A stretch of 64,000 bases of DNA, from contig OY755252.1 in NCBI GenBank assembly GCA_963576725.1, forward strand, positions 26,184,722-26,248,721, written 5' to 3'. Position numbers and translations under genes: made by a program. Below are positions 1 through 64,000 of this stretch, piece by piece. The DNA comes from Azorinus chamasolen. Lineage: Eukaryota > Mollusca > Bivalvia > Cardiida > Solecurtidae. The first letter of the stretch is position 1; the number at the start of each line of letters is the position of its first letter. The notes under the pieces are model-generated. The model worked only from the letters and a program-made list of their open reading frames with translations, did no database searches and was not told where the DNA came from.

Positions 1-1003
1 TAGATAACATCCCCATAAAATTCTGGTTTAGAAATGCCTTGTTGCAGTAACGTCCGTTGATTACAATTATATTTACTAATGAGTGGTAAATTTCGATAAT
101 AAAAATTAGAAAACGTTTTGCGAAGTGTGTGATATCTGTAACCTTGCTTAAGAAGTTTATCAGTTATAACTAAATTACGATTGTTAAAATCTTCAAGCAA
201 AGAACAGGCTCGGACAAACCGAATAAATTGGGAAATATAAACCCCATAAGATGTAGAATGGGGGCACATCTGCGTCTAGAAAAGGATAAGTAACAGTTTT
301 AAAATTAAAATCTTCTCTTTTATCGTATATTTTGGGTGAAACTTTATCATTTGTAATTGAAAGATTCAAATCTAAAAATGAAGCTATAATGTCAGATTGA
401 TTCGCTTTGTTTCAAGACAGTTCTTTTGGGCAAATTGGAGAAATCATAGTTTCAAAATAAGGATTATCTCAATTCAAAATATTGTCTAAATACCTTGAAG
501 TTTTATTAAACAATATCGGTATGTGTATCAGGTTTTAAGCTAAGCATAAAATCACTCTCATAGCAATAAAAAAAACAAATCTGCAACAAGAGGGGCACAA
601 TTTGTACCCATGTGTATACCAACAACTTGACGATATATGGTACCCCCATAACGCACAAATATATTATCTAAAAGAAAGGTAAGATATCTACAAACATCAA
701 GGCAAGTCCACATTGTGTAATGGTTAACTTTTGAATTCGAAAAGAATGAACGTTGAACATTGCAAGCAATGAATAATTTGTTTTCTCTAGCTAAAGGTTT
801 TTTTCTATTAATTTAATCAGTTTATCCTTTATAAGATGGTGAGGTAGAGTAGTATAGAGTGTAGAGAAATCATAAGAGCTCAGTGAAGAAATGTTATACT
901 GTTCATTTTCAAGTTTAGTTAAAACATCATTTGAATTTTTTATGGACCAAAAAACAATAATACCAGAATTTTCATATATTTTATCACAGTAACGTTTTAC
1001 ATG
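1..1003 (-). pseudogene. Penelope-like reverse transcriptase fragment
   Basis: Read on the minus strand this is the body of a retroelement reverse transcriptase, truncated at its 5' end and running off the left window edge at its 3' end. Recognisable pieces in order are SSYDFSTLYTTLP (about 885-845, fingers/palm motif), GIHMGTNCAPLVADL (about 640-585), the catalytic region RYLDN (495-481), and a C-terminal part with GYRYHTLRKTFSNFYYRN and LLQQGISKPEFYGDV (150-1). This order is typical of the Penelope-like RTs common in molluscs and cnidarians. Several in-frame stops and frame changes are present, including a TGA three codons after the catalytic site. The second catalytic Asp of the usual YLDD is Asn, so the copy is dead. 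The break near 1003 falls inside a viral-type gene, so the insertion is younger than that element. The RT assignment is firm; the Penelope class is from memory and less certain. Confidence 0.82.
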
Positions 1004-1044
1004 TTAGCGACTGCACCACCTAACATCATTGCTATACTTGCCAT
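1003..1044 (-). pseudogene. 5' stub of a viral-block membrane gene, cut by RT insertion
   Basis: An ATG at 1044 opens a short frame reading MASIAMMLGGAVAN before it runs into the reverse-transcriptase fragment. The glycine/alanine-rich start matches the beginning of a small protein that I remember lying next to the 77-residue neighbour in related cnidarian elements; this is recollection, not a search. It begins only about 20 bases after the neighbour's stop, which fits the compact spacing of the block. The rest of the gene is missing from this window, either deleted or displaced by the insertion. Confidence 0.5.
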
Positions 1045-1064
1045 TCTTATTTACTTTGAAAACA

Positions 1065-1298
1065 TTACTTCAAAATATCGGCTGGGATGATGCCCTGCTT
1101 TATTAGGAGGTCTCTAGTGGCAAGGGCGACTGTGACGTATGCTATGATCATACCAAGATATCGAGGGGTGAAATCTAGTTTAGGGTACACGCCCCCTAGA
1201 ACGGCCTTACTAATCCGGGCATACCCAACTGCAATCCCTGTTATCACAGCTCCATGATAGATAGCGTTAACAATTTCTTTTCCATCTGCGGTTGCCAT
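1065..1298 (-). CDS. Small two-helix membrane protein of the viral block
   Basis: This is an uninterrupted 77-codon frame and the only clean gene in the block. The product has a hydrophobic segment near residues 10-35 (AIYHGAVITGIAVGYARI), a second near 50-62 (GMIIAYVTVALAT), and a charged end IKQGIIPADILK. The start ATG shares its A with the TAA of the upstream gene (TAATG), a tight overlap usual in viruses and unusual in animal genes. Function is unknown. I recognise the family only as a short companion protein of endogenous Polinton-like elements in invertebrates. Lack of breaks in 77 codons may be chance in a short gene, given how broken its neighbours are. Confidence 0.6.
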   Translation of the reverse strand: MATADGKEIVNAIYHGAVITGIAVGYARISKAVLGGVYPKLDFTPRYLGMIIAYVTVALATRDLLIKQGIIPADILK

Positions 1299-2185
1299 TA
1301 TCTCATATAATGTGGATCCCTTTTATCGAAAATGGGTGTAGGTTGTGGAATATGTTGCACAGTTGGTGTTTGGTGGTGTTTTAACCACTCCCAAATTACA
1401 AAACCTGAGACTGAGACTACTGAAATTCCACCAATTAACACCCACATAAGATTACAGTTTTTTTCAGCAGGTGTTGAACGTTCTTCAGCAGGTGTTGAAC
1501 GCTGTTCAGTAGGTGTTGAACGTTCTTCAGCAGGTGCTGAACAATCTTCAGTAGGTGTTAAACACTTTTCCTTATAAAACTGAAGCTTTTTAAGGAGATC
1601 TTCTTTTTTTTCATTTGGAAATTGCCGCGTTTTTACCCGCAGCCACCTTCTTAGGATCTTTAACTTTCGTTACTTTCTCTATAATCTCCGGTTGTGTTTC
1701 CATAACCTCCGGTTGTGTTTCCATAATCTATATTTGTAGGTCTTTCACAATGTCTAATTGTGTTGAGTATGGCTGTTAGTGGGGCTAAGTACATACCATA
1801 ACGGTGATAAAGTTCGCAAGTAACAGCCCTTATTGCATGCCCAACAAATGGGTCTTCCTTACGGTCAGTAACAAGTAAATTCTGTCGGTCATCCGGGATC
1901 GGTAGTAGGTAAGCCGCAAGTTTGCTATATAACTGAAGACTTACAGTACCAAGCGTCTTTGTCATACTCGCCCCCCAACCTGATCACATAGCGGGTGTAA
2001 AGCTTCTCTAACTCTTCTTTACTCAAGTCTTCAACATGATCTGCAGACATGACTTTACCTAGGTACAGCTTTGATTGACCTCCCATAGCCAGGGCGGCTA
2101 ACCTCTCTCTCTCTTTTAAAATATCTACAGGCTCTCCATCCTTCGACGGCGAGTACACCGGTGGCTGGGTGCTGTTTTTTCTGTC
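1298..2185 (-). pseudogene. Viral-block protein with Thr-Pro repeats and C-terminal membrane anchor
   Basis: One gene appears here in three frames. The 5' part (2158-1930) encodes a charged helical segment with DILKERERLAALAMGG and SKEELEKLYTRYVIRLG. The middle part (1965-1660) contains FVGHAIRAVTCELYHRYG and MYLAPLTAILNTI. The 3' part (about 1620-1298) has a coiled start, a short tandem repeat of the type ERSTPAE (about 1560-1450), then a membrane segment around WVLIGGISVVSVSGFVIW and a hydrophilic tail. Breaks are a frameshift near 1930-1965, where both frames overlap, and another near 1612-1625. No start ATG is obvious; the frame is open back to about 2185. The family is remembered from invertebrate Polinton-like elements; a virion membrane or core role is only inference. 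Confidence 0.55.
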
Positions 2186-2314
2186 TCAATAAGCGAGTCT
2201 ATAATCTAATCACACTCCATTGTTATACACACACACTTCCCAACTTTAATTAAGAGTTCCCAACAAAAAAAAAGAATAGCAATCCACCGAATAAAGCAGC
2301 ATAAAAACTTTCAA

Positions 2315-2906
2315 TCATATTATAATTCTATAGTTACTTGGTTGGGAAGTATTTAAAATCAACTTAGTGCGTTTAGTTGTAGCCAACCTATCCCGAATTA
2401 TAAGCCTCTCAGAAGCCGAGATAACATCGTTCTCACGCAGACATTCCTCAAATGAGTCTCGGTCCTTACAGTGAAAAAGAGCGACCCAGCATGTTTGCTC
2501 CCGAAGGTCTTTGAGAACTGAATTGTACTTCTGAGTTAAAACCCAAACCGACTGCTTCGCTTGCCGGCCACTAAACGCCAGTTCGGAAAGCATATCTTTC
2601 TTTTTGGTAAGTTGCCTGTTAGCGGTCATATCATTGATAATATACAATGTCGGTTCGCCCCTGGAATACCTGGTAGAAACTGCGCAGGCAGTCATTAAGA
2701 CGTTCACTCGGATTTACAACGTAAACATTTTTATCTGTCAAAACCCACGATCGTTATTGGTAAGTCTTATTGTGCTTAAGTGTCGGACAGATGATAACAA
2801 TATGATTAAATATTCCGTAAAACGGACCCTCTAGTAAGTTTAGGGCGAAAACCGTTTTTCCACACCCTGTCGTTCTTTCATCAAAACATAGTGGCGTTAA
2901 ATTCAT
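2315..2906 (-). pseudogene. FtsK/HerA (A32-like) genome-packaging ATPase, broken
   Basis: This is the key diagnostic gene. From the ATG at 2906 the minus-strand frame soon reaches a Walker A P-loop, TGCGKTVFALNLLEG (about 2868-2824). A Walker-B-like stretch LYIINDM lies near 2650, and FSGRQAKQSVWVLTQKYN follows near 2580-2525, a sensor-like region typical of viral packaging ATPases. At roughly 195 codons it is short, as in Polinton and adenovirus-like elements. Two lesions are visible: an in-frame TAA at 2754-2756 and a single-base frameshift near 2656-2662. In the block's ancestor it would have pumped DNA into a capsid. The last Walker-B residue reads Asn where Asp is usual. The family call is good; which virus lineage it belongs to is open. 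Confidence 0.8.
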
Positions 2907-3833
2907 CCGAGATGAACTTGGTTTCTCGGACTATAAGAAGAAGAACAAACTTCCTAAAAAGGCTACAGACAAACTACGACAGGTTGATAGTGAACTGGCA
3001 GTGACTGAAGGTGGTATTTCAGAGATGAGAGATATTAACAGGGTAACAACTTCATTTTCTGAAGCGGAGGAAACATCTCTTAACACGATCGACCACCCCC
3101 GTTTAGATTTAACGAATTTGGATAGGTCAGAAATGATGAACCGTTACAGAGAGTTTAAAGGGCTTGATAAAGCTATGCAAACTCAGCGGGTGAGCTTGTG
3201 AACAACCTATCAAGGCTCACTCAACTCGACAATGATATAGCAAAAGAGAAAAGTAAGCTGGAAGAGGTTGAAGACCGTGAGTCGAAACGGAAGATCTCAG
3301 AGAGAATAAGAAATCTCGAGGACGAGAGGTCTGTAAGGTTAGAGGCGGCTTCGGTTAATCGAAAGACTTTAAGGTCTCAACTTTCTAGAATTCGTGAAAC
3401 TATCCGACAGATGCTAGATGAAGACACCACGCTGGCTGAGCGGATAAGAACGCTATTTAGGGAGAAGGGGATTGCAATAGTTTCCTTAATCACAGCGATT
3501 GGAATGGCTATAAGCACGCTCATTCTAGCACTAACTGCGGGAGGTGGCGGTATTCCTCCTACACCCTCAGTTCCATGCGATTAGGGTGGCTTAATTGAGT
3601 GGGTGAAAAAACAGCTTAAGGCTTTTGGGAGACTACTCGCATACCTTGCTGGAAATGCCGCAGCCGCGCTCCATGGAATAATTGGAAGCATTGTTTCGTG
3701 GTTGCTCTCGACCGTAGTTAAGGCCGTTGGGTGGCTTGCAGAGAATACTTGGGCATTATTAATTGGTATAGGAGGCCTGTTACTTCTAGCAGTTTGCGAA
3801 TGGTTAACGAAAGAGAAGCCACATGGAAAGTAA
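2893..3833 (+). pseudogene. Coiled-coil and membrane protein of the viral block
   Basis: A gene of about 310 codons is split by one frameshift near 3180-3195 and one in-frame TAG at 3582-3584. The N-terminal part starts around KFIRDELGFSDYKKK and is a charged helical region. The middle is a strong coiled coil (DNDIAKEKSKLEEVEDRESK, about 3230-3290) leading to RIRTLFREKGIAIVSLITAI, a basic helix running into a membrane segment (3448-3507). Past the TAG the frame continues with two more hydrophobic helices (LHGIIGSIVSWLLSTVVKAV and WALLIGIGGLLLLAVCEWL). I remember this fusion of coiled coil and membrane helices as a recurrent gene of cnidarian and mollusc Polinton-like elements, with no known function. 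Its 5' end overlaps the ATPase start head to head, so the true start may be lost. It overlaps the next gene tail to tail by 30 bp. Confidence 0.65.
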
Positions 3834-5144
3834 CCCTACAGTTATACCACCTACTATAAGAGCTATCTTCTCTTCTTCATGTGCTGTTGCGGCCCTATCA
3901 CTTACTGTCGTTGGCGTCTTTGATGATGGTGGGTCTTCTTCTGGTGGGCCTACTATCTTCCCATCTTGAAAGCTACCGTTAGTTTGTTTGTGAACCACGC
4001 TATCTCCCTGAACATCCACCTTTCCGATGTGGGGATCGGTTGTGGACTTTAGTATTTTGTTTTTGTATCCCGCTATATCTTTATTTATGTTTAGGATCAT
4101 ATTACTCGGAGCCATATATAAACCGGTTCCAAACACCATATTTACCTCGCTTCCGGCATACTGTAAAACATTTTGAACTTGTTATTGAGTCTGGAATGTT
4201 AACGGGTGAGTTGATAGCATCCTCCACATAAGCTAAGAACTGTTTTTGTGCCTCAGCCCCATCGATTATTCGTGATTTAGTTTGCGCCTGGGATCAAAGT
4301 ATCGCTCACACATAAGTTCGGATTGAATCATTGAGACGCGCCATTCTAGGTTGAGTGAAACCTTTCGATTTATCTAACACGAATGTACTCCAAGCCCCAT
4401 CAACTTGTGGATCATGTTCGATGACGTAATATGTGCTTTTCTAGGGGGGGGGCGATAGTCACAAGCAGATACCCAACAATGGCGCCCTCCAGAGATTTCC
4501 GAACCGAATGTCATTCGTGTAGGATCTAGGTTTCCAACATTTTTACTTTTAATATATTTATCTGCATTGTCGTGACGGAAATCTGTTCGAGTGAATACTA
4601 TGTGACCTTTGGTGTGAATATCTCCGAGTCCGTTAGTATTTGGATACTCTTTTTGATGCCAGTCAGTTTGAGGTTGAACACCAAACTCCGAACAAAGCCG
4701 TTCATATGCTCTTCCATTATATGTGTTACTAACGGGATTCCAAGAGTCATCTTGGGGAAGAGCGACTTTCATCTCTTCCAAAATTGGTCTAGTGGTGTAA
4801 TACACGTGGAAGAGATATACGGATTGTGATAACAGGTTTTGATGAGCCTCTGGTCCATTCAGATGGTCGTTAAATGAAACCCCGCTTCCTGCTGTGGCAC
4901 ACCATATAGCGAAATTTTGTTGATTATGCTAGAACTGCAGCGGTTTGTTAGTCCAAGCTTGGACTGCGGCGTCTGTTGTAACTTTAGGCAATTTATGTTT
5001 CCCATATATTAGGTATGTTGGAAAAATAATTGATTGAGGCCAACTGTGATTATGAGAGTTGTTAGATTGCTGGTCTGTAGGTTTCTCGGATATACCGCTC
5101 CTGATTTATACTTTACTTCACTATTAAACTTAAACACATCCATT
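3804..5144 (-). pseudogene. Large anchored protein of the viral block, candidate structural protein
   Basis: The minus strand encodes about 447 codons in several frames. The start ATG is at 5144 (MDVFKFNSEVKYKSGAVYP). The next clear stretch is VTTDAAVQAWTNKPLQF (about 4985-4935) with a TAG just after it. A long middle part (4805-4374) includes MKVALPQDDSWNPVSNTYNG and LDPTRMTFGSEISGGRHCW. The frame then shifts near 4385 and again near 4300 and 4140. The end (4139-3804) has FGTGLYMAPSNM and a C-terminal membrane anchor IALIVGGITVGLLSMWLLF. The size, N-terminal conservation and C-terminal anchor are compatible with a virion surface or minor capsid protein, but I see no jelly-roll signature, so this is inference. 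It is convergent with the upstream plus-strand gene and divergent from the next one. Confidence 0.6.
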
Positions 5145-5240
5145 TTATAATAATGTTTCAAACTATATCTAATATAACTAATGGTTCGACATATCTTCAA
5201 CAACCCGTCTTGAAATTGGGCTACGATCAATCACATACAC

Positions 5241-5831
5241 AGTTGGCTGGTATAATATCGAGGGATATGAATTTGTGAAGAAAGTAAAACTAGTATCCGA
5301 CGTTCTTAAAATTCATCCCGGCCTGTGGACCTTTAAACGGCTGGCAGAGTTTATTAGCACAAAGTTTACCCAAATAAATTTAAGTGTTTACGACGAAATT
5401 TGAAAGTCTAAAATTGGTGTAGAATTTCCTAATTATCGGGAAAATTTTGTTTTTAAGTTCTCAGACGGATTATTAAAACTTCTAGGTTTCACTGATCTAA
5501 CAGAACCATGGATATGTGGCCCGAACATAGGTAAGTTTATAAGTGGTAATGTTTGTAACTCCCGTCAGCCGGTAAATTTAAACCCAAACAAAATATTCAC
5601 CTAGAAGAAATGAACACAGCTAGAAATGTGTCCCCCAGCACTTTACTCGCCGTTGTCGTTGTTGGTGGCTGGACATACGGATATATTAAAACATCTACAT
5701 TTCCTAACCCAGAGTTCAAACTTCTTCAACAAGGCTCCCTATCAGAACTCTCACTGTCTATTAGAGATGAGCTCGGTAATAAAATAGACAAACACGGTTT
5801 GCCTATTTCTGTTGTTCTTGAAATAAAATGA
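5241..5831 (+). pseudogene. Viral-block protein of unknown function
   Basis: The plus-strand frame starts around TVGWYNIEGYEFVKKVKLV and continues through HPGLWTFKRLAEFISTKF, hits a TGA at 5401-5403, continues in the same frame to a stop near 5601, and resumes in another frame at about 5610 with VSPSTLLAVVVVGGWTYGY, ending SIRDELGNKIDKHGLPISVV and TGA (5829-5831). Together they would make a protein of about 195 residues with beta-rich character. The final TGA overlaps the ATG of the next gene (ATGA, 5828-5831), so the two were probably a translated pair. I remember a similar module ending VLEIK in cnidarian elements, always upstream of the fibre-like gene, but I know no function for it. Confidence 0.5.
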
Positions 5832-6596
5832 GTATCTGTGGTGGTTATGGTGGTGTTAAGGGTTTGAAACCCAGCTCAGATTTACCTGATTTATTTCAAT
5901 ACGTAAAAATCTAATTTATCTGTTTTTTCTCAATACTTAGAAAATACGAAGGAATGCGATCGAGACCTAATGGGGGGTCGGGTTAAAAATCTCGGAGATA
6001 TTAAAGAACTTTCAGATACGTTTCAGTGAAGTTGGTACGAGAAGGGTGGGTGGGGTGTTTTAAGAAAGGAAGTCCTTCGCAAAAATGGTGATACAGTTAT
6101 GGAAGGTGATTTAAACCTCGGTGGTCACCGGATTCGGGATGTGGGAACCCCACACACTTCTACTGATGCTGCTAACAGGTACTACCTTGACACTAGAATC
6201 AGCCAAATTAATCCTATAATTTTCCTTGTGGCAGAAGAACATGGCCCCCTAATCGGAGGGGAATTTGAATGGTCTTTCGGTTCCAACGTCGAAGGCAGAA
6301 ATCAAGCTAAAGTGGGTTATGTTATGATGACAAATGGGAAGATATTACGAATGTCTCTCGCTTAAGCCAATCGCAATGGTTTATGAGAAGATAAGGTCGT
6401 TGTGGGTATCACAATTAATGGTACATTTAGACATAGTTATGAAATAATTAAGAATCAAAAAAATTACTCCGCCAATAAGACTTTTCAAACACCTCTAGAA
6501 ATTAATAAGGGTGATATCATCAACTTTCAGTCACGAGATACAAGCCGGAATCACGCTGCAGGTACAGTTGCAATCCTAATTGAATTAGAAATGTGA
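5828..6596 (+). pseudogene. Fibre-like protein of the viral block
   Basis: The gene starts at ATG 5828, overlapping the previous stop. It contains a short N-terminal segment (LKPSSDLPDLFQYVK), then MGGRVKNLGDIKELSDTF, then a tail-fibre-type repeat MEGDLNLGGHRIRDVGTP followed by TSTDAANRYYLDTRI (6099-6210). This spacing is the GDLxMxGxxIxxLxxP...DAxxKxYVD pattern seen in many phage and viral fibres. The C-terminal part (6225-6596) has GPLIGGEFEWSFG and ends GTVAILIELEM, likely a globular beta head. Breaks are a TAA near 5911, a frame change near 5950-6030, a TAA at 6363-6365 and a TGA near 6384. A receptor-binding or spike role follows from the fibre pattern and is inference. Confidence 0.62.
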
Positions 6597-6606
6597 AAAT
6601 TATAAT

Positions 6607-7136
6607 ATGAAATATAAAGATATTATCGCCTCAGCTCCACCACATTATCCAACCCTGCCAGAGCCGGGACACGCTTACCGTCTACAGGAGATAACCCGCA
6701 TACAAGCCGATTTTAAACGTGAGGCTGAGAAAAGAGTCTGTCCCTTTAAAAATATAAGCGGGGTGTGAACTTCGTAGGCGAATTTGACGCCACTCTTGGT
6801 GCCGGTCTAGGTATCGGAGGAGTTGGGCTTCTTTCTACAATCGTGGCTATCCCAGTTGCAATAGGCCTTCAGGCTGGTTCTCTTGGATGCGCTGGTATCA
6901 TTGTTATTAGTAAGGTGGCTGAACGTCGTCTATCTACTAAGTGTAGTAAACATCAACGTATCGAGGCAATTGCACGGGCAAAGATTAACTCGATTTCCGA
7001 TATTGTAAGCAAGGCACTTGAGGATGGGAATATATCAGACGTTGAGTACCGCCTTATTACTCAAGAAGCCCAGAAGTTTGAAGACCTGAAATTAAAAGCC
7101 TCTGCAAAGAAAGAGCCTACTGTGAATATGGATTAA
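6607..7136 (+). pseudogene. Viral-block membrane protein with proline-rich start
   Basis: The ATG at 6607 lies ten bases after the fibre-like gene. The N-terminal part is proline-rich (IIASAPPHYPTLPEPGHAYR), then a charged helix (LQEITRIQADFKREAEKR). A stop at 6766-6768 is bypassed by a frame change near 6760, and the second frame runs 6765-7136 with a long glycine-rich hydrophobic stretch (GIGGVGLLSTIVAIPVAIGL), then KINSISDIVSKALEDGNISD and a charged tail. The order of proline-rich segment, helix, glycine-rich membrane region and ISDxxxKALxDGxISD helix recurs in cnidarian elements as I remember them. Total length would be about 176 codons. Function is unknown; a membrane-active or scaffold protein is possible. 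Confidence 0.6.
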
Positions 7137-7275
7137 TTAAAAAAACCCTACTAAAACAAGGTCGCAAAGAAACATTAGACGAGCTCGTAAAAAAGTGAGT
7201 TCACAGTGATCTGTACATGTGTTAGGGATAACGACTCCCCTTCTACATATTAAAGACATAACCCTATATAAAAAT

Positions 7276-7455
7276 ATGTTTCCACCGATTATAAGCGTGA
7301 TAGATTTCATTCAAATTATTAGTCTACCCATCGCATCATTCATAATAGCTAATTAAGCGATGTAGGAAATTCATGAAAAGATAGGGGAAATTGATGAAGA
7401 GATAGAACATCTCAAAAATAATAAAAATAGAATAATGTTTTTGTTATATATATAA
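7276..7455 (+). pseudogene. Small membrane plus coiled-coil gene, broken
   Basis: From ATG 7276 the frame encodes a hydrophobic start (VIDFIQIISLPIASFIIA) and then, after in-frame TAA and TAG codons near 7351-7362, a short coiled coil (EIDEEIEHLKNNKNR). The final TAA at 7453-7455 shares its A with the next ATG (TAATG), the second such overlap in this block. About 59 codons. Function is unknown; the layout of one membrane helix and one coiled coil suggests a small virion or scaffold component. Confidence 0.45.
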
Positions 7456-8319
7456 TGTATAAAGTCTCACCCCTAACCATGTTTACTTGTACATTAGATG
7501 GTTATATTAGTAATCTGCAACAAGACCACAAAGATCTCACCGATAAACTCATCCCTTTAATAAAAAAAACACAGATAGTAGAGTGAAGGCTATAAATGGT
7601 AATTATGGACACGCATGTTGTCCAGGTTATAACAAATATATCAAAACAACACCGAAAGAAAGTAGAAAAAAATATAATCTGTCGAAACCTTTTTTGAAAC
7701 AACGAAAATGTCAGGGGGATGGGACCTGTTTTAATTCATCGTTAGAAGTGATTATAGTTTTAGACAAAGACGACCCGGATATTACAGAAGAATTGAAAGA
7801 AATCTTGAGCAACCGGCCAACAATTAAATATAACGTATTAAAATGTTTCCCTTCGACGGGCAGGATTCAAATTCCCGACGTATAAATGAAAGATTACTCA
7901 GATGGGTTTTTTATAACCGAGTGTTGGGCCAGTTATCTATCAGATAAAAAAAACTCGGGAATGACCCCCATACACCGATAAAAGTCGTAAGCTTACACCC
8001 ACCGATGGTAAACTATAAATCCCATTTAATACGGAGAACAGAAAAAGAGATATTAAATTTAAATAAAATAATTAACTATTTAAATGAAGAAAAAACGACT
8101 TGTTAATACGTGAAATCTGTCCCCCATTGAGAGCGCTAAATTATCAATGAAATTCTTAGACAAAGAAAAAAAAGAAAAATTAAAGTAATTTTATTTTATA
8201 GCGGGAAAATAAATATTTTAGGTTCTTATGGGACAGATAGTACAGAAAAAATAAACCAATTCTTTCAGAGAATCATAGAGAACCATACAGAATTAATAGT
8301 AACACCCCAAGGTGCTTAA
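7455..8319 (+). pseudogene. Viral-block gene with possible TBP-like C-terminus
   Basis: From ATG 7455 the first frame runs to 7580 and the next opens at 7583. That second part is the best preserved (RKCQGDGTCFNSSLEVIIVL, then IKYNVLKCFPSTGRIQIPDV, ending 7885). Further pieces lie at 7900-8110 and 8130-8319. The last includes FYSGKINILGSYGTDSTEKI followed by a terminal helix. The QGDGTCFNS core and the GKINILG strand before a helix recur in a family I remember from invertebrate Polinton-like elements. The final strand-and-helix resembles the end of a TATA-binding-protein repeat, which would suggest a viral transcription factor. At least three frame changes are needed, so the gene is dead. The TBP comparison is a suggestion only. 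Confidence 0.45.
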
Positions 8320-8639
8320 AAGTAAATAAAGTTATATAGCGAGTTATAATTCGAAAAGACCCATAAATAAGAAGTCCCATAGACCCTTAACTAATTTTTA
8401 TATTGTTATAAAGGTTGGTTAGAAGAATAGAGATCTATTAGGGGGGTGTGCCAGAACCCCCATTTTCTATACCACTTAACATGTTAACATCGTTGATGGT
8501 ACAAATGTGCCTTTAATGATGTAAATGCTTCTGCAGGAGTTGTCATGGTTTTGTTGAAGCGCTCAAGGGCTTTCAGTTACAGAACTTTCTTTCAGGCTAG
8601 ATATCATTTTGCCTTGCCCTTTTCTTGAACTTGCTTCTT

Positions 8640-9177
8640 CTATTGGACGTGTACCTCCTGTCCCTTTTTATTGAATTTCACCTCTTTTTGAACAGGTTTC
8701 GTCTTCCTGACTTGTACTTCTTCTTGACCCTTCTTCTGAACTATGGCCATCATTTTGGACTTGACTTGGTTCTTTGGAGCAGATCTCTTACTGGACTTGC
8801 TTCTTTCCTTTGCGGCAGACCTTTTCCTGCATTTGCTTCGTTTCATGGGGGCAAATCTTTTCTTGACCCCTTGTCTTCCATGACCCTTTCCCTCATGTTT
8901 ACGACTTTTGACGACTCTGTAATAGTCACTTTGTGAAGTCATTGTGATAAATAAAGCATTTGCTATATAGGAGCAAATGCGCTATTTATCACAATGCTTT
9001 AAACTACATTATTCTAAAAAACATATTTTCTCTAAAGAATGCTCCTTTTCGATAGATTAATTCAAAGAGGTTGTATCTAAATTCGCGTATGAGGTAATGG
9101 GTTTTGTACCGTTACTCTTCTTCAGGATGAAGCCTGTTTCTTTCCGAAAAAGACCTCTTCTTCCAAGAAGCAGACAT
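8640..9177 (-). pseudogene. Basic Lys/Arg/Ser-repeat protein, split by a MITE
   Basis: The minus strand has a possible N-terminus at ATG 9177 (MSASWKKRSFSERNRLHPEE, ending in a stop near 9115) and a long basic part at 8880-8640 made of units like KRSKCRKRSAAKERSK and SKSSKRSAPKN, followed by KKGQEEVQVRK. Between them (8884-9101) lies a sequence that recurs at 19939 and 49441, a hairpin MITE. The open frame from 8942 borrows about 20 N-terminal residues from the MITE, so that start is probably not original. A short, very basic, serine-containing protein beside a packaging ATPase fits a DNA-condensing core protein like adenovirus VII/X; this is inference from composition and context. Confidence 0.45.
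8884..9101. mobile_element. TTAA-type hairpin MITE, diverged copy inside viral block
   Basis: On the minus strand this aligns end to end with the element at 19939-20141: it begins CCCATTACCTC, contains CTATCGAAAAGGAGCATT, then a long inverted repeat (arms around 8940-8998, TTGTGATAAATA...TATTTATCACAA) and ends GGGAAAGGG. The flanking TTAA seen at the other copies is lost here (AAAA and TCAT), so this is an older or eroded copy. Confidence 0.65.
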
Positions 9178-9514
9178 TTTCTCTGTCGTTGACAAACAAT
9201 GGTGAGTTCTTTCTTATTTCGCACCTAGGTAAACTCTGGCTGGTTTATTTTTTATAACAACGAGATATATATACAGACAAAGACAGAAATAAACTTGTGT
9301 TTCCAACGTCACCCTGATATAGTATGACACTCCATTATAACGACATTGTTACAACGTCGATTTGACGTAAAACATTTCAGAGCTTTCATTATTGTGGAAG
9401 ATCAACCTGATGAAAGGAATGGGAGGGGTACGAAACCGATGGCACACTCCAGTAAGAGAGGTAAATAGACAATTCCTGCTGCTAGGTATTTTCCTATTGA
9501 TATGTGGTGATATT

Positions 9515-9640
9515 GCCTTGGAACGGTCAGTGGCAAAATCATCACGGGGGTTTACGGACGTCCTAACCTCACACTTATCTCAAAGTCACCCTAGCTGAAC
9601 AAGTAGTGTAAATAAAGGTATACCCGACGGACTTTCCTAC
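9515..9640 (-). repeat. Penelope-like 3' end fragment
   Basis: Carries the minus-strand block with CTGACCGTTCCAAGGC, shared with the fragments near 10.4, 12.6, 16.6, 17.4, 17.9 and 20.8 kb. Those near 20.2-20.8 kb join it to a reverse-transcriptase C-terminus, which identifies the family as retroelement 3' sequence. Confidence 0.6.
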
Positions 9641-10030
9641 AACATAGCCGACAATAAACACATGGCTATATGCAAAACATAGCATACCAATTGTGAAAAG
9701 ATAGGTAATACACGAGTCTGGTAAGAGAATCTCGAGAAACTCTAACAAAGGGCGTTAAAAGAATCACCTTAATTGGCTGTACATCATCATACCAACACAT
9801 ATGTTGTTTGCTTAAATGTATAATTAGTGATGTCATGTGCAACTGTTTATAATTGTTATAATGTTTATTTGGTTTGCTTTTCTGCTGTCTGTATATAATT
9901 ACTTTTTTATACTTGAAATAAATTCCCAGAGCATGTACCTTTTCAATGTTTTTTACTGTTCTTGATATGATTGTCAAACTTGTAGTTTAGATACGTTTAA
10001 GGGTGCCTTTGAACTGTGTTTTACTACATA

Positions 10031-10640
10031 ATTCTCACCCAGAATTGTATAATGATGTCATCTACTACGCTTCCAACTTTGCTTGCGCTATGATCGTGTA
10101 CTCTTAACCCAAGAAACCGGATGGGCTTACCAGACCCAGGTATTACCTTTTCTCTGTCTGCCATTAATGGATTCCTTGCAGTTGCTAAGAGTTCAGCAAC
10201 GTTATTGAGTACATATTTTACGGATTTTCACAGTAGTTATACTATGTTATACATATTGTTCTGTGTTTACCGTCTTCTATGTTGTAGGGAAGAGTCCGGC
10301 GAGGTTTACTTTAAGAAAAATTAGGACGACGTTGACATAAGTGTGAGATTAGGACGTCCGCAAACCGGTTTAAACCCTCGTGGTAGTTTTGGCACTAACC
10401 GTCCTAAGGCGGTACTCTTTTTGTTACCATTGCTTTGTGTTTGTCTTGTGTCTTTGCTTTGTACGAGTCCGTCGTTTTTGATGTTTGAAATGTTTAGTCG
10501 TTGCATTTTTGCGTTTGTTGGTGGTTTAGATGTTCATCTCTTGTGTGTGTGTGTGTTGTTGTGTTTTGCGTTTGCGACATGTGTGTTTTCCGTCGATGTG
10601 TTGCTGGTGATTGCGTCTTGCATGTGGCTTTACTAATTGT
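10031..10640 (+). repeat. Penelope-like element 3' end (RT tail plus 3' region)
   Basis: Starts with a remnant of the RT tail (SHPELYNDVIYY in frame, compare SKPEFYGDV at the left window edge), then a deletion, then the 3' region: GGGCTTACCAG, the motif TGTGTTTACCGTCT, GTGAGATTAGGACG and CCGTCCTAAGGCGGTACTC. The same order is found at 20218-20870, so these are two copies of one retroelement tail. Confidence 0.68.
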
Positions 10641-11450
10641 TCATTCATATATGCACATATCTTACTTTCCTTTTGCTGTATGGGTGAACCTTCATTTTAG
10701 GTTTTTGTCTGTTAGCCAAACAAAAACTTTTAAGTAAATATTTATGTTTTGATTGTAAATGACTTCAAATGAAAACTAGCTTATTATATATTATCTGAAA
10801 TTCCTTTTTACAGGTACCTCTTTGTTTTTTACATGTTGATGCTTTTGATTAAATGTCGGCAAAAATTTATATGCTAATGTTATTCTATTGTTACAAAACA
10901 AACGTTAAATAAACTGCTTGTGTTTTGTATGTTGTAATAAAGAAATGAATGTCGTTTTAGCAATGGAAACTGAAATGTTGGTAAATGTAAATAAATTCGA
11001 ATGACAGTGAAATTTAGACAAATATTTACCGACCTGTCGGAGAAGCTGGCGTTCATATTACCGTTTTTTAAATTTCAATCAACGACCATAATTCCATTTT
11101 GGGAACAGTTGTTATGGTAAATGTTACCCAGACATGCATTCTAGAGTAATTTCAGGATGATGAATAAGTATGTCGAGACAACCTTTTCAAAAATCAGCGT
11201 CGTGAACGTTACGCATGTGGGCGGTTCACTTAAAATTCCGTGCAGTGCAGTCATAGACTGCACAACATAGAAGTATGTACAGGCTGTCATTTAAGCGGTA
11301 TAACGTCTTATTGTTATGCTACTCATCTATTATTTATGAAGTTTACGTGATGAAACAGTTCTAGCTAAACTAGAAGAGAAGCTTAGTTTTATGTTTTTCT
11401 AACACTTATCTATTGTCATGAATCGATCAAGCTATTAAATTAATAATTCT
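10640..11450. other. No gene seen
   Basis: AT-rich sequence without a convincing frame, splice pair or repeat that I could match elsewhere in the window. Confidence 0.5.
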
Positions 11451-11453
11451 AAA

Positions 11454-11660
11454 CCCTTTCGCTGCCAAATTATGTCGTCTGCTAACTTTGTCGCCTGCTA
11501 CAAAATTTCATTCTTTTGATTTTCTTCAGTTTTGTTTCACAAACATAGTAACAGAAACAAACAGTTAGGATCCTGATGAGACGCCGAGTTACTCGGCTTC
11601 TCATCTGGATCCAAACTGTTTGCATTCGTAATCACAGATCCGGCATTGGGAGCGAAAGGG
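11454..11660. mobile_element. TTAA-type MITE, GACGCCGAGT hairpin family
   Basis: Terminal inverted repeats CCCTTTCGCTGCCA and TGGGAGCGAAAGGG are flanked by TAAA on the left and TTAA on the right. Inside is an imperfect palindrome centred on GACGCCGAGTTACTCGGC, with arms ending GGATCC-AAACTG. CCC termini and a TTAA target are the piggyBac-type signature. A second copy with the same TIRs is at 22397-22601. Confidence 0.7.
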
Positions 11661-12575
11661 TTAAATATTGCCGGTTAACCTCATTTGACGTCATGTCAAT
11701 AGTTTTTTCTTATAACACAATGTTTCCATATCTTGGAATAATCAAACAGTGGACAAAAACAGATAAATCCTTAAGTGACGAACATGTCGAATACTACGGA
11801 ATATTTTCCCGATAAATAACTCGTGGTACGTCAGTTATGTTATAGAATAACAGGTTCCGTTTTTTGCTTGTTTTTTATTGTAAATGTTTTATTTCTTATT
11901 GTGCGTTTCGTCACGTTTTGTTTTGTAGTTGTGTTTTATCATGTGTGATGATATTTTCGCTCCGTGCCCTTTCATATGTGGTGTTCCATGTAGAACTGTT
12001 TTCACACTTCGACTAAATGTGATGTAAAATGTGTATATTACATAGCGATACACATCTGCATATGTGTGTCTGTCTACTTGCATTTGGGAAATAAAGCGGA
12101 AAAAATAACAGAACAGAAGGTACTATCGTTTTTCAGTGTACGGCCTGTTAGAATTACTAAACTGTTGTTAAACTATGCATCGTGGTACTAGTCACAAGCT
12201 CTGCATTATTCGTTCACGTTATATAAACGCTGATTGACATCATGCAGTATCTGTTAAATATTGCTTTACATGCATGAGTTAATTGTTGGTCAGTGTTATC
12301 TAGAATTTGTTTAGGAGCGTACATTAAACGTCCATACATTATACCTTTAGGACATACGCGTCGATTTGTATGATCCATAACTGCGTCTGTCAGTAAAATA
12401 TATTCTATAAAATATCATTAACATTTATTTGCCAAATCCTAGCTAAGATGTGAATATAATTCAGAGATAACACGGGGATATGGCAAAGATATGTAGTTTA
12501 TCTGAGAAAACAATACACCCCTTACCGGTGCTGTCATTATAATTGCAATACGTTTAGCAATAAATAGCTTATCTT
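11661..12575. other. No gene seen
   Basis: AT-rich intergenic sequence. Short frames (11.89-12.08 kb) look random in composition and have no domain signature. Confidence 0.5.
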
Positions 12576-12579
12576 ATCA

Positions 12580-12745
12580 CTGACCGTTCCAAGGCGGTAC
12601 TTCCGTTTTCCCCCTAATATTTGTCTCCTGTCTTTTCGTCTTTGTATAGGCAAATTCTGTTTTTTCTTTTTTTTGTCACGGTGCTGTTCGGGCGGCTGTG
12701 TTTATTGTATTGAGTGTTTCCTGCATGACTCGTACATTTACTTTC
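12580..12745 (+). repeat. Penelope-like 3' end fragment
   Basis: Starts CACTGACCGTTCCAAGGCGG and ends GTTTCCTGCATGACTCG, the reverse of the block at 17735-17900 and 62583-62745, so it is a plus-strand tail of the same family. Confidence 0.62.
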
Positions 12746-14150
12746 TCTTCACTGATACGCTTTTTATTGCAAACAAAATAGACCAAATCTGACCAACCCG
12801 CTGATGTTTCAGCCGACTGATAACAGTCTGATATGATTGTTTTGAAAGTAATATAGATTTGGACAACTTCGCTAAGAACATAATATTTACTTTAAGAATT
12901 TATTTAAAGGGATAGATATTTTCCAGATATAGCTCCTTCTCCAGTATTACCGTTCCCCTTAGAAAAAATCTATCAGAAAAACAATTACTTTAATTGCAAC
13001 AAGGAGCTTCCTTGAAGGAATATTGAGAAAAAAACATTTTACTAACGGAAAATAACACTTCAAATAAACAAATGAACTTACAGTTGAACCAAATGCCGAT
13101 TCTTTTTACTAACTCAATTCTGCAAATGCAGCAACCATGTTTTCTATATTGCCGTTCCTATGACGTCATAATCCCCAACAAAGCTTGAGCACAAATGGGT
13201 CAAATATATACTGCACAAGAAAGGTTAAGTCGCAGACACTCACTACACCTAATTAACATTTTGAGTTAAATTGAAATATGTATTGATCTAAATTATTTTA
13301 AAAACACCATAAAAACAAGACAGAAATATCAGCCTTATAAATTCAAATGTTATTTTGTAAAATGTGTCAACTGAGAATTGATTTTAAAAAATATTTGGAA
13401 ATACATAGATAAGAATCAGCTAAACATATAACACTCACAATTAATGAAATACCAACATATTTACAATTTAGATGTGTACTGTGGCATATTTTCAGTACTG
13501 TGTGGTCAAAGAACTGTACTATGCCGTCTGATAACAGACTCCCTTGTACAACATTTGACATGAGACATGTTCATAACATGAAACCTTAACTTTTGCCGAA
13601 CAGTATAGTTGTGACGTGTTATTTGCTTGGTCACGTAATAAGGACTTGCCTGAACGTTTCTGCGGCATCTGTCAATTTTTAAGCTATGAAAAATTTATAT
13701 TTCTGGGAAATATCGTTTGAAAATTGTGCCACGTGATGAGAATGTTTATATTTTGTTAAAAATAATATTTATCTTTAAAGTTTCATTCAACTTATCTGTT
13801 TTTCCTCATTTTTTCGACTATGTATCTGAAAGTGTTTTATTTACAATCGGAAAACACTTTGAGCGATGACGTAGACAGGTAGCACGTGCAATATCAGGAA
13901 CTTTTGTGATGCGGACGGAATAATAGAAAATAACGGAAATATAGGAATTGAGGATACACAGAGTTACCTCCAGTAAACACGGTACAGATCATCTTCACCC
14001 ATTGTGTTTAGAACAATCTTGTCGGGTACAAGAAAGGCATTCTCCATGTTCTGATGTTTGCGGATATATTGTTTTGCCTGAAAATACAGTAAGTACAGTG
14101 ACAACCCTTTAACCCAGACGATACTAAGGCTATCAGTGTTCTTTCAGAGA
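12746..14150. other. No gene seen
   Basis: AT-rich sequence with scattered short frames and nothing with domain character. Confidence 0.5.
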
Positions 14151-14156
14151 GGTGGC

Positions 14157-15151
14157 AGCTTTGTTGAACCGTATATGTCACGGATCGAACATGTAACACG
14201 AGTGAAAAATTCGACCGAATATGTTACACGTGTGATATATTCGGTCGAAAATGACACGCGCATCAAACGAATATGGTACATAAAATGTGATATGTGTGGC
14301 TTAAGATTTTATATTCACATCAAAACGAATATGTTACACCAACAAAGTGGACATGAAAAATGTCAACGAATTCATTACATTTGTTAATTGTTAGATTTAT
14401 CTGTTATGAAAACAAACCCACGTATTATTTAGCAATCACATTTTATTGAAATCTTACTTATGCCACATAGGTTTCATCATCATCATCGTTATAATTTTCA
14501 CGATCATCATATATCGATCAATATCATCATCACGTGATATTAAAATGGCAAATAAATGCAGTCACACGAAACTGTACAAATATGCTTAAACTAGTTGAAT
14601 GTATGACATCGTTATTATATAGAAATTACATGTACGACAATGCTTTTGAATTCGTTGAAATCACTGTTCAGGGCTGTATCAGTTTCTCGATTATTACAGT
14701 TATGCATTTTTCGTTTGTTCTCTGAATTTGATACCACTTTCTACATGAACTGAAAATCACTGCCAGTTATGCAAAAACAACAAGAACGCTTAAATGAAAT
14801 GGTGATGAGTTGAATGTGACGAGGATGTTGTTATTGATGATGATGGTCGTATTGAGGATAGTTTTTTTGGTGATGATGGTAATCAGGATGATTGATACGA
14901 CGATGATGATGGTGATGGTGATGATGATAATTATGTGAATACTGATGCTGATGGTGAATGATGGTGATGGTGGGAAAGATGATGATAAAGATGATAAATG
15001 ATGATGGTTGGCATCATGATAATGATCGCGATTCTGGTCGTAATGATGATAATGACAAAAACCATGATGCTGATTATACTAATTATAATCGTGATGGTGG
15101 TGGTGGTGGTGGCGGTGATGATGATGATGATGCTGATGATAATTATTATTA

Positions 15152-15212
<61 letters not shown>

Positions 15213-15416
15213 GGAGGAGGAGGTCTATGATGATTATGCTGATGGTGAATGATGGTAATGGTTTAATATCACAACGTATGTGACATATACGTAATGTTTT
15301 ATACTGTCATACTAGGTAAACGGATATGACACATTTGGCAGATGTGTAGTTTACGGTCGAACATATCACACACGTGTCACATTTTCGATCCGTGACATAT
15401 ACGGTTCAACACAGCT
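14157..15416. mobile_element. 1.26 kb non-autonomous TIR element
   Basis: The ends are inverted repeats of about 50 bp. The left reads AGCTTTGTTGAACCG then TATATGTCACGGATCG; the right is its reverse complement, with 26 contiguous identical bases. Subterminal copies of CGAATATGTTACAC and CACGTGT repeat near both ends, as transposase-binding sites often do, and a small hairpin lies at 14209-14250. The interior is GAT/TGA-rich simple sequence and a long ATT run, with no transposase. The class cannot be assigned; target-site duplication is unclear. Confidence 0.7.
14815..15212. repeat. GAT/TGA-rich tract and (ATT)n microsatellite
   Basis: Imperfect GAT/TGA trinucleotide sequence, ending in an almost pure (ATT)n run at about 15140-15212. 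It lies inside the TIR element and accounts for the apparent Tyr/Ile-rich frames. Confidence 0.85.
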
Positions 15417-16550
15417 TAATGCAGGTTTAAAGTTATGCTCACAGAAGCGCTTGCTGTAAGGCTCACCCTGCTCACATCTGCCTCAACAAAGTTAATTTTG
15501 TTCTCTATTTTAGTTTTACTGTATCTTCAAACTAAAGGCGATCAAGTGGTTTATATTTACGCATTTAACCGTTAAATTGATTTATTTCCCCTCATACAGG
15601 TAACGCATTTTCACACTTTTGGAAACAGTGTAGACCCAGGTCATGTAGGAGCCAATTAATCAAGAGCTTATATAGTTGTTCATAATGTAGTTCGTCATTC
15701 GACGTCAAAGATGACCATAGTTTCATCTCTGCTACTTTCTCAACAATTTGATAATAATAATAGTGTGACGAATCTAACACTACAGTTTCTACCAATTCCA
15801 AAATATTATGTGTACGTATGTCTTAAAAATGTAAGCTGATAACCGTTCATTATTTCTTGAATGACGTCTGCAACACATCAACACATCTCCTTAGTGTCGA
15901 CAGTCCAGTTTAAATATTTTGTATTGGACATTATATGTGTCGTCGCTGTTTATCTCTAGATTAGATAAACTAATTCAATTGCTTTTTACATTATCTGCAT
16001 TTATTAAAAGGAGACCCCGTGTAAAAAGGCGTATATCGTCTGATCTCAAACAGCCAGGTCGAACAATATAGTGATTTAAATGCAGTTTGTGAAACTTGTG
16101 AGGCATTTAAAAGCAATTGAAAAAGTGTCCTAGAAACCGTTAGTTGGATACGACTGACTAAGCATAGACAGAAACTGCGAAGGTATAATAGCTCAGCAGC
16201 AGTGCCAAGCTAAACCGTAACGAAAGCCAAAATAATGATATTTGAAAATTAGAGCAGTCTGTGACACTTAAGCCTGAACAACAACTGGAACAAAACGCCT
16301 AGTATTGTAACGACACAACTGCCTTTGTATAGTATCCCATCGCAGCTGAATGTTTAAACGTTTGCTAGTGAACATTATGTGAGGATAGGTCACTAGCATA
16401 ATGTGCGATGAACATAATGTTCATGCGTTAATGGCGTAAACGTAATACGGAACGTAAAAAGGGACATTTTGCTTTGACTTAACCCGTTGGATCGTTTGCA
16501 TAGGCGCAGAAATGTGTTTTTAGTGCGAACAGTATAATCAAAGTTCATTT
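15417..16550. other. No gene seen
   Basis: Intergenic sequence. A short frame on the minus strand at 15592-15801 has no recognised domain. A small repeat of ACATAATGT type occurs near 16370-16430. Confidence 0.5.
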
Positions 16551-16554
16551 ACGA

Positions 16555-17160
16555 GTCATGCAGGAAACACCGCATACAAAACACACAGCTGCCAAAACAG
16601 CGCAACGACAAAGAAGTAACTGTACTTCTGCCTTGGAACGGTCAGTGGCAATAGTACTGGGGGAGGTGTTAAACCAGTTTAGGGGCGCCTAACCTCACAC
16701 TGATTCCATCCCACCCTAAAAGACAAACAGCTTAATCTACAACAACCGCGATGGCAAATACAGTAGTAAATGGCGTGTAAAAAACGGATGGCAAATACAG
16801 TAGTAAATGGCTTATAAAACGAAAACATATTTAGGTGAAACAAACCGGATCCACTTACAACAAGTGTACTCAATGATTTGGCTGCAAACAGAGTGACTGC
16901 AAACAAATGAAGGACCCGTCGTCCTCCTTCCGTTTTTCGATGTAAGAGGTCGTCGTCCTAGAGTACAAAGCCTTTCCCGAAGGGTTGACAATTAGCCATG
17001 CAATATGCTGTAGTACTATAGGATCATATCCCTTTTTAATGAAGTTTTTAACATAATTTTTCACTTCTAATTGAGATAAGAACATGGCTATGTCCCATAA
17101 TTTTACGAATATTGTACTATACATCACTATAAATTGCAGGATGTCGAAATGTTCCATGTA
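16555..17160 (-). pseudogene. Penelope-like RT C-terminus with 3' region
   Basis: On the minus strand, 17157-16900 encodes a C-terminal RT segment containing VKNYVKNFIKKGYDPIVLQ followed by HIAWLIVNPSGKALYS. This matches the basic KRGYD-type tail I remember at the end of mollusc Penelope-like RTs. Downstream on the same strand lie a short direct repeat (GATGGCAAATACAGTAG twice, 16735-16820) and the 3' region with GTGAGGTTAGGCGCCCC and CTGACCGTTCCAAGGC. This is a third independent link between RT coding and this 3' sequence. Only the tail of the protein is present and no start is visible. Confidence 0.62.
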
Positions 17161-17284
17161 CTTTTATTGTACTTTTGAATAATGACGTCATTTAAATGGT
17201 GACGTCACTTGTTCACCGTTTCAGCTTATTTATTACAGCGTTACTCATGTTATGTAGTTATCCGGAGGGGGGGGGTTTGGTTTT

Positions 17285-17560
17285 TACATTTTGACTTGGG
17301 TGAACGTTGGATAAATGTGAGGTTGGGTACCCGCAAACAAGGTTTATGCCCCAAGTAGCCATTTTAGGCTACTGTCCGTTCCAAGGTTGTACTCCTATGA
17401 CCCAATTGTCATCTTAATTATTTAATATGCTTAATGTTTAATGTTTTATGTCTTGATATGCGTACCGTTATTTGCCCTGTTGCTGTGCCGTTTCTTGTTT
17501 GATAGAGATTTGTGTAGTGTCCTTTTGTATGTGGCTCTCCCTGTTTGACTTTGTTTTAAT
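17285..17560 (+). repeat. Penelope-like 3' end fragment
   Basis: Contains GTGAGGTTGGGTACCCGC and CTGTCCGTTCCAAGG in plus orientation, then a GTTT-rich tail like that after the copy at 10.4 kb. A run of ten G's (17267-17276) lies just upstream. Confidence 0.58.
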
Positions 17561-17734
17561 ATTAGCAGTTCTAGTTCATTTTGTTTTCAGTTTTCAGTTA
17601 CATATATTGTTAAAATCACGGTTCTATATATACAATCCACTGCATGTGGTTTAAAATCTTAACCTTTATCCCACTGTGAAAAATAATGTCTACTTAAATT
17701 TTGGAACTTTTGAAATATAATATAAGTACTTGTA

Positions 17735-18025
17735 TTAGTCATGCAGGAAACACCGCATACAAAACACACAACCGCCCAAACAGCACCACGACTACACACA
17801 GCAAATGTACATGTATATAAAAGACACAAAGAGACGAATAGACATAACAAACAAACAATAGGGGAAGATTGAAGTACCGCCTTGGAACGGTAAGTGACAA
17901 ATGTCACTGGGGGCTAAACCGGTTTCGGGGCGCACAACCTCCCACTTATTCCATACCTACCCTAAAAGACAAACTGTAAATAAACGTATTCCCTCTCCGA
18001 CTTATCTACAACAACCGCAATGGCA
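17735..18025 (-). repeat. Penelope-like 3' end fragment
   Basis: Shows on the plus strand TCATGCAGGAAACACCGC, CGCCTTGGAACGGTAAGTG and CAACAACCGCAATGGCAAAT, the same order as the minus-strand copies at 16.6 kb and 62.6 kb. Confidence 0.65.
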
Positions 18026-18164
18026 AATACAAATGTTTTGGTCCTAATGAAGCGCTAAATTACTCATCTCGTCTGGATCCTAGTCGTTTGCAAATGCGAG
18101 TCAAATTGCCAATGTCGGGATAACGATTGATATTGATAATTGGCTCTTCAACATATATCAGTCA

Positions 18165-18490
18165 AAATAAATCCGTGTAGCTCAAATGCTTCAAAATAAA
18201 ACCGTTGATCATTATTGCCTAAAAATAAAACCGTATACTTCTATTGCCTAGAAAATAAAACAGTGTATAATAATTACCTATAATGACCGTATATTACAAC
18301 TTCCTTAAAAGTAACTATTATATAACCATTGGCTTAAAACATACCGTATACCTGAAGTACCTTAAAAGAAACCGTGTACAACCGTATTATTGAAATAAAA
18401 CCGTTAACCTCTATTGCCTTATTCAATTGCATCAACATTATTCGTGAACCGAAAGTACATGAAAATAATACCGCGTACATCTAATGCCTT
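18165..18490. repeat. Degenerate tandem array, about 35 bp period
   Basis: Roughly nine diverged units like CCTAAAATAAAACCGTATAC with TCTATTG or similar spacers. It is AT-rich with no coding character, and old given the divergence between units. Confidence 0.6.
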
Positions 18491-18880
18491 AACGTAAACT
18501 ATATCATAGTGATGCTGTAATCGTACATATACATTGTCTCAAAATAATCACTATTCATGGTAAGGAGTCTTTTTACTGTTATTTTTCGCACGTTTTTGTT
18601 GCCGGAGCGTATAAGAAAATGAAAAAATAAAGACACATTAAACAATACCTGCACGTCAGTCGATGGTCCTCCTTGTCTCATGTTTTTTGACATATAGAAA
18701 GCAAAAACGAGTAACAACAGCACACTAAATTTAACCAGGTATTGTTTACTTAACAGAGGCATAATTATTAAATTAAATGTTTTCCCACTTTGCCGAAAGT
18801 TGACGCAGCGCTGACAATTCCGGAGTGTGTAGTAAGTATAATAACGGATCTCTTATATTGTTAACAGTTAATCAATACCA

Positions 18881-18965
18881 CAGACTGTTTTACTCGGCGT
18901 CCAATAAAGATGCATGTTGTTGTCAACAACATGCATCTTTATTGGACGCCGAGTAAAACAGCCTG
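18881..18965. repeat. 85 bp near-perfect palindrome
   Basis: Two 42-base arms around a single central T at 18923, with only one mismatch (near 18884/18962). The arms contain TTTTACTCGGCGTCC and ATAAAGATGCATGTTGTTG. ACTCGGCGTC links it to the MITE family at 11454 and 22397. Such a clean palindrome suggests a recent insertion, a fold-back element, or an inverted duplication formed on a hairpin. Confidence 0.85.
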
Positions 18966-19377
18966 TCATCCGAATTCTAGTTGTATGTCACATGTCAATA
19001 TTTGTCATAGGCTTAGACTGAAAGATATCTCCAGATCAAAGTTTTAATGCAAACCATTTTCCTGAAGGACAATGGTTAATATCCATTAATGCATATGATA
19101 AGTACTAGTCTAGTCACGTGCATATGACGTAATACCAGGTTCAAACGCGGAAGTGTCGATATAATTTCGGGTTTCAAATCCGGTGATCCGTGAATGTGTG
19201 ACCTAGGCAAAATACACAAACTATAATAACATTTATAACCCTTCTCTTGCTGAATTTTAAAATACATTTCTCCTTCTTTACCCATGTCCTGTTGTAGTTT
19301 TACATATATCTTCACTGTGTACAAGTATTTCGCTGTGAAATCACTGCTGTGGAGTGCACTGGTTGCACAATCAACTT

Positions 19378-19445
19378 GTAAATAGTGCAGACCCTGATGA
19401 GACAGCTCCTGCAGGAGCTGTCTCATCTTGGTCTTCACTATTTAC
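19378..19445. repeat. 68 bp palindrome of the AGACCCTGATCAG-type family
   Basis: Outer arms GTAAATAGTG and CACTATTTAC; inner arms GATGAGACAGCTCCTG and CAGGAGCTGTCTCATC around the centre. This is the best copy of a palindrome family found more than a dozen times in the window. Confidence 0.75.
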
Positions 19446-19799
19446 AGGTACGTATGTTGACGTGAATAGCAAGCAAAGCCTTAATATAAAAATATTGTCA
19501 CTGTAGAGTTTTGAATCAGTGACATTTAAGGTCTAACTTGTCAATGAGTTTGTAATTGTGCACTATGTCCTTGAGATATTTCCTCAAACTATTCATTTAA
19601 TGACAATGTTTTTATAATGTATTTGAGAACTGATAATTGGCAATGATTAGCTGACTCATATAGTGGTTCATTCTATTTTTTCGCACATTCTGAATTATTT
19701 GTGTTTATAAAAGCTATTGTGCGTAATCGAAATATTCAATATTAGAATCTTTGTTAAAACTGATATCTTTAAAACCAATACACATTTTAAGAGAGATTT

Positions 19800-20215
19800 G
19801 TCAAAATTATGCAATAAGGACTTGTCTGGCGTCTGTAAAAGGTCGCCTCGTACTTCATTCTCAGTGTTGTTATATTTTCTGGTCCTTCGGGATCATAATT
19901 TTTGTTGGTATTAGTTTTGAAAATTGAATACTGCTTAACCCATTTCCTGATATGCTATTTTAGATCCAACCACTTCGAACAAATCTACCGAAAAGGAGCA
20001 TTAAAAAGAGAAAATGAATATTTTAGAATTTTGTCGTTTGAAACCATTGTGATAAATAGAGCATTTGCTCCTATAAGAGCAAATGGTTTCAAAATGTGAT
20101 TTCTACAGAGGCATTGAAAGGCGTATTTATGGAAGAAAGGGTTAAGCCGGTGCTAGGGGTGGGGGTGGGGGCGTGGATAGTGTTGCACTTTTAATTACTT
20201 ATCATGAACAGACTC
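19800..20215. repeat. Dispersed repeat shared with 44.2-44.6 kb, carrying a MITE
   Basis: Shares TAAAA-GTCGCC-CGTACTT, GTTGTTATATT-TCTGGTCC and TTCGGGATCAT with 44325-44470, then AAGCCGG-GCTAG and ATGAACAGACTC. The MITE at 19939-20141 splits it exactly at TTAA. Confidence 0.7.
19939..20141. mobile_element. TTAA-flanked hairpin MITE with verifiable empty site
   Basis: This 203 bp element begins CCCATTTCCTGATATG and ends GGAAGAAAGGG, flanked by TTAA at 19935-19938 and 20142-20145. The paralogous repeat at 44441-44455 reads ACTGATTAAGCCGGCGC with a single TTAA and no insert. The interior has the hairpin GCATTTGCTCCTATAAGAGC preceded by ACCATTGTGATAAATAG. CCC/GGG ends and a TTAA target indicate piggyBac-type mobilisation. 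No transposase in the window could supply it. Confidence 0.82.
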
Positions 20216-20217
20216 GG

Positions 20218-20865
20218 TATTTCTCATCCAGAATTCTATGGTGATTTTATCTACAAACTTAAGGAAATTCGGGGTCATATCCAGTTTCAGGATTTGTTTA
20301 TTAAAACTTTAGGAAGAAAGGTGATGGCCTAATTATATTGCAACGCACTGCATGTTTGGTAATTGACCCTTTACAGTCGGTAGCTACACTACCCTCTTTG
20401 CTTGCACGATGGCCGAGGGTAGTACTCTATGATGGGATACTCTTAAACCCAGAAACGGGATGAGCTTACCAGACTCATATATCTCGATCGTGCCCTTAAC
20501 GGGTTCCCTGTAGTTACTCTGACTTCATCAAAGTCATTGAGTATATAGTTGACCGACTTTCACAGTTTTTGTCATGCTATGTTATACATATTGTCCTGTG
20601 TTTACCGTCTCTTATATACCGTCTCTTTTACCGTCTCTTATGTTGTGGGGATGTCTGGCGGGGATATCTTTGTTTACCATATTTGTTAAGCTAGAGTGAC
20701 ATTGAGATACGTGCGATGTAAGGACGGCCGTGAACCAGTTTAAACCGCCAGTGGTGGTTTAGCCACTGACCGTTCTAAAGCGGTACTCCCTTTGTCACCT
20801 TTGCTTTTGTGTCTTTGTGCCTTTGTGTTTGCGATGTTGTTAATGTTTGATGTTTCTTTTGTCTC

Positions 20866-20870
<5 letters not shown>
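20218..20870 (+). pseudogene. Penelope-like RT C-terminus with 3' region
   Basis: The first part encodes the RT tail HPEFYGDFIYKLKEIRGHIQ and a decayed continuation, equivalent to the segment at the left window edge (SKPEFYGDV). It then has the 3' region with GATGAGCTTACCAGACTC, TGTGTTTACCGTCT, and CACTGACCGTTCTAAAGCGG. The preceding dispersed repeat stops abruptly at about 20217, marking the 5' truncation point. This copy defines the order of RT tail then 3' region used to classify the others. Confidence 0.72.
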
Positions 20871-20906
<36 letters not shown>

Positions 20907-20925
20907 CGTGCGTGCACGCACTGTG
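20866..20925. repeat. (GT)n microsatellite with GTGC tail
   Basis: About 20 GT repeats followed by GCGTGCGTGCGTGC. It directly follows the retroelement 3' end. Confidence 0.9.
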
Positions 20926-21164
20926 TGTACTGCATCCAATAAGAGGACTTGGTATTGACAGCACACCAACAGTTCGAGGACTAACACTCGAGTCCTCAAA
21001 ATGATTTTCAATAATTCGATAAATTTTGACGTCTTCTGTGCAAATTGTACCTTTCTAAAAAGTCCTCACAATGAAGAAAATGTTCAATGATTTATGTGTC
21101 CTAAGCACAATTTACCTGTCGTTGTAAAACACGTGACTGGGTGTGCTTAATTGTGTATGAATTG

Positions 21165-21273
21165 ACCAGTCAGAACCAGACACAAGGATAGAGATAGAGA
21201 GAGACACAGAGAGACATACAAGCAGACATAGACAGACATACATAGACAGGCCAATAGAGAGAGAGAGAGAGAC

Positions 21274-21320
<47 letters not shown>

Positions 21321-22005
21321 GAGAGGAGAAAGAGAAATACAGAGATAGAGACATAGTCGTAGATAGAGAGAGGGAGATATAGAGGGAAGAGAGGGATAGA
21401 CAGACATACAGACAGACAGATACAGAGAGACACAAACAGAGAGACAGACACAGACAGACAGATATGCACACACAGAGAGCCAGAGACAGACATACATACA
21501 AATACAGCCAGACAAAGAGACAGACAGACAGAGAGACAGAGACAAACAGAGACAGAGAAACACGGAGACAGACAGACAGAGACACAGACACAGACAGAGA
21601 TACAGAGACAGATGGAGACACAGGTAGAGAGATATATATGTAGAGAGAGCGAGAGAGAGACACACACAGAGATACACAGAGAGACAGAAAGGGAGAACGA
21701 GAGAGAGAGACGGACATACAGACAGTCAGAGGGATAGACAGGCAGACAGACAGACAGACATATAGACAGACAGAGAGACAGACATATACACAGAGAGACA
21801 GTGACAGACAGATAGGCAGACACAGGCAGACATAGACACAGACAGACAAAACCTATCAGACAGGCAGACATAGAGACAGACAGACGGATGGACGGACAGA
21901 GATAGAGACAAACCGACAGACATGCGAAGACAGAGAGAGAGATATAGAAAGGGAGATAGACACACAGACAGATGGCGACATACAGACTTAAAGACAGACA
22001 TACAA
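21165..22005. repeat. GACA/GA-rich low-complexity tract
   Basis: About 840 bases almost wholly of GACA, GAGA, CACA and ATACA words on the plus strand. All reading frames stay open because the sequence is nearly stop-free on the minus strand, giving spurious Ser/Cys/Leu/Val-rich frames. It is a compound tetranucleotide/dinucleotide satellite. Confidence 0.92.
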
Positions 22006-22396
22006 AGTTGCCTGTTTCATCTGTTACTTAAGCATTTGCCTGTTCAATACTTATTCAAGTTTCAAACAACAATGTATTTTGCTTCAGTAATATGTAATAA
22101 TGAATCTGATCTATAAATATAAACATTCAAGCAGAGTAGACGCAGAACTTGATCATACAATATCTGTCTGATCAGGGTCTACTTTATTTGTAAATGCCTC
22201 AAAATGCGTATCTATTAGGTAACGGACTAAGAGGTCAAACATCAAGCCTGTGATATTTGACACGGCAGTAAATTATTCTGAATGTTGTACGGGTGTTAAC
22301 ATAATGGGCAATGTGGAGTGCCCAAGGCATGACTAATTATTTGATTCACTGCTGACACGTGATTAAGTCGGGCCCGTTAACGTAACTGTACCATAA

Positions 22397-22601
22397 CTCT
22401 TTCGCTGCCAGTATGGCATCTGTGATTACCTATGCAAACATTTTGGATCCAGATGAGACGCCGAGTAATTCGGCGTCTCATCACGGTCCAAGCTGTTTTC
22501 ACTGTGACAATGTTTTTTGAAACAAAAAGTGGAGAAAAATACACAAATAAAATGATAGTAGGCGATACATTTTGCAGACGACAAAAATGGCAGCAGAAGA
22601 G
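22397..22601. mobile_element. TTAA-type MITE, GACGCCGAGT hairpin family, second copy
   Basis: Ends CTCTTTCGCTGCCA and TGGCAGCAGAAGAG, flanked by ATAA and TTAA; hairpin GAGACGCCGAGTAATTCGGC at 22454-22473. It matches the copy at 11454-11660, with the hairpin nearer the left end, so it is inverted relative to the first. Confidence 0.7.
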
Positions 22602-22605
22602 TTAA

Positions 22606-23440
22606 GCCAGCATGGAATTGTATCTGACAGAAGGCCTGACACTGTTGATCAGTAACTTACTGTTTATTTACACATTGAACGCGAATAAGTAGTTCATTTA
22701 GGTAGAACTGTTAAAATGAACTTACACAGGCTGAAAGTATATCAGAAAAATTAAAAGGTTTCCGCATTAGATTCAGTCTGCTTTAAGCAGTACACTAACG
22801 TGGATACACTGAAAATAAACTACGGGAGAATTGACCGTTTATTCAACTTGTTTAAACCAGATTTAGCGGCAAGGCATCCATACAATGACTGTGAAAAAAT
22901 GTACATTCTTGAAAAGAATGAATAAAGGTATATTCTTTAGTCTGTCGAATAAACATTTTAATCCTTGTTGGATTGCAGAGGTGGTCCGTCACGTATGTGA
23001 TTTCTTATAACGACCGATATTTCTTAACCAGCTACATATACCTACTAAGCTTATGTACAGTACTCACTCTTCTAAGCGACACTCAAAATATGTCTCATTG
23101 TCGGTTTTTAAGCCAGCTTAATGCAGAATAATGGTAATACATTGTATATAATGCTCATTCGTACAGATATGCCTTTAATGAGTTTTCTGCATTACCTTTG
23201 TACTACATGTACACGAAGCAGCTGTAAAAATCGATTTCTGTCCTACTGATGCATTGCTAAATGTTGTCGATTGCTTTATATGCACTGTTTACAATAACGG
23301 ATTGTATAGATTCCCTGGAAATATTTCGACGATGAAACCTTTCTAGTCAGATTTCGTGTTTCCAAATAAATCGTGATGAACACAACTGATGTGAATTTAA
23401 AGCAGAAGTTAATTATAGAGACCACAAACATACATCCAGC
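22606..23440. other. No gene seen
   Basis: AT-rich sequence without coding or repeat signal that I can support. Confidence 0.5.
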
Positions 23441-23444
23441 ATTT

Positions 23445-23625
23445 ATTGAATTGGAATGTAAAAATTCATACCTCAGAAGAATATGCTTACTTTCTTGGAA
23501 TGTTCGACTTTATCGCAAGTCTTCTTCAGGTTAGTTAATACTGTGAACACTGTGCAATAGTCGAAAATTCCAAGAAAGTAAGCATATTCTTCTGAGTTAT
23601 GAAATATTGTACTCCAATTGACAAT
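23445..23625. repeat. Inverted repeat with about 60 bp arms
   Basis: CTCAGAAGAATATGCTTAC at 23472 onwards recurs inverted as GTAAGCATATTCTTCTGAG ending 23596. The match extends outwards with lower identity (AATTGGAATG versus TACTCCAATT). The spacer is about 50 bp. It is probably a fold-back MITE. Confidence 0.7.
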
Positions 23626-24194
23626 GCCAGAAGAAGAGAACAATCGACATCATTGTAGCATTTATGGAAGTCTTAAACATAGTTTACACTTCCTTTTCGT
23701 CAAACTGTGGACATACTATATGCATATACATTCAAATATGATCTAACATATTGCACGATTTGAATTTGCTGTTATATAACCAATTTTTACAATAATCAAA
23801 TATGCGTTAAGCGTAAAGTGTAACCCCTATCCGTGCGTCCGTCCGTGCGTAGTCTGAATGTTAGGTTTTACCGTTGAACTCGGTTATGAGCCAAGTACTG
23901 CAGATATGGTTACACAAGTGCATGTGCATATACACCTTAACGAGTACAGCGTGTTGCATTGCAGTTGAGTGATCTTGACATTTGACTCCTTGATCATTTT
24001 GACTTACGTAGTTATAAGTTTTAGTTTAAATCAGTTGTGGAATAATAAAATGTTTCCATAAATTGCCAAGCATGCAGTTGGGCATAGGTATTTTACGATC
24101 TTGCTTCTAGTGCTTAGCATACATATGATCAAAGTTGATATACAGCATCTATGCTACAAATACGAATCACAGTCAACCCACGCTGCTTTACCGG

Positions 24195-24445
24195 TGTCTA
24201 CAGTACAAGTCCCGCGGACTTTTTGTTTTCCGCGGCCCATCGCAATTTTATCCAACGCGGACAAGGTTTTTTTTGTCCGCGCTGATATGCGGTCTTCCGC
24301 AATCCAGCGTGGGTTGTGATGGGTCCGCGATGGTGTCTCACCAGGGGCACTCGTCGCCGGGCGCGATCGTTATCACCGCAGTTCGCGATGGTGTTATCGT
24401 GGACCACGGTGTACCACTGCGGATCGCGCTGGACCTTACCTGGAT
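24195..24445. other. CpG-rich patch
   Basis: A block of 250 bases with many CG dinucleotides in an AT-rich setting. It holds repeated words CCGCGGAC, CGCGATGGTGT (twice) and a repeat-like GTGGACCACGGTGTACCAC. Open frames here (24135-24467) have no domain signature. It could be a diverged GC-rich satellite, an unmethylated CpG island or a small insertion. Confidence 0.5.
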
Positions 24446-26805
24446 TGATATTTATATTCTTGATTAATTTTCACAGCCTATCTTTCACTTTACATGTACA
24501 TACAAATATATACATCCATATTATGCAAAATTGATATGAAATGTATGAAATAAAACATTCGAGAAATGGTTCGTTGAGACTAATTCCAAACCGAAACTGT
24601 TCTGCATTCGGCAAACACAAATTAATCCATTAAAATCCATTATTTTTGGCGCGTTTGATTGTACTGGAATATAACCTGGCCGTGAATTGTCTGATTCGTT
24701 TCTGCAAAATATGGGTGCGATATTCTAGTATGCTTTCTATTTCAATTATTTGTTGTTCAAAACGTAAGATGTTTTATATAGAAACACGGAACACCCGTTA
24801 AACACAAAATACCACGCAATAAGTTACTAGGTTGTATAAGTTGTATCAAGTTTGCATACGTTTGTGCATATTATTAGTGAATTCATCTTCATTTCGATTC
24901 TTTGTTTTAGGTTCCGATTCTAATTCCTAATCGATTTTGTTTTCGGTTTCACATCAGTCTAAATAATTATCAGAAATCTACTGGAAACGACCAACAGAAC
25001 CTATTGATTCTGTTATGAGAATAGTCCTCACTGGTCTTCTTATGATTCCTGTATAAATCTATATAAATATTGTGCTGGCAGACGAAAGAATTTAGGGATT
25101 TTATTTACTAAATACATCTAATATCAATTCAGCCAGGTGAGTTGTAAAAGTAGAAGTTTTCTCCAATTATTTAGTCTTGGTTCGGCAGCTTAAAATGCAC
25201 GTTTTAACCAGTTTCAATAGTCATTCGAATAATACTTGTATGGTTGTTTTATTACGCTTGTGCTTAATATTTTACTGTGTAAACATCTGCCTGTGTACAT
25301 GTTTTGTATTTCTACTTGATACACATGTACTGCATATTTAGATGTTGCTCAATCGATTCATTGCCATGATGTACCTTTATCCTATGGATGAAAAAAGATA
25401 ATCCATTTTTTTCTTAAAACGTAGATATAGGTGTAAATCAGTTTTGGTTCTGGTTTGATAATGAGATATTGGACGTCTGTTCTGGATCTAAACTGTTGTT
25501 AATGTCATGGCAACCGAATTCTGGGAGTGAAGGGGCATACGAATTAAATTAATCAATGCTATTAAAGAAGCGTACATGTACGTGATGTATCTTAACCTCA
25601 AACCACGGACCTCGTACACCCACATTCTTTCGTTAAACGGATATGTCTAAACCAAAGTGTCGCCTGCTTAAATTCCATGACCAATTCCTTATTTGGAAAT
25701 AGGACACAATTTTCCGATTGTAAGTTGTATTTACTATTAAACCCTTCCATGTCAAACTTGAAAACTCTAATGTTTGCAAACAGTTTGGATCCTGATCAGA
25801 CGCCGCGTCTTATTTATTTGTTGGGCATGCCTGATATATCGATCTAGATATTAAGATATACATGTTCATTCTCACGGCGTTCATTTATGTGTTGTAAAAT
25901 GTCTTCTTTCTGGCTACTGTAAAGTACCGTATCAGATCTAGTAAAAGTATTTTAGTATATATCTAGATCATATGAATCTAAACTGTCTTTAGAACTAGAA
26001 TTCGCAATAATCTAACTGTTTTAAATCGCTAGGGTTTAATTATGCTTAGCCATAGATCTAATTAGTCAAAGCATAGTTATCTTCTATTTTTCGGGAAACT
26101 GTTTAACAAATCATAACTATAGACAATTGGCACATTGTTAGGTAGTTTCATTACACGCATTCCTGTTACGTAATAATTCATAACTTTGTTGACAGTGTGT
26201 GATAGATGGCAGTTGTTTGATCACTGACCCTTGCCCCCTGCTGAGAAATTAGGGGATTTACTGACCATCTGGCACCTTTGATCGTTACTATGTTCTTATA
26301 TCTAGCTAGTAAATTACAGTATACATGTATTTAGGTTGAGTAAGTAATATAATAATATAGTCTAATAATATAGTCTCCAACTGTCTAACACAATTCATTT
26401 TCAGTATTTAAAACAAATAGTTTGTATTGTTAAATGCGGGAAATAAAACTACTGACATTTGAAAACTGTAGACCCAGACAAGATGGCTCAAAAAGCAACC
26501 ATCTGACCAGGGTCTTCACTGTGTATTATTCAAAATCATATAGCTAATTTAGGTCTTATATAATGAATGGAATCTACAGTTAAACAATGACGGGCCATTC
26601 CACCTTAAAATACAAACCTTTCTCTAATATAAAAACGTGTTTTCAAGCATTTGCAAACAGCGTAGTCCCAGATCATACGCATGATCTAGGCCTGCTCAGT
26701 TTATTTATGGAATTGTAATAGGCCCGACTCTACAGTTTCTACCAACATCAAAACAATCTTGTCTACAAATGCCATTTAAAACATTAGCTTATAAATATTC
26801 ATATC
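24446..26805. other. Intergenic with MITE fragments
   Basis: Mostly AT-rich unique sequence. Partial hairpin-family remnants are visible near 25450-25540 (GGATCTAAACTGTTG) and 25765-25810 (AGTTTGGATCCTGATCAGAC), and palindromes of the AGACCC family at 26470-26525 and 26650-26705. No gene. Confidence 0.5.
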
Positions 26806-26810
26806 ATTAT

Positions 26811-28113
26811 TATGTCTCCCCCCATATTTATATGGGGGAGACATATTGTTTTCGTGAGAGTTGTCTGTCTGTCCGTCTGACCGTCTGTCTGTCCGTCACA
26901 CTTTTTGTCCGGACGATAACTTCAATATGCCTGATGCCAGTTGATTGAAACTTCATATATAGAAAGAGCATAATGAGAGGAAGTGGCATGCACAAGGTCC
27001 ATAACTCTGGCTTCACTAATATTGGAGTAATTGCCCTTTGTAAAAATAAATCACACTTTTTTGTCCGGAAGATAACTCCTATATGGCTCATGCCATTGGA
27101 TTGAAACTTCATATATGGAAAGATCATGACGAGAGGAAGTGTCATGCACAAGGTCCATAACTCTGGCTTCACTAATATTGTAGTTATTGCCCTTTGTAAA
27201 AAATATCATATTTTTTTGTCCGGACAATAACTTCAATATGCCTGATGCCAGTTGATTGAAACTTCATATATGGAAAGAGCATAATGAGAGGAAGTGTCAT
27301 GCAGAAGGTACATAACTCTGGCTTCACTAATATAGGAGTTATTGCCCTTTGTAAAAAAAATCACACTTTTTTGTCCGGACGATAACTTCTATATGACTCA
27401 TGCCATTGGATTGAAACTTCATATATGGAAATATCATAACGAGAGGAAGTGTCATGCACAAGGTCCATAACTCTGGCTTCACTAATATTGGATTTATTGC
27501 CCTTTGTAAAAAAAATCACAATTTTTTGTCCGGATGATTACTCCTATGTGACACATGGCATTGGAGTGAAACTTCATACATGGAACGATCATGATAAGAG
27601 AAAGTGTCATGCATAAGAACCTTAACTCGAGCTTCAATAAATTTAGAGTTATTGCCCCTTGTACATTTGTTTAATTCTTTATTGTCCGGACGATAACTCC
27701 TACATGGCTCTTGCCATCGTATTGAAACTTCATACATGGAAAGAGCATGATGAGAGAAAGTGTCATGAACAAGGGCCATAATTCTGGCTTCAATGCTTTT
27801 GGAGTTATTGCCCTTTGTTACATTTTTTGGCCGATCAATAACTCCTGTTCGACTGATGCTATTGGAATGACATTTTATTTTTGGAAAGAGCATGATGAAA
27901 GTAAGTGTCATGCACAAGGGCCATAAATCTGGTATCGGTATTTTTGCAGTTATTAGCTGTTATCATTTTCTTCTTGAAAAATGTAGTGTGGAAAACGCAT
28001 AATGAGGGGAAGTATCATTCATCAAGACCATAACATTTTTAGTGATTTCCCTTTACATATAGGGTTTTTATTAGAGGGGAGACATCCGTTTTTGTGACAA
28101 AAACCTCTAGTTT
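26811..28113 (-). mobile_element. Tandem-array element with ACGG-type microsatellite (pearl/Helitron-like)
   Basis: Opens with a hairpin TATGTCTCCCCCCATA...GGGGGAGACATA (26811-26845), then a GTCTGTCCGTC run (reverse of ACGG/ACAG), then at least seven units of about 155 bp. Each unit has TTTTTGTCCGGACGATAAC, ATTGAAACTTCATA, GTCATGCACAAGG and CCATAACTCTGGCTTCA. It closes with GAGGGGAGACATCC near 28073-28087, complementary to the opening. Units diverge towards the far end. The layout fits the oyster pearl elements, thought to be Helitron-related; no helicase is present. Confidence 0.68.
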
Positions 28114-28224
28114 CTTACATGAATACTGAACAGGGAAAGGGTTAATCAGCAAAAGTAACAGAATAACAAGAATGTTTTCATAGTTATACAATTCATAAAA
28201 ATATGTTTATTTATTTAAAACTCT

Positions 28225-28735
28225 TAAATGATAAGACTCAGATCAGATTTCTCAAATAGAAGCTGTTTGACCAGGGGTCTGCTCTGTTTGCTTATCCCTT
28301 TACCATATATAAACAATTTCCATGCCTTTGCAAACAGAGTAGACCAAGATCTGAAGGCGCCTATTGGAGTCGTATGATCGGGACCAGCTGTGTTTACTTG
28401 TGAAATTATATAAGATCTGACTCTACATTTTCTACCAGTACCAAGACAAGTCATGGACCGTGTACCTACACCATTATAAAAATCAACTTATAAATATTAT
28501 GATGTCATCTTTTCTGACATAAATATTCAACAGGGAAATGGTTGAAACCCACCGACAACCAAACTTTAGGTAACGAATTCAGCTAAAGATCCGCACGTCT
28601 GACATGCCCCGGCAACATAAGTAAACAATTCTGAGAGCATCGACGCTTTTCACGTGCTTGCAAACAGAGTAGACACGGATACGATGGCTCTTATAGAAAC
28701 CGTCCGATCAGGGTATTCTCTGTTTGCTTATGAAT
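28225..28735. repeat. Cluster of 60-70 bp palindromes of the AGACCCTGATCAG family
   Basis: Three copies lie here: about 28230-28300, 28333-28400 and 28658-28728. Each is bounded by GCAAACAGAGTAGA or its reverse TCTGTTTGC, with a variable centre. Divergence between copies shows separate insertions rather than a tandem array. Confidence 0.62.
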
Positions 28736-29690
28736 TTATGTTGGATCAGCACAGCACGGGATCGAAACGAAAATGTTTGTTTTTGCACCAAACTCAGCAC
28801 CAATGTCTCAGCACCAATTAATGTCGACAAATGGAAAAATATGCAAAATAAACGACATAGCGCTATACGCTACGACTTGTCTTAGGGATATGTCTAAATG
28901 GTTTGAAACAAGTTTTGAGTTTATTGTGACGGGTCCGTTGAACGGACCCATAAAAATTATACTGAAACTTCGGTCGCCGATGTGAATGGTGTTTTCTGTT
29001 ATCACTTATATAAGGAAAGAATCGATGGATTATATATGCATTGACGTTTGCGATAATGTTAAAAAGGTTTACTGTGAAGAAATATGCTTGCTCTTGGAAA
29101 TGACATAAAATGCTAGAGATCAGTTCTTTCGAGCATCGCGATAATCCGAGGTTTTTGCTGATTCCCGATGGTGCTCGAAATATCGCCAATATACTGTATT
29201 TGTAAATACTGTACATACATGTTATTGTAATTGGTCATGAAATTCTAATTCTTACCTTCAGTAATACCAGTCCAATCATTGCCTGCAATTTGAAACTCAA
29301 AAGGCCGGTAATGTTCCTCCTTGGACCATTCCCCATAGTGGGAAATTTGTCTGAAATATTGTAAAGATTGGGGAAGTGACTGATTTTACGTTTTGATAAA
29401 TATGCACACAATTGGCAGCAAACTGGTATAATACGATACATTTTACATAATATGTACTACCCATTTTCCTCGTTTTTAGAAATACTTACAAGACTGTGTT
29501 CAATACATATTAATGCCACAAGTGGCATCCTTGACAATAAATTCAGAATCCAAACTAGGTCAAGGTTAAAAAATGATGACCTTGACACGTCACCCCTCAA
29601 AATCTGTCGCTGTATAAGATACATATGCATGCCAAATATCAAGTCTCGATCTGTACTGGTTCAAAAGTTATGACCAATGTTAAAGTTGGT
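28736..29690. other. No gene seen
   Basis: Unique-looking sequence. Frames at 28773-29216 on either strand lack recognisable domains. A short hairpin TTCGAGCATCG...CGATGGTGCTCGAA lies at about 29128-29180. Confidence 0.45.
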
Positions 29691-29699
29691 GACAAACAG

Positions 29700-30030
29700 A
29701 CAGGGCAAAAACAAGAGCACCGCAAGCGGGTGTCAACGCTCACCTGTCGTAATTGTAAAGATGAACATGCATACCAAAAAAAGAAAGTTGTAAATGAAAA
29801 ATTGAAGTTATGATCAATGTTAAGATTTCAGACGATGACGACAACGCGTACGCTGGAGTTACAATAGCTTGTTGCTTTCTTCGAAACAGACGAACAAACA
29901 ATATGCCCCCAGATTTGATCTAGGAGCATAAAAATTAAAGTCGTGGCCAATGTTAAGATTTCAGAAGACGACGACAACGTGTACGCTGGAGTTACAACAA
30001 TAGTTTGTGTTTTCTTCGAAAAATAGACGA
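29700..30030. repeat. Partial array element with a 140 bp direct repeat
   Basis: Starts with AACAAGAGCACCGCAAGCGG, the head type of the array elements at 53.5 and 57.5 kb. It then has two units sharing CAATGTTAAGATTTCAGA, GACGACAACG and GTACGCTGGAGTTACAA at about 29815 and 29950. A fragment of the 26.8 kb array unit (GGAGTTATCGTCTGGAT) follows near 30220. Confidence 0.58.
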
Positions 30031-30724
30031 GCTAAAAAGCAAATACTGCTTACCATGTCTTGAACTCTTCAGTGAAAGATAGAATCCTTCACCCATCTCT
30101 TGCTTACAATGTTAACTCTTCTGCCAAGTAAACTCTGAAACAACTTCAGAGTGGTATTTGAAGTTGTACCGTTTTCAGCTGCAAAAAAACCAACACAATC
30201 CAATGGCATGAGCCATACAGGAGTTATCGTCTGGATAAAACTGCAAACAGAGCAGACCCTGATCAGTTGGATCCTACAGGAGCCATATGATCTGAATCTA
30301 ATACATGTATGTTAATGCTAAGAATTAATGATGTCAATGTTAATTAGATTTCAATCATCACGTAAAGTGTTGTCATTGCAGAAAATGTCAAGTATAATTA
30401 ACAAACTCAAAAGCATACAGAGCAGACCCTGATCAGTAGGATTGAATTTTTACACCGGTGATGTTTAATCCAGTCAGCGGTTATAGCATCATTGGAATTT
30501 CACAACTTTTTACCAACAGTCCCGGCCACCTATCAGCCAACATCAAACATGTGCTGCTAACCATTGTAGATTGTAAAAAGTAAACCTGTAATTTGATTGC
30601 AACACTCAGACATTATTACCTCAGCTGCTCCTTATGTTTCGTTTCGATAGGGAGCGGCGAAAAGAGGTAAATTCCTCTGAGAAACAGCATCAGCCAACTA
30701 ATTAACCCTCCACTTCAAAGTTCG

Positions 30725-31095
30725 TCAGAACTGACATTCGCAAACAGTTATGATCCAGATCAGACACCGTTTAACACGGTGTTCGATCAGAATCCAAACT
30801 GTTTGTCAAAAGTTGGTCTGGTTTGAAAGTGGAACGATTAATTATATAACATATAGGGCTCTTTGGAATATGTTCGTAACTCTACCTGACCTATAAAGAG
30901 CTTTGTGTAGTGCTTTTGTACAGGATTTTGTAGCATATGCTATAACTGTTCTCCTCATAAACAATAATAGCGGACAGATTAACCCCTTTGGTGCCAGGTA
31001 CGACGGCATTGATGTTCGCAAACAGTTAAGATCCAGATCAAACATCGCGTAATTGGATGTCGGATCAGAATCCAAACTGTTTGTCAATCATAAAA
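30725..31095. repeat. Two hairpin-family remnants in direct orientation
   Basis: Each has GTT-GATCCAGATCA, then a short stem and GATCAGAATCCAAACTGTTT. The first is at about 30745-30815 and the second at about 31022-31085. CCC-type ends (AACCCTCC, AACCCCTTTGG) precede each, linking them to the TTAA MITE families. Confidence 0.58.
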
Positions 31096-31099
31096 GAAA

Positions 31100-32685
31100 A
31101 CTCGCTTATTTATTTATTTATATTTGACGTGGCTTTTCCATGATAACCTCAGAAATTATACATTTCCTCTTTTTCTGTATTGATTTATTACTGTCCTGCT
31201 CCTCTCAATTAAACAGAGCCTCTTCTTGTATTAATATTCATCTATCCTCATTTATTCATGTAATGTGAACTGAGAGAAATAAAGTGAATTTGATTTGCTC
31301 CTGTAGAAGCCAATTGATAAGGGGCTGTTCGGTTAAGACAGTAAAGACGGTAATGACTAATTAGCGATGCCGAAAAGTATATCAATGCATAATATAAGCC
31401 ATTACCCGTAATATAAGCGATCACTCGGCATGCGCAAATATAAAACGGTATCGGTTTATACACACCAGATTATTTTATAAGAGTGTCTACATTGACATCC
31501 TTATACTAAGTAACTTAATAATATGGCACTGCAATGTCTTGACGGTCAAAGTATTTCCAAGTGTAGACAAAAATTATTTTGAACAAACGACTTCCTATTT
31601 CTGGGTCTTCACAGTAGACTATTTCTGGGTCTTCACAGTTGACTAAGTAAAAACACTTATTTAGAGTCTCTTTCTCTACCTGATTAAAAAAGGAATTTGT
31701 TCCAAGAATTCCAATTCTAAATCTACACCAGCTAAATATATGCAACACAAATGCTACCAAAAATGCAATCTATGATCTGTGTCTAACTACACAACTTTCA
31801 TTTGAGAAAGAATAAAGTCAAATGTCAATAGTGGTCACAAAGTCTGTCAAAATCAAAACACTTCAGAGGAGTGGTAAACACTTATGGAAATGGTAAACAA
31901 CAACAACAAAAATTGAAATAATTTCAGAAAAAATTGAAATAATTTCAGGACCTTAAATTAATTCAGCCTTACACAGTGGTTCAAACTACAGCAGTCTTAC
32001 TATTTCAAAGTGGCATCATATTTAATTTTTTAAATGTTATAGCACGCTCTCATCCAGTCCACTCCCACAGTGCTGCTGTTATATGAGATGCTGTAAGAAT
32101 TAGATGTGATCATCAAAGTATGATGTGGTGAAAAGTACAAATCGACGGTTATAAATGAGGAATTGAAAGTTCAGTCTCGTTTTCGCGAAAACACATTACA
32201 TAAATTGAAACGGCGAGCTTAATTAAAACGAGAGAAAATACAGAGAGAACTAATTGATACATACCACTCCAAAATGGTCTATAATAGCTCGACAATAGCT
32301 CCAATTTCGTTTGACATTGAACAATAATGAGGTTGCCTGTTCGAAAGTGACTTAGAAGTTAGAAGTGTTCAATGCCAATCGACACGGGGGTAAAATCACG
32401 TAAAAACTGAAGAGTAGCAAAAATAGACACAACGGCAAGTAAAAATAAGCAATGAAAGTAACGGAAAGGGACAACTGATCACTAGATTTTCAACTGGTTA
32501 TGTAAAATACTGTCCAGTAAAATTCCAAAGAGGTTCTGTTAAACTATCGCCGCTTCAACGCCCCAAATCCACATTTTCACCGACTCGCTTTCCTAATAAA
32601 CTTATAGTAGATGGTGTAAATGCATGGCGGACAGATAAAGATTCCTATAGATTAACTAAAAGACATAAAACTTTTACGTATTGTA
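31100..32685. other. No gene seen
   Basis: Unique sequence with a 25 bp tandem duplication (TATTTCTGGGTCTTCACAGT at about 31599-31645). If the candidate exon at 32691 is real, its intron would start in this stretch. Confidence 0.45.
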
Positions 32686-32690
32686 CTCAC

Positions 32691-32801
32691 GTTCTTCTCT
32701 TTTGGTAATTTTTGTGCCGGTTTTATAAATGCGCATTGCTAAAAATGGTGGCCATTTTAAATTTCTCAACCGGGCAAAACTACCTGACTTGCGCATGCGC
32801 A
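32691..32801 (-). promoter_or_regulatory. Candidate promoter and first exon (NRF1 and YY1-like sites)
   Basis: A full NRF1-type palindrome TGCGCATGCGCA sits at 32790-32801. Forty bases on, read on the minus strand, is a YY1-like AAAATGGCCACC. Then comes ATG in a short frame (MRIYKTGTKITKREE) that reaches a strong donor, AAC then GTGAGT, at 32691/32690. In animals NRF1 and YY1 sites close together mark housekeeping promoters. The sites and donor are seen; transcription, direction and the downstream exon are inferred. I could not find a convincing second exon. Confidence 0.4.
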
Positions 32802-33364
32802 AAAGGCATCGAGTGTGAAATCGGATAGTTAAAAAAGATGCAGTTTTAAAATGAGCTATACACACTCGAAAAAAATGCTAGGAATCGGACGGACAATGGG
32901 ACCCTTCGAGTTTAGAAGTTTATTACACGCTTTGATAGAAAATAGAGATTTTGAAGTATATTTATAATTTTGCCAAATGAGGACCAGGCGCGTAGCTACC
33001 TATACGCCGGTACGCCCGGGAATCCACATTATTTTGCCGACTTTGTGTAATTCTACATCTATATCCTATACAGTAATTATTCATTTATAACTAGCCTACT
33101 GGCTAGCTGAAGACAGAGAAATAGATCTCAATGGTTCGTCAATTGAATGTTTAAATAAATAGTGTGACGTCATCAAAGCACGATAATTAAACTTGATTTT
33201 AAACGTCGTATGTTTTGTAGCCTTTTCTTATGAGCAAAACGAAAATTGACACAGCGCAGTATCACATGTTTTTCATGAATGTTCAAACTTGAATTTAGAG
33301 GAAAACAAGTTGGTAACTGCCGCTGAACACGTGACCGTGTTGAAACATCAACCGAGGTTAGGGT

Positions 33365-33802
33365 ATTACTTGTGCAGATTGATGCAGAACATGCAGACGA
33401 CTTAGTGCGAGATGCTCGATTTGACAAAGCAGTTGACATGGCGGCACGTCATGACGTCCAACCATCGAAACCAAGAACAGCAGGGAGACATCGACACAGA
33501 GTCAATATGTCTGCTGAATCTGTGTCGAGCTATATTGAAAAAGAACTCTATTCATCCCATTCTTGGTCACTTATTCCAAGAACTAGAAGAGCGCCTTCTC
33601 TCTGCTCATGCATGATCACATCCTGGCACAATGGCTGATACCAAGGAACTTAGACAAATTGATGCAAGAAGTCGAGGATAAACTCTACGACGCTTACGAC
33701 CATGACCTTGGTGGTGCCAGGGAATTGTTCCGCCGGGAAGACAAGTTGCCCATTGGAACACAAGGCGGTCCCTACCTGGTAATAAACCGACCAACTGTCT
33801 AA
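33365..33802 (+). pseudogene. hAT-like transposase remnant
   Basis: Three overlapping frames together resemble part of a hAT transposase of the zinc-finger MYM / PRKR-repressor type. The first has DKAVDMAARHDVQPSKPR and AGRHRHRVNMSAESV. The frame then shifts and continues with HPILGHLFQELEERLLSAHA. A third frame has AQWLIPRNLDKLMQEVEDKL and ELFRREDKLP. In intact relatives this region is the RQxHRxN...YYRR...FLDHLIxELExRF segment before the catalytic core ends. At least two frameshifts and no catalytic triad make it a dead fragment. The match is by remembered pattern only. Confidence 0.55.
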
Positions 33803-34360
33803 GTGCTGTCAAACTCACGAACAAAGATCTTTAAATCCAAATATTTATGTGTCCAATTTGGTGTTCTTGGCAATGTCTGTCACTCAGTGTCATGCGATGC
33901 ATGAAAAAATGACATCTCAGAGCCCCTTTGGCATTGCTATGCTGCACAGTTATACACTTTAAGCTTGGCGTAGGAGAAATAATTCAGTAATTCTATGGCA
34001 ACGGGAAATCAGAAAGATAGAGTTCCTGTAGTTTTACTGTGCTCTTGTATTCACTTTTACAACGCTGAGTTTTCAAATGGACCAGTCCAAATTCAAACAG
34101 GACAAGCTTATGGTTAATATGTAGTGATTACTGTAAGGAAAAATGTAACGTTACATGACAAACCGTGTAGACCCTATAGTGAGAGGGCTTCTCTATGAGC
34201 CCTGTCATCTGAGTCTATACTGTTTGCAATTGACATTAGTGACCCGTGTCCTGCACAGTCAGGGTAAATAAACCATAAAACGATTGAACTGTTTAGATTT
34301 ATGGTTACATAAGGCAGATGCATAAGTACTGTAATGTGCAGTATTAAGATACCTTCAATA
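33803..34360. other. No gene; one palindrome copy
   Basis: Intergenic. A copy of the AGACCC palindrome family is at about 34165-34232 (GTGTAGACCC...GTCTATACTGTTTGC). Confidence 0.5.
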
Positions 34361-34364
34361 ACCA

Positions 34365-35650
34365 ACAAGAGTACCGCATACGGTACATAATACGCCCACT
34401 TGCAAACGTTCTCTGATTCAACATGCCTTATAAGTGTTGACATTTTCTAATCTGTAAATATCATTTCAAATGAAAAGTTATGGCCATCCTCATATTTGCA
34501 TAGATTTGCATTATTTTTTAAGTGCAAGGGCCACAACTCCGAAACAATAAATCAAATGATCCTCAGAATCGACTTTTTGCATATTTTTTAGGACAAGGGC
34601 CATAACTCTGAAATGAAAAATCAAATGAACCTCAGAATCAACTCAGCTTCAGATCTTGATGCATTAAACATTTTTGTGAAGTTTCATTCATATCTCTCAA
34701 TAATTTTCCCAGAAAACAGCTGACAAACTATTTGCTTGTATTTGCATTATTTTTTAAGGACAAGGGCCATAACTCTGAAAAGAAAAATCAAATGATCCTC
34801 AGAATCAATCCAGTTTCAGATCTTGGTGCATTAAACATTTGTGTGAAGTTTCATGAATATCTGTCAAATAGTTTTCCCAGAAAACGGCAGACAGACTATT
34901 TGCATGTATTTGCATTATTTTTTAAATACAAGGGCCATAACTCCGAAACGACACATCAATGAACCTTAGAATTGACTCAGCTTCAGACCTTGATGCATTA
35001 AACATTTGTGTGAAGTTTCATTAATGTCTCTCAAATAGTTTTTCCAGAAAACAGCGGACAAGCTATTTGCATATTTTTTAAGGACAAGGGCCATAACTCT
35101 GAAATGAAAAATCCAATGAACCTCAGAATCAACTCAGCTTCAGATCTTGATGCATTTAACATTTGTGTGAAGTTTCATTAATATCTGTCAAATAGTTTTC
35201 CCAGAAAACGGCGGACAAACTATTTGCATGTATTTGCACTATTTTTAAGTAAAAGGGCCATAACTCAGAAACGACAAATCAAATGAACCTCAGAATCGAC
35301 TCAGCTTCAGATCTTGATGCATTAAACATTTGTGTGAAGTTTCATTAATATCTTTTAAATAGTTTTCCCAGAAAACAGCGGACAAACTATTTGCATTTTT
35401 TTAAAACAAGGGCCATAACTCTGAAATGAAAAATCAAATGAACCTCAGAATCAACTCAGCTTGAGATATTGATGCATTAAACATTTGTGTGAAGTTTCAT
35501 TAATATCTGTCAAATAATTTTCCCAGAAAACGGCGGACAAACAAAATGTTGACGGACGGACGAACGAACGAACGAACGAACGAACGAACGGACGGACGGA
35601 CAGGGCCACGACAATATACGACCACCTTTATTAGGTGGGCGTATAAAAAC
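34365..35650 (+). mobile_element. Tandem-array element with (ACGA/ACGG)n and 3' hairpin
   Basis: Head AACAAGAGTACCGCATACGG with AATACGCCCAC. About seven units of roughly 160-170 bp follow, each with AAGGGCCATAACTC, GAACCTCAGAATC, GATGCATTAAACATT and TTTCCCAGAAAAC. Then comes a GACGGACGGACGAACG microsatellite (35553-35605) and the end hairpin CCACCTTTATTAGGTGG with GGCGTATAAAAA. Head ATACGCCCAC and tail GTGGGCGTAT are complementary. A 3'-terminal hairpin and no TIR transposase fit a Helitron-type non-autonomous element. Confidence 0.72.
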
Positions 35651-35920
35651 TGAAAATTTCATCAATTATATGGCTTAGAATATAAGAGCTTGAAATATTG
35701 TATATTTTCTTTTAAACCAATTTTTTGCCGAGGCTCGCCCCTACCCCCTGGATAACCTACCAAGGCAGGCCTATAGGCGGTTCCCAGACCCCTCGCCTAT
35801 TTGGTGAATCCTCTTTATGTAAGCCTTCCTACGCGCCTGAGGACGGCCCCAATTGTCCAAGATGTCCTCACTCGTTGCTGTTCATCCTGACGACTGTCCT
35901 CATTGTGATGTGGTTGCATG

Positions 35921-36089
<169 letters not shown>

Positions 36090-36289
36090 CAACCAATACC
36101 GGAAACTCACTACATTGTGTTTAACACCTGAAAGTCACTACACCTACTTCTAAAACAGATATAGTAAAACTGATTCCATAAAACAGTATAAAACAGCCTT
36201 AATAGCATGCCGTGCGGTTCAAATGTTGAAAATTCTTAAAAATAAGAATGTGTTTTTAACCGGGAGAGTCACTACATTTGTCACGTGAC

Positions 36290-36815
36290 CATATTGACGC
36301 ACCCCGGAGACCCACTACAGCTGTAACACACATGCAACCCACTACATTTACAAACACACATGCAACCCACTACACTTACAAACACACATGCAACCCACTA
36401 CAGTTATAAACACACATGCAACCCACTACATTTACAAACACACATGCAACCCACTACAGTTATAAACACACATGCAACCCGCTACATTTACAAACACACA
36501 TGCAACCCACTACAGCTATAAATACACATGCAACCCGCTACAGTTAGAAACACACATGCAACCCACTACAGCTATAACACACACATGCAACCCGCTACAG
36601 TTATAAAAACACATGCAACCTGCTACGTTTACAAACACACATGCAACCCGCTACAGTTATAAACACACATGGAACCCGCTACAGATATAAAAACACATGC
36701 TACCCGCTACAGTAATATATAAACACACATGCATCCCGCTACCGTTATAAACATACACGCACCCCGCTACTGTTTTATATAAACACACATGCAACTCGTT
36801 ACAGTTTTAAATAAG
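36290..36815. repeat. 27 bp satellite built on CACACATGCAACCCACTACA
   Basis: About 19-20 units of CACACATGCAACCCACTACA with a variable TTATAAA or TTTACAAA spacer. The unit combines CA-dinucleotide and CACTACA words found beside the long microsatellites. Confidence 0.85.
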
Positions 36816-36829
36816 CTCACATTTCTTGT

Positions 36830-37560
36830 TTGACTGAGCTATTACGTGAAACTGGTACTGTTTCCGACCGTCCGCGACCAGGTGCACCAAGGGTGACGTC
36901 TGTACGCCAAGACAAATTTAATTTGACAACGTCACATCTGGGACAGCCAAATGAACGCGCAAACCACAACAAATATGCTCGTGGTAATAGAGGGTTACAT
37001 ATCTGTGACAGAACAGTTTGTAATCGATTGGAGGAAAGTAGAATTTTCTGTCGACGTCTCTACGTCGGACCAATGTTAACCCAGCAGCACCGCCGTCTCC
37101 GTCAACAACTGGCGGTCGCTAATGTTGGTAGACAGTGGCAGAATGATGTATTTTCAGATGAGTCTCAGCTTCACCTTTCTGATCATGATGGGGGGGTTAG
37201 AACGAACGGTATTGCGACTGTAACCCTGTAAAACGTGACCGCTTTGGTTGCGAAAGCGTTTGTATTCGGACACAGTCAGTCACAATTTAAGGTCACCGCT
37301 AGTCATAGTTGAAGGTAATGTCAATGCCCATCGGTATGTAAATCAAGTCCTACCTCTTGTTGTACTATCCATGATGCGACGTCGCCGATGCCTAACGTGC
37401 TCGCCCACATACATCTCAGCTCATTGTGACGTATATGCAATATTATAAGATGAATTCAGCTCACTGGCCCCAAGATCTGCCGACTTAAAACCCATAGAAA
37501 ACATGTGCATGGTCTGGGACGAGCTCAGTACTGGCCGCGAAACGTAGTTCTGTTTAAATA
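36830..37560 (+). pseudogene. Tc1-like transposase, decayed
   Basis: The open frame 36830-37231 has the helix-turn-helix end ELLRETGTVSDRPRPGAPRV, then LQQ-type spacing, the second DNA-binding helix ICDRTVCNRLEESRIFCRR, and VFSDESQLHLSDHDGG holding the first catalytic Asp of the DDE/DDD triad. Later frames have NVNAHRYVNQVLPLVVLSMM (second Asp region, DNA-RPH lost) and LKPIENMCMVWDELS, the third acidic site. This order is diagnostic of Tc1-type elements. At least two frameshifts and loss of the central catalytic motif make it inactive. Terminal inverted repeats were not found; the 27 bp satellite abuts its 5' side. Confidence 0.78.
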
Positions 37561-37659
37561 ATCTATATGTGAGAAGTTTATATCTTCCTCTCCCATTAAT
37601 GACACCTATTCTGTTAAACGATGCCTTAGCCTTGAACTCAAACATTGTATGTAGTTTGA

Positions 37660-40600
37660 CATCCGTAATAATGCTTATGTTAACATCAATGTTACAAAAG
37701 TGTTTATCTTTAAATCAGAAAACTTATATTTAACATTATAGAACTTTATTTACATGATACTAAAGATTTGGACACACGTACACAAGTTATACCGCCTACG
37801 CTATTTGCACTTAAATGCATGTATGAATTGAAAACCACTAGCCCATTTGAATCAGACCAGCCACCGTGTTGTCTACTCTGTTAGCAACATGTAGCAGGCG
37901 CTGATGAATGGCAGCGTAGAGTCTGATCAACGAGGAGGCGACTCTGGGTTAACATTTCTTACACTTTATGAGGTACTTTACAAACGGGTAGGTATTCTGA
38001 CATTGCAAATAAAAATACCGAGATAACTGGCAAGTTTAAAACTCAGCGTCTACACTGTTTTTATCTGCGACAAATTCATTTTTATCTGTCATCACAAATA
38101 GTGTAGCCTCGGATCAGACTTCGGGTTTCAAAAGCGGCAGCTGGTCGAGACCCATACTGCATTATCCATTTTACTATTTTAGCACGGTCAATTTTTGACG
38201 AGGCCCCGATTCTACCAAGATACTCATTTTATGTTTGGGTCGATACTATATTTCTCCTATAATACTCTTCTGAATTGGGTCGGCACTGTCTGCAAAGGAC
38301 TTATATATACCAATGTATTGCTACTAGTAACTGAGAAATTTGTAGAACAAGTTTGTATGACAGACTGACATACGGACAACAATACATACGCATGCCTTTT
38401 TGACTATGATCTCAGGCACTCGGGTAGAATAGAAGACATAATCGTCAACTCGTAAACGGTTAAGATCTATGACAATCCACACTACTGAAAACATGTGGAC
38501 CGATGCCTTTAGTTCAATCAGTGTACATCTCGATCAGTAGTTAATGGAGTCTAAACATTTTCTCGTTCTGTAGCCGATATAAACACAGAACATAGCAGGC
38601 ACGGGGTGGGGTACCAATAGTTAGGATAAACAAATCCATTAAACGATAATGATTTAATTGTTAAATTAAATTTTCAAGACACAATAAGAAAGAAGTAAAT
38701 ATTAACACAAACGATCCATATTTACAGTGATAGTCTTCTGACACGGACACATTTACAGGCTTACAACTTAAGAAATATCTCTAAACTATTCTAATCTAAT
38801 AATCTCTAATGTTTGGCTCCAATCTTCAACCTTCATGAACACAAATCTGCATTTTTTCGAGAAAAAATATAACATTCTGATTTTGAAAACCGACGATTTC
38901 CAGAATGTCGCCAATTTTAAAACCATATTCTATTTTGATCGCGTACCCCAGCATCACTTCAACTTTCTGTTTAATTTTTGTTTCAATTACAAAGACCAAA
39001 GTATGTTTCTATTCTCTAACACATGTAATGAAGGAATGTTGCACTCTCACAAACCCCAGATTTTCAAGTTTTGCTATTGTTAGTGACAGAGAACTTGACC
39101 TGAGTGACCCTAACCTTTTTCTCCATGCAAGGTTTTATAAGGATAATTCAACCCAGCCAGAAACTGTAAGTTTGATGCCCGCCATTCAGCAGTCAAAACC
39201 CTAGACATAAAACTGTTTAACAAGATATGTGTTGTGAAATATTATGCCATCGTATACTTTGATCTTGAAATGTGACCTTGATCATATTGTTAGACACGAC
39301 ACACCTTCTCATGGTACTTTGCAATTCTGTGAAGTTTCATCAAAGCCCATTCAATAATAAAGAAGTTGTGGCTGAGACACGACGTGGGGCTGGAGGGACG
39401 AACGGACAGTGCAATCACTTTATGCAGCTCAACATCGGGGGTGGGGGACCATAAAAATACAAAGTGCATAACGTAGAGTAAAACCTCTGTTAAGCGACCA
39501 TTCAATGCAGTGGATATCTCTAAAGACAGCTTGCATAAAGAAAGTAAAGCTAGCAGACGTTTGTCCTGCATTAAGCAGCAACTTGTTTAGGAATCTCTAT
39601 GATTCTCAAATGAATAGCCGCTCAACGTTAGTTTTACTGTAATTGGTTAATTATAAAATATATTCCCACTTATGAGAAAATTCAAAATTAATGTCAACTT
39701 ATTAATCAACATCCCTACAAAATTTACATGATACAAAATATATAAATTTGCAAAAAAATGTATTATTTGGATGGATAACCAATAATAGTAGACCTCCTCT
39801 AATTCGGGAGCAGCTAAAAAATCCGGTTTATAGGCATTTACATGGCTCTTTTAGTTCAAATTGGTCAAATTTCAACAAACTGTTAGTTTCTCTAGACCGG
39901 AAATTTTAGTTGTCCAAAACTTGACCGGTTTCAGAGTTCTACTGTTTATGTAAAACTACAATTTCTGCAATTAACCAGCACTTAAAACACATTAATTGCA
40001 AACTGGTATGACATAATACAGCTTTAAATAAGATATGTGTGCACTACCATGAGCAATATTACTAAACAGTATTGACTTTTTTTCTGCATTACCCTTGGCA
40101 ATATAGTGAACATTAGACACTGATCAGAGGGCTACTCCCCAATATATCGGGGATGCTACTCCCCAAGAGTAGAAACAAACTTTTTTAAAAACATGGAAAA
40201 GCCCATTTCAAAATTCAGTTTTCAAAGGGTTTGAGACAAACAAATGTTTATTCATCTTCTAACAACTGTGTCACCGATACAAAGTGACTATTTCTAACTA
40301 GATGTCAACCAATCATAACAATTTCTAAAACCTTTCAAGAAGAAACGTATCAAGAACAAGAGCTTATATTACATAAGTATCCTTCTTTGAATGTTTGTCA
40401 ACATTCTGACGCATTCCATTTTTATTTGATTTATTTTGTATATCAAACATATTTTATACAATTTATCAAACATATTTTATACAATTCTCAATAACATGAG
40501 GAACTATTTTGCTTTAACTTCACTAAATTTACCTACAAATCATGTAGCTCTTAAATTTAAAGGCAGCTCAACTTTTCATTGAACATTATTCCAGTTAAAT

Positions 40601-40680
40601 AAGCATTAACCTTACATTTAATATTTATGTAACAAGTCGGTCGATTTTGACCTTCAGCCTGTTATGGGTGGATGAGTGAA
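37660..40680. other. Intergenic with palindrome and array-element fragments
   Basis: Palindrome-family remnants lie near 37865-37950 and 38040-38160. A partial array element at about 39085-39460 ends in GAGGGACGAACGGACAG and GGGGGACCATAAAAA. The rest is AT-rich with no domain-bearing frame. Confidence 0.5.
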
Positions 40681-40689
40681 TACCTATTC

Positions 40690-40755
40690 AAAATGTTGGG
40701 ATCCAGACGCCGAGTAACTCGGCGTCTCATCGGGATTAAAACTGTTTTACACGTT
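40690..40755. repeat. GACGCCGAGT hairpin
   Basis: GGATCCAGACGCCGAGTAAC followed by TCGGCGTCTCATC: the core of the TTAA MITE family, without its termini, 150 bp upstream of the minisatellite. Confidence 0.68.
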
Positions 40756-40904
40756 GATTGCATTTTGAAAATGTAAAAGGTGAACAATTCTGTATAGATA
40801 ATTTGCTAATGGTTAAGCATCTGAATTTGTTATAATACGACATTATTGACATTTTTAAACTATTATAACATCTGAATCCAAAAACAACTGAATCAATTGG
40901 ACTC

Positions 40905-43078
40905 TCTGTCCTTTCTAAACAAAACCCTTATAACACTGTGACTCTGTTCCATCTGGATCCAAATCTTATAACACTTGGACTCTATGTCCCATCTGGATCT
41001 AAACCTTATAACACTTGGATTTTCTGTCCCATCTGGATCTAAACCTAATAACACTTGGACGCTCTGGATCCAAACCTTATAACACTTGGACTCTCTGTCA
41101 TATCTGGAGCCAAACCTTATAACACTTGGATTCTCTGTCCCACCTGGATCCAAACCTTATAACACTTAAGACTCTCTGTCCCATCTGGATCTAAACCTTA
41201 TAGCACTTGGACGCTCTGGATCCATATCTTATAAAACTTGGACTCTCTGTCCCATCTGGATCTAAACCTTATAACACTTGGACTCTCTGTCCCATCTGGA
41301 TCTAAATATTATAACACTTGGACTCTCTGTCATCTAAAACTTATAACACTTGGACTCTCTGGGTCTGAATCTTATAACACTTGGACTCTCTGTCCCATCT
41401 GGATCTAAACCTTATAACACTTGGACGCTCTGGATCCAAATTTTATCACACTTTGACTCTCTGTCATATCTGGATCCAAACCTTATAACACTTGGATTCT
41501 CTGTCCCATCTGGATCTAAATCTTATAACACTTGGACTCTCTGTCATCTAAACCTTATAACACTTGGACGCTCTGGATCTAAACCTTATAACACTTGGAC
41601 TCTCAGTCATCTAAACATTATAGCACTTGGACGCTCTTGATCCATATCTTATAACACTTGGTCTCTCTGTCCCATCTGGATCTAAACCTTATAACACTTG
41701 GACTCTATGTCCCATCTGGATATAAATCTTATAACACTTGGACGCTCTGGGTCTAAATCTTATAACACTTGGACTCTCTATCCCATCTGGATCTAAACCT
41801 TATAACACTTGGACGCTCTGGATCCAAAATTTATAACACTTGGACTCTCTGTCATATCTGGATCCAAACCTTATAACACTTGGATTCTCTGTCCAATTTG
41901 GATCTAAATCTTATAACACTTGGGCTCTCTGTCATCTAAACCTTATAACACTTGGACGCTCTGGATCTAAACCTTATAACACTTGGACTCTCTGTCCCAT
42001 CTGGATCTAAACCTTATAACACTTGGACTCTCTGTCCCATCTGGATCTAAATATTATAACACTTGGACTCTCTGTCATATCTGGATCCAATCCACTTGAA
42101 CGCTCTGGATCCAAACCTTATAACACTTGGACCTTATAACACTTGGGCGCTCTGGATCCAAACCTTATAACACTTGGAATCTCTGTCCAATCTGGATCTA
42201 AATCTTATAAAACTTGGACTCTCTGTCCCATCTGGATCTAAACCTTTTAACACTTGAACTCTCTGTCCCATCTGGATCTAAACCTTATAACACTCGGACG
42301 CTCTGGATCCAAACCTTATAACACTTGGATTCTCTGTCATATCTGGATCCAAATCTTATAACACTTGGATTCTCTGTCCCATCTGGATCTAAATCTTATA
42401 AAACTGGGACCCTCTGTCCCATCTGGATCTAAACCTTATAACACTTGGTCTTTCTGTCCCATCTGGATCTAAACCTTATAACACTAAGACGCTCTTGATC
42501 CAAACCTTATAACACTTGGACTCTCTGTCATACCTTATAACACTTGGATTCTCTGTCCCACCTGGATCCAAACCTTATAACACTTGGACTCTCTGTACCA
42601 TCTGGATCCAAGCCTTATAACACTTGGACTCTCTGTCATACCTTATAACACTTGGATTCTCTGTCCCACCTGGATCCAAACCTTATAACACTTGGAATCT
42701 CTGTCCAATCTGGATCTAAATCTTATAAAACTTGGACTCTCTGTCCCATCTGGATCTAAACCTTTTAACACTTGGACGCTCTGGATCCAAACCTTATAAC
42801 ACTTGGATTCTCTGTCCCATCTGGATCTAAATCTTATAAAACTGGGACCCTCTGTCCCATCTGGATCTAAACCTTATAACACTTGGTCTTTCTGTCCCAT
42901 CTGGATCTAAACCTTATAACACTAAGACGCTCTTGATCCAAACCTTATAACACTTGAACTCTCTGTCATACCTTATAACACTTGGATTCTCTGTCCCACC
43001 TGGATCCAAACCTTATAACACTTGGACTCTCTGTACCATCTGGATCCAAGCCTTATAACATTTAGACTCTTCGTCTAC
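40905..43078. repeat. 2.2 kb minisatellite, 31 and 40 bp variant units
   Basis: More than 50 units of two interleaved kinds. The long unit is TTATAACACTTGGACTCTC then TGTCCCATCTGGATCTAAACC; the short unit is TTATAACACTTGGACGCTC then TGGATCTAAACC. Local duplications of several units together are visible near 42530-42700 and 42940-43050. Frames across it are artefacts. Confidence 0.92.
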
Positions 43079-43384
43079 AAACATATGATATTTTGGCAAA
43101 TCAGAAGGCATTTTTCAGCAGACGACACATTGTTCTAGCCCTCTTTGTTCTCTGACAACTTTTTGTTTTGTATTAGCCCGTAACAATATTGACATTTGCT
43201 AAGACACTCGAGTCAGATGGTCACAAGAAAACATGGCGTCCTATCTGGCTTCAAACTATTTCACACTCAGACTCTTCATACAAGGAATGTCAAACAGCTT
43301 GGATCCAGAACAATGTTTAGCATTGTTTTCAGCAGGTTACAAATGTTAGGAGCCACGATATTGACATTTACAAGTTTCATAATT

Positions 43385-43605
43385 CTAAATATCATTTGTG
43401 TAAGTTTTGAGCTTTTTGGCATGAATCATGTTGTGAACGGCATATTTAATTTTAGTCCAAGGATATCTTGAAAAGGTTGGATTTTTCTGCACAAAATTAA
43501 CAGCATCAAGTTTTCCTGGAACCTTTTCAAGTTTTATATGCTTCTTGAAGGCTGTTTCCAGAGTTTTCCTCTCTGCTGGTGTAAAATATGTCCTCTGTTT
43601 GACAT
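43385..43605 (-). CDS. Probable terminal exon of a host-type gene with Myb/SANT-like domain
   Basis: On the minus strand a polypyrimidine-poor but clear acceptor (ATACTTCAG, 43614-43606) opens a frame of about 73 residues. It reads VKQRTYFTPAERKTLETAFK, then KVPGKLDAVNFVQKNP and YPWTKIKYAVHNMIHAKK, ending at a stop at 43385. The pattern of aromatic start, PGK turn, and WTKIKxxVxNxI helix matches a small helical domain common at the C-terminus of uncharacterised mollusc and fish proteins, often next to zinc fingers or transposase-derived parts. No upstream exon was identified within the next kilobase. It could be a transposon-derived domain rather than a conserved host gene. Confidence 0.45.
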
Positions 43606-44165
43606 CTGAAGTATATACAGTATTTTCAATCAATGTTTAATACACTTACAATAGTTTAGATCAAGCTTCAGAAATTGTTTAGCTATCTCAAGCTACAGAA
43701 AATCCTTAGGGTAACTCAAATTTCTCCCAACATACAGACAGACGGACGGACGACCTCTCCAGTATTAACCCCCCCCTCTTCAATCCCCCCCCCCAACCCC
43801 CCCCCCCCCAAAAAAAAAAACATTCGCTGCGGGGGTATAATTAGTCTAGACAATACACCCATTCCCCTTTCGTACAAAATCGAGCACCTGCTAACACTCC
43901 CACTGGCAGCTACCTTTTCATGCATTTCAACAGGACTATTGAGTCCTATCAAACGCCATTCAAATTGAGCCGCTGTTTTTGAAAATATTTTTACCAAGAT
44001 TTTGGCCTTGGATGGCTTGCCAAGCCGAATGCCATAGTAGACATGCCAAAATTTCAACCCCTACCCACACAAAAGCGAGGAAAAGTGCGATTTACCGCTT
44101 GCACAATATGCCAATACGCTTAAGCAAATAGATCGGTGAAGTTCGAATTTGTTTAGGTTTCAACA
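43606..44165. other. Array-element end and homopolymer runs
   Basis: CAGACAGACGGACGGACG at 43735-43752 is the microsatellite typical of array elements. C-runs and an A-run follow (43770-43820). 43930-44060 resembles the unit that follows 49640 (CCATTCAAATTG). No gene. Confidence 0.5.
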
Positions 44166-44169
44166 TTTA

Positions 44170-44600
44170 AAGTTTGTTAACATTTACCAATACAGTAGTG
44201 TTGCACTTTAAATTACTACTCATGAACAGACTCAATACAACAGAGTCTGCAATTTCTCTTTTTACATTTCTACTTTCGAAGGATCACCCAATTTCAGAAT
44301 ATATGTACTTCACAACAGCAGGTGTCAAGTGCTTGTGTGGCGGCCGTAAAAAGTCGCCCCGTACTTTATTCTCATTGTTGTTATATTCTCTGGTCCTTCG
44401 GGATCATCAGTTTTCATGTTATTAGTTTTGAAAATTGAAAACTGATTAAGCCGGCGCTAGGGGGCGTGAGTAGTATTGCATTTTTAATTACTACTCATGA
44501 ACAGACTCAATAAAACCGAGTCTGCAATTTTCTCTTCTTGCATTTCTACTTTTGCTTTCGAAGGATCGCTCATTTTCAGAATATATGTATTGGTAGAAAT
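44170..44600. repeat. Dispersed repeat with internal duplication; holds empty MITE site
   Basis: A block with ATTACTACTCATGAACAGAC, GAGTCTGCAATTT and TCGAAGGATC occurs twice (44190-44310 and 44470-44592). Between them is the CCTTCGGGATCAT region shared with 19860-19940. TTAA at 44446-44449 is the uninterrupted target corresponding to the MITE at 19939. Confidence 0.72.
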
Positions 44601-45595
44601 GCGATTTTAAGAGTTGAAAAACAATGAGTGGGAGTTTGGCATATAAATGCATTATATCATATCTACAGATTTCTACGTACAGCATAGTGCACAAATATAA
44701 TGCGAAATTGTGCGGAAAAGTCCGATTACTGGCGGAAAAGCTTGGTTGAATTGAACCGAAATGTATGGAAGGCAATAGATAACGGTAAAGTCTATTCTAT
44801 TCGGGTACCTTTAACCCCCCCCCCATCCCTGGATATTTTAGAGCCAACTTCTGTCAAGAAAACCTGTAGCATATCGCTAGGTAAGCGATTAGATGTATCT
44901 CTGTATATACAGGATTATCTCCCTTTTTGACTGTTAGTAATAATTCGTTGTGTATCAAAGTTTTTTCAGTTTTAAACTACATTTTGTTTGTTTAATACCT
45001 TATTAAAATTAGTCCTTTGTATATATTCAAATGTGTGAGGCGGTTGGTCAATCGAAATATTTAATATGAATAAAAAACTTTTAATATGCTAATTTACTGA
45101 ACATACGCAGATTAATGGAAACTGTATACAAATACTTAGACTGGAGCAATCATCAACGACTACTGCTGGTTACTGTATTTTAGAAGGTTTTAAGCTGAGT
45201 CATGTTACTGGGGCATCACCAGGCATCCTGATAACATTTTAGAATTAATCTATCAAAAAGGAGTAGTAACTATTGATTAATTAAAACAAAGGAATTGCCG
45301 AACAAGTGTACATGTATATGTTAGAACGTCAGTCTGATTTTACTTTGTCCACGCTTTGGCAAGACTTTCATCGAAACTTTATAGGATTGATCAGCACCAT
45401 GCCCAGTTGTGCATATCTTATTCCTGTTCCAGTATGAATTTTTTACATGAACAATGTTGGTCATATTTACATGAAACTTCAAAATATTGATTAGCATCAT
45501 GCCTAGTTGTGCATATCTTTTTTCTGCCAGGGTTCAATGATTTTCTTCAGAGTTATGGGACTTTGAATTGTTTACTGGTTTTGGGGAAGATATTT
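44601..45595. other. No gene seen
   Basis: Frames at 44491-44930 derive from the repeat above or lack domains. A C-run is at 44814-44824. Confidence 0.5.
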
Positions 45596-45599
45596 TATG

Positions 45600-46280
45600 A
45601 TTTTTAAGCTGGTGAGCATATAGTTGCCACTTTGTCGGTCTTTCCGTTTTTCAGTTCCGTCATAACTTTGTCCGTAGCTTACCATAAAACTGTATTAGAT
45701 ATCAACACAAAACTTCATAGGCAGATTGATGAGGAGAATGTGTACTAGAACCATTACTCTATTTTGCATAATTCAGGAGTTATTGCCCTTTTCTATTTTT
45801 CATACTTAAATTTTGTCCCGAGCATAACACAAAAGCTACATGTATCAACATGAAACTTTATAGATAGATCTCAATGAGGAGAAATGCAGAGCACAATACT
45901 CATTACTCTCTTTTGCATAATTTAGGAGTAATTGCCCTTTGTTACTTTTCATACTTAAATTGTGTTGCTGCCTTTTGCCATACATATTTTTTCCTTTGTA
46001 ATATTGTATAATGATTTTTTAAACAGACATATTATATAATTTTTGATATAGCATTTATTTGGGGAGCATCCATCGGTTCTACCTAATCTCTTCTTTTGAT
46101 TGTCATAGCAACCAGAGTTCAACATGGATCCAGAATTTTTAGAAATTTTGATAGAGCATTATAAAAATGTTTGGTTACATTTCTGCCTTGTGATTTCAGA
46201 GATGATTAAAACAGTTGTTGACGGACAGACACCAGCAATCACAAAAGCCCACCTGAGCATATTCTGGTGAGGTAAAAATG
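45600..46280 (+). repeat. Array-element copy, first copy of the duplication's head
   Basis: Two or more units of about 130-145 bp with GGAGTTATTGCCCTTT and ATGAAACTT; then GTTGACGGACAGACACCAGC and CACCTGAGCATATTCTGGTG at the end (46215-46268). The same end is at 49825-49890. Confidence 0.58.
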
Positions 46281-47650
46281 TTTGGACGGGGTCTAGGTTA
46301 ACCGTAGACAGAAACATGAGAAAATAATTTAAGGCTGATTAGATTATTGCAGACATACAGCATAATGAATCTGATTCACTGGGCACTTAGAAACATGCAC
46401 ACACATTTTGCTTTAATACTCTTGCTGGGACTTCAACCCAGACCTCTTGCCATCACTACGATGGTAAGCGTTCTATGCATTGAACTACAAGAAGTGTCTG
46501 AAAAGCAAATTTATGCATGTACATGTATAAAATCTTATGTTCTAAAATCTCTACTATGATGTATTTATGCACAAACACCTCCTCAAGATTTCTTAAATGA
46601 ATATTTATTAGAATATTAATTTAATAGGATTAATACATTAATGCTGATATCAAGAATTATTCAAGTGTGTGTGGGGGGGGGGGGGCTGTTAACAATTAAA
46701 CAATGCTACAAAAACATGCATTTCCTGATCTGATCAGAGAGGAAATATAGTGACAGCAATATTAATATCAACCATAACAATCACAACAAATTGTTAACTA
46801 CAATGATTTACATTAATTCAGAGATCTACCTAGTATTCCCTATTGAAGGAGGTATGCTCCGGACAAACTATGCAAACACAATGCACCAAAAAACTAGCTT
46901 AGGGGGCATAAAAAAACTATGTCTAAGTAATTTTGAAAAATAAACATACATAATTTCTAACTCTATCCCTGTTCATGATCTCATGAATATTCACAGAACT
47001 TTTATTTTTGTATATATTGCAAAATAAAGGTTGGGTCAGAACAAAGGAACTGTGTGTATTGATCTATAAAACTTCAAAAACTTCCAAGACAAGACTGCAG
47101 CTATAGGAGCTATCTGGTCTGGCTTTTCTTTGTTTGCCAGTGCCTGAAAATGCAAGATAGTGAAAGGAAATCCAGTGAAAGAAGGAAATACTTTTTTAAC
47201 ACATTGGAATCAGCAAGAGATATAATTACCATAAACCATTTATCTGGCGCTCCCTGGCATAAACCGATCTATTAAGAATGATCATCAAAACTATACTTCT
47301 TAGCTATATTCTGCAAAAAGGTATTTCAACAGCTTGCTTAAACCGATGAGCAGTTAAAATGAAGAAACTCCATGTAACACTTTCCTCTATAGATACAGGA
47401 CAAACCTAGATCAGACGGCTCTGTTTATATATGAAATTCAGAGGATCCTTGTATACCTGCAAGTAGGGAATCGCTCAAGGGAAGAACTGTTAGAAGAGGA
47501 AATTCTGTAACTGCAATGTACTGCCCAATGAGTGTTGACAAAATAATCCTGAGACAACTAAAACAATATTTACTTTGCCCGGGTCTCCTTCTTCCTCAGG
47601 ACTTCAGGAATCCCCTAACTGAAATTAGAAGTGTCATTGACATATTAATA
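46090..47650. repeat. Segmental duplication, copy A
   Basis: Collinear with 49728-50905. Shared words in order are TTTTGATAGAGCAT, TGTTGACGGACAGAC, CATGCACACACATTTTGC, GCATTGAACTACAAGAAGTG, CAGTTAAAATGAAGAA, AGATACAGGACA and CAATATTTACTTTG. Copy A carries extra material around 46650-47290, so insertions or deletions have separated the copies. Confidence 0.8.
46419..46490 (-). repeat. tRNA-derived SINE head
   Basis: The minus strand reads TTGTAGTTCAATGCATAGAA with A-box spacing, then CTGGGTTGAAGTCCCAG, a perfect 5 bp T-stem with a B-box-like loop. It is too decayed for a working tRNA and is duplicated at 50051. Confidence 0.6.
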
Positions 47651-48415
47651 CGATATTGATACAGGTTTAAAAATATCGATACAAATGGAGGGCAAATAAA
47701 CACCTTTCCACTGGCTATATTTCTTACAGGTTGACAACTAAATAATACTGGTACTTGCAGTGAAAGTCTTCTGAAGAATTTCCACGCATACTCTCATTTA
47801 CACCATTTTCTAGTATTTACTTGATGGGTTAGGCTTAATTCTGAGCGACATGGTCAAATGTCAAAAAAAAAACTTAAAACCTTTTACTGTTAATTTATGA
47901 ATATAACTGTACTTTTGACCCATTTACACTCAGAGGAGCATGAAACATGTTAGTGTATAGAAATCGATATATCGTCGACATTTAGCCATCGATATATTGA
48001 TACAGAAATTTCCACTAATGACAGCTCTAACGGAAATTAAATCTAAAGCACAGGTATGGCTATTATTTAGCTAAATCATATTACAGTAAAGATTTTATAG
48101 ACAGTTCTTGGTTAATACGTTTCCTTGATAGAAAGTTCTTGGTTAATACGTTTCCTTTGATATAACGTTTAGATTGGTGAGTCCAGGCCAAATGCTTTCT
48201 TTATCTACGGTATATTGTAAAAGATCAGATACAACGTTCTTGTTTTAAACATTTTTCCTGTTTTGAACGCTTGAGAAAGTTTGTCCGAAACTGCTAATAG
48301 CTGTAATTTTGACGTTTTCCTGTAGTGTATCGATGACAACGGTCATGCGTGGGAATTGATTAACAGTGAAAATCGCCACTACTTGACACCTAATTGTATG
48401 GCATATTTTGTTTAA
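47651..48415. other. No gene seen
   Basis: Unique AT-rich sequence. A short duplication of TTCTTGGTTAATACGTTTCC lies at about 48105-48150. Confidence 0.5.
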
Positions 48416-48417
48416 TA

Positions 48418-48562
48418 TTGAGTAAATACGATTTTCAAAGTTTGCACAATATGATTCTATTGAAAACTGGGGTGGGGCTAATTTTGACCCAAGGGGCATA
48501 ATTTATATAACCCTTGTAGAGTACCTGGACATGATGATATGTGCCAAATATGAGAGCTGAGA
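48418..48562. repeat. Array-element segment shared with 52.6 kb
   Basis: GATTTTCAAAGTTT, ATATGATTCTAT, AATTTTGACCC, GTGCCAAATATGA and AGCTGAGAACCT occur in the same order at 52605-52755. Confidence 0.7.
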
Positions 48563-49440
48563 ACCTAGTGACCTAAAACAATAGGGGTCATTTAGTGTTC
48601 ATGACTAATCACCACAGCAAATTTGAAGATCCTAAGCCAAACCCTTGAGCAGGTATTGATCCGAATTCATTTCACCAGTTAAGGTCATGGTGACCTTGAC
48701 CTTTGATCTAGTGACCTCAAAAACAATAAGGGTCATCTAGTGGTCATGACTAATTATCACAGCAAGTTTTAAGCTCCTAAGCCAAACCCTAGAGCAGTTA
48801 TTGAAGTTATGGAACCCATTTCACAGTTAAGGTCATAGTGAACTTGACCTTTGACCTTGTGACCTAAAATACAATAGTGGACATCTAGTGGTCATGACTA
48901 ATCACCACAGCAAGTTTGAATATCCTAAGCCAAACCCTTCATCAGTTTTATTGATCTGAAACCAAAGAAAACCAGTAAAGGTTATGGCGGCCTTGACCTT
49001 TGACCTAGTGACCTAAAAAACAATAGGATTATCTAGTGGTCATGACTAATAACCGCAGCAAGTTTGAAGATCCTAAGCCGAACCATTGAGAAGTAATTCA
49101 TCGGAAACCATTTCACCAGTTAAGGTCAAGGTGACCCTGTCCTTTGATCTAGTGACCTCAAAAACAATAGGGGTCATTTAGTGGTCATGACTAATCACCA
49201 CAGCAAGTTTGAAGATCCTAAGCCAAACCCTTGAGCAGTTATTGATCCAAAACCATTTCACCAGTTAAAGTCATGGTGACCTTGACCTTTGATAAAGTGA
49301 CCTAAAAACCAACAGAGTTCATTTAGTGGTCATGACTAATCACCACAGCAAGTAAGAAGATCCTTAGCCAAACCCTTGAGCAGTTATTAATCGAAACCAT
49401 TTTACCAGTTAAGGTCATGGTGGCGCTGACCTTTGACCTT
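48560..49440. repeat. Array of about 140-170 bp units with nuclear-receptor-type half-sites
   Basis: About six units with CATGACTAATCACCACAGCA, TCCTAAGCCAAACCC and CAGTTAAGGTCATGGTGACC, followed by TTGACCTTTGACC. The unit at 48682-48696 holds AGGTCATGGTGACCT, a perfect inverted repeat with 3 bp spacing. The adjoining sequence reads, on the minus strand, as AGGTCA-type direct repeats. Confidence 0.75.
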
Positions 49441-49553
49441 TTTTTGTAGAATTTTGTAGTTTGGAAACCATTGTGATAATGCTCTATTTATCACAATGGT
49501 TTCAAAAGTGACTTTTACAGACGCATAGAAAGGCATATTTTTGGAGGAAAGGG
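49441..49553. mobile_element. TTAA-type hairpin MITE, 5' truncated
   Basis: Third copy of the family at 19939: GGAAACCATTGTGATAA...TTATCACAATGGTTTC hairpin, then ACAGACGCATAGAAAGGC and GGAGGAAAGGG followed by TTAA at 49554-49557. The left end is missing. Confidence 0.7.
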
Positions 49554-49727
49554 TTAATAAGGAAATGTAGCTCCACCTTGGAGGCCATGAATTTTGAGAT
49601 ATCAACATTGATTTAGCATTTTGATAAAGGTTACCAGGCAATTTTTCCTACCAAATTCCATTCAAATTGGACCACCAGTTTTGGAAAAGAAGGTTTTTAA
49701 AAGATTTTCTATATAGTTATTTTTCCC

Positions 49728-50905
49728 TGGATTCCCCAGATATTTTTAGTAATTTTGATAGAGCATCATAAAAAATAATTGGTTCAATTTCTGCTTTGTG
49801 GTTTGTGAGATGTTTAAAGCAGTTGTTGACGGACAGACAGACACCAGCAACCACAAAAGCTCATCTGAGCATATTCTGGTGAGCTAAAAAGAAATGGAAT
49901 GTTTGGATGGGGTCCAGGTTTACTGTAGAGAGAACCATGAGAAATGATTGTCAGTTTTGTTAATTTACAGCTGACTAGATTATTGCAGACAGATAGAGTA
50001 TGAATCTGATTCACTTGGCACACGAACATGCACACACATTTTGCTTTAATACTCTTGCTGGGACTTTAACCCAGACCTCTTGCCATCACTGGGATGGTAA
50101 GTGTTCTATGCATTGAACTACAAGAAGTGTCTGAAAAGCAAATTCATGCATACATGTACATGTATAAAATCTTATGTTGTTCTTAAATCTCTACTTGATC
50201 TATTTACGCACTACCGACACTACTAATCAATATTGATATCAACCATAACAATTAAAACAAATTGTTAATTACAATTATATACATGTAATTCATAGATCTA
50301 CCTAATTTTTTAATTTTTTCGCAATATCTTTAGAATATGATTCTCAAAACTAAACGAAGATATCCTAACATTGCACAAGAACTAGAAGCTGTACCAAGTC
50401 AAACAAGATGTGTTTGTGAAACACTATGCCCGACCTTTGAACCTGAAGGATAACCATAACCTTTGACCAATGGACCAGGGAGTTGAATGTGACACATCAT
50501 CTTTGTGCGGTGAACATTTGTGCCAGGTTATTTTGAAATCCATTCAGTTAAAACAGTTATAGAAGGGACATGAAATTTGGGATGGACTGACGAAACAAGT
50601 ATTTCATCAGCTTGCTGAAACCAATGAGCAGTTAAAATGAAGAAAGTCCACTTAACACTTTCCTCCATAGATACAGGACAGACCTAGATCAGACAGCTCT
50701 GTTTACACATGAAATTATAAGATCCTTATATACCTGTACATCCGTGGGAACCGATCAAGGGAGGTGTTGTTAGAAGAGGAAATACTTTAACTGCAATGTT
50801 CTGCTCAATGTGTATTGACAAAATAACCCAAACAACCAAAACAATATTTACTTTGTCCCTCTCCTTCTTCCTCAGGATTTCCCTCAACTGAAATTTAATT
50901 TAAAG
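49728..50905. repeat. Segmental duplication, copy B
   Basis: The shorter partner of 46090-47650, about 3.3-3.6 kb downstream in the same orientation. It ends at CTTCTTCCTCAGGATTTCC. Contains its own tRNA-like SINE head and a (GACAGACAGACACC) motif. Confidence 0.8.
50051..50123 (-). repeat. tRNA-derived SINE head, duplicate
   Basis: Same sequence as 46419-46490 with a few changes; on the minus strand CTGGGTTAAAGTCCCAG keeps the T-stem. Confidence 0.58.
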
Positions 50906-51270
50906 CACATATGACTTTAATTACTTTAAATGTGCATCAATATCCATGTGTACAACTGCCATTATGTACAACTGCCATTATTTAAAATTAAGTTAATAAA
51001 TATAAATGATGTCATTATTTCTTACATGAATAATCAATTTTTAACAGGGAAAGTGCCCCAGTCCCAAAGTTGGCCAGCAAAGAAACTGCAGAATCATATC
51101 TATATTTTTTAAAACAAGCAGAGCAGACCCCACAGGAGCTGTCTGATCTGGGTCTTCTCTGTATGCAAAGGTGTAGAACAGCATATTTATCTAATAAAGG
51201 TTTAACCCCAAGTAAAGGATTAACCCATTACTTCGTAAATACTCCTTTCAACTCCTGTGCAAACACATTA

Positions 51271-51578
51271 AAGTCAAGTAAAGTACCTAGTTATAGTCTA
51301 CTTTCAGTCCGGATGACCGCTCAGCCGACTGTACATTTACTCCCCTGGTTAATGAGTCATTGGCCTACAGTATTGAGCACTGCTAACATATGGCGCAATC
51401 ATGCAGCCGCAGTACCGGCGAGTGACCCTCACAGGTACCCATTTTAACCCCTGGGTGGAGAAGATGTGCGGGTGGGAGACACGGAAAAGCGTCGCTGAAA
51501 TTTCCGGGTTTGACCGGGATTTGAACCCCGGACCTCCGAACTGATAGTCAAGCGTGTTACCACTAGACCACCGCCACC
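51271..51578 (-). mobile_element. tRNA-derived SINE (V-SINE/RUDI-like)
   Basis: On the minus strand the 5' end is a tRNA-like head GGTGGCGGTGGTCTAGTGG, an A-box-like TAGTGGTAACACG, then CGGGGTTCAAATCCCGG as B-box and T-stem. The body has GACGCTTTTCCGTGTCTCCC, GGTTAAAATGGGTACCTG and CGCCGGTACTGCGGCTGC, ending AGGTACTTTACTTGAC. It is about 308 bp. It looks like molluscan V-SINEs such as RUDI; that name is a suggestion. A second full copy is at 58510. Confidence 0.75.
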
Positions 51579-51584
51579 CACACA

Positions 51585-51650
51585 TTAGACCCAGATCTGA
51601 CAGCTTCTGTATGTAGGAGCTGCCTGATCAGGGTCTATCCTGTTTGCTTA
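51585..51650. repeat. Palindrome of the AGACCC family
   Basis: AGACCCAGATCTGACAGC then GGAGCTGCCTGATCAGGGTC and TGTTTGC, directly beside the SINE. Another copy is at about 51115-51172. Confidence 0.65.
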
Positions 51651-52250
51651 TGATATAATATAGATCTGATTCTGGATCTCATCATCAACATCATTTGAAA
51701 ACACAATTTATATATTCTATTTTCTGGCTTAAAGTTAAAAAAAACCTACCTTCTTCTTTGTATTTCTAATTTAAGTGATATATAAATGTGATTACGGGGC
51801 GTATATAACAATTTTTTCTAACAGACTGATTTGTTTTAAACTTTGCACATATGAAGTTTATGGTTTACTCATTGAAATGCCACTAAACTAAAGATCACCG
51901 TGCTTTTTCCCAAGATATGATCCTTTGAACATGGCCACTAATGGTCCTTTTAATGGATGGTTGTGTCTAAATACCTGTTTTTCTAAACAACATGGGAGAA
52001 TAAACAAATATGTAAGAATCATATGCAAACTATATATAATTTGATTTGAAAGACATCCATGTAATTTAAGTCTTACAAGTAGAACAAGTTAATGTTGTAT
52101 AGCTATATATGCAATACACAAGTCCCCACCAGATTAAAAAAACCAACCTCCTTTGAAACATCCACCCAGTCCATGGTGTAGTTGACCATGGTATATACAT
52201 GACCAACCTGAATGGTATTTGTAAAAAGCATAAGTAAAACAATATGAAAA
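51651..52250. other. No gene seen
   Basis: AT-rich sequence with no supported feature. Confidence 0.5.
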
Positions 52251-52254
52251 TGGG

Positions 52255-53030
52255 GAATAACTCCAAAATATTGATGCTAGATTTATGGCCCTTGTGTATG
52301 ATACTTTCTCTCATCATGCCTGTTCCATATGTTAAATTTCAAATCAACTGAACCATTAGATAAAGTGTTATTGTCATGACAAGAAAATATGAAAAAGGGG
52401 AATACATGTAACTCCAAAAATATTGATGCTAGAGTTATGGTTTTTGTGCATGATACTTTCTGTCATCATGCTTGTTCCATGTATAAAGTATCAAATCAAT
52501 TGAACCAGTAGATAAAGAGTTATTGTCCGGACAAGTAATAGGGGAATAACTCCAACAAGAGGGCCTGAAAGGCCCTGATATCGCTCACCAGACAATCAGA
52601 GAAGATTTTCAAAGTTTTCACGATATGATTCTATAGAAAACTAGCTGGCCCTGGGGCGGAGTCAATTTTGACCCCAGAGGCATACTTTATATAACTTTTT
52701 TGTAGAGGTCCTGAGCATGATGACATGTGCCAAATATGAAAGCTGAGAACCTGCCAGTTTCAGAAGAAGATTTTCAAAGTTTTCCTATATGTTTCTATAG
52801 ACAAGTGTGTTCAGAGGAACACGTGTGTCAACTGCTCGCGGCTGACAAAAACTTATTGTTAATATAACAAAGGGGAATAACTCAAAATATATTGATGCTA
52901 CAGTTGTGGCCCTTGTGCATGACACTTCCTCTAATCATGCTTGTTCCATGTGTGAAATGTGAAAGCTCTATAACGATTAGTTTAGAAATGACAGCCCAAA
53001 AAAGAAAGTGTGACGGACAGACAGACGGAG
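52255..53030. mobile_element. Array element interrupted by a second element's head
   Basis: Units with ATTGATGCTAGAGTTATGG, CTTGTGCATGATACTTTC and CTTGTTCCATG occur at about 52255-52555 and again at 52865-52990. Between them 52555-52860 starts AACAAGAGGGCCTGAAAGGC and CGCTCACC, another array-element head. The end has GTGACGGACAGACAGACGG. Confidence 0.62.
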
Positions 53031-53555
53031 GAAAAGTCAGGGCCTCCGCTGGCGGTCGCCAAAATCGCCAATGGCGAAAATATTCATAATCTGGCGATAA
53101 AAAATTAAATCTGGCGAATGTTGTGGCGAATATAATTTTGCAAATTATGCCGAGAAATACAGACCCAATTTAAAGTGATCCCTAAGTGACAAACTGCCTC
53201 TAGGTAGGTGACACAAAAACTAGAACTACCACTAAAAGGTGATGAATACTCCCACTAGTACAGTTGACACAGAGATGGGGGCTATAGAAATAAATCACTA
53301 CAATATCTGCTACAGTTAAGAAAAAACTGCAGAAAACCCGAAAAAACTGCGGAAAACCCGAAATTTCCTAAGTCAAATTGCTGTAATTCCGTTAAAAATC
53401 AATGTAGTGTAACAAAATTCAAACTTGACATGTAACTCATTATTTTAAAGCTACATACCAAATATCACATCAATATATGCAAGGGTTTAGAAAATAACTC
53501 CGGAAAACCTGAATTTCCCGAAATTTTCTTTAAGTAAAATCACTGTTTTTGTGAA
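53031..53555. other. Short GGCG-word cluster, no gene
   Basis: 53040-53120 has GGCGGTCGCC, TGGCGAAAA, TGGCGATAA and TGGCGAAT words, probably a diverged repeat. The rest is unremarkable. Confidence 0.45.
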
Positions 53556-53559
53556 CAAG

Positions 53560-54690
53560 AGAACCGCAAGACGGGGCAATATACGCCCGAAGGCTGTTCT
53601 ATAAAATTATGTTGAAAAATAAAGGAGGAGTTAGTTGCACAAGAAATTGCTACCCAAAACTATCAAAGGGCAATAACTCCAGAATGAAAAATGATATGAG
53701 AGTTATCTCACTGATATGCACAACTACACATCAATATCTATCATTCCTGAAAGTTTGAAGAAATTATGTTGAAAAATAAAGGAGGAGTTAGTCGCACAAG
53801 AAATTGCTACCCGAAACTATCAAAGGGCAATAACTCCAGAATGAAAAATGATATGAGAGTTATCTCACTGATATGCACAACTACACATCAGTATCTATCA
53901 TTCCTGAAAGTTTGAAGAAATTATGTTGAAAAATAAAGGAGGAGTTAGTTGCACAAGAAATTGCTACCCAAAACTATCAAAGGGCAATAACTCCAGAATG
54001 AAAAATGATATGAGAGTTATCTCACTGATATGCACAACTACACATCAGTATCTATCATTCCTGAAAGTTTGAAGAAATTATGTTGAAAAATAAAGGAGGA
54101 GTTAGTTGCACAAGAAATTGCTACCCGAAACTATCAAAGGGCAATAACTCCAGAATGAAAAATGATATGAGAGTTATCTCACTGATATGCACAACTACAC
54201 ATCAATATCTATCATTCCTGAAAGTTTGAAGAAATTATGTTGAAAAATAAAGGAGGAGTTAGTTGCACAAGAAATTGCTACCCGAAACTATCAAAGGGCA
54301 ATAACTCCAGAATGAAAAATGATATGAGAGTTATCTCACTGATATGCACAACTACACATCAGTATCTATCATTCCTGAAAGTTTGAAGAAATTATGTTGA
54401 AAAATAAAGGAGGAGTTAGTTGCACAAGAAATTGCTACCCGAAACTATCAAAGGGCAATAACTCCAGAATGAAAAATGATATGAGAGTTATCTCACTGAT
54501 ATGCACAACTACACATCAGTATCTATCATTCCTGAAAGTTTGAAGAAATTATGTTGAAAAATAAAGGAGGAGTTAGTTGCACAAGAAATTGCTAACGGAC
54601 GGACGGACAGACGGACAGACGGACAGACGGACGGACGGACGACATGTGCCATACCATAATACGTCCCTTCGGGCGTATAAAGCCACATAC
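53560..54690 (+). mobile_element. Array element with 6.3 near-identical 157 bp units
   Basis: Head AACAAGAGAACCGCAAGACG with ATACGCCCGAAGG. Units start at 53611, 53768, 53925, 54082, 54239, 54396 and 54553, exactly 157 bp apart, and differ at only a few positions. Each has AAAGGAGGAGTTAGTTGCAC, AAAGGGCAATAACTCC and TATCTATCATTCCTGAAAG. The last breaks off into ACGGACGGACAGACGG, then an end hairpin ACGTCCCTTCGGGCGT and ATAAA. Head ATACGCCCGAAGG and tail CCTTCGGGCGTAT are perfectly complementary. Confidence 0.85.
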
Positions 54691-54869
54691 CACATATTAT
54701 TCAATATCTGTAAAGGTTTAGAAAAAAAATCCAGAAAACTGAAAAATAACAAAGGGTAATAACTCCAAAAATACTGAAGACAGAGTTACAAACCTTGTGC
54801 ACTGCACTTGCTGTCAATGTGATCAATCTATATATGAAGTTTGAAGTCAATAGCTTTTATACTATATAT

Positions 54870-54982
54870 AAGTAGTCTTGGTCAGTTTGGAAAGTCACTA
54901 CACCAAAAAACGTAGTGACTTGCCAAAACGTAGTGACTTGTTAGGTGTGCGATAACATGGCCGTAGTGACTTTCCAGGTTAT

Positions 54983-54983
<1 letters not shown>
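54870..54983. repeat. CA-tract leader repeat, copy 1
   Basis: Contains GGAAAGTCACTACACC, two AACGTAGTGACTTG words and GTAGTGACTTTCCAGG, then TTATG running into (CA)n. Nearly identical to 60342-60458. Confidence 0.85.

Positions 54984-55053
<70 letters not shown>
54984..55053. repeat. (CA)n microsatellite
   Basis: About 35 CA units following the leader repeat. Confidence 0.95.
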
Positions 55054-55055
<2 letters not shown>

Positions 55056-57485
55056 AAGCCGATAGATGGCGATGTAGGCGAAAACTAAAATCCTAATTTC
55101 TTGAAAAAGTTTTCATTTGATCTTGATGAAATAAAAGGCATAGCATCTCTCAGGCAGTGATCTGTTAGAAACCAGCCAAATTGTTAACTCTGATTCACAA
55201 AAAATACCCTTAAACTGGATATTTTAGTGATAACTGATGTAAAATTTGGCTGAAATTCTTGAGTTTAAGACTAAAATTGTCTATAAACTGGCCTAATCAT
55301 GAAGATCTTAGACTGAGTTTGGATCCAGATCCTTATTTTAGCATAGACAAGCAAGTACGAAATGCTAAATCGGGTTGAAATGGTCGTCGCTTGTGATCAG
55401 TACCCTAAAGAAGATGTACGGTATGAGTCTGCATTCATGCCCCCGCGACAGGCACCTCTCCTTTCCAGAAGGGTATTTCAAGCACAAGAAGCAGAAAAAG
55501 ACTACCCAATCAGATTTCACTCAACAGTGCAGGGTGAATTTTAGCATAAAAGGACATTGTTTCCTATGGTTAGCATACCTTCATTAACTGTCAGCATTAA
55601 TCAAAGATCTCAGCCGCATGTAGTCGGCTTCGGCGGAAGCAGCACCGAGTAGCCGCAAAAGTCTTTTCACCCAAGACCGGATGGTATTTCCTGTCATGCT
55701 CAGTGGTGTTGTACATGGTTCCTACCCCAGTGCAAAGTACCGGCTCAAAGAATATGCCACACAAAGCCCAACAATGGAAAAAATGTGTCCTTCCTGATGT
55801 GCCTCCAAGGCCTGAAAAACAGGGAAACCACATAAAATATACAAAAATCCTTGAAAAATGCTTTAAGATACATGTTCAGAACACTAATTTGAGTGTTTAT
55901 GTTATGATTTAGCTAAATATTGTTGTTTCTTAAATAATAAAACTGTCAAGTTATGAGAAATTCACAATAAAAACAATGCTTTGTTACCTTTTCAAAGTCA
56001 TCTGACCAACTTAGCTGCACCGTATTCAAGGAAACCCATAACAGAGGGCACTCAAACTTCAAAACTTAAGGCCAGCAGATACAAATAGATTTCAGAAATA
56101 GAAATAGCACTCTTTTTCCTTGCTTAGCAGCCACAGAAATTACAGTCGCGTCTGTCTGAAGCTACAAATAAGGGTTAAGAGTCGCCCGCTTTGCATGCTT
56201 GATGAACAATTTTTAATTAGCGGTTGCAATTTATGTAGAGCTCTGCACTATTAAAGTTATTAAATGCAGAAAAAATGCAATAAATCTAGAAAGAGACACT
56301 CTGAAAATGCAAATTTGATTGAGATGAATATTAGATCTTGGAAATTATGTAAGAAAACACATTGGAAGAGCCAAAAAAAAATGACAGGAAGCACTGAAAG
56401 AGTCGGTTGCGCGGCTAGATCCAATGAAAAACTGTGATTTATGCACTTCAAGCTAAATTTATGAGATGCTAAATGCTGGAATCTGTCCAAAATTCTACGA
56501 AATACTTTACTTTGCCAAATTTGATACATATGTTGGACCTTTGATTCCAGAAAAAAGATATTTCTCCAGCAGGAAGATGTCAAGTAGCCAAAGGCAATTT
56601 TAGGAAGGCTTTCGGACGATACTGACGCTTCTAAGTTGCCCGTCATTAGCCAAAATTTCTCAAGTTAATAAAAAATGCTTGAAATTCAACAAAAATATAA
56701 TCAACCGGGTTGTTCTATGCTGTTTAGATCCAGATCAAAGAGCCTATGAAGGTCAAATAGTCTGACAGAGCCTATGAAGGCCAAATAGTCTGATATAAGT
56801 GCAAGAGTGGTCTTTATACTGAACCGTTTAACACACTTTTTTAAAAAATCTCAATTTCTTCAAATTTACTCAGATCTGTTAAAAACTGTCTCATGTAAAA
56901 GCTACTAATTTAGTCATAAATTACCTACATCTGAAATTTCAGGGCAGTAATCCTTACCGTTTTGAAGATATTCCATTTTAACAGTTTCTGTTATAGGTGT
57001 GAGCCCGGTCACTTTTGCCCTTCTTTATTCCATGTAAAAACAGGCATTTTCTGCATCCCCTAGCTACTTCCAGGCTTAGATTTGGGTTATACCCTCTTAA
57101 CACATTTATATTTAGTCCAAACACAGTCTCTAGATCACCAGAAAACAAGGTCAAGAACGTTGACTTTTTTCACTACACACAAAAGTATGTACACACTGTC
57201 TATTTTCACTTTAAATTTGGGCCATTCTGACGCTACACACACATATTTCCCAACATCCACCAGAGGAAGAAGTCCTGCAAGAGAGTCACAAAAAATGACC
57301 CCAATGGGCAGAGAGTACACACAATAACTTGAAAATATGCAATTTTCAGCCTGTCAAGTTCTTAAGAGACACTTATTAGCTCATATTTAAAGCACTGCAT
57401 TTCTAAATACGTTGTGCCTCTATATGGCTGTTTTCCATGAAATTTATACTAGAGAAAATAGTGCAGCCAATGACTTGGGTCTACA
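55054..57485. other. Intergenic; possible eroded coding pieces
   Basis: Frames at 55362-55912 and 56260-56646 have mixed composition but no domain that I can name. A tandem duplication AGAGCCTATGAAGG-CAAAT lies at about 56738-56795. A gene fragment is possible but unsupported. Confidence 0.35.
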
Positions 57486-57489
57486 ATGA

Positions 57490-57955
57490 TAACAAGAGCA
57501 CCGCGAGACGGGGCAATATACGCCCGAAGGCTGTTCTATTTACACAATGTGTGAACTTTCAGAAGTTGCGCATACCGTATGAGGTCTATTAGGGCTAAGG
57601 CAATAGCAAGGAGAGTAAAACTGCTTATTGTAATACTAATCTTTTATTTGTCTTTGGGCCTACTGAAAGCTGAAAAAGGAGCATTTATTTTAAAAAAAAA
57701 GGAGGAATTAGTTGCACAAGAAATTGCTACCCGAAACTATCAAAGGGCAATAACTCCAGAATGAAAAATGATATGAGAGTTATCTCACTGATATGCACAA
57801 CTACACATCAGTATCTATCATTCCTGAAAGTTTGAAGAAATTATGTTGAAAAATAAAGGAGGAGTTAGTTGCACAAGAAATTGCTACCCGAAACTATCAA
57901 AGGGCAATAACTCCAGAATGAAAAATGATATGAGAGTTATCTCACTGACGGATAA
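57490..57955 (+). mobile_element. Partial copy of the 157 bp array element
   Basis: Head AACAAGAGCACCGCGAGACG with ATACGCCCGAAGGCTGTTC, a different spacer, then about 1.6 units identical in pattern to 53560-54690, ending abruptly at CTCACTGACGG near 57950 without microsatellite or hairpin. Confidence 0.78.
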
Positions 57956-58109
57956 ATGAATATTCACAAGGTCATGAAATCTTTAATAAATATTCTTAAG
58001 AGAAAAAAGGATTAATAAACACCAGTTAGCTCTGTTGACAGCGGACACCAAATTTGCTTTAAAATCAATTTCCCAATCCTTCTCGTATTTATATAAACAG
58101 CTTCACGCA

Positions 58110-58445
58110 CGTTTGCAAATAGAGTAGATCCAGATCGGACAGTTCCTGTAAGAGCTGTATGATCAGGTTCTGCTCTGTTGCTTATGAAATGTTGTTGATC
58201 TAATCCTATAGTTTCTGTCAGAGCCAAAGATCCTTTTGAAAAAATAGCATTGTGAAAAAAGGCGTCAGATCTCCATGAATATTCGTGTAAGAAATAATAA
58301 TTTCACGGAGATTGAGTTTTTGTAATGATACATGAGTACAAGTTTGGCTGTGACAGTAATTGTACAGCAAACCGATAAGACCCTGATCAGTGATCAGGGA
58401 TCTACAACAAAAGCTGTCTGATCTGGATCTACTCTGTTTGTAAAT
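58110..58445. repeat. Two palindromes of the AGACCC family
   Basis: Copies at about 58115-58185 (GTTTGCAAATAGAGTAGATC...) and 58378-58442 (AAGACCCTGATCAG...GGATCTACTCTGTTTG). Confidence 0.62.
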
Positions 58446-58509
58446 TTATTTCATTACATTTGATCTGGATCTACTGTGTTTGCATTGACATAAACAGGCA
58501 CATGGCGTA

Positions 58510-58813
58510 GGTGGCGGTGGTCTAGTGGTAACGCGCTTGACTCAGTCCGGAGGTCCGGGGTTCAAATCCCGGTCCCACCCGGAAATTTCAGAGACGCTTT
58601 TCCGTGTCTCCCACCCACATATACTCTCCACCCAGGGGTTAAAATGGGTACCTGTAAGGGTCACTCGCCGGTACTGCGGCTGCATGAATGCGCCATATGT
58701 TAGCAGTGCTCAATATTGTAGGCCAATGACTCAATGATCAGGGGAGTAAATGTACAGTCGGCTGAACGGTCATTCGGACTGAAAGTAGACTATAACTAGG
58801 TACTTTACTTTAC
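58510..58813 (+). mobile_element. tRNA-derived SINE (V-SINE/RUDI-like), second copy
   Basis: Same element as 51271-51578 in the opposite orientation: GGTGGCGGTGGTCTAGTGG, CGGGGTTCAAATCCCGG, GACGCTTTTCCGTGTCTCCC and the tail AGGTACTTTACTTTACA. The tRNA-like head lacks two bases in the anticodon-arm region (CTTGACTCAGTCCGG versus CTTGACTATCAGTTCGG). Confidence 0.78.
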
Positions 58814-60130
58814 ATGCAGTGAAGGGTTTATAGTCGTGAAGAGATTTACTCACATAATTTTTCATTGATTACAATACCTAAAAAGATTGGCAAAGAACAC
58901 ATCTTGCACTTTTCTTTCGGTGATCGACCATCTAGACCCACGAAATGGCCCCCTGTGGTCTACTCTGTTTGCAAATGTGTGAAAACACGTTTATATGAGG
59001 GAAAGGGTTAAAACAGAACTTCCCACTAGGTCCAAGCAAAGTGGGTATTCCCAACACACGAAAGTTCATAAAGCACAAATCTATGATCAATGAGAAAAAG
59101 GCATAAGTGGTGAAAAAATAGACATCAGACTGTAAGTAGTGGTTTAAAATAGTTTTAGGCTTCTTAGTGAGTAACCGGAGGTGGAACGATCAAATAGAAT
59201 AACAAAGTCACTTTTCTATTGCTTACCTGGTATAAATTAGTTGAATCTCATCCCATAATCATATATCCACACAAAATTTCCACAAAATCCAACTTGGTGT
59301 CTGCTTATTTGGTCTCCATTTAGGGCATCGCCGTTTGTGTATTGAAAGCCTAAGGGTGAAGGTCGGTTTGTATCGGTGACCGGTGCATCTGTTAAATCTC
59401 CTCTAGAAAAAATGTCTTCTTTTAAACAGTGCTTGGATTGTTTTCAGATTTGAGTCAAATTGTAATATATTAACGAGTCCTTTTCATAGAGGCTATTGAC
59501 AAAAACTAGGTCACAGAAATAAACTCTGTGTTGAAAAAAACTACGGGATTACACAATACACGAATTGATAGGGTATCACGAATCCATAGGAATATCATAT
59601 TCATAAACAAACTATATGTATAAATTTACCTAAATGAGAAAGTCTCAACCCAAAACAATGGGAATTGCATTGATTAAATTTACATTTAGTACGTAAGCAA
59701 TATCAACCGTGGTCTCCATTTCGGGTCTTGCGAAACATTTTCATGAAATAAGATAATGACCTCAGACGCTCAAGTCCTGGTACGTGTCGGCATGTGGGGC
59801 GCTTTGTCTCTATACTATAAATACACCTAACTCAACCTCATTGACGGAATGTAGCTTATTTTTGCTGAAGTTCATGTTCAGTATGCTCAAGACCTAGTGG
59901 GGACACGACCATTAAAGATATAAAAAAAACACACTAATTTTTAAACTGAGCGAGGGAAAAAGTCCACAACGAAAGTAAAAATGAAGGATTTGCCCATGTC
60001 CGAGATATTTATAATGTAGATATATTATTTTATGTATTATCTTCACTATTTGTATTATTCAGCACTACAGAACAATCGTAATTTGCAGTAAATATGCAGT
60101 AGAACTAGATATTTGGTAAATATAAAATAA
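58814..60130. other. No gene seen
   Basis: Mostly unique sequence with one palindrome-family half (about 58935-58975, GTCTACTCTGTTTGC). It would hold the first intron if the exon at 60136 is real. Confidence 0.45.
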
Positions 60131-60135
60131 CTTAC

Positions 60136-60215
60136 TGCCATGTCTCGTGTTATTTAGCGGCCATATTGGATCTACCGATAATGGAATTTTGTACGTAGTG
60201 CGCATGCGCTGCGCA
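60136..60215 (-). promoter_or_regulatory. Candidate promoter and first exon (NRF1 and YY1 sites)
   Basis: TGCGCATGCGC at 60199-60209 is an NRF1-type site. About 35 bases on, on the minus strand, is CCAATATGGCCGC, a good YY1-type site at the usual transcription start position. A consensus donor GTAAGT follows at 60135 on the minus strand (ATGGCA then GTAAGTT). The short frame from ATGGCCGC stops at once, so this would be a 5' UTR exon. The (CA)n tract lies 240 bp upstream of it. Confidence 0.42.
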
Positions 60216-60341
60216 GTGAATGGCGTCGATGTGTGCGGTTCCAATTTTTCGCACAACGACGACTGTGTTTAAAATTAGAGTGTTTCCGTGAAACTCACAC
60301 CATCCGATTTTTTTCGATTTTATGACATAAAACGGCAAAAT

Positions 60342-62030
<1,689 letters not shown>

Positions 62031-62034
62031 ATGA

Positions 62035-63775
62035 CTCACATATAAGCGTTAACAAGTGCGTTTCTCCTGCAAAAGGAATACTTTATATATTGAGCCAGTT
62101 TAACTAGTTCCTGACGGTTTTGACTTTGTAGTAGCTGACAAAACTTTACAAAACTTGGTCTAGCATAATAACACTTTTTATATACTTCTTACGCAGGTCT
62201 GTGTATGAACTACATAAAGAACAAAATGAAATTCGTCTTCAATATCACGAGTTTCACAGTAACTAGAATATCTTTCATTTCTTGGTATGTTTATTTTGCC
62301 GTATCTCCCTGTTTCTATTTTTAATGAATGTAAAGACAGACGCAGCCTAGCAAGATAAAATCTACATTTATATGCCAATGTATCTAAATATGCTTCAAAT
62401 CTGTATGTTGCTAGTGCATCGCTACTATTGATATTCTCATCTCAACCTTGTACAAAACCATCCACTAATCTTTGTTTAAATATTTTGTGAAATGATTTCG
62501 GGTTTACAATTATTTGATCAATCCAAACATCAGCAAAACCATGATTTACTAGTAATGCTTAAATACTTGTAACCAAAGTACAAAAATGAGGCATGCAGGA
62601 AACACCACATACAGAACTAACAGCTGCACGAACAGCAACACAAGGAAACAGCAAATGTACATAATTATAAAAACATCAAGAGCCGCACAAAGACAAAACA
62701 AACATACGATAGGGGGAAGATGGAAGTACCGCCTACAATCGGCTAATAAATTATTGTATACAGTAGATAATATTACATTCTGTGTTGAAACTAGTTTCAG
62801 CCAATATTTAATAATTCTAACGATTTATATACAAGGGATATCGATCCATTTCACCATATATATTGTATGTCGATGTACACCTCTTTACGTGTAGTAACCT
62901 CTTACAAAAGTTTGGGTGTACTCGTTCTATTTGTTTAGATTAAGTATAACCCCATACTTCACAGCTATACTTCAAAATAGAACTAACAAATACATCAAAT
63001 AACTGACATGTAACACTACATTTCAGGTTTAAACAGTTAATATTGGCCATGAATGCATTCAATGATCTCAGCCCTTTACCTACAATAAATTCTTGATTTA
63101 AAACAAAGCTCACAGTGTAGTTGATACCGTCCCAAGGTAGTTAAAGTCATTTACTGTTTCTATAAAATCTCACCCCGTACGACCAAGTTTCATTTTCATT
63201 AATTTTTTCTAAACTTTTCCTGAACACCATTACTAATTTTCGAGCAATTTACAGCTAATACCCAACTTTCGCAGTATTCATTTAATTTATCCAATTTATA
63301 TTGCAAGTCGTTTGGCGAGCTACCAAAGACAACAATGGCATCGGCATGAGGTAAAATTGCAAGTATAATATCATCTATACTTATTCCTATAAGATCTGGA
63401 TCTTGAAGATTTAACTCTAAATCCTTAAGAAAAAGAACAGACATTATGGGCGAGATTATATCCCCTTGCATGAGTCCATGTAATTATCGTAGATCTCAGA
63501 ATAAGTATTTCCTTTTTTAATACATGTCTTGACTTTATCGTACATATCCTTTAAAACACGTAAATATGACCGTTAGAATCCAACCTATATAACTTGAACC
63601 ACAAATAATTTCTATTTATACTATCGAATGCCCTCTTTAAATCGACGAAATCGCAGTACAAACGTTTATTAGACGCTATCGTATTCAGTACAATAGCGTG
63701 AAGAATAAACACCGCGTCTACAGTTGACCGACACGATCTAAAGCCGAACTGTGCATCTGATATGATATTTTTTTC
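62035..63775 (-). pseudogene. LINE (CR1/Jockey-type) ORF2 reverse transcriptase remnant
   Basis: Minus strand, from right to left: AQFGFRSCRSTVDAVFILHA (63757-63695), LYCDFVDLKRAFDSINRN (63660-63605), MQGDIISPIMSVLFLKDLE (63471-63415), the catalytic region ILPHADAIVVFG (63360-63320), YCESWVLAVN (about 63270), KYSCEVWGYT (about 62960), and the C-terminal part YLARLRLSLHSLKIETGRYG and DIEDEFHFVLYV (62360-62210). That is the domain order of a CR1/Jockey-like LINE ORF2. The F/YADD box reads HADA, so both aromatic and second Asp are lost, and there are many stops. A Penelope-like 3' fragment (62583-62745) is inserted in the C-terminal half. The endonuclease half would lie beyond 63775 but is replaced by other sequence. 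Confidence 0.82.
62583..62745 (-). repeat. Penelope-like 3' end fragment inserted in the LINE
   Basis: Plus strand GCATGCAGGAAACACCACAT through GGAAGTACCGCCTACAATCG, matching 17735-17885. LINE coding resumes on both sides, so it is a nested insertion. Confidence 0.68.
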
Positions 63776-64000
63776 CTCACACTATGCTGAACCCCTGTTT
63801 TATCAGATAGTCTACCTTGTGGGAGTGCCGTAACTGAGTGCCGTAAATTGCGGAAATGCACTAGTGCATTTTTTTTATGAAAATAAGCAATCGTTAGCCA
63901 ATCGTAGCGCTCATGTAAGCGCCAGCCAATCATAGCGCTCCATGTGGGCCATCCGTTGTATTACTGCGCTGTTTGTAAGGAATGGCCGAAACAGCCGTCA
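63776..64000. other. Sequence replacing the LINE N-terminal half
   Basis: Contains a short tandem duplication AGCCAATCGTAGCGCTC / AGCCAATCATAGCGCTC (63896-63943). No LINE coding is recognisable here and no gene is seen. Confidence 0.5.

Follow-up and report, generated by a model that had tools for sequence, protein, structure and literature searches.

The window (the whole stretch of 64,000 nt that was analysed) lies in the genome of Azorinus chamasolen (GCA_963576725.1, contig OY755252.1, forward strand, 26,184,722 to 26,248,721). Short frames are packed tightly on both of its strands from 1065 to 7136, and stop-to-stop frames overlap their neighbours by 10, 25, 30, 31 and 59 bases. GC content is 0.36 to 0.45 over 1 to 7 kb, as compared to 0.30 to the left and 0.33 to 0.36 over 9 to 16 kb; the last part of the element described below (7 to 8.5 kb) has a GC content of only 0.35. 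Sister copies were sought in the 1.72-Gb host genome and are referred to as subfamilies A and B. The features of the window are as follows.

1004 to 8474, no strand: truncated, decayed Polinton-type element of subfamily A, left half missing (alignments to sister copies, terminus)
1065 to 1322, minus: small membrane-protein-like frame, with orthologues in A (83-93%) and B (44-51%) copies
1298 to 1669, minus: frame containing 21-bp tandem repeats and encoding a hydrophobic segment, matched by tblastn in A copies only
1660 to 2185, minus: two overlapping frames, pieces of the orthologue of a 190-aa B-copy protein (homology to B copies)
2315 to 2879, minus: Pox_A32-type packaging ATPase pseudogene, missing its N-terminus and the first Walker A Gly and interrupted by one in-frame stop and one frame change
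About 2874 to 2888, no strand: deletion junction, 1.2 to 2.0 kb missing relative to A copies L021, L022, L024 and L025
2821 to 3584, plus: coiled-coil protein broken into two frames, the second having orthologues in both A and B copies
3585 to 3833, plus: membrane-protein-like frame that has orthologues in copies of both subfamilies
3804 to 5144, minus: pieces of the orthologue of a 412-aa B-copy protein (helical model, C-terminal helix)
5182 to 5831, plus: two pieces of the orthologue of a 215-aa B-copy protein (homology to B copies)
6030 to 6596, plus: fibre-like protein in two frames, 30% identical to a 205-aa B-copy protein over 6171 to 6587 (E = 1e-6)
6750 to 7136, plus: membrane-protein-like frame, 40% identical to a 203-aa B-copy protein
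7547 to 7885, plus: conserved frame adjoining the right end, with 71 matched stretches in the genome
8449 to 8474, minus: right terminus of the element (located at about 8449 to 8472; end of homology to L064)

A truncated element and its boundaries

The first-pass annotation, made from the sequence alone, described a compact, Polinton/Maverick-like block of about ten genes ending at 9177. The close packing on both strands is real, but most of the genes are fragments: what in sister copies are proteins of 412, 190 and 215 aa lie here in three, two and two pieces, respectively. Alignments to five of the six fetched A copies begin at 1004 (the sixth begins at 2115), and everything to the left of this position is gone. 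On the right, homology to sister copy L064 (92.5% identity) stops at 8476, which replaces the end proposed at 9177 with one at about 8474. A basic frame at 8640 to 8981, formerly counted with the block, therefore falls outside the element, while the frame at 7547 to 7885 is part of it. That frame had been taken for a possible TBP-like factor, an identity that no family match supports.

Between these boundaries the window is 86-94% identical to the A copies (alignments of at least 1 kb), and sister copies carry orthologues of its pieces in unchanged order. This order and the ATPase match given below place the block far beyond chance. In L024 the sequence that the window has lost at the deletion junction comprises the start of the ATPase gene and the capsid gene. 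Deletion and truncation thus account for the absence of PolB, integrase and capsid genes from the window. The first-pass annotation had noted this absence and proposed searching the flanks; neither the window nor the adjoining 20 kb on its left yielded a remnant of any of the three (E ≤ 0.01). No tRNA was found. The window copy is an ordinary fossil, a single decayed and truncated integrated element of Polinton type.

The ATPase had been credited with an intact Walker A motif. Its assignment holds, as judged by the family model, which places it in the viral Pox_A32 family, but the motif reads RTTGCGKT, as against GMTGCGKT in L024, the first Gly having been lost at the deletion junction. Matches to Pox_A32 (PF04665) exceed the curated cut-off in a B copy (3.7e-14) and an A copy (8e-11), and the window piece itself scores 0.0016, below it. 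The window piece finds its best homologue at E = 1.4e-55; the ATPase has 1088 homologues in databases, and this genome contains 150 scored matches to it. PF01935 (HerA domain) is also present in two of the 120 homologues listed. Where an organism is named for the listed hits of the element proteins searched, the ATPase included, it is a bivalve (Mactra, Mytilus) or a Thiodiazotropha symbiont MAG; the majority of those hits are without an organism name. The lineage probably belongs to bivalves. No relative was found among IMG/VR contigs (queries: the ATPase piece, A1, A2 and A3) or GTDB contigs (query: A1).

Two other proposals concerned structural proteins. The fibre-like frame does match phage tail fibres, if weakly (E = 6e-4; PDB match 0.013). 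A jelly-roll fold had been suggested as something to look for in the product of 3804 to 5144, but the confident predicted model of a homologue is mostly helical and speaks against it.

Genes and termini of the sister copies

The A copies hold capsid pieces at the site of the window's deletion, and integrase and/or PolB pieces beyond its point of truncation. By tblastn, capsid pieces are found in all six fetched tiles, PolB pieces in five and the integrase in three. The integrase matches rve (PF00665) at 5.8e-9 in an A copy, above the cut-off, and at 1.6e-7 in a B copy, just below; it also matches an IS481 transposase model at 6.8e-17, below the cut-off for that model. One PolB piece from an A copy matches DNA_pol_B_2 at 4.2e-4, below cut-off. 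Two B-copy frames, of 592 and 542 aa, are homologous to PolB pieces of A copies, but the family search returned for them a match to endonuclease VII only, and the 542-aa frame, a C-terminal PolB piece, had no usable match in Pfam, NCBIfam, PHROGs or PDB sequences, so that the support for PolB is thin. Further PDB sequence searches also gave no usable match.

The capsid candidate matches Capsid_N in all 20 homologues scanned (best 5.2e-5), with scores below cut-off where shown, and its predicted model (pLDDT 44) is too poor for a double jelly-roll to be read from it. The 120 homologues listed are 83-89% identical to it over 99-100% of its length. Among B-copy frames of at least 100 aa, Pfam sequence search matched no protease; nor did the frames scanned match an OTU domain or chromodomain in Pfam, which is weak evidence.

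The window copy keeps a right end alone; what follows concerns subfamily B. Inverted terminal repeats are present in both of the B copies compared end to end, and the termini read ATATATATAC and GTATATATAT. There are 27 facing pairs of termini in the genome, 23 of them separated by 15 to 19 kb (median 17.2 kb). Ends were read in 12 B copies, and a 5-bp target duplication flanks 10 of them; of the others, C9 has no clear duplication, and in C8 a 6-bp repeat appears only if one extra base is skipped, or a 5-bp repeat if two are. In one test the five bases were duplicated in 10 of 10 terminus pairs, with the sixth matching in four, as compared to 0 of 90 in a mispaired control.

Full-length frames are kept in seven to eight of the eight B copies fetched. 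Amongst these eight, synonymous changes outnumber nonsynonymous ones by 18 to 2 in the capsid candidate and by 20 to 6 in the integrase, a pattern that, at the level of sequence, marks the B genes as under purifying selection, strongest on these two. One group of sister copies looks young.

Nature of the element

Polintons/Mavericks are marked by an rve integrase, an A32-type ATPase, a double jelly-roll capsid protein and an Ulp1/adenain-like protease, together with long terminal inverted repeats and a 6-bp target site duplication. The sister copies share with them PolB frames, rve integrase, packaging ATPase and capsid candidate, as well as inverted terminal repeats, a length of about 17 kb and target duplications, and the likeness first drawn to these elements is thereby confirmed. 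They differ in the duplication of 5 rather than 6 bp (10 of 12 copies read), in their terminal sequences, in that Pfam matched no adenain-like protease and no penton was recognised, and, with respect to textbook Polintons, in a conserved helical protein of membrane type that has no fold match. Related PLVs have duplications of 5 to 6 bp, according to excerpts of PMC12220804. Mavericks occur in all mollusc genomes analysed in PMC10294476 (as excerpted), and the present elements belong to the same class, the level at which the two were compared. No description of this gene set in bivalves was found in open-licence literature, judged from titles and the openings of abstracts.

The block is very probably what remains, on the right-hand side, of an integrated dsDNA virus or element of Polinton type. 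The gene content of sister copies, their termini, target duplications and conservation are read directly from sequence, whereas replication, packaging and virions are inferred. Intact members would replicate by their own PolB, the Pox_A32-type ATPase would package the DNA into virions with a capsid of Capsid_N-type major capsid protein, and the rve integrase would insert the element, making 5-bp target duplications. The window copy lost its capsid gene and left half, decayed, and was then copied by host segmental duplication.

The element is best labelled a Polinton/adintovirus ("meldvirus") variant. Adintoviruses are defined, in excerpts of PMC11071296, by a hexon reciprocally recognisable by BLASTp, a PolB with an OTU-like domain and an integrase with a chromodomain. 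Both have an animal host and combine PolB with an rve integrase and capsid genes; the OTU domain and chromodomain went unmatched here, which is weak evidence. The same excerpts describe published chimeras, Meld23486-type meldviruses, with adintovirus-like PolB and integrase and virion genes of pox flavour, a combination that the present elements resemble by description only. That they are such chimeras, their Polinton/adintovirus replication and integration module joined to a capsid module nearer to poxviruses or NCLDV, is compatible with the Polinton-type reading, though I would sooner bet against it. The Capsid_N matches and the want of a protease match in B copies point that way. Pfam is not known to hold a Polinton capsid model, however, so Capsid_N may simply be the nearest model on offer, and the predicted capsid structure is unusable.

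A further refinement would treat the element as a self-synthesising transposon rather than a virus, one that retains capsid genes without forming particles. The high copy number and the integrase, along with the repeats at the termini and the duplicated target sites, would suit it, and the elements are known here from sequence alone; but the 18/2 changes in the B capsid candidate, along with the near-full-length identity of its listed homologues, argue for a capsid still in use and make this reading unlikely. A distinct compact virus lineage devoid of PolB, integrase and capsid genes, as their absence from the window and its left flank might suggest, is very improbable indeed, given that A copies so similar to the window carry pieces of capsid, integrase and/or PolB genes.

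Beyond the Polinton-type reading, a broader proposal is tentative and somewhat doubtful: that these are widespread, recently mobile, integrating dsDNA viruses of bivalves, with replication and integration of Polinton type, an NCLDV-like capsid module and no usual maturation protease, whose capsid genes are strongly held by purifying selection and which still make virions. The family merits attention, since sister copies keep the genes that the window has lost and one group looks young. Maverick particles had not been observed up to the date of PMC8097293, by its abstract. With 23 pairs of termini at element length and, in the eight copies sampled, mostly full-length genes and few amino acid changes in the capsid candidate, this genome is well suited to finding out whether particles are still formed by animal Polintons. 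Should the capsid module turn out to be NCLDV-like, it would bear on the exchange of capsids among Polintons, poxviruses and giant viruses.

Relatives of the window element

Short frames abut or overlap one another between 1065 and 7136 of the window, and the tight packing on both strands described in the first-pass annotation is borne out. The parts of the element considered here are:

2315-2713, minus strand: ATPase piece
3804-5144: counterpart, in pieces, of a 412-aa protein
7547-7885: frame called TBP-like
8449-8472, minus strand: 24 bases at the right end

The frames are not random: at E <= 1e-3 the ATPase piece has 1088 homologues, of which the best is 82% identical (E 1.4e-55). Pfam PF04665 (Pox_A32) is found on most of the best 120 of these 1088, and PF01935 additionally on two of them. 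In three lists of 120 homologues most entries carry no organism; the names given are those of Mactra antiquata, Mytilus edulis and, for MAGs, the bivalve symbiont Thiodiazotropha, and they suggest a bivalve host.

Sister copies were sought in the same assembly (1.72 Gb, 137 contigs), where the window occupies G000:C18:26184722-26248721. The ATPase piece gave 385 candidates, and each of the 150 scored, among them the window itself, passes E <= 1e-3. One identical match lies 154 kb from the window. Window 1-11659 is duplicated on the same contig (G000:C18, from 26338248), 99.7-99.8% identical over the part fetched, and since the duplicate carries the same truncation and the same deletion as the window, the element had already decayed when this piece of host DNA was copied.

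Of fourteen more copies, fetched as tiles of about 10 kb, six (L021-L026) belong to the window's subfamily, here A, and eight (L027-L034) to another, B. The A copies are 86-94% identical to the window in nucleotide alignments of at least 1 kb, and in shorter ones identity falls to about 77%. The B copies are mostly 97-99% identical among themselves, with some blocks at about 84-92%. Identity to B is 65% for the window ATPase piece, and 55-59% to the B protein for whole A ATPases. Elsewhere, at G000:C4:44661816-44683993, the ATPase piece matches five times in one orientation at intervals of about 5.46 kb, possibly a tandem array derived from the element.

Losses and limits of the window copy

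The reported lack of PolB, integrase and capsid holds for this copy, as tblastn (E <= 0.01) found none of them in the 64-kb window or the 20 kb to its left, but not for the lineage, as the sister copies have them. The match to the window begins at 1004 in five of six A copies. To the left of that point the A tiles contain integrase (3/6) and PolB pieces (5/6; tblastn), and the window contains another repeat. Between positions matching about 2875 and 2888 of the window, four A copies (L021, L022, L024, L025) have a further 1.2-2.0 kb, which in L024 contains the capsid gene and the start of the ATPase. The Walker A motif, described as intact, lacks its first Gly, and the ATPase remnant also has one in-frame stop and one frame change. 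Because A copies keep genes where the window is deleted or truncated, and the ATPase is broken, the absences are damage. Frames with a reverse-transcriptase-like motif, which I take to be Penelope-like, occupy window 1-1003 (minus strand) and stop exactly at the element's start; three pieces scanned gave no Pfam match.

When up to 3 mismatches are allowed, the 24 right-end bases are matched 150 times (controls 0), a count that takes in B termini at 2-3 mismatches; locations come from the first places listed. An A copy at C18:65.77 Mb is 92.5% identical to window 7129-8476, and then the match stops (next 27 bases compared). Its ATPase lies 7.8 kb from the terminus, as against 6.1 kb in the window plus the 1.2-2.0 kb deletion. 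Comparison by eye of the termini listed places an ATPase match inside each of at least four A-type pairs (about 10, 18, 19 and 25 kb).

Of two frames assigned to the block, the TBP-like one lies inside the element and the basic one (8640-8981, minus strand) outside. For the former, 78 candidates were scored and 71 stretches matched, some places being counted as two stretches, and by eye at least 13 stretches, window and duplicate included, fall within 1 kb of a listed terminus. The latter, just beyond the element, is Lys/Arg-rich with 36-bp tandem repeats, and adjoins inverted repeats about 11 kb apart (8966-9103 and 19937-20075). Tandem arrays elsewhere in the window resemble satellites, their repeat periods ranging from about 40 to 167 bp (26896-27932, 34576-35542, 40897-43070, 48563-49439, 53604-54594).

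Complete elements of subfamily B

Read from repeat to repeat, copy C9 encodes a 203-aa membrane-type protein, a coiled-coil protein, proteins of 412, 215 and 205 aa (the last matching the window's fibre-like frame), a 421-aa capsid candidate, a 209-aa ATPase, several small proteins and an integrase, with PolB frames of 592 and 542 aa, joining in phase at a tile border, on the opposite strand. C8 and C9, the two B copies compared for this, each have inverted terminal repeats. Allowing for 2 mismatches at most, the terminus pattern of B has 58 occurrences (control 0), which resolve into 27 facing pairs and 4 unpaired termini. Most pairs are known from their termini alone; 23 of the 27 span 15-19 kb (median 17.2 kb).

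Flanking sequence was read for 10 pairs picked from this list, and all 10 carry a direct repeat of 5 bp in the same position, as compared to 0/90 mispaired combinations and 0/10 for each of six shifted offsets; in 4/10 the match extends to a sixth base. In copy C8 the repeat can be read as 6 bp with one extra base before it or as 5 bp with two, and the C9 flanks read show no clear target duplication.

Protein families and selection

The ATPase passes the Pox_A32 cut-off in one copy of each subfamily, and the integrase family rve is above its cut-off in A and just below in B. Of the homologues of the capsid candidate that were scanned, 20/20 match Capsid_N (best 5.2e-5), every score shown lying below cut-off. 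One A piece of PolB scores 4.2e-4, below cut-off. The only match among the B PolB pieces is to endonuclease VII (PF02945, 3.9e-5), in the N-terminal frame (L041:2-1777, minus strand); family and database searches with the C-terminal 542 aa gave nothing usable. YDANNLYG and DTDS in this protein are presumably polymerase motifs, and it may also have an OTU-like cysteine motif. The B-copy frames scanned gave no protease match.

The 412-aa protein has 443 homologues. A jelly-roll was one of the folds to be looked for in the 3804-5144 product. On the confident model of one homologue (54 sequences; pLDDT 85.5, pTM 0.80) it is not a jelly-roll, the model being mostly helical with a helix at the C terminus and matching no solved or viral predicted fold at E <= 0.001.

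Frames of at least 95% of the L032 protein (L032 being itself one of the eight B copies) persist in 8/8 copies for eight of ten genes and in 7/8 for the capsid candidate and the 190-aa protein. Full frames in A number 6/6 for ATPase, 1/6 for capsid and 1/6 for integrase, some A tiles ending before other genes.

Synonymous/nonsynonymous changes among the eight B copies are 18/2 for capsid, 20/6 for integrase, 4/2 for ATPase, 4/0 for the 190-aa protein, 14/13 for the fibre-like protein, 38/37 for the 412-aa protein and 12/31 for the 215-aa protein, counting biallelic single-change codons (multi-allele and multi-change codons dropped) at sites not all independent, owing to shared ancestry. By binomial test, five genes give p < 0.002 and the 215-aa protein 0.18; ATPase, with just six changes, gives 0.015 without correction for the seven tests. 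From these counts, the family seems to have spread with its capsid candidate in use.

Polintons are described as carrying pPolB, rve integrase, an Ulp1-like protease, ATPase and capsid proteins (PMC11071308) and making 6-bp target duplications (PMC10045372), those of PLVs being 5-6 bp (PMC12220804); Mavericks are reported from all mollusc genomes analysed in PMC10294476; and the nearest printed parallel is the genomes of PMC11071296, which pair adintovirus-like PolB and integrase with pox-like virion genes. Searches of open-licence literature, judged by title and abstract, found no description of this gene combination. Given these parallels, the kind of element is already known, and the window element is a fossil fragment of it. 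The interest lies in the abundant, apparently young sister subfamily B and its unusual capsid module.
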